From NCBI RefSeq assembly GCF_949628265.1, contig NC_088788.1:29498335-29562334 (forward strand): a DNA stretch of 64,000 nucleotides. The letters run 5' to 3'. The DNA is from Cloeon dipterum (lineage: Eukaryota; Arthropoda; Insecta; Ephemeroptera; Baetidae). This document shows, in pieces, positions 1-64,000 of this stretch. The number at the start of each line of letters is the position of its first letter. Position 1 is the stretch's first letter. The notes beneath the pieces were generated by a model. The model was given only the letters and a program-made list of their open reading frames with translations, was not told the origin of the DNA and searched no databases. The position numbers and the translations under genes are program-made.

Positions 1-181
1 CTTGTCTTATTACTATATGTCGATGCAGTTTGATGCTTTTGAAATGATTAAAAACTGTTATGAATTCGACACCGGAAGATGCTTAATTTCGTCTTATAAT
101 TTAACCCGAATACGTTGGATGGCCTCTCACTTAATGGAAACTGCAGTAATTTTTATCACGTGTACGCAAGTCACCAATGAG
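1..181 (+). CDS. Gr variable exon 1, 3' part only (cut by window edge)
   Basis: The window opens inside a variable Gr exon. Reading frame 2 encodes 60 residues that match the end of the exon at 940-1833 almost exactly (FDAFEMIKNCYEFDTGRC against FDAFEIIKNCYEFDAGRC) and ends TQVTNE before GTGAGT at 182. It covers the extracellular loop and the TM6 region of the receptor. The start lies upstream of base 1, so I cannot tell whether the exon is intact. It belongs to the same subfamily as the exons starting at 940, 2920 and 9640. Confidence 0.8.
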
Positions 182-939
182 GTGAGTTATCTAAATATAT
201 GTAATCAATGCAATCATTCCTTATTTTCCTTATTTTTTCCATACTTTATTTATAATACGGTGCGCGTGCTGATTTTTTTCCTTAGCATCTAGGCGACCCG
301 CGGAGGTTGCGTGCCTCCGAAAGGTACCCAGAGGGTGGATTACGGCGTCACAACCTTGAGAGAAAATTGCAACGCTGGGTATAAGGATAGCATTGTAAAT
401 TGTTTCAAGGTCAAACTAAAAACAGTGCCGTAATCTGCCCCCAAGTGCTGAAAAGAGGAAACCCGTGGGACCCATAGGGGCCCCGCAGTAACCCAGATTT
501 TAGTCGAATGTGCCGACTAGCCACATCTGAGCTAGGTTTAGCATGAAGATCATTGTGAGATTTTTAGAATTTCAAATCACGTGGTTTGGCCTGTGGTGGA
601 ATTTTGGGTTTTTTGATTCAAAAACTTTCAACTTCTGGCCGCGATTAGGAAATAAATCTAAATATTGAAACAAGAAAAATCGGTCATAGTTCTTTTAACG
701 CAACACAACCACTGCAATATTGATAACTGAACTTTTTACACGTCAAATGTGACATATTAATTTTCCTTTAATGGATATTATATTTAAAAAAAAAAACAAG
801 ATTGAGCTTTGAGATAGCATGTGAATTTATGAATCGAGCTTTTGCGTGTCTAACTCATTGTCATCATTCAATTGTGTAAGCTCAAAGAATAGGCCATGTT
901 GTATTAACTTGAAGTCAGTTCTTCAAGCAGCTAGAAGCA
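182..939 (+). other. Non-coding interval with promoter-like block before Gr exon 2
   Basis: There is no C-terminal receptor exon here. Bases 290-560 are GC-richer than their surroundings and look like an old unidentified insertion. From about 665 to 939 the sequence is clearly related to 2634-2919 and 9361-9639, directly upstream of the other same-family exons, so this block probably holds the promoter of exon 2. Confidence 0.5.
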
Positions 940-1833
940 ATGGATTTCTCACTTCAAAAATTTCTTATGCTCCCATTGTTGATTTTTTATGCATCTTGTA
1001 CAAATTACTATTCGGTAAAAATTAATACTGACAATGTTTCCTTCGAAAATTTAAAATCCTCACGGGTTGCTTTATCCGGTATTGTGTACCTACTGTTTGC
1101 TTTTGTTTTTACTTATAAAACTCAAAGCCAATTTCAACTCTTTGAAAAAGCAATTGACGCACCAAACATGATGCGGCTCAGCTTAAATATCATTTTCATA
1201 ATTGAATTAATCTATAGTTTAAAGATTGCTTTTCATTTTCACGAAATACCTAAGGACATAATTGATCGATTAATTTTATTCAAGAGATTATCTACTCACT
1301 GTCGAAAAAAATTTAAGATTAGCTTGAAAGATGTTGTCGTAACATACATTCCTTTAATAATTTCTCATTCGCTCTTTTACTATGGCATTATAGAACTAAT
1401 GATTGATGAGGATCCACTATACTTACTGACAACATCTTCATTACATCTGATAAGTTCGTCTTTCTTTGTATTAGCCATTGCGGTAATCCGACTAATTTTT
1501 TTTTCTCTTCGCTTTTCAAATAAGATAATTAGATATTTACTAACATCATGCTCAGACTTTAAAACAGTGGAACTTTGGAGGAGGCATCACTCTCTTCTAT
1601 TAAAATGTGCTGAAAATGCCGATTCGCTTTTCGAAATGCTGATTCTCTGCCACTTGGCTTATTACTATATGTCGATGCATTTTGATGCTTTTGAAATTAT
1701 TAAAAACTGTTATGAATTCGACGCCGGAAGATGTTTAATTTCCTCTTATAATTTAACTCGAATACGGTGGATGGCCTCTCACTTAATGGAAACTGCAGTA
1801 ATTTTTATCTCGTGTACGCAAGTCACCAATGAG
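940..1833 (+). CDS. Gr variable exon 2 (gustatory receptor N-terminal region, intact)
   Basis: A single uninterrupted exon of 298 codons codes the N-terminal four fifths of an insect gustatory receptor, a ligand-gated cation channel subunit of chemosensory membranes. Hydrophobic segments lie at about residues 43-62, 78-95, 131-151, 158-190, 228-250 and 276-292, consistent with six of the seven membrane helices; the seventh would come from the shared exons at 19577-19933. It starts at an ATG equivalent to the ATGs at 2920 and 9640. It ends QVTNE at a GTGAGT donor in phase 0. No C-terminal exon lies between it and the next copy. It is closest to the exon at 9640-10530. Receptor family is clear; the ligand is unknown. 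Confidence 0.85.
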
Positions 1834-2919
1834 GTGAGTGTTCTAAACATATGTAATCAATGCAATCATTTATTCTAATTACATCAGGATAAATTTTGGT
1901 GGCGAAAGATCAGATGTGATATAGGACTCCTCATTTACACGTCGGTTTTGGCAACGAATTTTTGAAAATATCTCTGAAACAGCCAAGTTATGCGGGTTTA
2001 AATTCTGGAAAAAAGTTTTTGTTACTCTCCCATATAAATAGCATTAAAAGCAAGAATTATTCGAGATATTCAACTTTCGCTCGGTATTTTTCGTTTTTTA
2101 TTCTTTTACTGTCACAAAATGGAATTATAAATTAAAAGAAATCGAGTCGGTGGGTCCTATTGAAAAATTAAAAAAAAAAAACTATCGATTTTAGAGCGAT
2201 TTACGACTCAGCCAGAAAGCGGAGGGAGGGTGAATTACGGTTTCAATTGTCTTATAAATCGACGGATTTAAAGTCAGAAAGAGGTCTTAAATTAATGGTC
2301 TTGCCGATCGCTACAACCTGATGACCTTTTTCATGGTACCGCACCCTGAGATCGGTCCCAGAGTAACTTTCGCGATTTTTCCAAAGCCGCGACTCCAACA
2401 TTTTTCGTTAAAAAACCTCTCACCAAACCTGAAGCACAAAAAGCACTTGTTTAGTTAGCATTAATATGTGTGTGCGCTCTTAAAATGTTCGAAAAAATGG
2501 TTTTTATTGTTGTAAAATTAAGCCTTATAATTAGCATTGCATGGATATTCATGAACGAACTATTATCAAAAAGAAAAATAAATAGGTAATTTTAGCTGGT
2601 ATACTCTGCACAACATGACACACACGACAGTTCTCGAAACAAGTAAAAATCGGCTATAGTTCTTTAAATGCAACGCAACCACTGAAATATTTTTATAACT
2701 GTACTTTTTGGCTTGTCAAATGTGACACACTAATTTTCCTCTAATGGGATATTAATGAGATTATATTCTAAAAAAAATAAAGATTGAGCTTTGAGATATC
2801 ATATAAATGAATGAATCGAGCTTTAAGTTTCTGACCCATTTCCACTACTCAAGTGTGTTAGCTCGAAGGGTAGCCCATGTTGTATCAACTTAAGACAGAG
2901 CTTCAAGCGAATATTAGTA
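1834..2919 (+). other. Non-coding interval between Gr exons 2 and 3
   Basis: I find no receptor C-terminal exon. Bases 2140-2420 have a different, more GC-balanced composition and may be a decayed insertion. Bases 2634-2919 repeat the upstream block seen before 940 and 9640 (shared features include 'gattgagctttgagat' and 'taggccatgttgtat'-like strings), so they are the likely promoter region of exon 3. Confidence 0.45.
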
Positions 2920-3798
2920 ATGTATTTCACGCTGCAAAACTTTCTTATGCCACCATTGTTGTTGCTTGATGCAACTTGCACAAATTACTATTCGGTAAAA
3001 ATTAACGCTGACGGTGATTCCGTTAAAAATTTAAAATCCTCACTGGCTGCTATATCCGGCATTGCTTTCCTCCTGGTAGCTTGTGTGTTTACTTATAAAA
3101 ATCAAAACCAATTTCATCTCTTTGAAACCAAAATTGACGCACCAAACATGATGCTTAACTATGATTTTCATAGTTGAATTCATTTATAGTTTAAAGATTG
3201 CTTATCAATTTCACAAAATGCCCAAAGACATAATTGATCAATTAATTTTATTCAAGAGACTTTTCTCACGGTCGAAAAAATTTAAGATTAGCTTAAAAGA
3301 TGTTGTCGTAACATACATTCCTTTAATAATTTCTCATTCGCTCTTTTTTACGGCATGATAGAAATACATTTTGAGGATCCACTATACTTACTGGCAGCAG
3401 CTTCATTACATCTGATAAGATCATCTTTTTTTGTATTAGCAATTGCGTTGATTCGAACAATTTTCATTTCCCTTCGCTATTCAAATAAGATTATCAGATT
3501 TTTATTAACAACATGCTCAGACTTTAAAACAGTGGAACTTTGGAGGAGGCATCACTCTCATGTGCTAAAATGTGCTGAAAATGCCGATTCGCTTTTCAAT
3601 ACGCTGATGCTCTGCCAATTGTATTATTACTATATGTCGATTCAGTTTGATGCGTTTGAAATTATAAAAAACTGTTACTATTGCTACGCTGGAAGATGCT
3701 TAAGTTCCTTTTATAATTTAACCTCAGTGCGCTGGATGACTTCTCACTTAATAAGCGCTGCAGTAATTTTTATATCGTGTACGTAAGTCACTAATGAG
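2920..3798 (+). pseudogene. Gr variable exon 3, broken (frameshifts and a stop)
   Basis: This is a relative of the exons at 940 and 9640, with start ATG, GTGAGT donor and upstream block all retained. Against the 891-bp exon at 9640 it has lost 12 bases. There is an 8-bp deletion near 3155, a 3-bp net loss near 3260-3275, and a 1-bp loss in the T-run near 3345; the 8- and 1-bp losses together put the tail back in the original frame. A CAA codon is also TAA at 3784-3786, five codons before the donor. The stop falls in TM6, so no joined receptor could be made. The splice site is intact, so it may still be transcribed. I describe the breaks only. Confidence 0.85.
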
Positions 3799-4765
3799 GT
3801 GAGTAATCTAAATATATGTAATCTAAGCAATTATTTCCACTAAAAAATAACTAGGTAAAATTTATACTATTATGTATACCTATAACGTTTTCAATGTGTG
3901 TAAAATTCCAACAAAGAAAATATTTCTGATACTTTGTTCATTTTAAAATAATTCACACATCATTCCAACATTGAAAAAAATCAGGTCCTGCTCGTTCTGG
4001 TGGTAATGGAAGGATTATTTAAACAAAAATCATATATCGAGGAAGAAGATTACACGATTTAGAAATCGTTGAATTTAGACTAAGAATATGGAAAATATCG
4101 TTATAACACTTCAGATTAGGAGAATCAGTGAATACACAATTCCTTATATCCTCAAATATTCATTTTTATTTTTATGGTTCTTGCATTTGATGTATTATTT
4201 ACTGTAAAAAATGACTTGTATCATGAAATATATACAATATAAGTTTAAAATCCGCAAAGGTTGAGTTTCTGGGACTTCTTAACAGATTTTCTAGTTAAAA
4301 AGGGTCATGTTTTAAGTAAAAAAATATATAATCATTATTGTTGGACCCTTGGCCAGAACTTACAATTACTTGTTTCCAGAGATTTTAGATCATCTTTAAT
4401 TTTTCCTTGCGTTGATCAATACATAAATTGTTTCACCATATTACAATCTCAATAATATTTATCAAATTAAAAGGTGGTCTCTTTCTCATAATCGAATACG
4501 AAAAGCAATAAATGAAAATATTGATATGTCAATGCGTCGTGTCAAACATGCCACACCTGACACTATCTCCCTTGAAACTAAATGTGTTATCCGCAGTCAA
4601 AATAGATAGAGAGTAACATAGTATATATAATTGCACGGTTTGAGCATGGTATAGCTAACTTATTCCTTTTTCGCATTTTCGATAGTTTGGTGGGGCGTAT
4701 ATGTGATGCTATCAGAGGAGACTCTAAATTTAGTAATGAGAAAATTTACTAAAGTTCTGTCAAGA
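3799..4765 (+). other. Non-coding interval before Gr exon 4, with TATA-like promoter
   Basis: From about 3975 the sequence matches the intervals at 5703 and 7471, marking the start of a roughly 1.75-kb tandem unit. Close to the exon there is an AT-rich TATA-like string (about 4620-4630, 'agtatatataattgcac'), suitably placed for transcription entering exon 4. No receptor C-terminal exon is present. Confidence 0.45.
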
Positions 4766-5656
4766 ATGCAATTTTCAATGCAAACATTTATTTTGCCAGC
4801 ATTACAGTTTCTACATTTATCTTACGGAAATGTTTCCCATGTTAATGCTAATGTTAAACGTGGTTTTGACTCATACTTTAAAATTGCTCGTATTTCATGG
4901 CTTGTTTTCTTCATATCGGCTTCATGTTTTGTGTATAATGTTCATCATAATTTGTTTCAACCATTCATTTCCCCAATGGATGCTCCAAGCATAATGCTTT
5001 ATTGTTTGAATATAATGATTTTTGTTGAATTTTGCTTCAATTTAAATACAACGTTTAATTTTCATGAACTACCTAAAAGTGTTGTCTATTGCTTGATTAT
5101 TTTTCAAAATTCATCTTTGCCGTGTGACAAAGCTTTAGAAATTACGATGAGAGATGTCGTCTGTACCTACTTTCCTTTAATTATTTCCCAGTCAATCTTT
5201 TACTTAGGAATTATAGACATGTTTTACAAAAAGCCTTTTTTCTTAATTTCTACATTTCCATTTTACCTGATAAGATTGCCCCTATTACTATTTTTGATTG
5301 CTTTGCTGCGATTAATTTTTTTATCACTACAACATTCAAATAAAAGCATTAAACTGAAGGCAACGAAAACAAACTTTAGGCACGAAACTGTTGACCTCTT
5401 GAGGTTGAATCATTCTCTTGTGTTAAAAAGTGCCGAAATTACCGATCAGCTATTCGGCACGTTGATTCTTTGCCACTTGTCCTATCACTTTATTTCGATA
5501 CAGTTTGATATTTTCGCTATTGTACACAACTTTTATGAATATTTCGCCGGAATAAGGGATACTATTTCTGATATTTCCGGCCGCCTTAGATGGATGGCTG
5601 CTCACTTCATTGAAACCGCAGCAATTTTGTACTCATGCATGCGAGTCACTTATGAG
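4766..5656 (+). CDS. Gr variable exon 4 (gustatory receptor N-terminal region, intact)
   Basis: This 297-codon exon is the first of the three-unit tandem array. I start it at the ATG of MQFSMQTF, which aligns with MDFSLQKF at 940 and 9640; a longer open frame runs upstream but is not supported by paralogues. The protein has the Gr pattern of about six hydrophobic segments, a conserved IISQSIFYLGIID helix, and a final CMRVTYE before GTGAGT. The phase-0 donor is compatible with the constant exon at 19577. The second half is nearly identical to the exon at 6534-7424. Receptor class is certain enough; ligand and expression are unknown. Confidence 0.85.
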
Positions 5657-6533
5657 GTGAGTGTATACATCCTTTTCCCCCTGGTTAAGATCCTGTTTTG
5701 AACTATGAAAAAATCACGTCCTGCTCCTTAAATTTAGGTGGTAATTGAACAATTATTTTAACAAAAAATGATATCAAGATACACACACGAATATTTAGAA
5801 AGCGATAAATTTAGACTATGAATTGAAAGAAAATATCGTTCTATGAACGTTTTCTTTACTACAACACTTCAGATAAGGAGAATCAGTAAATAACCTTTTT
5901 TATCTTCAAATAATCTTTTTGTATTTATTTTGGTTCTTGCTTTTGATACCATTTACTTTAGAATATAACTTAATATATCAAGAAATGTATGCAAATCTGT
6001 GTAAAATCCGCAAAAAAGGTTGAGTTTTGAGGGCTTCTTAACAGATTTTCTAGTTAATAAGCGACACATGTTTTAAGCAAAAAAAAACAATTATAATAAT
6101 TTTAATAATTGGTTGACCCCTGGCCAGAACTTTGTTGCTGCCAGAGATTTTAGATCATCTTTATTTTTTGCATGCGATGATCAATACGTACATTTTTTTG
6201 CCATATTACAGTCTAAATAAATAAATAATTATCAAATTAAAAAGTGGTCTCTCTATCACAATCCATTTAGAAAAGCAACAAATGAAAATATTGATATCTG
6301 AATGCGTCGTGTCAAAAATGCCAAACCTGATTCTATCTCTCTTAAAACTAATTGTATTATCCGCAGTCAAAATAGATAAAGAATAACATAATGTATATTA
6401 TAGCAAAGTTTGAGCATGGCACGGTTAACTTATTCCTTTTTTGCTTTTTCGTTAGTTTGGTTGGACGAATGTGATGCTATCGCAAGAGACTCTAAATTAA
6501 GTAATGAGAAATTTCCCAGAAGTTGTGTCAAGA

Positions 6534-7424
6534 ATGCAATTTTCAATGCAAACATTTTTTTTGCCAGCATTACAGTTTCTACATTTATCTTACGGAAATG
6601 TTTCACTTATGAATGTTACTGTTAAACGTGGTTTTGATTCATACTTTAAACTTGCTCGTATTTCTTGTCTTGTTTTCCTCATATCGGCTTCATGTTTTAT
6701 GTATAATGTTCATCATAATGTGTTTAAAAAATTCGTTTACCCAATGGATGCTCCAAGCATAATGCTTTATTGTTTGAATATAATGCTTTTTGTTGAATTT
6801 TGCTTCAATTTAAATACAGCGTATAATTTTCATAAACTGCCTAAATATGTTGTCTATTGCTTGATTATTTTTCAAAATTCATCATTGCCGTGTGACAAGG
6901 CTTTGGAGATTACGATGAGAGACGTCGCCTGTACCTACTTTCCTTTAATTATTTCCCAGTCGATCTTTTACTTAGGAATTATAGACATGTTTTACAAAAA
7001 GCCTTTTTTCTTAATTTCTACATTTCCATTTTACCTGATAAGATTGCCCGTATTTTTATTTTTGATTGCAATGCTGCGATTAATTTTTTTATCACTACAA
7101 CATTCAAATAAAAGCATTAAACTGAAGGCAACGAAAACAAACTTTAGGCACGAAACTGTTGACCTCTTGAGATTGAATCATTCTCTTGTGTTAAAAAGTG
7201 CCGAAATTTCCGATCAGCTATTCGGCACGTTGATTCTTTGCCACTTGTCCTATCACTTTATTTCGATACAGTTTGATATTTTCGCTATTGTACACAACTT
7301 TTATGAATATTTCGCCGGAATAAGGGATACTATTTCTGATATTTCCGGCCGCCTTAGATGGATGGCTGCTCACTTCATTGAAACCGCAGCAATTTTGTAC
7401 TCATGCATGCGAGTCACTTATGAG
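6534..7424 (+). CDS. Gr variable exon 5 (gustatory receptor N-terminal region, intact)
   Basis: This 297-codon exon is the second unit of the tandem array and the same length as the exon at 4766. It starts at the ATG of MQFSMQTFFLP and ends CMRVTYE at a GTGAGT donor, phase 0. The first half differs from exon 4 at many positions (for example HKLPKYVVY against HELPKSVVY). In the last 275 bases I count about two differences, which suggests a recent gene-conversion tract. The spacer before it (5657-6533) is a copy of the one before exon 4 and carries no C-terminal exon. Confidence 0.85.
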
Positions 7425-8277
7425 GTGAGTGAATACATCCTTTTCCCCCTGGTTAAGATCCTGTTTTGAACTATGAAAAAATCACGTCCTGCCCCTTTAA
7501 TTTTGGTGGTGATTGAACAATTATTTAAACAAAAAAATTATATATCAAGATATACATGATTACACGATCATTTAGAAAGCGATAAATTTTGACTAAGAAT
7601 TGAAGGAAAATATCGTTCTATGAACGTTTTCTTTACTACAACACTTCAGATAAGGAGAATCAGTAAATAACCTTTGTTATCTTCAAATATTCTGTTAGTA
7701 TTTTTTAGTTCTTACATTTAATAACATTTACTCTATGAAAATGACTTTAATCTTGAAATATAAACAATTCTGTGAGTAAAATCCGCAAAAAAGTAGAATT
7801 TCGGGGGCTTCATAACAGATTTGCTAGATAAAAAGGGATTTTTTTAACCCAAAATTAAAATAATTTTAATAATTATTGCTGGACCCCTGGCCAGAACTTT
7901 GTTGCTTCCAGAGATTTTGGATCATCTTTATTTTTTCCATGTATGATCAATACGTAAATAGTTTATCCATAGTACAGTCTAAATAATATTTATCAAATTA
8001 AAAAGTGGTCTCTTTATCATAATCGAATAAGAAAAGCAATAAATGAAAATATTGATATTTCAAAGCGTCGTGTCAAACATGACACTATCTCTCTTGAAAC
8101 TAATTGTATTATCCGCTGTCAAAATAGATATATAACATGTGTTATTGCACAGTTTGAGCATGGCCTGGTTAACTTATTCCTTTTTCCCTTTTTCATTAGT
8201 TTGGTGGGGCGAATGTTATGCTATCGCAAGAGACTCTAAATTAAGTAATGAGAAATTTCACAGAAGTTGTGTCGAGA

Positions 8278-9167
8278 ATGCAATTTTCAATGCAAACATA
8301 TTTTTTGCCAGCGTTACAGTTTCTACATTTTTATACGGAAATGTTTCACTTGCGAATGTTGATGTTAAACGTGGTTTTGATTCATACTTTAAACTTGCTC
8401 GTACTTCATGGCTTGTTTTCCTCATTTCGGCTTCATGTTTTATGTATAATGTTCATCATAATATGTTTCAACCATTCATTTCCCCAATGGATGCTCCAAG
8501 CATAATGCTTTATTGTTTGAATATAATGATGTTTGTTGAATTTTGCTTCAATTTAAATACAGCGTATAATTTTCATAAACTGCCTAAAAGTGTAGTTCAT
8601 TGCTTGATTATTTTTCAAAATTCATCTTTGCTGTGTGGCAAAACGTTAAAAATAACGATGAGAGATGTCGTCTGTACCTACTTGCCTTTGATTATTTCCC
8701 AGTCAATCTTATGCTATGGAATTATAGACGTGTTTTATGAAATGCCATTTTTCTTAATTTCTACATTTCCATTTTACATGATAAGGTTGCCCGTATTTTT
8801 ATTTTTGATTGTAATGCTGAGATTAATTTTTTTATCTCTGCAATATTCAAATAAAACCATTATATTGAAGGCAAAGAAAACAAACTTTAGGCACGAAACT
8901 GTTGACCTCTTGAGGTTGAATCATTCTCTTGTGTTAAAAAGTGCCGAAATTACCGATCAGCTTTTCGGCACGTTGATTCTTTGCCACTTGTCCTATCAAT
9001 TTGTTTCGATACAGTTTGACATTTTCGCGATTATACAAAACTTTTATGAATATTTCGCCGGAAAAAGGGATACTATTTCCGATATTTCCAGCAACATTAG
9101 GTGGATGACTGCTCACTTCATTGAAACCGCAGCAATTTTGTACTCATGCATGCAAATCACTTATGAG
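8278..9167 (+). pseudogene. Gr variable exon 6, one-base deletion near the N-terminus
   Basis: This is the third unit of the tandem array. The exon is 890 bp where its sisters are 891. The missing base lies near 8328-8334: the sisters read 'acatttatcttacgg' and this copy has one base fewer. The homologous start (MQFSMQTYFLP, ATG at 8278) therefore runs out of frame after about 18 codons. The remainder from YGNVSLANV onward is open to the donor after QITYE. An ATG-less or upstream-started frame extends back to 8139, but the same upstream frame in unit 2 is plainly the out-of-phase shadow of the coding sequence. Either the exon is newly dead, or it uses a non-homologous N-terminus, or this is an assembly error. 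Confidence 0.7.
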
Positions 9168-9639
9168 GTGAGTTAATACATCCTGATTCCCCTTGTTAAG
9201 TTCCTGTTTTGAAATATTATATTATTAGGAATTTTAATGGATGCACAATGTTATTTATGCCGTTTCGATTCCTTTAATTTTGAATGTTCTAAAAAAAGAA
9301 GTCAAATTTGTTTTTGTTAAAATAAAAACTTACAAAGCACATGAAATTCACAATATTTCTAGAAACAAGGTATACATCAGTTTATAGTTTTTTTTTAATG
9401 CAATACAACCACTGAAATATTTATAACTTAACTTATTGGCATGTCAAATGGGACACATTCATTTTCCTCTAATGGAGATTAAATTCTAAAAAAATAAAGA
9501 TCGAGCTTTGAGACAACATGTAATTGTATTGAATCGAAATTTGTGTGTCTGACTCATTGCCACCACTCAAGTGTGTAAGCTCAAAGAATAGGTCATGTTG
9601 TATTAACTTAAGTCATATTCCTTCAGGCGACTAGTAGCA

Positions 9640-10530
9640 ATGGATTTCACGCTGCAAAAATGTCTTATGCCGCCATTGTTGTTGATTGATGCAACCTTCA
9701 CAAATTACTATTCGGTAAAAATTAACACTGACGGTGTTTCCGTTGAAAATTTAAAATCCTCACGGGTTGCTTTATCCGGTATTGTTTACCTCCTGTTAGC
9801 TTTTGTGTATACTTATAAAAATCAAAGTCAATTTCATCTCTTTGAAAAAGCAATTGATGCACCAAACATGATGCTGCTCAGCTTAAATATAATTTTCATA
9901 ATTGAATTAATCTCTGATACAAGGATTGCGTACAAGTTTCACGAAACGCCTATAGACATAATTGATCGATTAATTTCATTCAATAGATTTTCTTCTCACT
10001 GTCGAAAAAAATTTAAGATTAGCTTAAAAGATGCTGTCGTAACATATATTCCTTTAATAATTTCTCATTCGCTCTTTTTTTACGGCATGATAGAAATAAT
10101 GTATGTAGAACCACTATACTTATTGACAAGAGCTTCATTACATCTGATAAGTTCGTCTTTCTTTGTATTAGCAATTGCGTTAATCCGACTAATTTTTCTC
10201 TCTCTTCGCTATTCAAATAACATAATCAGATATTTATTAACAAAATGTTCAAACTTTAAAACAGTGGAGCTTTGGAGGTTGCATCACTCTCTTCTATTAA
10301 AATGTGCAGAAAAAGCAGATGCGCTTTTCAATATGCTGATTCTCTGCCACTTGTCATATAACTATGTGTCGATTCAGTTTGATGCTTTTGAAATTATTAA
10401 AAACTGTTATGAATTCGACGCCGGAAGATGCTTAATTTCCTCTTATAATTTAACTCGAATACGGTGGATGGCCTCTCACTTAATGGAAACTGCAGTAATT
10501 TTTATCTCGTGTACGCAAGTCATCAATGAG
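9640..10530 (+). CDS. Gr variable exon 7 (gustatory receptor N-terminal region, intact)
   Basis: This 297-codon exon is of the same subfamily as those at 940 and 2920 but lies beyond the three-unit array. It starts MDFTLQKCLMPPLL and ends TQVINE at GTGAGT, phase 0. Hydrophobic segments match exon 2 one for one. Residues around 240-297 are nearly identical to exons 1 and 2 (CYEFDAGRCLISSYNLTRIR). The upstream block 9361-9639 repeats those before 940 and 2920. It would join the constant exon at 19577, about 9 kb away. Confidence 0.85.
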
Positions 10531-11145
10531 GTGAGTGATCTAAATATATGTAATCAATGCAATGATGTCCACTTATAAAATCTGGGAGATTCGTAGACAG
10601 GTTTTAATTTGTTTAAAATTCTATCAAAGAATGATTTTCGCCAATATTTACCAAAATGAGTGTTTCCATGTGAAAGTTTCAAAAATATTTCTCTGTTTTT
10701 TACTGTTTTGCATTACTAGCATTTTACATTGATTGGTCTCTTATCCATGTTTTATAATGAGAACGTGTAAAATTTATACACTCCCATGCCATGCTTTTTT
10801 CTCTGCTTAATTCAGTTATTTTAATCTGCATTCTACATCCTAAATTGATAAGTTCTCATGTATGTGCAATTCACCGTTGAGGTGAGTTCTCTCCCGACCA
10901 TTAATTCTTGCTTTTTTTTAATTATAATCTTTCATAGTGCAATACCTTAATGGACTAGTAATGATTTTCTTGTTTTGAATTATTACATTTATAATATGCC
11001 ACTCCTCCCGCCACTTGCTACACGTGTATTTATTAGCATAATAACACTTGAAAGCTTAAATGTTTCGTTAGTTTGACAGCTCTGCAAAATGCGTCCTAAA
11101 AGCGAGCTCACCACACTTCTTTGACTGCTCTTTAAACATCACGAA
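10531..11145 (+). other. Non-coding interval with a possible Gr exon relic
   Basis: No intact exon is present. At 10853-10879 a 27-base string reads LMYVQFTVE in the frame that ends in GAG before GTGAGT, resembling the ends of neighbouring Gr exons (SCMQITYE). The sequence upstream of it has stops. It may be the last remnant of a lost variable exon with its donor. Confidence 0.35.
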
Positions 11146-12018
11146 ATGGAGAGAAAGTCCATGTTTCTGTCTCTTTCTCGAATTGCCGTTTTACATTCGC
11201 AAATTGCGGGTACTTTTCCATTTCGAGTGGGAGCGAACGATATTTCAGAATGGTCGCGTTTAAAGATTGTCAGCATTATTCAGCTCACAGTTTTCATTGC
11301 AGGTACAATTTATGTAATGCTCCATAAGTTTTACAGACACCACACGCTAGGTGCAGTTGTCTCATTTACAACACTTCTTGGAGACTCGTGTCTTTGTTTA
11401 ACTAATTTGACTGTGTATCACCTCGCAATTTTCCAATCAAATGTCTTACTAGCCATCTTTAAAAAAATAATCATTTTGGAAAGAGAACGAAGCATAATTA
11501 TAAATGATTCGTTTCCGAAATATTACGTGCCCTTTATTAACATAACATACTTTTTACTCAGTGTAAGACAGCATTTTATAATTGAAAATTTTTCCTGGTT
11601 TCAATCAATTTTGGCGTACATGAAAGAGTTTTCCCTAATGGCTATTGAGTGTCAATACATCGTCATCACATTTTTTATTAAAAGTTCCTTCCTTCAAGTT
11701 AATAATCGGATTGAAATGTTAATAGTATCTGCTGAAAACCTTGAAAGAAAAATAAATGAAATTAGAGAAACCATTAGTTCTCTGCATATTACAGTAGATG
11801 ATATCAACAGACTGTACGGTCTTTGTTTGCTCATGTGCCTGCTTTCGCTGAACGTCTATTTAAATTGCGATTGTTTCTGGATCGTTAGCACTTTGTATTC
11901 AAAAATCGATTCCTTGGAAAAACTTGAAACCTTTTTATATTATGGAGTTTGTTGGACGTCATTTGATTTTATCCGTGTCTTGGCGTGTACGTGGATTTCG
12001 ACTAATACATCAAATGAG
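11146..12018 (+). CDS. Gr variable exon 8 (divergent, intact)
   Basis: This 291-codon exon starts MERKSMFLSLSR and ends WISTNTSNE at a GTAATA donor in phase 0. It is much more divergent from exons 1-7 than they are from each other, but it has the same length, the same placement of hydrophobic segments and the same phase-0 GAG end. Residues after about 200 (FLQVNNRIEML, then TVDDINRLYGLCLLMC) correspond to the TM5 region of Grs, where a helix follows the 'L...N...G' intracellular loop. It has no C-terminal exons of its own: the next 1.9 kb holds a retrotransposon fragment and AT-rich DNA. Confidence 0.8.
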
Positions 12019-12279
12019 GTAATACCAATCGATATAATATTGATGATTTTTTAGCTGTCTCAAAAACCATTGCCAATTTGATTTTCAATCCTCAATTTAA
12101 GCTTGTATTTGGTCGATTCATGGTACAATTGAAGTGCAGATTTCATCCATAAATATCTTACTCTTCCTACAACTTTTCAAAATTACTGGCTCTGGATTAT
12201 TAAATTTTGATTTAACAACTAGGCTATATTCAAAGTTCTCCACGAATCTCAAAACTAGTATGGTAATAATCTAGAGCAG

Positions 12280-12897
12280 CAGTTTTCGCCACGGCTAAAA
12301 TGACCTCCCTCTCAAAGTCATCTGTCAACACGGCCTTAAAGCTTTTTGACCTTGCAGTCGCGCCTATCGCGAGCTATGGGGTTCAGGTGATCTGGCCGTA
12401 CTTGACATTGAGCGATTTCGCAAAATTAGAATCAGTAAAGACGAGATTTTTAAAGAGAGCACTCGGCCTATCCAAATATACGAAATCGAGACTGTCTAAC
12501 AAACTGGCCGACACTAGCTTCTTTGTAGAAGATTTAGCTGCTAGATTTTCTCTTCCTCACACTGAGAATTATAGTAAATTAATTCAAAACCAGTGGTATA
12601 AGATTTTCCTGATTGAGCCGGGGTTTTTCGATACGCCCGCGATGGTCGACCAGAGTTGGAAAGCCGTGTGCTATTCAAATAGGCACACGTTAACACGGCA
12701 CGCTTGTCACGGCTTCCATTATCTTTTGTGTAAAGTAAAAGAATTCCACAGTGAAGCCCTTCCTAACTGTGTTTGTAAACTTTGTGATAAGAACATGGAC
12801 TTTTATCATTTCCTGAGCTGTGATAAAAATCAGATGAGTTTGACTCAAGCTGCAAAATAACCAGCTAAATGACTGATACAAATTATTATTATTATAA
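12280..12897 (+). mobile_element. Non-LTR retrotransposon 3' fragment (jockey/CR1-like)
   Basis: The open frame 12300-12860 (186 codons) resembles the region C-terminal to the reverse transcriptase of insect LINE elements. It has LAVAPIASYGVQVIWPYL, then KLESVKTRFLKRALGLSK, then a Cys/His knuckle CVCKLCDK...YHFLSC near the end. The RT catalytic domain and ORF1 are absent, so it is a 5'-truncated copy. The trinucleotide run 'attattattattat' at about 12880-12893 looks like its 3' tail. It lies in sense orientation inside the Gr locus, between variable exons 8 and 9, and would be intronic for transcripts from exons 1-8. Confidence 0.75.
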
Positions 12898-13931
12898 AAT
12901 CAGTTGTACACAACTTGTGTTAAATTAAGTGATTGATTGATTGTAATAATCTACTGTATGAGCTAATTAATATTTTTGATTCAAAGCGTATGATCAGTTT
13001 GTCAAAACACAATGTTGGGAGTGGAGTCGTTAAATCGTGTGCTCATCTCTCCAATTGCATGCATGCTACTTCTTGTTACTATATACCTATTTTGTTTTTA
13101 CAAAACAAAATGCACTGATGCATATTCATCAGTGCATAAACTGGTCAAATCTTGATATTAACCTTGATTCCACAAGCACATAACAATTTCAATTTTTTTT
13201 TTATTTGTGTTTATTACAATATATAAAAAAAATTCGAGTTGTGGGACCTTATTCCTCGCGCTTTACTCAATTTTGCTTTCATCAAATCCTTGGTAATCTT
13301 ACATTTGCTTAAAAGGTGCTTAAATACTCTAAATTAAGCGATTGAAAAACCAGATAAAAAGTTTTTAATAATGTGCACAAGGTAGAAGAAATCATGAGTA
13401 TTTATGATATAATTCAAACAGTTTACGGGCCTGTATGTGTATCTATCCCCACTATTAGAATATGCACTTTAAGGCATGAATGGATTTATACAATAATTTG
13501 ACAAATTTATACACATAGCCATTGTATCCATTTAAACGACCACGAAGTTAAAATATTTAAATATGAATCACCGAAGTCTACTCTCTGGAATGTTATCGAC
13601 GTAATAATTATATCGCTGGCATCAGTTCATATGGACTGAAGCTTAAAAAAGAGGTCCATTGAACTTTTCACTGTTGTGAAGCACCGCTAGAATATTATGT
13701 GCATCAAAATGTTTTGCGGCTCTAAATAATTGTAAGTAGATCATACTAAATATTACATGCAAAATAAAATGCTTCTTAGATGCTTTGAAATATATATTGA
13801 CGCAATAGTAAATGATTGATAGTAGATAGGTTGTATATAAATTAAGTAATTAATATTGATCTCTTCATGAAATTCATTTAGCTTAAGATGGAAACGTTGA
13901 CTATTATTGAGGAACGAAATAAACTTGCGTG
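12898..13931 (+). other. AT-rich interval between retrotransposon and Gr exon 9
   Basis: I see no gene. Two adjacent perfect inverted repeats lie at 13090-13136 (listed separately). The rest is AT-rich and would include the promoter of exon 9. Confidence 0.4.
13090..13136. repeat. Two back-to-back perfect hairpins
   Basis: The first has arms TTTTGTTTT (13090-13098) and AAAACAAAA (13102-13110). The second, directly adjoining, has arms TGCACTGATG (13111-13120) and CATCAGTGCA (13127-13136) with a 6-base loop. They may be the folded end of a small transposable element; no terminator role is expected in an animal genome. Confidence 0.6.
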
Positions 13932-14769
13932 ATGGAAGAGTATAACAACGCAATACAGGACTGGGCGTATTTCGGCATATTTTTCGCGAAAAGGGACCGA
14001 GAGCGCTCACTTTTAAAACCAATTTCCACTAAATACATGCGCGTTTTATCAGTTGCTCTTCACATCAACTCTTTGATTGGCGTTTCCTGTGTTTTCAATA
14101 AGTTTTTGGACGCTAGCGAACGAGAAGCGCAAATGCTGATTAGATTCGTAACTGACGTTAATTTTCATTTACTATCCTTTGTATGTACAATGTTTTTTAG
14201 AAATAATTATATCACTGTGACCACCATTGTAAACAAATGTCTAATTTTAGACAAAAAAACTAGTAATTTCCCTTCGGATTCTATTTTTATTCGCTTTTGT
14301 GACTTTGAGCGTTGTTTTCCTTGACATATACAGCTATCCCATATCAATATACACAGTCACAACGGTTGTTATAGATATATTTAGAAATATTCTTTTGGCC
14401 CAAATTTACTTGCTGGCAGTTTGGCTCAAGATTTGCGTCCATTCTGTTAACACAGGAATAGCTAAAATTGGTAAAACCGTGTCTGAAGTCCACTTAATTC
14501 GCAACTTTCACTCAAATGTAACGGATGTAATTGCGATGGTGGCGGATATGTATTCGTTCACTTTGCTTGTACTTATATATGATCACTTTTTTTACGCTCA
14601 ACTCGATGTGGCTTACATATGCTTCAAAATGTACGACTCTAATGTGGGAGCTCTAAGCTATGTGCCAATTGACAGAGAAGACGCAACAGTGCTGTACATT
14701 TTTTGGACCATGTTGGACGTTTTTGGTGTTATCACGATTATATACCTTGCATCAGACGTTGTAATGGAG
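13932..14769 (+). pseudogene. Gr variable exon 9, single frameshift
   Basis: The exon spans 838 bases (3n+1) from ATG (MEEYNNAIQDWAYFG) to a GAG codon at a GTATGG donor. The first part is open to about 14285 (IVNKCLILDKKTSNFPSDS) and the second part is open in another frame from about 14285 (FAFVTLSVVFLDIY) to DVVME. The switch falls at the T-run around 14282-14287, so one extra T explains it. Both halves look like normal Gr sequence with no other lesion. The exon is either very recently disabled, polymorphic, or carries a homopolymer sequencing error. Confidence 0.75.
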
Positions 14770-15408
14770 GTATGGTTAATTTAAATTGGATAAATTCATT
14801 GCAGACAATTTAACTAAAGTATGAAAATATTTTATTTCCTATTCCATAACTTCAGATTTTAAATCATTTTTATGGGTCTCTTGGTCAAAAATAAGGTGAC
14901 AAGTTGCAAGCATTTAATTACAAATACATATAAAGGGCGTCAAAAATTTAACCAGTCATGTCGGGAATGACCGCGTTTTTTTGTAATAATACTTTTTACA
15001 AATTTTTGATAACCTTTTGTGATTTTCTTTCATTCAACTTTAATTATTTTTTATTGCCTAGTTATAACATCTATCATTTTTTTAAAATCTTTTATCAAAC
15101 ATTTTTTTTTTGCTAATTTTAAAAGCTGAAACAGCTGAAAAAGTAAATGAATTCCTGTGTTAAATATGCACTTATTTAATTTGTTTTGGTATTAGTGTTG
15201 TTACATTCACAATGCTTATCCAGCCATCTTAGAAATTACAAACACGGCAAATATTATTTTATTGATTTTATAACGCATTCTGCTAACAATACAAAGACAT
15301 TTAATACATTATTTGAATATCAAATTTTTATCTGAACTTAATGCTCTATAAGCAATAAAGTAGCAGTTCCTTTTTCATTTCTGTTATGCAAGCAAACAGC
15401 TTGTGTCA
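14770..15408 (+). other. AT-rich interval before Gr exon 10
   Basis: No coding sequence is visible and no receptor C-terminal exon. It presumably carries the promoter of exon 10. Confidence 0.4.
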
Positions 15409-16248
15409 ATGGCAAAATTGACGACAAATCTTTCACTCGTGCTTGGTTTTTTACACTACACTGGCGCGTTAAATATAAAATTTGACGAAAAACGAAGGAT
15501 TTTCAAAAAATGTAGTGAATTCAAGTCGGCTCTTTTTTTAGCCACTTATATTGTTTTAGACATTCCATTTCTGCTGATGTGCTACGTGCGTATTTCAAAA
15601 CCTGGGCTAGATGGGTCAGATCTTGTACAGAGCATATCAGACATTTCCTACAATATTTGTGTCTTTCATGGAGCTTTTTTCATTTATTTTCAAAGAAATG
15701 AAGTGATCAAACTTTTTAACCAAGTCACATCCTTTCAACTGACTTTAGATATTTCTCGATTAACAATAGCAACATCCTTTTTCTACTTAACGCTGCTTTT
15801 CATTTTTAATTATTTTATGTACGCTCCCGAAAATTATTTAGCAATGTTTACCATTTCCATATCCGACGTACTCATTAAATCTGTGGCATTGCAAATTTTG
15901 ACGATATTCCATTTGTTCTTGCAAACTTTACGCTGGGTCAACTTTGAAGTTAAAAACGGTAAAATGCCAGTGGAAAAAATGCGACTTATGCACTCAAAAC
16001 AAATGCAGATATATGAAAAATTGCAAAACGTATACGGATTTATGGTTCTCAACTTGATATTTTATCATTGCCTTTACATTCAAACTGATCTTTATAGAGG
16101 CTCTTCAATGTTGTATGACATATTTATAAGTCGTGTGAAAGAATGGGGAGATGAGTATCTTCAAATAATATCTTATCTCGCGTGGATGTTTTCCGACTTG
16201 GTTGCAGTCGCAAGCATCACCATTTTATGCGCAACTATTGAAAACGAG
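15409..16248 (+). CDS. Gr variable exon 10 (intact)
   Basis: This 280-codon exon starts at the ATG of MAKLTTNLSLVLGFLHYTGAL and ends CATIENE at a GTAAAT donor in phase 0. The opening 'LGFLHYTGALNIKFDE' is shared in pattern with exons 11 (FLKFTGALLISVDE) and 12 (LFKWCGTLLIKFDK), placing the three in one older subfamily. Several hydrophobic segments and the loop before TM5 (LQNVYGFMVLNLIFYHCLYIQ) match the Gr fold. Only 161 bp separate its donor from the start of exon 11, too little for a private C-terminus. Confidence 0.85.
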
Positions 16249-16409
16249 GTAAATTTTAATATCGAACAAGGCTTATCGATTGAACACCCACTTAAATTAA
16301 TATTGATGATTTTACAGACCTTTTTGAGTGATTGGCTTCTTTCCTTGGTTGCTATATTGATCAGAGTTCATTTATAAAGTTGCAGCATTTCAAACAGAAT
16401 ATTTCCAGA

Positions 16410-17264
16410 ATGAACCATGTCTTAGTTTTCTTGAAATTCACGGGCGCATTACTTATATCTGTGGACGAGACTTCTAAGCAGTTTAAAGTTTGCAATCGCG
16501 CATTTCTGATATTTTCAGCGTCTATGTGTGTGACCTCGGATGCAAACTATATTTTTGAATCAGTGACGGGAATAATAAACAAGGCAGAAAATTTTAGCGG
16601 GGTTGATTTGATTCGAATGGTAGCTGATCTTTGTTACCATTTACAAATTTGGCACACTGCGCTTTTCATTTTTCGAAATATGCCAGATATAGCAATTTAT
16701 ATGCATATTATCGGTATAAATAACAAAACCAATTTGTGCAGTAAATTCGCATTATTTGCTTCAGTGTATTACCTTTTAGTCATATTCAATAACAGCTTGA
16801 GTTGGACATCTGCACATTTTTTTAAAAGACACATGCTGGGTACAGTATTATGTTTTGTGAATGACACTTTTAATTCCACAATGATGATTCTTATTTGTTT
16901 TCTACTAGACAGCTCAAAAAATGTGCTGAGGTTAACACACAATCAGTTGTTAAAAGTAAACAGCGCCGGGAGTCAACTAAAAGTTAAAATTGACGATTTC
17001 AGATTAAAAATCCGAAACACAATTAGAGTAATTGAACATTTAAACAGTAAAATCTCGATCTTACTTCTGACAATCATTTTGGGACGATGTTGCTACACAC
17101 AGATTGACATTTTCTATGCAATTTGCGGTTTACTTGAATCAATTTTTCAATTGCAACCTCAAACGATACCATCATTTACGGCGAAAGATTATCTATTTTG
17201 GGGCATCATTGACATGGCTTCAGTGTTTATGTTAATCATTTGCTGCTGCCAAGTCGAAGCTGAG
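16410..17264 (+). CDS. Gr variable exon 11 (intact)
   Basis: This 285-codon exon starts at the ATG of MNHVLVFLKFTGALLI; a longer open frame upstream lacks an ATG and lies in the intron of exon 10. It ends CCCQVEAE at GTAATA, phase 0. It has the Gr hydrophobic pattern and the TM5 segment LLTIILGRCCYTQIDIFYA. It is most similar to exons 10 and 12. The 5' flank available for a private promoter is only about 160 bp, so its promoter may overlap the intron of exon 10 transcripts. Confidence 0.85.
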
Positions 17265-17483
17265 GTAATAACTAGTCCTTTACATGATAATCGCTTGACC
17301 TGAAATTTGTCTGTCTCATAACTCACAGGACACACCACCATTTTCTGAATTGCCATAATTTAAGGTGAATTCTGATCGAATACATGAGTAAACATTACAA
17401 CATAATAATTATTATCAAACTGCGTCCAACGAGCTAAATGATTATTTCAGTGTTTTAGTATTTTAGTTTCGTTCTAGAGCATC

Positions 17484-18332
17484 ATGGATTCGGTCGGAAT
17501 GTTGTTTAAGTGGTGCGGAACTCTGTTGATAAAATTTGACAAGACCGATAAAACATTCAAACCGTGTTGCCCGCAACTCTTGATATTTTCGGCCACATTG
17601 TGTGTTTTAAGTGATTCAGAAATAACGGTTCACTCGTTGAAATCAAAATTCAAAGAGTGGCCTTTGCAAGGGGCAACTATCGTTCACTTATTTGGTGACG
17701 TGATGTACCACACTCAAATTTTAGTTACGGCAAATATGATTGTTCGGAGCAGTAGCCACGTGGCTGAATTTTTTAGTGCATTTGGATACCATAACAAACG
17801 TCGTCGAGAATTTGTTGGCTCGGTTTTTAAATCATACGTTTTTATTTACATGGGACTGATTATTTATTTCAACAGTTTCAGTTACAATGCATGTGACCTA
17901 GTTTGGTGCGGTTTTTTTGCTAACCTCATTTGCTTTTTTAACGATCTTTACAATTGCACTATGTTTTTACAAATCAACTATTTGATAATAACGCTGCGAA
18001 ATATGCTCGCAGACTGCAACAAAAGAATATTATGTATTAGCTCTCGTAAAAATGAAAGAGATATTAACAATATTCGGAATTTCAGAGCCAACATATTGTC
18101 GGCTCAGGAAAAATTTGATTCCACGTTTTCCTTTCTTATGCTGATTACTTTTTGTGAAAGGTGTAATTATGTGCAAATCAACATTTACGGCCTCCTGTGC
18201 AATTTATTTAGCCTTCACGCCGGGCATAGTGATGGTTTTGATTTCTCAATCGTTCAAACGTTTTTCTGGATGTCTCTGGATTTGTGCTCTGCAATCTCCA
18301 TGGTTACTTGCTGCGCCTTAGCCGAGTATGAG
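17484..18332 (+). CDS. Gr variable exon 12 (intact)
   Basis: This 283-codon exon starts MDSVGMLFKWCGTLLIKFDK and ends CCALAEYE at a GTATTC donor in phase 0. It shares with exon 11 the block 'LLIFSATLCVLSDSE' (exon 11: FLIFSASMCVTSDAN) and the TM5 block CERCNYVQINIYGLLC. It is intact throughout. The interval to the next start (18333-18595) carries no exon. Confidence 0.85.
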
Positions 18333-18595
18333 GTATTCACTATTGTGCAAATCCCGATGAAAACACAGGATTCGGTTAGGAAATGAACGTTATTATGTTT
18401 AAAATGCAATTACCATCGCCCACCCTCTCCCCCTTAGCACACAACAGTAATTAACGTTGCTAGAGGGAACCTCGTCAACTGTGCTATTAAAGGTTACAAT
18501 AATATTCATGAATATTGAAGTAGCGGTAACAAAGGCTCTTCATTTTAAAGCGCCGTGCAAGCAAAATTGCCACAGTCGCACAAAAGCCGGAAAGC

Positions 18596-19468
18596 ATGCA
18601 AGACCCATGTCGTTATCAGACTAGGAGTTTTTCCCTATACTTGAAAATTACTGGATCGTTTCTCGGGACGCTGGCAGACGATAACTTATATTATCCGTTC
18701 ACTGGGAGACAGTTAAATTTGCTAGGAATATTTTACATGGTTATCGGGTCACCGATGCTGCTGAAACTGTGTAAATCTATCATGGCTTTAACCCCTGGAA
18801 ATTCTCATGAAATAATAAGGGTTTCCTCTTTTCTATTCCACCATTTATTTTTATTGACTGCATGTCACGTAATATTCTGGAAAACTAATTCAACCACTCA
18901 AATTTTAAACAGTTTAGTCCGAATTCAGTCTTTTTTAAATACTGAAGTGGAATTTCAAGTACTTTCCTGTTCACTTTTCTCTTACATATTGTTGTGTTGT
19001 ATTACCGGATTCAGCTCTGTCAGTCAAGGTAGAATAACAATTCATGAATACATAGTTCTTGAAGTCAACGAGACAATTTCTACGTCATTTACATTCCTAA
19101 TTATTTTTTTCGTATTCTTCAAATTAAAACTCTTAAAAAGTCTCAATCAAAAGGTCATGATCATTGATCAAAATTCAGATGAGATCCAAGTTATGAAATT
19201 AATAGAAAGTAGAGCTCATATTGAAGAAACTTGGCAAATTTTTGAAGATGCGTTTAAATATTCGCTAATACTGTTCGTTTTTCACAAATATATGTTTGCA
19301 ATATATGATATTCGCTTACTTTCAGTGGCTATATTTACCTGCGTTTATGATAGTAAAGTTATAAATGCTAGCGTCCTATTCTCGATTTTTGTTAGTGTGA
19401 TCTGGATCCTTTTGAACTTGATTTTACTCATTGTAATTGTCCACCTTTGTGCAAATATCGAATTTGAG
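18596..19468 (+). CDS. Gr variable exon 13 (intact, nearest to constant exons)
   Basis: This 291-codon exon starts MQDPCRYQTRSFSLYLKITG and ends HLCANIEFE at a GTGAGG donor in phase 0. It lies only 108 bp from the constant exon at 19577, so this isoform is the simplest to predict: 18596-19468 joined to 19577-19645, 19710-19799 and 19856-19933 gives a 369-residue receptor. The N-terminal exon is divergent from the others. Hydrophobic segments cover about residues 40-60, 75-95, 120-145, 160-185, 220-245 and 260-285. Confidence 0.9.
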
Positions 19469-19576
19469 GTGAGGTTTTCATATGCTGAAGGATTTTGCTT
19501 ATAATATGTCCAAGGAATTTGAAGACTAGAAACATTTTGAATTTAACTTTTTAAAAAGGGTATTGGTTTGTTGCAG

Positions 19577-19933
19577 GCAAAGAAAACAGGACCGCTGCTT
19601 AGCAAAATTGCTAATTCCCTACCAGAGTCACCCACAAGGGAGTCGGTACGTGAGCAAAATGAGCATTATATGTTGACAAGATTTAACAGATAATATATAT
19701 CACAAACAGCTGCTATGGTTTGCGTCTGAAGTTTCGTCGAGGAAAGTCAAATTTACTGCTTGTGGGCTCTTTCCTATCAATTACGAGCTTCTCTTTGCCG
19801 TAAGAAAATAACCTTTTGTTTTGTTGATTTCAAAATAACATTAAGTTACAAACAGGCAGCAGGGTCCTGTGCAACCAACATGGCAATCCTTATGCAAGCG
19901 CACATCGTCACATTGAAGCAGAAAGAACAATGA
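19577..19933 (+). CDS. Shared C-terminal exons of the Gr locus (C1, C2, C3)
   Basis: There are three short phase-0 exons: C1 19577-19645 (23 codons, AKKTGPLLSKIANSL...), C2 19710-19799 (30 codons) and C3 19856-19933 (25 codons plus TGA). C2 carries the Gr signature around KFTACGLFPINYELLFA and C3 carries CATNMAILMQAH, a variant of the family's TYxxxxxQF motif. Together they form the seventh helix and the intracellular tail. Acceptors are TTGCAG, AAACAG and AACAG; donors are GTACGT and GTAAGA. The gene at 20614 has the same three exons with the same phases and near-equal sizes. Only one such set exists in 1-19933. Confidence 0.9.
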
Positions 19934-20613
19934 GCTGTACTATATATGTTCTTTGCTCTGGTCATCAGTACAAAAAGAGAAAGAATTATTATGAATTCAA
20001 TAAACATCTAACAGTAGATTTTACATAAATATTTATCACAGATTGTAATTAAATGGGTTTGACGAAAGGTGTGCATAGATTTTTCCATATCAATTTAATT
20101 AATGCACTAAAATCAGTCAAGCTGATGAAGTTTGTCGATTGGAAACCATATAGTGAATCGCATTGTAACTTGTAACTCAACACACGTTATTTATTTTTCT
20201 TTCTTATAAAAATATGTGAAAAAGTGAAGCCTGTGTGCAAGTTGAATATATTCAATAAGAACATGTTTCCATTAGCTTTATTATTTTCTAATCGGGTGTC
20301 GTTTTTTTAACAATTGAGCGTAATTGTATTTTTTATATCATTTAGAAAAACTACTACTAAATTTGTATGTGAAAAATATCTCTGCGTGAAATTTGTTTTT
20401 AATTTTAGCGTTAAAGAGTGTTTCAATATGCAAAAAATAAATACATATCAATAGCGTAATATTAATTATTGTATTGCTTAAAATGACAATCTTTTATTTG
20501 TGTAGCCTCATAAAATGTTGTGTAATCTAGAAATGAGTTGACTTTAACTATCGATTTTAATGCTGAGTACTTGATGATTTTTTCAGTGTGTCGTTAGATT
20601 TCAGAGTGCTACC
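19934..20613 (+). other. Interval between the two Gr transcription units
   Basis: It contains the polyadenylation signal AATAAA at 19999-20004 for the upstream locus. The remainder is AT-rich and presumably includes the promoter of the following gene; I see no other feature. Confidence 0.5.
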
Positions 20614-21899
20614 ATGTCTAAAATTGATAATCATTTTTGTTTTCAAGTAAGAAAGTGTGTCCTGTTATTTAGGATTGCAGGAGTATATCTATTTAAAACA
20701 AAGAATTTTTGTTTTTCAACTTACGAGAGTCGTAATTTGAAACTTATATCTGTTGTAGCTTTAGCTATAAACTTCATTCTGAGCTATTTCCATTTTTTTA
20801 TAACATTCAATAACAATTTATATTACCAAGGTCTGTATAGCACATTTGCGCTACTACGCTGGATGAGTTTTGAACTGAACTGTTTGACATGCCTCTTTGT
20901 TGTGACATTCAAGACGGTAGATATTGTTGACTTGCTAAACAATATCTCTACAGTTCACAAATCTCTCAAAGGGCAATACAAAGAGCAGAATATTTTATTT
21001 CTTGCTTTCGTTTTATTTTTATTGAATACACTTAATTTGTTAATGACCTCAGTTGTTTATGACCCAGTTTCAAATTTTGATATGATTATATTTGGTTTTA
21101 GAGAACTATTTACTATATTAACAGCATTTCAAGTTGCTTTCATTGCAGACAGCATTAAATTTTTGTTCTCTCAGTTAAATAAACATTTGTCGTCAGAAAA
21201 AAATATTTGTCCCAAACGAATGCTCGATCTAAGATTCAGCTGGGAAGCATTAATGAATTTGAGCGATCAAGTTGAAAATTTGTTTGGCTTCTTCATCCTT
21301 ATTACACTGACCTCCAGAACGCTGTACCTTCTCAAAGACATAGATGTGCTGACCAAAGACTTGGTCGACATTTTCTTTGCTCCCAACGTCGATGAAAATA
21401 GACACATACGTATTATCGTTTACATAGTTTGGTGCACAATAGACACGGCATTTGTGCTGCTGATTATCTTTGCATATTCTCGGATTGAAAAGGAGGTTGT
21501 CATTTCATTCTGAAATTCCCGCACTTTTGTAAATGCTTTTTTATTTCAGAGTATAAAAATTGGCCCTCTGCTAATCAGACAAACAGGACGTATGCCAGTG
21601 CACTCTCTAATCAGAGAAAATGTAAACTTTGAAGGTCATTGAGCTATTGATGTTTTACAAATTACACAGGTGACGTACTTTGCACTGGAGGTGGCATCGA
21701 GGAAATTTAAAATTACTGCGTTCGGCTTATTCCCTATCAACTTCGAGATAATTTTTCTGGTGAATATCGTGTCGGGATATTTTTCTTGTTTCTATTTTCC
21801 AATTTCTAGATTGCAGGATTTTGTGCTACGAATTTTGCAGTACTTATTCAAGCACACATTATGACACTGCAGAAACAACCTGAAAACTGTTCTTTCTAA
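20614..21899 (+). CDS. Gustatory receptor, self-contained four-exon gene
   Basis: Exons are 20614-21495, 21550-21621, 21670-21759 and 21810-21899, joined in phase 0 each time, giving 377 residues. The first exon (294 codons) has the Gr pattern of six hydrophobic segments and ends SRIEKE at GTTGTC, a weak but legal donor. The short exons read SIKIGPLLIRQTGR, then KITAFGLFPINFEIIFL, then CATNFAVLIQAH, matching the constant exons of the upstream locus motif for motif. Introns are 48-54 bp. It is on the same strand and 0.7 kb downstream, so the pair arose by duplication. The ligand is unknown. This gene is the template that confirms the exon structure of the array. Confidence 0.9.
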
Positions 21900-23750
21900 A
21901 TATTAAAAAGCATGTTTAAGAATGCATTACTTTTGGTGAAACTGTTAATTTCTAACTTGATTGATTAAAAAAATAGTTTCCATTGACTCGTTGGAACTTA
22001 CGTAAACGTATTAACTGTTAATCTCTGGTCAATGAAACAAACAAATTGATTTAAATAATATTTTTCACTGATAGCTGCATTCAAATTCATTATTAGCCAA
22101 TTAATACTTTCATTTTATTCCCAAATAATTTAATGATATAGTAGTTTGATTAAGTTGATCAAATGTAACGAAATTTTACGAAAGGTATTGAAGGAATGAA
22201 GTTCAAATGTTAAGACTGTTCTACACTTGTTTTTGTTTATTTCATAAAAAGTTAAAAGCAGAAGAGCAACGGTGCCCATTCATCGTCTTTCTCTGGAAAG
22301 TCATCAAAGTGAGTGGATTGCCTTTGGCATTAACATTAGCCAATGGAAATAAACAAGCAGGCGGAGGGCAAAATCGATTTAATCGCGATTGATCGGCTTA
22401 ATTGCGACGGAAAAGGTCTCTCGAGGAAGGCACAAATAAAATGCACGCCGCGCTCTAGCAGCGGGTGTGTTATTATTCAAATTTGCATATTGAAGCGGGA
22501 CTAGCGGGGCGGGGGAGGAAGGACGGCGCCCCATTACACTGGCCCTGCGACAATCAACTTGATGGCGTCGAATTCGGTGCCAACTTTTAATGCGCCCTTT
22601 TACTGGCCAATAAAAATAATGTGCACACTCACTCCGTCAGCCGGAGCATACCTGCCGCCTCGTAATAACTCATTCTCATATTCAAATGAGCCGCCATAAA
22701 AATGAATTGCTGCCGAGAATGTCTCTCGTCGCCGTTATTGAACCTGCTATTCCGTTTTGCGAGGGCTGTGCGAGCCGGCCCCCAAGAACTGCTGCATGTG
22801 CGCTTTTTTGCTTGAAAAATTGAAGCTCTGCCTGGCTCTTGGATTATTTTTTTTACCACTTTGCGTTTCGCGCGGCTAAATCGCAATTTGCACACTTTAC
22901 GGTGGACCAGGTCCAATGCACAGATTCTTCCTCTGCAATTTAAACCGCAGACAAAAATATTGGCCTTTGTTGCAGCTCCTTATGATATATGCGACAATTC
23001 ATCATCACTTTTAGCATACAATTTTATTTTATACGGCAGAGACTATAGTGTCAATTATTGCTCCGTTTTTACTGGTCAAATGATAGAGGAACGATTCAGT
23101 TAAGAGTCCATAGCCTAATTTCTTGGTTGATTTTCCAACATTTCTCACTAATTCAAGAAGGTAAAAGTAATGCTGTTCACGTTTGACTCCTACTTTTTTT
23201 ACTTTTTAAAGTATGCAACCCGCGAGCCGTTCATGCCGACATGCGTGCCTAACTTTGTTTCAGAGGCTGCAAACGATCTGAAAACATATTATTTATTATT
23301 TTTCACCCACAATAGTATTCACCAAAACTTGTGTTTTAATGTTACCCCCAGACAACATAATTCTAATACCACGCCGCATTTTGAATCCCTGGGCGAGACC
23401 CTTAAGAGGACTCCATGGGGTTGACCCCTTTTACTCCGTCTCTTTTAAAATTCATAAAGTAGCAAAATGAAAAATATAGGCAGTGACAAGTCCCCAGTTG
23501 CTCTTTTGAGCACGCAGAAGTGTCCACTCCTAGAGGGGATTACACATGGGCTGGAGCGCAGCGTGCAGGCAATTTTTATTCAGGAGGAAAAAACTGACAC
23601 GCCGAGCCTATCATGGGAGTTTCCTCAAAATTATTCCAACGTGGTATTAGGCGTTGCTGCTCTCCGATGACGGTTATTCAATAACATTTTGCTCTGACCA
23701 GACTAAAGGGAGAGACATGCGTGGAGCTAAAAATATGACGAATCAAAAAG

Positions 23751-23775
23751 GAGAGAGAGAGAGAGAGAGAGAGAG
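23751..23775. repeat. (GA)n microsatellite
   Basis: About a dozen uninterrupted GA dinucleotides. Confidence 0.95.
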
Positions 23776-26700
23776 AAAACTGATAAAAAATTCATGTCTG
23801 TTCCCGCATGCATGGCGGATTGCAATGATGTAAAATATAAAAAGGGTCCGACAGAGCGACACAAAATTCCTATTCAGTGGTTGGTCTGCAGACGAGCCAC
23901 GCTAGCTTTTTAGGAGAAGCCCTCTTATATTAACCAAGCAAAATTGGCGGGGTTATTATATGTATGCCATTCCGTTTTGCTCATTCAAAGAAAAAAGAGC
24001 TGCCTCCAAAATTAAAGTGCTGCTACTAAAGGTATGACTCAGAATTTTCATTTCAGTGAGTGGCAATTTGGAAATATGTAAACCTCAAGCCTCAAAAACA
24101 CAAAATGATAATTTTTTGTTTGCATAGGTGTGAATGCGAATTGATAAGTTATGGAAAACCTTTGCCGCAAAGAATTTATATCGCCTAAATTAATGAGTCT
24201 GCAAATAATGTCGGCAATTGAACATCATGGTTGTCTGTATCCGCATGATTTTTCTGGCGCTTTTTTATTTTCTTACTTTGCATTGAAATTTGTTCAACCG
24301 GTTCGTTCAACCAAAGGCAAAATATTTGGATTTCATGTTTCAGCAACGTTTATTCAACTTTTTCAATACACTAAACCGTTGCACACATTTGTGGAATAAT
24401 GCAGTGGGTTACGTAAGAAAAACCTCGCAATTCGCCAGAGTGCAGGAATGCAAGTGACACAAAGCATTCTGTGATGGAACTAGAAGGCTGTCGCCACTGC
24501 AAGCAGAAGAAGGATTCCACTCCATTTACCAGGAGACATTTGCACCTGGCTCCAATATGTGAAACACAATAGAGTCACTTCTTTCTCAGTTTTATGCCTC
24601 CCTGCGCGGATTATTTTACCACCGAGCGAGAGGGTGGCCTATTTTTCTTAGCGCGTGGTGGTTTTACGACTCGACTCCCTTTCTTGCCTCTGCCTACATT
24701 TTATGCCGCCGACTTTATCTTTTACAGGATTGATGCTTCAAAAATTCAACCTGCCTGCCACACATGCATGCACCATACTACCTCCAGCAGTCTGCTACCG
24801 AGGAGCTGTAAAAATCCGCCAGGGAGAAGAGCAAGGGAAAGAAACGCATTATTAAAGCGGATGAGCGGGCCGCCGATTTTTCCTTTCCACCGTTTCTTTC
24901 CTTTCGCAACGTCGACACCATCACCTTTTGCTCACGTGTCCCTTCATTTTTACCACGCGTAAAAAGAGTAAGGTGACAAGGAGTGTTGAATTTATTATGC
25001 TTTAATGAAAAGAATAAGAGTAGCAAGCAGGGCGGCAGCGGAGGAGACATTTTCTAGCTAGTGCTTTCTCATCCCTTAGGGTGAACATTTTTAAATGAGG
25101 ACGTTGGGTCGAAAGCTCGCAAATTATGTCAAGGAAGAAATGCTTGCCGGTCGAGAGGAGAGCACGATAGGTGGATTTGCGTTGAAAATTAATTCCACAT
25201 CTTAGTGAAAAATGTATTTCGTTAAGATGAGCCCAGTCGAAATGTGTAATTACCATTTTCAGAAATAAAATAATTACATGCTTGTGCGTATTTGCAAAGG
25301 TATCACCCCTACCACGGCATGCTCTCACGTAGCGCTCATAAGCCAGAATTTAAATTCCTAGAGGTACGGAGGGTAGTATCCACTTTTATTTATATCATTA
25401 TCTGTCTGGCTATTGCTGACACGACCAACCGCGAGTGAAATTATTTATATACCATTTGCTTACTATTTCTTTTAATTTAATTGTTTTAAGGTGAATGATA
25501 AAAGAAATCGTCCCTTCCTAAGGAAAAATCAACAGATTGAAAACAGAGTTGCAATCAATCTTGTCTTAAAATCCAGCGCAGGAAAAATTGCTAGAGTGTA
25601 AAATGAGAATTGTGACCATGGTCATGTGGTTTTTCTGATTCGTCACGTTATTCACAGAATCTGCTTCGGTCGTTGCGACCGGTTGTTTTTCTCTATATTG
25701 GCAAGCGTGCTTTACTGCAAACTTAAATTTATCGTCAGCGGCAATTCGAAGGCAATGCGCTGCTGACATGTCGCAATAATTCCTGACCTGCTCTGGAACT
25801 GCAGTTGGCAAACTCGGCAGATAAATTTCAATTTTCTGCAGCAGAAGTAATAAAAGTGCAACACCCCAAGCAAGAACAAGGCCGGCGGTGGCGTCGTAAA
25901 AGTTGTTGCACCAACTATTAATCACGCAGCGAGAACAACACCCCGCAGGCGAGCGCGGTGGTGTTCTTGAAATGACAATGATCAATCTAAATTTAAAGCT
26001 AACTACGAGTGTAAGTGGTAATTCGTGACACGAGATTGAGTGTTAGCGGCGATTTGTTGCCTTCGCAACTTTTTCCACCGCATCTCTCGTGATTGCGAGC
26101 TGATTTAATGGCACGGTGCGTAGTATGTACTTTATTGAGACTTTTTAATGGAAAAAAACTGACCTACTCATCCAATATGCAGAATTCCAAAAGGCTCACC
26201 TCCATTTTTAATCGGCAAAGGAATATAGGGAATGTTAAGTGCGTCTAGGGCGGAAAATGGAAACTTTTTACGCATGCATAAGTGCACGTGGACTGCACGT
26301 CGGTTGCGGCAATCACACAAGTTTTATTCACCGCACGCCGCGAGTTGGAGTGGCGAAAGCCAAAACGAGACCTTGGGGAATCGTTGGCTTCGCACAGAAA
26401 TGGAGACGGAAGGCGGTAAAAAGCAGGTGCAAGAGGTGTTCCATTTCTTTTTCTTTCCTCTCCCAGCAACCAACAAAAATGACTCAAAAGAGGCTCTGGA
26501 AAAACTATTTTTGGACTTAAAGTGACAGACCTCTTCCACGTAAAATGCGAGTATTTCTCTCCATTTTTTATACATTAAGAAATAGCAATGGTTGGTTGGC
26601 CTCCATTTTAGAGGGACCAACTGGTTTCTCGTTACCGATTGATTATTTTGAATGTGTTTATTTTTAGTATACACCACGAGGTGTATGAACAAAATTTACA

Positions 26701-29700
26701 AAAATATTTTTTGGCAGGAAATTCTAATAATAATCAAGAGCAGTTCTAAATTAAGATATTGCTAGACAATGTTGACCCTAGTGTCTTAGAGAGAGTTGAC
26801 GATATTTTTAAATAGAAGGATAATCAACAATAAATCCAATAAAAATTGGGAAAACAACCCACGAAGTTAATGTGAGCACTGTGAAAAAAATTGTTAACAA
26901 AATGAACGTTCCTATAGCTGCCTAAAATTTATTTTTTCTTACTATGTGAAATGCAAATCGAAATTCAATGGAAGCCTTCATGCATTCCACACGTTTGCAG
27001 GCTAACAAAAAGCGCATATTTCTACGGAGAGTCCATGAAGCTGGAGTCCAGTCTCCTCACCCTCGTGCGTAGTCTGAGCGCAAGCACCAGATGCTCATTG
27101 TAGCATTAATCATATCACGTATTACGCTGGAAAATGGATCTGAGAGGTTTCCTGTGTAAGCTTCGAGCACTAAATAAAGGCCTTAACGCTGGCTCGTCCA
27201 GAGCGTGAAAACTAGGCAGCGACCACAGAGCTGTTCGCCGAGCATACTCAAATATACAAGAACCCTGTGTGTGCCATCGGTGCTAGCTAACCCTGTTGAT
27301 GCTGTTTATAGATATTACATACAAGCCACCTCCGTGCTAATGACGAGCCTCGGACACAGACAAGTGAAACGCTGCGTCTGTTCATTTTATAGATATATAT
27401 GATGTATAACACTTACAGTCGGGTATTTTTATGCAATTTGAAGAATTTTCTTTCCAATGCTTGCAAATTTTACCCACCTTTACGGGAATGACTAATGCAC
27501 TAAACTGGAATTTATGTTGAAATCAGTAGCATCATTTTTAAATGCAAATTATGTAGGATCTTTAAAAACTCGTACTGATAGGCCGTTGGGGCACGTATGA
27601 TCTATCCTAAAATAACGCAATCTTATTCTAGAATCTATTTGAATAAATATGTCGTGTATAAAGTCATTTCATAGAGTCAAATAATTTAGGGCATCAAAAG
27701 TACTTGACAAAATAAAAATTAATATATTCCCTCAGCACCAATAATATTAATTGAACGTTTAATATTGATGACACTACCTTCAAATTATCACTATAAGCGG
27801 GATTATAAGACCTGCTTACAGATCAGAAAACTTTTGAGAAGGAGTTAAGTATTCTCGAATCGGTTTGCAACTTTGAAAACTCTTGGTGGAACAATCTGCG
27901 GTGTTCACAAATTTCATCGGAAAAGGACGTAGCAAACTTCAGAGAACTTGGTGCTCACGCAAGCCAGAATGATTAAAAACCGCAAGTTATTGGCTGCCGT
28001 TTTAATTTACCTTCGCTACTTTCACAACACTTAATTGCTTTTCGACGCGAGCGTCAACTTTACCAACAATAAATAGCGAACAGCTCTGCTTGCTGCGGCG
28101 TGTGTATTATTCCCGATAAAATGCAAGCGCCAGCGAGGTAAGCAAAAATTTTTAATTAAAATTTCTCTCCGCCGGCGTTCAGGTGCGTGCGGGGAAATAT
28201 CGACTGCGCTGGTTTTGGTCTCTCGTTCGCTCTCACGGCGTGTGTGCTCGCGCGCGAGGGCTGCGGAGATTGAATAGAACTTTCAGCGACAAAAAGCCTG
28301 TTGATTTATGGCATCGGCCATGCGCAAGCCTTAATTGAAGCCTCGCAGAGCCGCTTTAAAAAGGAAAGTTTCATTTGCATAAGTTTACTCCTGCTGCTGT
28401 CCGCCACAAACTTTTCCCGCGCAGAGACTTTTTCCTTTTGAATATCATATCTGCTCTCTTTAATACCAAAAGCTAATAAAGTGTCTGCGAAACTTTGTTA
28501 TTAAAAGTGAGAGAAAAGTGCTATATCTAGCGGTGGAATCATTTTTTTCCCGGGCTTCGCCAGGATTTTTTGGCAGTGAAATATTGCACCCATCAATTTT
28601 TATGCATAAAAGAGAAAGAGATAACGTGCGGAACCATTCTTTATCGTTATTACAATTTTACGTTTAAGGTATAACTAATATATATGAGGCAGGATTGCTG
28701 GCTTTATTTCTGAATGGTAGATTGTGCTGCAACGTCCCGTAAAAGCTATATGAAAAGGTATGATCTGGGGGTGGGAAGCTTTGATATATCACTGAAAAAT
28801 ATTTAACGCACACGTTTATAACATTTTCGAAAAGGATAGGATATTGTATGAAATCAGGTGTAAAATTTTTAGTTCCGCGCCTCTTGCTCTTTTGTTTGAA
28901 AGGCTATGCAACTATATTTTGCTGCATGTCACACAGGTTGCATACCTTAACTTTTACAGAAGTTAGATGCGCAAATCTAGGAGGATCACGTTTGGCGGTT
29001 TCGAAGGAACGAAATATTTTTTCGCGATCAAACTGAAATCCAAAGTAGGAAAAGTACTGAACCATAGCCTATAGCGGATTTCAGGACTACGAGGGTCGAA
29101 AATCCAGAGGGTCCAGCATTGCTACAGAATAGGAGTAGCTTCTACTATTAAATTAAATCCAAGAAACTACTATATTAAGAGCTCAGATTGTTTTTTACGT
29201 TTTTTATTCCTATTTCCATATTGCACAAAAGAACCATAATTCATTAGACATATGCAATATAGTGTCCATATTTTGTAATATATTTTTTAGAAAAGAAACT
29301 TGATAATGTATGTTATATTCATTTGATTTGAGAATCCTATAGCTTGGTGCTTTCGAAATCATTCAATGTTGAAATTTGTTTCCTAATAAACACAAGCGTC
29401 AGTTTCAGTTTATCTCCACATTGTAATAGTGAGTATGCTATTCTATAATTATTAATTAATTGGCTAAAGTAATTGCCTTGGGCTTCAGCCATCTATAACG
29501 CAGCCTTTGGTCGTGTTTCAAATTGCATGCTCGAACGAGTGAACTGACACGCAAAGACATGCTTGTTTGCATGGCGCAAAAAGAGCGTGAAAAATCTCGG
29601 GAGGATTTGCTGGTGGCATTTCTTTGCCACAACCAGACTGCCGAGGATACACGCGCGCAGCCGTGTGTTGGAGAAAAAGCCATCTCTGTCGTTGGGTTGG

Positions 29701-30110
29701 TGTTTTGGTAATTTTTCCGGCAGTTGAGTGGCTGCAAGTCCGCGGGAGAAGGGTCTCTGGTGACCTGCGGTATGTGCTCCGTAGCAAAGGCAAAGGCACA
29801 CACGAAACTCATCCGCCCAGGAAAAAAAGCAACAAAAGCAGTGTGCCGCTGTGCGCAAAAACAATCCCGCAATTTATGGCTTCAGCTAGTCCAGGCAAAA
29901 AATAAAATTCCATTGGCCCAAGGGAGTCCCACATTAGCAGAACACGCGCGACAGTACATTTATTGCACTCCTCTTGGTAACTTTTTGTTCTACTGACGGG
30001 CTCGAAAAGCGCACAAATAGAGAAACCGTTGTTGATTTGCTATTTATATTCTGGTACTTAAGTAGTTTTTGGCAGCTGTGGCAGAGATTAAAATACTCCA
30101 CAGAGACCAA

Positions 30111-30128
30111 TAATAATAATAATAATAA
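30111..30128. repeat. (AAT)n microsatellite
   Basis: Short run of AAT/ATA trinucleotides in otherwise AT-rich DNA. Confidence 0.85.
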
Positions 30129-31407
30129 AATTCCAGAATTAAAAAAGGATGTACAAGAATACTGTACTTATTGATGGATAAAAATTGTTTATAAGGTGCT
30201 AACTCAACATAGGTTTTTTAGTCATAACCTTTAAGCAGTATACTTCAAAAATGTATCTTATAACTCCAATTTTCAGCAATTTTATCAAAAATGAGGTATT
30301 GTCTGGACCAGAACTTCAGAAGGCCGGAACTGAATATATTCTCAAGGGCGGACTGGATTAAATGAAACTGTTGGAGTTAGTTAAATTACTCTTGAAATCA
30401 ACGAGGATGAAGACTCTTGTTATTCATTTACCTCCTTAAATTTAAAATAGCAATTATTAGCAAAAAATCTTCCGTTTGGATTGGAAAAAGGTTTAATAAT
30501 CGGAGATATTAAAACATTTGTCTGCTTCACAGATAGTGCCTTTTATTTATATGCAAATCTATGTAACCATATGTACTTCAAATAAGCGCAGACATGAAGC
30601 TGAAAACATTAATTTTTTATGTACACATGAAAATTAAAATGAACAAAAGAAAATTTTAACATCTCTTACGTAAGAATATACAGAGTTGTTTACAAATTGG
30701 TATCTATAGTCAATTGATTTCTAACTTTTACGTGTCCGATTTATTTACCTGATCTCTCGTTCTGCACATGAAACCAATAATTTAGAAAATCACATGTGCA
30801 TACTTGTTGGTTGCAAATATAATTCAAGTCTTAACTAGATTTTATTGATATACCGACTAGACTTGGCTACAGGTCGTACGCTCTCGACTTCACTTAAATT
30901 ATCCAGCATTTCATAACCCATGTAAATAATTAAATGAACAAACAATCAACCAAATATGATTAAATGGACCTGTAAATGATAACAAGGTGAAAGAGAATAG
31001 GATGCAATTGTCGAGAACGTGACCAACCAGCTGTATCAAGTCAACGTCATCCTCTGAATAGCCAATTTTGCAACAAAATTAAAACACGTGAAAGGATGCA
31101 AATGGCACAACAGATTTAAGCATGCACTGAATTTTGTTGAATGAAAAGCAATTCGCGAGTGTTCGAGATCTTCAAGTCAAAAACACGAGAGTATCTTTAT
31201 CGTAATCATTTGATAGAACAATTTTCAGTGGTGCGTGTTCTGTTTGTTTACACTTTTTGCTAATGATATTTGGAGGAAAAGGCCCAAAATTTCGAATTTA
31301 AATGTTCAGACTAGTCACAATTCCAAGTTAATAAATATCCGAATGACAAAATTTTGTGCCTTTTTGCATTTTTGTTTCTCGTCCATTATTAGCGAGCTTG
31401 TTGATTC

Positions 31408-31426
31408 GGGGGAGGGGGGGGGGGGG
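31408..31426. repeat. Poly-G tract
   Basis: A run of 18 G with a single A interruption. It is unusual in this AT-rich interval and able to form quadruplex structure. Confidence 0.9.
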
Positions 31427-32216
31427 TAAGACTTGAATCCGACTTCTACGTTTGTTTTGGTGTGACCACCACTCTGACAGTATCATACAACTCTCGCCTA
31501 ACAAGATTAGAACTTAATCTTGCGTTCTACACTAACACCCAATCAGAATTATATTTTGTAAAAAGATACAAATTTGTGTTTGTAATCAACTGTGTCTCCA
31601 AAATCAGAAATTGAACCATTAAGTGTGGCCAACAGACGGCCTGAAACTAAACCCCAAAGAGTCCTTGACCCTCAGCCTTAAATTGAACAAGTTGAACTTG
31701 TGTCAGGATTTAATATTAAGCCACTGATCCATTGTTGGACAATGGCTTGCAGCATCCTTCTCGCACTATTGTAAAGACGTTTGAATGACGGACAACTTTG
31801 ATTTTAGGACTGGATTGCCTTCTTTCGTAAAGGTATTGAATGTGCTTTGGTTTATGTTCCCAAAATGTGCTAAAACTAACATGGCTACCACTTATCCAGT
31901 GCGTTTACTCACTAATACTTCCCCTCTTGTCAATTTTGGTCCAAATTTCACCACCCCGAATATAGTATCCATTGTAACATTGACAAAGATTTCTAACAGA
32001 TCCAGGAAACTAGTCCTAAAATGAAAGTGATCCATTGTTGTTCCAATCAATCCGAAGTAAGGCTGTGTGGCAAGAAATTTTGACAAACCTTGAGTGAATT
32101 TGTTTATTTTCCACACCATCCCGCGCTGATCAATAAAGACCCAAAGAGCAAAGAAATTTGAGTGTTTTGGTTGTATCAGGTCGGGCACTCTTAGTACCCT
32201 TAAAATAAAACCATCT

Positions 32217-32234
32217 AGCCACATCAATGTGGCT
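32217..32234. repeat. Small perfect palindrome downstream of the FoxK stop
   Basis: The string 'agccacatcaatgtggct' has 8-base arms and a 2-base centre. It lies 52 bp past the FoxK stop, in the presumed 3' UTR. Confidence 0.7.
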
Positions 32235-32285
32235 GTTACTAAAATGGTCAACTACTTGATTGCTGCTTCTCTAAGGAGGCTCAGC

Positions 32286-38857
<6,572 letters not shown>

Positions 38858-41800
38858 CTAGTGATCACTGGATTGGCCCATACTGCACACCAAATTTGCG
38901 ATAGCCTTTGCTTGGTCTTTGTATTTGCCATCCTCTAAACTAGAATACAATGCCCCAAGAGTACATTTCTTTGCTGTGAGGTTCTTCCATTGCAACAGCA
39001 CCTGATAAGCAAATTCCCTCACCCCATCCCCTTTGTGATTTTGTTCAATGTTTGTGACTGTGCCTTCATCGAGACCCAAATTTCGACCAAGCTCTTTCCA
39101 CTTAATGTTCGTCAAATGTTCGGAAGCTTTCCACAGATCATTTGTACTGAGCTTTCGAGTGTTTTGTCTGTAACCTAATGAGGAAGATTTGACAGACGCA
39201 ACTCTACGGGATCGATAATGGGTGGAACGAACACCATCTTCTTCATCACTCTCTTCAACGCTGCGGTCAGAGGAACTATCTTTGTTATGACCGCGTCTTC
39301 GTTTTGGAGGTATTTCATTTCTTTTGAGACTTGAGGATCTCGCAGAACTAGGATGAGATCGTTTTCGAGAAGATGACGCACGTTCTTTAGAAGGGGGTGC
39401 TGGCATTTCTGCAAGATCATTGATAAGTTTTAGGCGAGCAAAATAATTGTATCTGACGCAACAACTACCTTCATCCATGTCAACTTCCTCTGGAGGCTCT
39501 TCTCCTTTTTTATTGCTCCACCAATTGAAGTATTTGGATATGGGCGATGATTGTTGGTTGTGGGATCCATTTAACGAGTTACTAGGACTGGAGCCTGTGC
39601 TGCTGCTTGGTGGGGTTTCGTCAGCGAGTCCGTTTTGTGCAATATCACGGTGTACAGCAAACAAAGCCTGGACAAACTCATCTGGAGTGCCTCCTCGATT
39701 CTGATATATGTTTGTCATAGCAACGAAAGGATCACCACTTGTCTGAAAGTTGGAGCATAGAGTAGCTGATAGATAATTAGAGCTTGTTTTCTTACCATTA
39801 GTTTTGTTCTAATTTCGTTGTTGTTGAATCCAACATACTTTGCAAACTTTTTCCAGTTATTTCCATCTGTGATCTGCAAATTTGCTGCCAGCTCTTTGAT
39901 TGCAACAATTGTCCACCGCTCCCCTTGAACTTGCATGTTTAATTCAGCCTCATACCCAGACTGTCCAATTTGAGAAGTCAGCATCCATTTATAAAATCAA
40001 TAGGATTATTACTTTGTAAAGGTTGAATTCAAAAACCAAATCATTCCTTCCAGAGCTCTTTGATTTCTCCACGAGAACTTTCCCGATTGTTCCGATGTCA
40101 ATCTTGGCATCGCTCTTGAACCTTGGTAAAAATATATTTATATAGTACATTTAAATAAAATAACACTGGTTTATTACTTGCAGGCATATTGGAATTCAAA
40201 GTCCCGCCCTCTGAAATCTGGCTCCTCTTTGCACATTTCTGGCAATTCCCCAGCTTCTACGTCAGCTTCAAACATCTGCGATCTTAGTCTCACTAAAATT
40301 TTTCCAGGTCTAATCAATTTGGGCTTGTTGCAGGCACCAGCCCGGTGCTGAAGGTTAGTAACGTCTGGCAATTTGCGATCGCTGCGGTAGCAAATTACTT
40401 CCAAGCTAAACCTAAGAAGGAAAATAATCCCATTTAAAAGTTTGAATATTAAGTGAATTTATGCAACCTACCTATCATTTTTTGGGGTTTCTTGCATGTA
40501 TGCTTCACACATCATGGAAAAGGTTACAAAATTGGCAAAGTGTGCCATGCCAACCTTGGCCTCATACAGACTGTTGGACACTATGTCCCAGAAGACTGTA
40601 AAGAAGCTAAAGTGCTTTACTTGAAACGAGATAATTGGAATCCCCGAGTGGTGCTTCAGGTTCAATTTGATCTCTGTTTTTAGCCTTTTCCAGACGATTG
40701 GCTCCATTTCATCTGATGGACTGTGCCAAACAGAGAGGGATTTAAGAGGGTCCTTGTCAAATTTCTTGCAGATGTCTTGCAGATCAGGCACTGGGAGATT
40801 TATTGTTACGGGGGGCCTATTTGAAGGGAACTTGAGCCCATGAGGCCCAATCATGATAACTGGAGAGGCAAGCGAGTATCTCATCTTCAGGTTGTTCGGA
40901 AATAAAGCTGTTTCGGTGTCAAAAATTACTCTGAGGTAGGCGTCAATATCATCTTCCAAACAGCCTTTAGGGAAGGCCACCTCTACACCAGGGATGTCCG
41001 GAATGTAGAGAGTGCCTCCATTGCGTTTCCGAATCCGTTTCAGCCTTTCTGGGTAAGGCTCCTCCGTTATCACAGTGAATAAGCTGAAGTGGTTCACTTT
41101 CAAGATAATAAAGCCATCTTTGTAGCAGTAACTTGTTTTTGGCAACCGTTCCCATTGCGCCTTCTGGAATGAAAGGAATGTAATTTATAAATACAGTGTG
41201 TATTACATGATCATATAGTTCATCTCATCAATAAAGTTTCAAATATTGTACTCAGGACACATTGTTCCAAATTAGAATATCTGACAAAGGAATTGTCTTA
41301 AATATTTTAAAATGTTTGTGCAAATAAAATAGCTAAAAATAGAACACAGCGGCAAAGGTCACATTAAAACCACTATCGTGATTTGTATTTTGAAGTCAAA
41401 ATTTTCTTTTACCTGTCATCATTTTCCAATTTTGATAAAAAATTGAATTTTGAAAAATATCTGTTGAATTGGTCCATGCTATCAGTTAGACTGTTGTATG
41501 TCAATCAACCACTAATTAAAATATACAATCTGGATTTTATAACGTGGTAAACATAGCTGCAAATGAATTTCATTGCTTTAAAGATTTTTAACATGCCAAA
41601 TTAATATGTGATTTGGGGTATTAGTTTTCCTTTTGGACAATTAAATACTGGTTTGATCAAAGACAATAAAAACCTCAAATTAGAAGTCTAACCTCAAATT
41701 CTGACGTGTTGCTAGTGAAGCACACAATGCAGCTCTCGTCGTGAACACAGACAGGGATAGAAAGATACACTTGGTACTTTTCCTCAAATTGCATGCCATG

Positions 41801-42463
41801 AGGACCAAGTGATATAATTGGGGCACAAAGACGTTGCATCTTGTTCAGTTTTGGCTTAAACTGGTCACCATTAAGTGTTTTCAACTCTGCGTTTTGTAGT
41901 AATTTTGAGCTAGAAGCAGGAATGATGGCAGTGACTCTGCTGTCAGGGTCTGTGAGCATTCTCGCTGTGGGAGGTCTGTCGCACTCCCAGTCTTGTTTGA
42001 CCTTATCCTCCTCGCTGTCCCAGCCGCATGCCTCCAACGAATTCTTTAAGTCTTCCACATTGAGACCTTCATCTTCATCGCTGAAAATGAAGCTATAATT
42101 TCAGCTCCCTGCAATAGAAGAGGTTTAAATGCACGGGACCAACCTTGATAGAAATCCAACTCCACTCATGTTCTCGCAAGCGCAAGGATCATGGGGGGAA
42201 TTGGAATTCCTGCTCTGGAATGACTGACTCGACTTTTCTGAAGCAGTCCCATAGTCAGACGTACTTGAAGATTCGTTAACTTTCAACCTAAGCCCTGGAA
42301 GATCACTCCAGGGCTTACAAGTGCCTTCCTGCCAAGCTTTAACGGATCCGCGGGTGACTGGGCGCTCTGGAGGCAGCGTCGGAAGGCGCAGTTTCCTTGA
42401 CGCGGAAGGACAATCTCGCACTTGCCTTGCCCGATTAGGCACCTTGAACGCGTCTTGAGGCAT
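38858..42463 (-). CDS. ZU5-ZU5-UPA-like protein with two death domains (PIDD/UNC5/ankyrin-like signalling protein)
   Basis: Exons are 42463-42144, 42080-41693, 41163-40472, 40411-40178, 40121-40013, 39960-39796 and 39742-38858, with consistent phases, for about 930 residues. The first 110 residues are Ser-rich. A ZU5 module follows (IISLGPHGMQF near 190), then a second (RNGGTLYIPDIPGVEV, ending at PVIMIGPHGLKFP), then a UPA-like stretch to about 580. Death domain 1 (VAIKELAANLQITDGNNW...FAKYVGFNNNEI) lies near 590-665. A basic/Ser linker follows. Death domain 2 (ASEHLTNIKWKELGRNLGLD...VTNIEQNH) ends the protein. There is no signal peptide, TM helix, LRR or ankyrin repeat, so it is probably a cytoplasmic adaptor for death-fold signalling. 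PIDD, UNC5 and ankyrins share ZU5-UPA-DD, but two C-terminal death domains are unusual. A 60-bp in-frame GT-AG segment at 39468-39409 may be an intron. Confidence 0.85.
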
Positions 42464-44297
42464 TTTGGTTTGGGTCTTGTTCCACTTAAATATTGGTTCA
42501 GCATCTGGGAAAATGTCAAAATGTTTATTTGATAATTTTCATATTTCTGATTGCTTTGATGGCATGACACTTACTTGAGCTTATATGACACAAACGATGC
42601 ACGAGAATCGACAATAATTTTTCATTTTAGTGGAAGAATTACTCACAAATTCGAGCCAATTTTGTGAGTGATTGGACTTTAAATGCAGCAAAATGATGCT
42701 CTCATAACACACAAACAAAAACAACACAAAGAGCGCAAGCGCATCTGGCGAGTGTGCTGTCACCTGGCTGTCACCAGCAGCGAGCAGCGCCCCTAGTGGC
42801 TATTCTGCGTTAGCCCAAAAAGTTATTTTTGCGCGGCAGTGGCGACACTGGCGACGCAAAACGCAAGAGCGGCAGAGCGCTTTTCTCGCTTTTCTAAGCT
42901 AGTGAGTAATAATTATCAAGTCGTTCTTCGAGCTCTTTAGAAAAGATGATCCAAACAAATCTCTCAATTTAAGGAAATTTACATATACACGCTGTTCAAT
43001 ATAAAATAGTTTACTTCTACAAACTTTTGTAGTCAAAAACCTTTAATTGGTAAATTAAACTTTAAAATTGCTGCACTTCCATACATTAGACTAATAATTT
43101 GAATTATTTTCAAATATTATCAAACATAATTACATAATATATATATAATATATATAATTCAACAAAAATATTAATGTACTTTAAATATTGAACTTGTGAG
43201 GGACAAATATATAATACATAATGAATTTAAGAAAGAGGGTTAAAGTGATTGCAAGATAATTTACAAAAATTGCAATTATGCCGCACCCCATATAAATAAT
43301 ACATAATATAATAACCAATAATAAATTGAATTATTACCAACAAATAATTTTATTATGTCCGTAATAGGTATGCTACAAATAACCATTTACAACATACATA
43401 ACAGTAAACAATAGAAGTGTACATATCTATAATTGATGGAAAAACTGTATGAATACTGGTAGGATTCATCAATCCAAAGTAACAATCTTGAACACACATG
43501 CATTCATATTTACAAAACTGGGTAATGGACAAATTAGATAGTTTAAAAATAGGACACAAATAATTGAAGCCTACTTTTAAGCATACATGAGAGAGCCCGC
43601 TTAAAACCAGAATAAAAATTTTGTTCTTTAAACTTTGTTAACATTTTGTACTAGCCCTTACTCATGGGCAAACTGGAAAAATGCAAAATTAATATAGATG
43701 AGCCAATTGAAGAAGGAATATATCCCAAGTTTGCAACTGCGTGTAGCATACTTACAAAGCGCATTGCACAGCGAGTATAAATGACTTATTATGATCCCTT
43801 CAAGGTGAATTAACAAAAGTTTGTAATTTGATTGAAGTAAACCAATCATTTCACAGTCAGTTGCAACAGTATCTGTTATTCAACATTGAATAATCTCTCA
43901 ATTTCTGGACCGTCGAAACTCCAAATTCCTGTTCATTGCTGGAAGTAGTCTACTTTGATCAGTACATGAACTGAATATTTCCCATGAAAGATCAGTTGTG
44001 TTGAATGTGTCAGTTTAGCTCAAACGACAATACAACTCTCAGTCAGTCTCTTTACTTGTATTGTCACAAATACAAACCACTCACTGAATTGAATTGAAAG
44101 AAGGTAACACATTGGTGGTCTAAAATGTAATACGTAAGTTAATTTGCATTACTTTTATTGCGAATTCTCTTCTTCTGGTCCAAAAACCGAGGCTGTCAAT
44201 TATTCTAATAGTTTATGCGCTAAACACCAAGTTAGAATGTGTGCTTTAAAAAAGTGGTAACGTCACAACATGTCCGCAACTCTTCTCTCACGGAAGA
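42464..44297 (-). other. Interval: ZDHHC 3' UTR and promoter of the ZU5/death-domain gene
   Basis: Bases 42760-42900 are GC-richer with several CG dinucleotides and are the probable promoter of the ZU5 gene. Bases 42960-44297 are AT-rich, including an (AT)n-like stretch at 43137-43158, and are the probable 3' UTR or flank of the palmitoyltransferase. No other coding sequence is seen. Confidence 0.5.
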
Positions 44298-47200
44298 TCA
44301 CACCGCGCTTAATCTAATAAGGCCAGCTTGACTGCTGTTTCCTATAGACGACGCCTCTTCTAAAGAATCCAAGTCCAGCGCGGACTCAATCATGGTAGTG
44401 TCCTGCAGGAGGCGCAGCCTGCTCGCACTCAAAACAGTTGTCTCTGGGGTGCCACTCGACATATCATGTACACTGTACGCGGCAGACATCTCGTACCTGA
44501 CAGGCGTTGGCGTGTTCACAGGAGCCATCAGAGTAGGCGCGATGGTTGCCACGGCTACTGTTCCCGGCTCAGTGTAGGTTACTACTGTCGACAGGGCTGT
44601 CACATCACCTGCAAATCAAAGGTCGGTGTAGCAAAACGTGATTAGAAGGACGAGTCAGAGTGCACAAAATGTTCCCAAAGCTGTGGGACAAATTGGTTGT
44701 AAGAAGCTTTAAGCTGAAAGTCCAAATATTGCATGCGGAATTCCTTGTTGGGCCAAAAAACTAACTGAAGCAGTTGGTTGATTATTGGTAACGGTCACTT
44801 ATTTTCAGAATTTAAAGCAATGATGTGTATTAATTTTTCAGTTATTTGCCATGCATTAATTCTGAAGAAAAAAAGAGTAACAACCAAAGTGCAAAGAGCA
44901 ACAGTTATGAAACAAAAAATATAAACAGCAGCTTTGCTCGCTAAAACTAAATCATACCTTCAATTAGGTGAGATTTTAAATCACTTACCTAATGGGCACA
45001 TAAATTAACACAAAAATGGATTTAATTTTGCGGAATGAAAATTAACATTTCAGACAATTATCTCCTCAATTATATCTATTTGCTCAGAAAGATTTAAGTT
45101 TTCACATCGCCATCGAAGTGTTTATGCTTCTGTACAAAAGAAATTAAAATATGACAAACTGTCATAATGCATAGCAAACAGTTATGCTCCTGTGTTTTTG
45201 TTAAGAATCATCCTAAATAATGACAGTAATAGCTTCACAAAACTTCCCCTAATGGACATTTACTGACACACTTTCCTTGCCTGATGCACATGAACACTAT
45301 TTTAGACCAGAGTTCTTGTTACCAAAGCAAGAAACAACATGATGGACCATAAATATAATCAATTTTGAGAACGCAGGATGAAATCTTACAAAATTGATGT
45401 TAATTTCTTGGAAGCAATCCCCAACAAAGAGTTGTTAATAATTCACAGCCAAAGGAGGGACTAATGTGTCCACTTTCACAACACACCACATAAAAGTAGC
45501 ACTAAGATAGCTAAATCAGCAGCATTAGAGTGGTTAGTCAACCAGATTTTTACAGATAACACTGGTACATGATTCAGTTGAAACCGACAAAAATTCTTGG
45601 TCTCCAAGCACAGACACGTTGGTCATTTTGAGTTACCTTAAAAAGCCATCTGCTTAGTAAAATATCTGTTCATTACAAAAGTATCTCTGGAATAAAAATT
45701 CATTGTTAGTGCTATTAGCCAGCAGCTTAATTTTAAGAGATTAAAAACCAGAACAGCTGCAAGTTAAAGAGATTGCGAAATACGTCAAACCACCAATGTA
45801 CACTGCCTAAGTCAGGTGTCATCGTTAATCGGGCCTATAGCTGCCGAGTACGTGACGCACGGCCAGGGTCAGACTGGACTCTGGCGCATTTCAATCGAGT
45901 TGCACGGCGCGATTGGGGGGTTCTGGTAAGAGAATGGGGTGTCTTGGTACGCACCATTAATGGAATGTATCGAGGGCGATGTCATGCTCTGCTGCACCAA
46001 ATTGTGTGTAGAGCCACCTACTTCACTCGGACCACTTCCCATGCTGGCAGACTGGCTAATGCCATTCTGAAATACAAAGGTATTTATGTTTAGTAATAGA
46101 ATTTTAGATTCGTAGTCGGATTTATACAGCTATAATAGCTGATCTCAGACATGTGATTTAAATTATTTTTGGGGCGATTTGATATTACAATTAATGAATA
46201 TTCAGCTTACCATTGTTATATACTTTTTTCAGCATTCTTTTACTTGACACTATAAAACCTAAAGTTTTTCAAACCCTCTTAATAATTAAAAAGAAAGAAA
46301 GGCTAGCATAAATAATAATAGGATCAAAATTATTTGCAAGTGCAAATATATTTAATAATTGACTTGAGGGGAAGTCAAGTTTACTCAGCATATTATTGAT
46401 TGAGATTCAAAACTAGATCTATTGTGAATCATCAGGGTGACTTTATGTTCATATTTCACATTATTGCATTTTAGTTAGCTTATTTTTCCATATATTTAGA
46501 ATTAGCTTTATATGACAAAACATGGAACAAAAGTAAAACTTAGCAGTACTTTTAAAAAGGATTTGTTTTCTTTTGGCAAGATAATCAATAACTTACCGTT
46601 GGCTGCGATATTCTCACAGTCCCATATGATCTGTTGGCGATGATCACATCATCTGCATTGTGAGCGATACTTGCAGAGTATTCAGGTGATACTTCGCCTC
46701 TCCTATCTGATTCAGGTTGTCAGCTTTCAAATAGCAAAAATAAATCTGAGCCAATTACCTATCAGGCTTGGAGGAACTGGTCCACACAGGACAAACACGC
46801 AGTTGGTGCAATAATTACCTTGGCTATAAGGGTTAAAGCTCTCTTGGCCTCGTCTTTTGCTGAATGAGCCTTTTATCTGCAAATTATGCATCATCAGCAT
46901 TGCGGACACACAAGTAGAGAAATCTTACATCTTCGTTAGTTGTTTGATTTGTGGACGTGAGGTAAGTGTGGAATCCAGCCAGGCCAAGCACACTCCACAC
47001 ACTAAAGAAACAAATGACAGCCGAAATAATACTTCCTGGTGATTCCTTGATTGCATCTAAAAATTGCTTTTTATCCCTTGTCACTGCAAAAAAAGAGTTA
47101 GAGTCTCGTTCAATTGATTATTGGTATACTTACGTAAAACTAAATGTGTAATAGAGCAAGAAAATATGAAGACACACAGACATGCCAATGAGACGATGAA

Positions 47201-47879
47201 CAGGTAAAAGTAGCGATAGTTTCTTTTGCCCACACAGTTCCCGACCCATGGGCAATGGTGGTCGAATCGCTCTGCAAATAATAGAGTTCATGTATATACC
47301 AATTGTTTTGAAAAATACATATGGAAAACAAAAACTCACCAACACAATTGTCACAAACGCTACAATGCGAAGCTCTTGGTGGGCGGAAAATTTTGCAGGT
47401 GAAGCAATACTTTAATTTCACAGTCTGGCCCTTGATTTGTATCTCTTTGGTGCGAGGAGGAGGACGATAAGTTGGAGAATTAGCATTGTTGGGAACTTCT
47501 GGAAAATTGAACTAGATTAGATGCAAAATTTGATAAAATTAATGCAAAGTCTTTTTCTAGTGATATCAAGAGTTAAAAATTTATATAAGTGAAAAATAGC
47601 TTTGGAAGTTTGAGATGTACTAAATTTTAGCCACCCTCACCTGTGGAAAAATAAGATAAATAGAAAGCCAATATTTGGCACAGGTAAGGTTTAAAAATTG
47701 TCCAATAATTATCATTTTTACAAGCAACAAATACTTACACCTTTAGTTCACTGTTAGTGTTTGGTGTTTCAGTGTTTTTATTACAACCACAAGGGAATAG
47801 AAAATTTTCAAACAATTCATTATTATTGTTTTGCGGTCTGAGATGACTTTTTTAATTGGTTTTCCAGCATTCTGCATGT

Positions 47880-47928
<49 letters not shown>

Positions 47929-49032
47929 GTTATGCATTTCAATCAAATTAATGATAACGTACTTTCAATATTATAAAACTCCTGGCAAGAATCAATAAAG
48001 ACAGCAATTTTATTGCGACTTTGTTCAAGCATGAAACCAGAATTTAACACTGAATTAAATAGATTAGAGTGATATTATTGAATTTTTTTATCTTATATTT
48101 TATGTTGAATATTATTAGTGATTTCACAATGTTATGAAAAGGAAATTGCTATTAATTTCGAGTAAATAATTTTTGTCGTATACCAATGCTCCTCTCTATG
48201 TCTAAAGCCTCATCACGCGTGGCCCGTGGAATAATTCCAGGATCGCTGAAACTGGTCCTCAGAAGCGCGGAGACGACAAAAATGAAGAGGAGTCCACCAA
48301 ATGCTGGGATAGCGGGTGTGTAATTCGTTGCCAAAAAGGGGCAGCTGGAATGTCATACGTAGTTTAATTATTTCATTAATTTTGTATCATAATGTTAACT
48401 TTCCACAAAAGACTTAAAAGTACTTCATTCCAATAATGTTTTTAATAAATGACCAGAATATTATAAAAAGTAACAATAAATATATGATTGTTATTGTTAT
48501 TTATTAAATAATCCCATTAAACCTTGAGTAGCCTTAATTTATTATAATTGTATATATATGTATCTATTCTTTGATAGTCATAATGAGAGTCAAATACATA
48601 AATGACCTAGTGTCTGAGGTATCATAAACACAAGATCTTTGGCATTTTTTCGCAAACAGAGATCAGGTGTCACTGTTGGGCGGAACCCTCAGGTGACTTA
48701 ACATTGAAGATTTACGCGACCACCTATTACATATTAACAAAATGCCCTTACACCCCAAATGGAACTAAAACGGTAAAATGATATAGGAGCGCACAACTTC
48801 CTGAGCCCGAAAAAGGAAATCCATTTCAACACCGGAAGGGTGACCCTGGGTGGGCCCCAGACACCAGAAGGTTGACTCACTCGAACACGAAACAGAGGGT
48901 GCTGGTTCCGACGATCAGGCCAAGGGTGACGTAGAAGACACCAGTGTGAGGGGCCATCATGATTCGGCCGTCGCAGCAAAACTTGTTGCGGCCTTGGAAC
49001 ACTTCCCATTTCCGAGAGACCCTTGGGGCCAT
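44298..49032 (-). CDS. app: DHHC palmitoyltransferase, ZDHHC9/14/18 type (approximated-like)
   Basis: The nine coding exons are 49032-48881, 48344-48184, 47498-47340, 47271-47134, 47083-46929, 46876-46759, 46706-46597, 46066-45955 and 44608-44298, in phase, for about 471 residues. The start [22 protein letters not shown] is typical of this subfamily. Four membrane helices flank a Cys-rich domain ([16 protein letters not shown]...CDNC) with catalytic DHHC ([13 protein letters not shown]). QTTNED fits the TTxE motif, and NPYSQGN with LCGPVPPS follows. The enzyme transfers palmitate to cysteines of target proteins at the Golgi/plasma membrane; Drosophila app acts on Fat/Dachs signalling and growth. 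The Ser/Thr-rich tail ends GLIRLSAV, a class I PDZ ligand pattern. Reading through the exon 8 donor gives another tail ending MRQSPV. Intron 2 contains a long (CT)n run. Confidence 0.92.
47883..47926. repeat. (CT)n microsatellite
   Basis: About 22 uninterrupted CT dinucleotides in intron 2 of the palmitoyltransferase gene ((GA)n in the transcript). Confidence 0.95.
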
Positions 49033-49538
49033 CGCTAGATTTTCTCAGGCAGTAGACATGGACCGGACGAGCACAGAATCTGCAATCGATCACTCGAGCG
49101 GCGTTCGGGCCGATTTCTTGCGCACGAAACAGCACCACGACATGCTCTCCGTGCAGTTTATCGCCCGCCAGATAACCATCTTGATAATCTAGGCTGTCAT
49201 TTCGCAAATTTTCACTCTTTGTTTACGAAATAAATGAACGTCTCTTCCTCGTCTTCTGGAATGGAATGCAACAATCGAGTCGTCGCCTCACTCGCCTTTA
49301 CCCACTCACCACACCACTCACTTGCGCCACCTTGCAAAAGAAAGGACACTATCAGCAGTGCTACGGACTGCGGAGTCCCCGCCTCCTCTATTGACACCTT
49401 GAATTGGTGAAAGCCGCGAAATTTGAACTTTTGTTTACAAACGCATGTGCTTTGGACTGGCTTAGACTAGCCCAGACTAGCCTAGCCAAATCAATTCAAT
49501 CCTCAAGTCCACCACTGGAGTTCAATTAAAAGAGCTCA
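49033..49538. promoter_or_regulatory. Shared divergent promoter region (ZDHHC - / TMEM242 +)
   Basis: The two start codons are 506 bp apart and point away from each other. The region contains several CG dinucleotides (49060-49130) and the tandem string 'cttagactagcccagacta' near 49460. 5' UTRs of both genes must lie here. No clear TATA box is seen. Confidence 0.6.
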
Positions 49539-50525
49539 ATGAGTTTAAATGTGGAAAATAGGGCTGACAAGATTACGGAGTCAAAGGTTAAGGAAGAGGA
49601 TGATAACTTTAGACTTAAGGGTACGTATTACATCCATTATACATACCTATTAATATACGTATTAAACTTTTCACCCTGCACCCTGCAATACTGTATGTAT
49701 GTAGATGCCACTTCAAAATATATTTATTTTGCTATTTTTGTCATACAAATTTACAACTTAATGTATTGCATAAAAACACAAGCTTTTAAGATGTCAAGCG
49801 CAATCATACACACCGCAGGACCCCCGGGCCCCTAAACATAGGCTCCCAACCCTCTGAACTTTTCATAATGATACTCTCTACCTAATGGTCGAAACGAATT
49901 ACACTCATATTTTAATTCTTTTGCTTATATGTAGCTGGAATTTTCCTTGGGAGCGTTTGCGGCATGTCGGCTTTAGTTGGATTCAGCTCTACTCTAGCAG
50001 CTGCTAAAAAGAGAGACCCGGACTTCTTTGACAAAGGTCTTACCAGTCAAACAGTTGGCAAAAGAGTTGTCCATGAAGCTGGACCAGCTCTCGCTATGAG
50101 GGCGCTTGGCTGGGGAACTTTCTACGCTGTCACAGGCTGTGGAATCCTATTTTATGGCATTTGGAAGATGCTGGGAGTCAAAGACGTAAGTACCAATAAT
50201 TATTTGCCATCTTTATTTGTGTTTGGGGATTTTTACATTAAAAAGCTTTAACTGTGGGGTTGATTGTGAGTACAATTATAGGTAATAATGCCTGGTGTGT
50301 TATTCCGCTCTCTATGTTTGAATGTTTATATATGTATATTTATAGTAGATTAAGATAAATTTGATGAGTCGATTTAAATTATTTTAGCTTCACGAGTTCC
50401 GAATGAAAATGGGACACATGCTTCCACGGATACCAAAAAATGACCCACCACAGGGGAGGACTGAATTTGAGAACTTGACAGACTTACTGAAATATGTAAG
50501 TGAAGAAGGAAGCAAGAAATCATAA
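49539..50525 (+). CDS. TMEM242: TMEM242 homologue (mitochondrial membrane protein for ATP synthase assembly)
   Basis: Exons are 49539-49620, 49935-50185 and 50388-50525, giving 156 residues. The central exon is the recognisable part: AGIFLGSVCGMSALVGFSST forms one hydrophobic helix, the charged loop KKRDPDFFDKG follows, then RALGWGTFYAVTGCGILFYG forms the second. The last exon encodes a matrix-like tail (MKMGHMLPRIPKNDPPQGR). Human TMEM242 is a mitochondrial inner-membrane protein that helps TMEM70 insert subunit c during ATP synthase assembly; the same role is inferred. It is divergent from the palmitoyltransferase gene. Its 3' end faces the 3' end of the CaaX-box gene at 50735, so the transcripts may overlap antisense. 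Confidence 0.9.
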
Positions 50526-50734
50526 GTCTGTTAAGCGCTCAGCATCAGCATCTCACGGACATGAAGTGTATTCATAGAGATTTGAATAGTGCTGTGATAG
50601 TTTTTTATTTGCCATGATGATTAAGTGAACATGGAAATGTTTAGCTGAATGTTACATAAATATTTACAAAACATATAGAGATCGTTTATAAAATTTCCCG
50701 CTGGAATGAATCTCCTCGTCTAGGGAAAACTTGT

Positions 50735-52009
50735 TTACAAAATTGTGCAAGTCTTAGACTGTAAATGAGAAACAAAGTTAATTTTAAACCCTGTAATATC
50801 CCATTTTATATAATCTTTACCTTTTTCACTGCTGAAAAAATGTTCCCCGTGCTACTGGAGATTGCCTTTGCCTGATCTAAAACGAAATAATTTTACTTTC
50901 TGCTCCAATCCATAAAAGTAAAAGACAACATACCACTCAGCATGCCTTCTTCTTCTGGCATTTTTTCATTCAAATGCAGCAGTGACTTAACTTTCCTTAT
51001 ATTGCCACCAATGAATTCCGTAATTTTCCCTCCAATTGCTTGGATAGTGTTCTTGGCTCCAGTTTGCACCTCTTCAACAACTCCTTCCGCCTTGCCAATG
51101 ATTTCCTTGACCAATGTTTCCTCTACCGGCTCCTCAGGTTGGTCCAACTCTTCAGGCTGAAGAGACAAAATTAATTTCCAATGGTGTTCATTAGCAGATC
51201 TGTTACCTCCTCAGGCTGCGGCATGCTTTCCATTTCTGGAGCCTCCTCGGGTTCTTGTGGGACCACTTCTTCGCTTACAGCTGCTGGCTCTTCAGGTTCT
51301 TCTAATGGCATTGCAGCCATATCTGCTGCAGCTTCTGCTGAGTCCTGTGGATCATTCGGAATCATTCCCGGCAAGGTTTCCTCCTCAGTTTGTACTGGGT
51401 CATTGATGTCATTTTCAGACAGTATCTCCTTCACCTCCTGATGATTAAAATCGGTTAAACAAATTGAATATATTTGCAATTTTAATTAAGAATACAACCT
51501 AAAAATACTGAAAAGAGCTATGTATAAATTAACTAGAAGTTCGTGACGTTAATCTCAAATTGGTAGGCAAGGAAATGATTTGAAATATTTTATGAGGAAC
51601 CAGAAAGTCTAAATTAAGTTTGACATACTCTATATTTTCATCTTAAAAAATTATCATCGAGGTTACAGATAACCGGTAGTGATAATTGCAAAGAACGGCC
51701 TCTTTTCCCCCTTTCTGTGGAGCAGAAAATAAGGGCGTGTACTTTCATGTGCTCTTTAGATTTCCCTCTTGAAAGAGGTCAGAGGTTGCTCAGATTTTTA
51801 TCATCACGTGTTGGACGAAAGATTGCGTGATTCTCGCACTATGGCCTCTTACCTCGGTGGTTTGCGCGGAGGGGGTAGGCGACGGGGCAGTGCTGTCGGC
51901 CAGCGGACTGTCAGAATCGCCTGGAGTTGCCGTTTCCAGCTCCAGTTCGTCGTCTTGCAGGACCATTCCTGCTTCAGATGGCAGAGGTAATTTGAATATG
52001 CTGGCTGAC
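50735..52009 (-). CDS. Acidic Pro/Glu-rich protein with C-terminal CaaX box (N-terminus not found)
   Basis: The exons I can join are 52009-51853, 51437-51207, 51156-50934, 50876-50821 and 50758-50735, about 230 residues; the first exon, with the start codon, lies further upstream and was not identified. The order is an acidic Ser/Thr region (GMVLQDDELELETATPGDSD), a Glu/Pro-rich middle with repeated PEE/EEP motifs, then an amphipathic helical stretch (LVKEIIGKAEGVVEEVQ, then NTIQAIGGKITEFIGG) and the tail KKSKTCTIL. CTIL fits a CaaX box, with Leu at the end favouring geranylgeranylation, preceded by lysines, so membrane anchoring is likely. The helical part faintly recalls synuclein or perilipin repeats. 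I do not recognise the family. Confidence 0.7.
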
Positions 52010-55000
52010 CTGGAAACAAAGTCATCAGTTTAGATCACAATGATACGTTTCTTCAAGAGCACGTAGTTGACGTAGTTGCATGTTAATCTTCAATTTCTCC
52101 TGACTTGAAATTTGTATCTGATATTTCTCGAGATTTTTAGTTTTTTTATATCAAACCCTAATTTTTGGTGTCATTTAGTTGATAATTATTTTTATTGATT
52201 TAACAATCACAGAAATAAAGAATGAATCTATGCCTAATCATAAATTAATGTTAAAAAATAAATTGATAATAATTTAAAGTTAGAGGTGGAACTTTTCTCT
52301 TTGCCTTTAGATCAGGAATTTAAAATTGAAATGAATCGTGCTAGGAGTCAAATGAGATAACTAAATATGTAGCAATGATTTGCGTTAAACTGTCGGCTAA
52401 TACCAAGCCTTATTAGCAAATTTGGTACTGAAAATACTCACCATAATCCTTTCTCTCGCCACATTTGTCTCTTACACAATTTATTAAAAATTATAATTCT
52501 GACCAATTAAGGGAGTAGAAAATGTCCACCTCCAACAAAAGGAATTCTTAAATGGTCCATAGTTATTATTCCATAAAATTCCGCGTGAACGTTTAAAATT
52601 GTAATATTATAGTTTGAATCTGTCACAATCTTGCTATCTAACTATTAATGTAGAGCAACTTGAGTTGGAAGCAATAATGCCCTACTTTTATCTTCCTAGA
52701 ACGCAACACAAAATTTTATGTCGAAAGCAAGAAAGCAACAGCCTGATTTCAAGCATTAAAGAAATGACGTTCTAGCGTCGTAGCGGCTTAAGTTATGCAA
52801 CCGGTGTGACACGCGCATGAAACCGGTTGCATACATTAAAAAATGCAGGCGCGGATCAAAGTATAACCCACCTCCACATATAGTCCACATGGAAAATTGA
52901 ATAATGAAGCGTGAGGTTAATTAAATCGTCCCGAAAGTATTTTTAGCTGCGATATCAACAATGGTGAGTCGACGGCACACTCCAAGTTTAGCAAACACCC
53001 GATAAATCTTCCGGTCAGTTCTGTGTTAGTGTGCGTCATCATCTGCGTATATGGCCCCTGTACGATCCAGGAGGAATAGTAAGTTGCGTGACTTAAGCAG
53101 CGAAACGAAAAATAGAACGGGAGAGCGTCTGTCATAATCTGAATTCGCCGTTACATTGTTCCTGCTTCCGCTTGCAAAGAGGAATGGCCGTAGATCGCGC
53201 TGATAGCATTTTAAGCCTGACACGTGAGAAGTGGGTATTTCCCACTATTTGCAACAAATATACAGAAAGAAACGAAAGAATATCAAATAAGATTTATTTA
53301 TTATGTTAGTATGGATGGTTAATTGTTCATTTCAGGTTAAGTTAGTTGAATTTGCTTCGTTAATAATACCACACCTCAATAGAGTCCTTTAACTGATTTA
53401 ATATGGGGAAACAAACGTGGATCTGCGCAGGGCGAAGGCTTGTTTGTTTGCTGATCTGCATGACTCGTACAAGGACTCTACCCCTTAATCAGTCTAATCG
53501 CTGAAAAAATTTATTTTTAACTAAATATTAGAAACCATTTTGGTTTGGCCCTCTGACGTGATAGCAAATTGTGAACATGGTTGTGAATATTTCAAGCGGA
53601 ATTTATTTTCACGATAAATTACTCAGGAAAGCTGGCGGAAGGCATCTCCCGTTGAGAACCAATATAAATAAATAATAAAGAAGGCGTCACAAGCCTTGCT
53701 TTACACAAAGCTCAAATATAACAAAGATCGCTCTTTGAATTCCTCCATTCTTAGCAGCTTGTGAATAGGTTGTGGTGATCGATTTTCATGTTCAGTGTGA
53801 TAATTAGCCTAAGACAGGAATGGCCGCATAGTAATAATCATTGCGTTTTTTCATTATTATTTTGAGATTTAATCTCGTCACTACTTTTACTTTTGACCAA
53901 TCAAGAAGTTTATATTTTGGTGGTTGTTAGGTGATATCTGAGATCAACGTTGGAAAAAGGGATTTTCTGTAAAAAAAAGGTCACGCAGGGCTATACAATA
54001 GTGATAATATCATGTGGCTTTGACCCTAACCTTAAGCGGTGTTCTCTTATCTACAGCTTAAAATCGCGATTTTAGATTTGGATTATTGGCAATTCTCTAA
54101 TAATGTAAAATATTTTGTTCGCAAATACAATATTTTCATTGTGTTTTTTTGAACCCGTAAATTGCAAACACATCTTAATCAATACAAATTTTTATTTTAA
54201 ATCCAATTTTTACAGATCCATTTAACGAATAACATTTTCTCAACAACTTTTTTCAATTATTTATTTTGAAAGAAATTATATACATGAAGAATATTGAACC
54301 CTCTTTCTCAGCGTGTAATCGTTTTGACTCCGCCAACTAATTAGCGATAATTCAGTTTGTTCAGAGCATTTCTAAAAATTTCTTGTCAAATAAATCTGAA
54401 TACTTTGATCTTCCGAATCACTTTCACTCGCTGGATTCTTTTAGAAATAGCAATTTCATTTTTTTCTTACCAGGCGTGAGGCGAAACGTAAACTCCCGGT
54501 CCAACAAATCCAATATGTGCAAACAAACACACGCTACGCGCTTTTCCCCAAACTGACGTGAACTGCGCGTCGATCAGCAGCAGGTGCCTATGGCCGCTAG
54601 CCCTGATGCAGACTGACTGAGGGTGGTGCGTGCTGTCCACCAAGGGGTTGGTGCACCCTCTCTTATCGACCACTGGTTCGCACGCCCCTGCTGCTCATTA
54701 CGCTATACGCAAACATAAGAAAGAAAAGCAAGACGAACTGACCATTAGCTGAACGCGCATGCTTTCCCACCACAATTGCTTCTGGAAATTGCCCTTGGTC
54801 GTTCACGGTGGTGCTTTTGTTGCTTTCGGCAAATAGGAGAGGGCAAAGGTTGCAGCCAATGACCAGCGCGGTCAAGAAGTTGCGTCATTACTCAGAATCA
54901 AGAGCTGTCGCGACAGCGAGCAAAAAAGTGGTAATCTTGCACTTTCGTCACGCGAACAAGGCTTTTTGCAGGCACAGTGGGCTGCAGAGGTATCATTAAA

Positions 55001-58000
55001 ATAGCCACTCTTAGAACACGTCTGCGGGCGGTGTAAAGCAATTGTGTTGTTAGCTCACAATTCCGAGACAAAACAGTTAGTCAACTTTTTATAGTAAAAC
55101 AATATTTCAGTCGCACTATGTCGGCGAACAACACAACATGCATACCCAAATGATTTTTTGTCTAAATTTTGCCGCGTCTCTCGACTTGAGGTGCTCAATA
55201 ATTGTCATTTTTCAAAGTTCACATCATTGAGCTGATCAATATAGTTATTTTTCAAATTCGATTCATTGTTTTGAATCCTTGTTTCTTCCTTAATTTAACT
55301 TGGAAACTCGAATCTTGAAAATTGGGCAAGTTTTATTTATAGCAATGCGCATGTAATTCAATTTCAGGGTTAATTTAACCCGCACTGCGCTGTTTTGGCA
55401 AAAGGCTGCAAAACTACTTAACTTTCAGAATAGTTGCATTGTAAAATTTAGAGCATTTATTGCATTGCAACACATACTAAAGCTGACATTGACGACAGAT
55501 TGTGCTCAATTCAGAGTTTTCATGATTAATAGAATATTAGTGTAGCAATTATATAGCGATAAGATCAGAGTTATCCCGGAATCAAGGTTATGAGTTACCC
55601 CGGTGACCTCTTTCAGCACATTTTGAGTGGTGTTATAGGCAGCATGGTAATGCCACCCCCGTATGGTTGGTGCAGTAGAGAGGCATTGCATGTGTGAACA
55701 ATAGAAACGCACCCCGTGACGAGAGCTCGTGATTCGCCCTCGTGCGTTGCGTTATCAATTTGCGTGCACGCGTCGAATAAAAAAAAGAAGCGCGTAGATT
55801 CTGACACAACCTTACACGACTAATGCGAAACATTCAAAAATTCAGTGTTGGTTGCCTCTGCGTGAATTTTTTCCTTATAATTTTAATAATTTATATTGCT
55901 CTTCGTTGTAAACGTGGGAAAAGAGACAGAAATGTTGTTATCCTGATGGGCAATGAAAGAAATTTACTTTATTTATTACATTCTGTATGAAAGAGTCTTT
56001 TTGAAGCACTTAATATCCAATAAATTATTCATATATTATGATCATATTTGGTGGAATTTATTTACATGACGTATATGTTATTTTGTCATCGGTGACATTG
56101 CTACGTAACAAAAACATTTGTATACTAATTTGCGTCATTGTAAAAAAAAAACACACCTATTTCGAGCACCATCATATATTGAGTTATTTTCAGTTTTCAC
56201 TACAATCGAGAGAAAAAGCCAGTTCACTGGCACTTAACGAACTCGACATATCACGCAAACTAAATCTGTAGCGCTGCAATTTGTATGCACACCATCATTA
56301 TTACAGCCGTCCGCGAAAGAGGAGCTCGCTGCCGCTGCTAAATTATCCACACAGGAGAATCGATATTTGCGTTGGTAATTCAACACAGCAGCGGCCAGAC
56401 GGTCAGTTCATCGACCTCTTTTGGACAAACATCAACCTGCATTGCATAAATTATAACGCATAAGGACCTATTAGCATGAAAAAGAGAGTACGTCATGCAA
56501 GTGTTCTTGAAAATTTTATTTGCTTTCCGCGGATCGGAGGAACAAGAAATATATAATCGATGCTAACTAATATTTATGTCTAAAGAAGATCGTGTAGACA
56601 TTTTGTATTTAAAAAATGGTTAAAACAACTCAAATGGGAAGATAGGTTGAAACAAAAGATGATCTCCCCCAGCACGCTTTCGCATGACATTGACGAAGGG
56701 GTTTGGAGGCTGGGGGAAAAAATCCGCCGTGGCCCTTACCTTGGCGGCGAAAACGACTTTGGCTTAGCGAACAATGATGCTATTTTTAATTTGGTTCGAC
56801 AACAAAATTGAACCCAGCTCTAACGTTCGAAACACAACGGAAGAGTTAAATGCCTATTCTTCGTTGCGATGATAATTCGTTTTGAGCGATAGGTGTTATG
56901 TGTGTATATTAAAATAGCGGAAAATGAACAAACACCCTCCGAACGAATGAGTCACTCGAATTCTGGCATGCCGTCGCTGGAGGAACTCTCATTTGGCAAG
57001 CAGTCAGAAATATTTGACGCCAGATTTATGAAGCAGACGGCTGCATTTTGCGCTCAAAATTCGACTGCCGTCGTGCATGACATTTTGCTAATTACTCATG
57101 ACTGGCTATTTTGGTGAAACACAATTTCTACGGCCATCGTGTTGACAAAACTGAACATTGTGCTATGCGGGCCTTTCTCATTTTTCAGCTAGTTGGGATG
57201 TAAACGTTATATTTAGTATGTTACTCTCAAATGTTTATAATCGATTTAGTTTAAATTCTGGACTACTTAATTATATAGTTTAGTGAGTGTACCATGCAAT
57301 TAGATGTCATTATTATAGTACATGGGTTACAAGGGCCGCCTCTAGCCCTGATTCTGTAGGAATCGGACTGACCCGATATCAATTTAGAATAAAGATCGCT
57401 CAAACCGTTAATTAAAATTCTTGCAGAGCTGCACAAATTGCAGTCAGAAAGTGACTAACGATGTGTTGAATATATCTCGCGTCGCACACCAATTTGCATC
57501 TCGCAACTCTTGAGCAAAGCATCATTCTTGCGGGCAAGCTTGGAATTCGTGATGGATCTGCAGCTGGAATGGTGCCAAAATAGGCACGCTTCCCGTTCAA
57601 ACTGCGCTGAAATTTTCTTACTTTAGCCTCTAGTCACTGCATTCCACAACGGCTGAAATCATCTTATTTATCACTATTTTCCTGCTGATCGGCGCCCAGT
57701 TGGCCACTCTGGAATTTGGGTCAACGACCAATTAACGCAATCGCAAGCAATGCTTTTAGGAAAATGGTTATGTTAAGCACTCAAATAAGTGGAATACTTA
57801 AGACTAAAACGCTGGACTGTTTCGTGTTAGCAAAGTAGGCTCACCAGATTTTTTTTTAGGTGCAGTTCATAAATTTTGCTGCCAATAGGAAAATTTGACC
57901 ATGATTTCTTTGCAAAATAGGTAAAAAACTTGGTCGAGCTTCACATTTATCTTTTAATTTAAGAACACGTATATTCTATTTTGAAAAATTATATGATATT

Positions 58001-59549
58001 ATGGATTTTTATGAACATATCATTTCAGGAAAACAAGAATTTGATTTTTTTCATGCAAGCAATCCTAGATAATTTATAAATTGGTTAACTTTTTAGCAAG
58101 TCAAACCTTAATAAATAATTTGCGTGGTAAAATTGTCGATTTTCTCATTCAAGCAGACTAAATAAATTACAAAGTTATAAATAATTGATTGTGCTAGAGG
58201 AAGTACTCGCATTGGAAGTATAGAAATCTCCGCATAAGATGGTTCCTTCTCAAAACAGAAAAACACTGTCTGTCGATTTTGAATTATTTCTCGTGACAAA
58301 CAGGATGGCTGAAACAAAACAAATACCACTCACTTGTTCATTAGCCGATTTAAAAATAAATGCGCTTGCCGAAAGTTGAAAGCAAGAATTAAGACAAAAA
58401 GATTGTGTACCACAAAGAAGTACATCAATCGCGTTCGTCCCGGTGCGGAACAAAATCTTTAGGGTGGTAGCTGGCCACGTGGAACAACAGAGGGCGGAAC
58501 GATCCAATCTACTTTGGTTTTAAATCGAAATACTGTATAAAAACAAACCAGTGAAAACGCGAGCGGAATTCGATTGTCTGACGTCAATGGGTTGCGTTTT
58601 AAGTGACTGGCTCGCTGTTTCGCTCGTCTCCCTTCGATTTAATGGCATTGCCCGCCGCCACAGATTGCTCCTTTTGTCACCAAACCCTCCTGACTGCGGC
58701 GCGTGTTTATTTGCACAGTCACTATTTTTCGCAAGGGGACGACGCACCAGCTGGCCAAATAGTGCCTCGCTATACGCTTCAAATTCGAAAGTGACATTCA
58801 ATGGTACGAAGGGACTTGAATGTTTAACAAAAAATAATTTGTTTCCAATTGCGATCGATCTATAAGTAAAAATTCACTTAAACAGGTGAATGTGTATCAT
58901 GTTCATTGTGGTCTGAATTAAATTGCTATTTTTCGTTTCTAAAATATTAATAAATTTCGTGTCACGACTATGAAAAATTGTTGTATTTTCTGGAAAAAGA
59001 ATTTTACGGAAAGAAACAATTTTGAATGTTATCATATTAAACATTAGCGATTTATTCGACGTAGAAAATAAATACAGAATTCTTGTAATAAGAGCACACA
59101 CATGCAGAAACACTTTAGAGTAAAGACATTGATAAAATGTAAAATATACAATGTAGCATGGAATGGAAAAAAGAGAAATCTTATTGCGCACAAAGAGAAC
59201 GTTGACAGGCGATGTACGCAAAATAGCAACGCAAATGAGTAAAAAGAGATCAAACAAAAAATACTTATTGACAAAAAGCGGCCGACCTGACTCAAAGATC
59301 AAGTTTGGTCAGTTGTGTCTGTAATTTTCATGCTGAAGGAGGCTTGTGCATTGATCAAAATCGTGGTCTTCGTATTACAATAGGAATTTATCAAAAAATT
59401 AACCTTTTGAAAGTCTTCTTGGCATTCATAATTTTTAACATTGCTCCGTTGCCGGATCCGTGAAAAGCTAATATTCAGGTCGGCTCATATGGATATCAAG
59501 TAGCTTACAGACGAATTGTGCCCTCACACCAATCCCACGGCCTTCGCAA
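52010..59549. other. Mostly non-coding 7.5-kb interval
   Basis: It should contain the first exon and promoter of the CaaX-box gene (- strand) and the 3' UTR of the DUSP gene near its right end. GC-richer patches at 54470-54960, 55660-55800 and 58430-58760 look like promoters or first exons. No open frame here has a recognisable domain. Confidence 0.45.
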
Positions 59550-60767
59550 CTAGCAGTTCCTGGCGAGTGACACGTTGCGATAGTTCCTCTGGAACCACAC
59601 CATTTTTTGGTAGTCGACCTCGTAAACGTCTGGGATCTGCGTGCCTGCCGCCTCATTAAACACCATGGACACGGATTCACGGCCAAATAGCCGCAACTCG
59701 AGGTCGATAAGTTGGCGGAAGAAGCCAGAGTTGGGACGGACAGCTGGTCGAACATTTCGTAAGTGGGCGAACGCTTTTCGCAGTGGCATGTGCTGGTACT
59801 TCATCAGGTAGGCCAGGCACAGCGATGCACTTCGGCTCACTCCGGCCGTGCAGTGGACAAGCACGCAGCCACCTTTTTCCCTCGCTTCTTCAACCTGCAA
59901 CGATAAAAATATTGGGATTCAGTTTGGTCTCAATTATCTAAAACAAAATTGCAACATCTTGTTATAATCAATGAAATTATAGAAGGCGTTAAAAATCTTA
60001 AACACACGTCTGTAGCCCTGACAATTTTTGTTAAGGTGAAAATGCAACCCACCTTGTCGGCAATGCTGTCAAAATAGGCACTGAGGTCAACCCCAGGAGA
60101 ATCAACTACTCCGACCCTGAGCACCTCAATTCCATCCAAAGGCAGAAGGGGCAATTCCACAGTTGCATTCACAATGCAGGTGATCCTTAGAGCGTTTAAG
60201 CTCTGCAGTCTGACAGCGTTGGCGCCGCAAAGGTACAGCCAGGGCGTCACTTGGGCGATGGCCGAGTTAGGTACCACGGATGGCTTGTTTAGGTTTCCGC
60301 TAATGGACAGATCAGGATTGCTCTTTGAGTTCAAGTCTACCAATGTTGAGGGAGCTGGTTTTTATAGAATCGGCTACGCAAAACGAGTTCCGTTATTGTT
60401 GAACCGTCGTAAACACTACGTCGTTTTGTAACTATTTCGGCTCACGACGAGTCTTGCTCGTGCGCTAATCACTCGTTTTCGCTATGTTTATTTTTCTTCT
60501 TGCATACCCCTCACCGCCAAGACCGAAAAGCTCTGCTAATCTCAAACCCAAGCACCAAGTTCAAGAGGAATATCTGCATTGCATCAAGCAGAGAGGTGTT
60601 TACAAACCGATTCATAGGGAAGGAACAGTTAGGAATCTTTACCAAAAAGAGAAGTTCATCTAAAAAAAAACAATCGCTCACTTTTCTTTGTCGTCATCTT
60701 GGACCTCGACAGCATCGAGAGGATCCCTGATGTTGTTGTCAATCCTGTTTCCCAGGATAATCTTCAT
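59550..60767 (-). CDS. Dual-specificity phosphatase, DUSP14/18/21-like
   Basis: The catalytic exons are certain: one ending at 60053 and 59894-59550. The domain runs IAQVTPWLYLCGANAVRLQS, then RITCIVNATVELP, then a general-acid loop VGVVDSPGVDLSAYFDSIADK, then the signature HCTAGVSRSASLCLAYLM (HCxxGxxRS, catalytic Cys and Arg present), then RPNSGFFRQLIDLE. The tail PDVYEVDYQKMVWFQRNYRN matches DUSP14, without a MAPK-docking domain, so it is an atypical small DUSP that dephosphorylates Tyr and Ser/Thr, in DUSP14 on MAPK/TAK1 pathways. The exon ending at 60053 has no ATG in frame after an upstream TAA. A start exon at 60767-60682 (MKIILGNRIDNNIRDPLDAV) with a GTGAGC donor can join in phase at an acceptor before 60299. 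That join is tentative. Confidence 0.8.
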
Positions 60768-60894
60768 GTTGAACCAATGTGCCGCGCAGAAAGCAAATTC
60801 AGCCGCAGAAAGGGAGCACGTCTACACCGAGAGCGATTCGTGTTGTGACTGAAGCTGCGAGGGACAATCGGCTGGACCAAGAGGATGCGGTGGC

Positions 60895-61964
60895 TCAGCC
60901 GAGGCGGCGCGCATGCGGCGACATCGAGTCGTTGGCGCCCAAGGCTTGCAACTGGGCCAAGAATTCGGCGGGGTACTCCAGCCGCGGGACACCTGTTCCG
61001 CACACACGATTTACTCGTCATTATTCTTAATTATCTCCGACACACACTCTAGCCGTTCATTCCACCCTGGAATTTTGTTTTCGCTGCAAATGTGCCTGAA
61101 AATCAAGCGTGTTTTACGTGCAGACCACGCATTTGGTGGCTGTTAATTAATTTAATGTGTGATGGGAAAGTCCTTGGGTTGTTTTCAAAACAAGCCACAC
61201 AACAGTTATTAAAATTTAAAATGTGAGATTTCAGTGGAATAAGGCTGTTTTTACTTTCATTTATGCTATAATTATAGTTTCTATTTAATACACAAGCATT
61301 TTTATAGCTTAAAAATGATTAATTTAATCATTAACTTTACGTGATCTTTTCTTGCAAAACTTTTGCATGAACTTTTGAACGATTTAAATGACTTTTCAGG
61401 GAGTGAGGGATGAAATCGAACTCGGATGCTTGATTTAATAACTTATATTATTCCAGTAGGACACTAGGATGATCTTTAATAAAATTAAATTCGCAATTCT
61501 AAACAACAATCTCTATTTGAACTTTAAAGATTAAGATTCTCAGCAATCCACGCAATAATTGACAAATTAATGTGGTTTGAATTATTATCTGATTTTAAAA
61601 GACTTAAATTAGAGCAAGAATTTACCCGCTTGATACGGGTACGTTGCAATTAAACTCTCGATACTTTTGTGCTCGGCTCCGTATCCGCTACAACTACAAA
61701 ATAATTACCTCTGTAACAAGAACACTCAGTGGGCAGGACAATATTGACGATGCTCTCAATCAGGGTGGTGACCAAAATTAAATAAGTCAAATACGCGAAG
61801 AACAGCACCAGTGAGCCTCCATTGTCGAAATTCTCGTCCTGCTGGGGCGCGATGTTCAATAAGTGACACGTGTAGAGGCACACGCAGTTGATCAGCACCA
61901 ATTTGAATATGCACGCCGCAAAGAAGACCAATTTCGACTTGTAATAATTGCACGAGCAGGGCAT
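60895..61964 (-). CDS. Small membrane protein, two predicted helices (family not recognised)
   Basis: The main exon 61964-61709 starts MPCSCNYYKSKLVFF and codes 85 residues. It has two strong hydrophobic helices (KLVFFAACIFKLVLINCVCL and GSLVLFFAYLTYLILVTTLI) split by a short acidic loop, then TECSCYRG at a GTAATT donor in phase 1. An exon at 60992-60895 fits in phase and adds VPRLEYPAEFLAQLQALG to a TGA stop, for a total near 117 residues. An upstream acceptor at 61977 means a 5' exon exists; 62422-62393 (MHKQINYLRQ, GTATTT donor) would join in frame. Cysteine pairs CSC at both ends are notable. It resembles insect MARVEL/tetraspan-like small proteins, but I cannot name it. It lies 128 bp upstream of the proposed DUSP start, same strand. 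Confidence 0.55.
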
Positions 61965-64000
61965 TTTTACATTCTCCTGAAATGTATTCGATGCGTTCGT
62001 ACCATCACGTGAGAATGTCGACGCAGCTCTGCTCCCGACTCTTTGCGGTTCCGTGTGTACTACTTGCCAGGGCCAGGGAGACTCTCTTGTAAACACCCAC
62101 GGTTGGATCTGGTATTCGTGACATAAAGAGAGGACACGCACGCAGGGAAAAGCCGTAAAAGTTGTTAAATGCTATTGGTTATACGCTGGAATTGGCCACC
62201 AACATGCGATATTAAAAATGAATTATAGTGGCTTGCTCGACGCATCCAAAAGTTAGTTTTATGGGATGGGGGCGAAAGTCTGCCAGGTAAATTAATTGTT
62301 TCATTGAAAAAACGCGAAGGTTGTGCTGCACTGTTTTTATTTGATGGAAAAATTAATGTTAACAATTTAAAATCTTTATATATAGTAAATACCTGTCTTA
62401 AATAATTAATTTGTTTATGCATCTCAGTCGGCGAAATGGCAAGCGATTCCCACACTCTGAAAGTACTATAAAAACTTAATTTTCTTTGATGTCAATAAAC
62501 TAAGAAAAATTCTTTAGCTATTTTATAATTTAATTTTAACTTCGTCATGCTGATTTATCGGCAATTTATTCACCCGCCTCATATTTTTTACTTTTTTAAT
62601 TTTATTAACTTCCACAAATCAAAAGCCTCCCAGACGATACTAAAACCAGCACACGCGCGTGCGTCCGTTATATTAATCCGCAAAAAGCCACATGATATAC
62701 AGCCACTTTTTCTTCTCACCATGTAACTCAATGGAGCTCTCAAAGCGTCCCCTACGTCGTTTTTGCTGAGAGTGAGAGAAGCGGATAAATAACAAGGATT
62801 CGCAATTTACGATGGTAATTTAAATAGTAAATTAAGTCGCGACATCCCACGGCGCCGCTTGTGTGAAACTCGAAAGGAGCTCGTTTAATCCAGAGCACAT
62901 AAAAAATACTACAGCAAACTACGCTGGTGCTCATTCGGTCCTTGAGTGCGAGCAAAGAGTCAACGACCACAGAAATGTGTTTGTAATTAAAGCTTGCGAC
63001 GTGATAGCAAATTAATTTTTGCCGCTTGCACGCAAATTGAAACAAGGAGAAATTTGCTTTGTCTCGTGCGCGCTAGATATCGGCTTCGCGGTTCTCTCAG
63101 TTCGAAAGGAATTTGTCAACTCAAGTGAGGAACGTCGACGAGAAAAGAAATTCCTGCTCTCTCTCTCTCTATTTTTGCGCAGTGTTTAAAGCGGCGACTA
63201 ATTTTATAAATAAGAGCAGCCACAATGTGTTTTTGCTGCTGTTGGGTGCGGGGAAATGCGCGAGAAGTGCCGGCCAAATGGCTGCGAAGGCCTCTCTGTC
63301 ACTCGCTGGTGTTTATCTCTTCCAGACGCACTAATTTTTCTCCCCCAAAGTGCCCCGCCACTGCAGCAGCACGCTCCTTCAAGGCGGATCTCATTTCTTG
63401 CATAATGTGCTAGCGACGGATGGTTAGTGTCAGCGGCCAGACACAAATCATCTCGAGAGATGCCACTGCGAAATCCTGGCGTCATGTGTGTACTTTGAGA
63501 TTCTTTCAAGTCAAAATAAACGGTTTTGCCTAAACAATCTAAAATGCTGAATTCAGTTTTTGTTGTATACTTGTTAATTTTATTCTGTTAGAAAATTTCA
63601 AAGAAAATTGGGTAATTACAATTGCATAAAAAGAATAAACCATATCAATTAATAAAAAAATTCCTATCCATTTAACAATTTTGCTTCAATATAAAATCAT
63701 CACAATAAAACATTTTTCATTAAAGTGCAGACTAGCATGAAAAGTACTTGTTTTCATTAGCAAAAAGCATAAATTTGCTACTTTTGATAAAGATTTCCTC
63801 ATTTATATCTGCGACTGTGATTGTTTTTCCTTAGCACATTTATCTCATTTGTTTCAATTCATTTTCAATCAAACTTCACCTGTCATCTTCATATATTCAT
63901 ATCTCTCCGACAAACAACAATATTGGAAGACGCATACAATATCTTTAACATTTGTTGCAATACAAAGTAGAGCTGACACATTCGCTTGCCCTTTTTATAT
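61965..64000. other. Right-end interval, no supported gene
   Basis: The left part probably holds the 5' exon and promoter of the small membrane protein. Bases 62640-63520 are GC-richer, with a short CT run near 63157-63170, and may be another promoter. The last 500 bases are AT-rich. Confidence 0.4.

Follow-up and report, generated by a model that had tools for sequence, protein, structure and literature searches.

The window, a 64,000-nucleotide stretch of the genome of the mayfly Cloeon dipterum, opens with a row of long gustatory receptor (Gr) exons, raising the question of whether these are separate genes or alternative first exons that share one C-terminus. The preliminary description favored the latter. 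All 13 variable exons that it claimed are present in positions 1 to 19933, and its count of at least nine intact receptors plus one cut by the window edge is confirmed: nine are intact (N11, N13, N14, N16, N17, and N19 to N22), N10 is edge-cut but whole in the assembly, and N12, N15, and N18 are damaged. Extending the assembly leftward, as it had proposed, added nine more variable exons. The array thus consists of 22 long variable exons over 36.8 kb, with a putative common tail downstream and a left end outside the window at position -16840 (contig C3:29481494).

All units lie on the plus strand. N10 starts at -712, and its 3' end occupies 1..181, where it is followed by a donor, GAG/GTGAGT. 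The same donor closes N11 (940..1833, 298 aa). The other intact variable first exons of the window are N13 (4766..5656, 297 aa), N14 (6534..7424, 297 aa, 92% identical to N13), N16 (9640..10530, 297 aa), N17 (11146..12018, 291 aa, donor GAG/GTAATA), N19 (15409..16248, 280 aa), N20 (16410..17264, 285 aa), N21 (17484..18332, 283 aa), and N22 (18596..19468, 291 aa), which adjoins the common tail. N12 (2920..3784) is a degenerate copy of the N9/N10/N11/N16 type with frame shifts, six stops, and no Glu/GT donor that we could find. N15 (8355..9167), of the N13/N14 type, has lost its frame in the first ~26 profile positions and retains its donor; it may still encode a protein with an altered N-terminus from an open frame beginning at 8136. 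N18 (13932..14769) is split into two overlapping frames (13923-14321 and 14251-14781) and also retains its donor, GAG/GTATGG. Across the full array, 19 of 22 units appear intact. Eighteen are open over 280-310 codons with a start codon and a Glu/GT donor; the 19th, N2, is counted as intact only if a predicted intron, removed for the count, is real. Open frames of at least 280 aa number 19 on the plus strand of the array and none on the minus strand, and 100 first-order Markov simulations produced none on either.

The exon ends are conserved. Each long exon had been described as ending in Glu with a GT donor in phase 0, which holds for 21 of the 22 units and fails for N12. A purine occupies +3 in all 21 remaining array donors. 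Together with the donor of a neighboring gene, these agree with the donor consensus at 6.9 of 9 positions on average, versus 4.2 for all GTs in the region.

Downstream of N22 lie three short exons: C1 (19577..19645, 23 codons), C2 (19710..19799, 30 codons), and C3 (19856..19933, 25 codons at 19856-19930 plus TGA). Their 23+30+25 codons give the 78 C-terminal residues that the preliminary description took to be identical in all products. It had also claimed that 19577-19933 is the only C-terminal set, and neither tblastn, including the proposed search of 1-19500, nor profiles of C2 and C3 found a second tail in the array. When six C exons were queried by tblastn against the sequence between a point 40 kb left of the window and 19576, no other entry among the nine top matches listed for each query fell below E 0.24. 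On both strands of the array, the profiles returned only a 10-residue match (E 0.66) within N15. The next tail set to the right (21550-21899) belongs to a separate, complete Gr gene outside the array (20614..21899, plus strand), which has a long exon at 20614-21495 with a weak donor, GAG/GTTGTC, and its own three C exons at 21550-21621, 21670-21759, and 21810-21899. This gene serves as the nearest control: its C2 and C3 were recovered at E 1.9e-9 and 3e-7, and its C1 at E 1.5, so that the searches with C2 and C3 are sensitive and the one with C1, an exon too short for reliable detection, is not. The same profiles, applied to an ordinary Gr array located on contig C4, recover 11 tails (C2 exons). 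For nine of these, a Gr long exon or a fragment of one lies no more than about 1 kb upstream; two have no detected long exon close upstream. At contig C3:5.55 Mb, two tails were found, one of them likewise without a detected long exon close upstream. Tails of the C5 cluster were barely detected by the C2/C3 profiles.

Family membership was assessed with Pfam and with structures. In a genome scan with the 7tm_7 model (PF08395), stretches of exon C2, N5, and N17 passed the curated cut-off; among the 22 variable exons the family model flags two. It matches three of 17 long exons at E up to 0.1, and two stray Pfam families match one row each of the same 17; the remaining long exons have diverged too far for the 7tm_7 model. 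When a profile of the 17 long exons was compared with 177,635 PDB sequences, the three matches at E up to 1 were all Grs. The variable exons and the tail, searched separately, give weak matches to fruit-fly Gr43a that are contiguous at residues 354/355: the long-exon profile aligns to 270-354 (E 0.0065), and the tail, for which both matches at E up to 10 are Gr43a, aligns to 357-422 (E 0.18), with tail residue 3 at 357. In a hydropathy average over 15 rows, with fragments merged by eye, the variable part shows seven peaks, of which the first is short and weak, and the tail shows one. TM7 of Grs carries a TYhhhhhQF-type motif, and exon C3 reads TNMAILMQA where it is expected. The genome has been reported as 180 Mb with 64 Grs (PMC7250882, as given in that account). 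Elsewhere in it we noted an Orco-like exon, and profile searches gave five OR matches and one OBP match. No (TTAGG)6 or (TCAGG)6 was found in the genome.

The variable exons differ greatly in age. Outside the N9-N16 relatives and N20/N21, pairs are 10-24% identical. The recent copies are under moderate constraint, with NG86 dN/dS of 0.36-0.63 and YN00 values up to 0.67. Bootstrapping of the four pairs tested put dN below dS in 97% or more of replicates; for N13/N14 the dN-dS interval touches zero. Copied units take roughly 230 bp or more of upstream DNA along, and the copied blocks of recent exons end 25-51 bp past the donor, indicating that tails were not duplicated with them. A tree built from 19 exons of the array and 12 others, which omits N12, N15, N18, and short control matches, does not recover the array as one clade and has long branches: N19-N22 group with ordinary genes and N1-N17 fall on the opposite side (support 81/88). 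The array exons may nevertheless be of one origin.

Taken together, the structure, the intact and constrained exons, their conserved donors, and the controls within the genome support alternative first exons with a common C-terminus, as far as sequence can. We put at roughly 85% the probability that this is one complex Gr gene in which each first exon has its own promoter. Each long exon would encode the receptor to about the end of TM6 and, being a first exon, would not require a 3' splice site. Splicing would join the donor of the transcribed exon in cis to the C1 acceptor at 19577 and remove any intervening long exons with the intron. S7 is the pore-lining helix in Gr/OR structures; by analogy with these, the C1-C2-C3 tail would supply S7, and with it the pore, along with the C-terminus. 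If each intact exon is expressed and used as we infer, the outcome would be 19 predicted receptors with differing ligand-binding parts and the same last 78 residues. New exons would arise by tandem duplication of a block that comprises the exon, its donor, and no less than about 230 bp of DNA in front of it.

The tail could be common while the long exons act as mutually exclusive second exons and not as first exons with their own promoters, many of them depending on one or a few non-coding exons and promoters farther upstream. Acceptor-like tracts do occur in the 150 bp before the ATG of N8, N13, and N14, and core-promoter motifs are not prominent: in the 120 bp preceding each of 15 representative exons, the neighbor's included, we saw no clear enrichment of TCAGT and its variants (TCAGT in 3 of 15, 0.12 expected per exon) or of TATA (1 of 15, 0.13 expected per exon). 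In the same 15, acceptor-like sites have a mean best score of 9.2 against a background of 8.5, a score that cannot discriminate because the array's own acceptors reach 8.0, 6.6, and 3.6, those of C2 and C3 being below background. It is because this test lacks power that the arrangement was considered at all. Against it, upstream DNA travels with copied units and Gr28b has separate promoters, and we judge it quite unlikely. CACGTG was seen in the 90 bp preceding N1, N3, and N5, and also elsewhere, with 12 sites in the joined 66 kb.

Very unlikely, in our estimate, is that only N22, perhaps with a few near exons, makes a receptor and that the rest are decaying 5'-partial tandem duplicates without tails. 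Three units are indeed damaged and constraint on recent copies is only moderate, but decay is hard to reconcile with 18 exons open over their full length at such low identity, with the invariant +3 purine, or with dN below dS in the tested pairs. An ordinary tandem array whose private C-terminal exons lie in the gaps, too diverged for detection, would draw on the divergence of Gr tails, as in the C5 cluster, and on the shortness of C1. Yet the profiles recover the tails on C4, at contig C3:5.55 Mb, and of the neighbor; the gaps N7-N8, N19-N20, N20-N21, and N21-N22 are only 127-263 bp; copied blocks stop just past the donor; and the array sequence contains no Ns. This makes private tails highly improbable. 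Finally, the variable exons could be translated through the donor as truncated proteins, given that an in-frame stop follows 2-42 residues past each of the 21 array donors. The read-through residues, however, vary among exon types and hold no S7 segment, and well-kept donors would be purposeless, so we give this almost no credence.

Alternative first exons with a common C-terminus are an already described architecture, and the reference to Drosophila Gr28b and Gr39a is borne out by the accounts cited here. Gr39a has the same anatomy, with large exons and three small common exons encoding TM7 and the C-terminus, and its exons duplicate, degrade, and disappear; D. melanogaster has four large exons and other species have further copies of exon A, compared with the 22 units of this array (PMC2204066). 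In Gr28b, unique first exons with distinct promoters are spliced to common C-terminal exons, with five forms and promoters and two common exons, compared with 22 units, three common exons, and inferred promoters in Cloeon (PMC10273160). BgerGr60 (Gr60a-m) of the cockroach Blattella joins long first exons to three common short final exons, as here, and yields 13 forms from one gene; Anoplophora AglaGr99 yields 17 and Leptinotarsa Gr48 yields 13 (PMC6175461, PMC6720082), all fewer than the 19 predicted here. TcasGr214 of Tribolium, a beetle like Anoplophora, is described as one gene with 30 splice variants, more than here (PMC6720082). Accordingly, of the suggestion that this is an alternatively spliced locus of notable copy number, the architecture is supported from sequence and the number is high but below that of TcasGr214. 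The array is a large new example, among the larger loci named in these sources, and no record.

It is conceivable, though rather unlikely, that the locus works as a selection device in which each taste neuron uses one of 22 promoters, read-through from a distal one silencing those nearer, and possibly forms mixed channels. If so, co-occurring subunits with a common pore helix could form such channels, and ligand parts that are mostly 10-24% identical would be interchangeable on a fixed gate. Because recent copies, ancient lineages, and damaged copies occur together and an ordinary sister gene adjoins them, the locus is a good place for studying array growth. It also illustrates how such loci are undercounted, as the small number of variable exons flagged by the Pfam model indicates. 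For the Gr family, 19 natural ligand-binding parts on a constant tail would make it possible to ask directly whether ligand recognition can be separated from the pore.

The 22 long variable exons (units) of the gustatory-receptor (Gr) array, N1 to N22, lie on the forward strand of contig C3 of the 190-Mb assembly; positions are window coordinates, negative to the left, and the window itself covers 29498335–29562334 of that contig. They were first seen as a row of stop-to-stop frames and then bounded by start codon and donor. The preliminary description had suggested counting further exons leftward, and extension in that direction recovered N1 to N9 and the start of N10. Eighteen units are fully open over 280–310 codons, with a start codon and a final Glu codon followed by a phase-0 GT: N1 (-16840 to -15932), N3 (-13329 to -12451), N4 (-10459 to -9551), N5 (-8596 to -7679), N6 (-6748 to -5876), N7 (-4755 to -3826), N8 (-3698 to -2823), N9 (-2340 to -1450), N10 (-712 to 181), N11 (940–1833), N13 (4766–5656), N14 (6534–7424), N16 (9640–10530), N17 (11146–12018), N19 (15409–16248), N20 (16410–17264), N21 (17484–18332) and N22 (18596–19468). 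Six stops interrupt the degenerate N12 (2920–3784), the frame of N15 is lost over its first ~26 profile positions, and N18 is split across two frames. N2 (-15208 to -14118; 4792–5882 of L010, a stretch left of the window) opens, as 309 codons, only once a 164-bp GT-AG intron is taken out. Three of 45 GT-AG pairs tried open it, all with the same donor, and the intron is therefore a prediction, seemingly gained by an otherwise single long exon. With N2 so counted, 19 of the 22 units look intact, and the Glu|GT donor is kept in 21. Frames of at least 280 aa number 19 on the forward strand of the array (N15 counted, N2 not) and none on the reverse, and none arose in 100 first-order Markov simulations. 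No long exon was found between -40000 and -16840, so the array is bounded; counted from N1 through the tail's stop codon, it spans 36,774 bp. Farther left, at about -35.3 to -34.7 kb (L012:4749-5309), lies a reverse-strand exon of Glycosyl hydrolase family 18 (chitinase-like; Pfam E 1.5e-11). A reverse-strand stretch of open frames occupies 37813–41184; we take 37813–38301 to resemble the FHA part of a FoxK protein and a part further on to resemble a ZU5/death-domain protein.

The shared tail consists of three phase-0 exons on the forward strand, C1 (19577–19645), C2 (19710–19799) and C3 (19856–19930 plus TGA), encoding 78 residues. A separate Gr gene to the right, the neighbour (20614–21899), has its own tail, with identities to the array's of 67% (C2) and 58% (C3). 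With the tail exons of both loci as separate queries, tblastn against -40000 to 19576 gave nothing better than E 0.24 among the nine best matches per query, that match falling within N1. When both strands were scanned with iterated profiles of C2 and C3, the sole match was 10 residues long (C2), at 8678 within N15 (E 0.66). The region is free of Ns. The earlier claim that no second tail set exists left of 19577 thus held in these searches, that for C1 being weak, as the neighbour's C1 was recovered only at E 1.5.

The array tail has 41 genome-wide matches with E no higher than 10. In an array at 11.435–11.458 Mb on contig C4, 11 C2 exons were detected: 9 follow a long exon or fragment by no more than ~1 kb, two lack one at the cut-off applied, and a tail adjoins every long exon detected. 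One tail at 5.55 Mb on contig C3 has an adjoining long exon and the other none within 1 kb; a contig C5 cluster has ten TY/SY...Q tails, counted by eye among pattern matches that include chance ones; and at 13.11 Mb on contig C3 three long exons stand against two matches to C2 and one to C3. In the Gr clusters seen, private tails are thus the norm, with exceptions, and the tail search detects them. The 13.11-Mb locus (13109317–13114552) is possibly a small second case, one exon using its neighbour's tail. Within C3:5550294-5560392, the lone tail (5551611–5551812) lies 7.8 kb from a long exon (5559583) that has a C1-like match alongside, suggesting a split gene or degenerate copy. Equal-scoring tail pairs ~52 kb apart in C4:5529360-5584754 (5529360/5581671 and 5532314/5584629) probably represent a segmental or an assembly duplicate. 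An Orco-like exon marks the genome as an insect's; 50 residues of it match eight PDB sequences (best seven E < 1e-23).

A long-exon profile of 17 rows (16 array exons and the neighbour; N2, N4, N10, N12, N15 and N18 excluded) matched three of 177,635 PDB sequences with E no higher than 1. All three are gustatory receptors, and the match to Gr43a stops at residue 354 (E 0.0065). With the tail alone, two sequences matched at an E limit of 10; both are Gr43a (E 0.18), and the tail's third residue aligns with position 357. Judged from these weak matches to the same protein, abutting at the splice junction, the variable exons and tail are two halves of one receptor. The TM7 motif position falls in the tail, whose S7 presumably lines the pore, as in Gr/OR structures.

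A first exon would require a promoter and a donor and no acceptor, so whichever long exon a transcript starts at, its donor would be spliced to C1. A less probable alternative is that the long exons share one upstream start, in keeping with the acceptor-like tracts that precede N8, N13 and N14 and with the lack of core-promoter motif enrichment upstream of the exons. The acceptor score has no discriminating power, and upstream DNA was copied along with the exons. A separate promoter for each long exon, our preferred reading, is therefore suggested by this co-copied DNA and by analogy with Gr28b. CACGTG E-boxes at -16858, -13412 and -8665 precede the N1, N3 and N5 start codons by 18, 83 and 69 bp, and may be chance.

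N9, N10, N11 and N16 are 81–86% identical and N13–N15 84–92%, and the two groups are 39–48% alike; N20 and N21 share 29%, and remaining pairs in the matrix, which omits N2, 10–24%. Blocks shared by recent copies reach back 228–301 bp from the start codon among N9, N10, N11 and N16 and at least 664 bp among N13–N15, ending 25–51 bp past a donor; two longer blocks cover two units each. Genome-wide at E up to 0.01, N16 has eight further matches to seven units and N20 two, all within the array. New exons thus arise by duplicating locally in tandem, with some decaying. NG86 dN/dS is 0.36–0.63 within the first group (six pairs), 0.51 between N13 and N14, and 0.41–0.48 for N15 with either; YN00 gives 0.41–0.67 for recent copies. 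When four pairs were bootstrapped, dN was at least as high as dS in 0, 1.5, 3 and 0% of resamples, and the N13/N14 dN-dS interval touches zero. A forward-strand 196-aa frame inside the array (12270–12860) resembles, by eye, the C-terminal portion of a polyprotein from a non-LTR retrotransposon; it matched nothing in Pfam at E up to 0.001.

Drosophila Gr39a and Gr28b are described with the same anatomy, as is Blattella, where up to 13 forms share three final exons; beetle loci of this kind are given 13, 17 and 30 forms. Compared with the open-licence literature searched, the Cloeon array is a new, large case of a known gene architecture.
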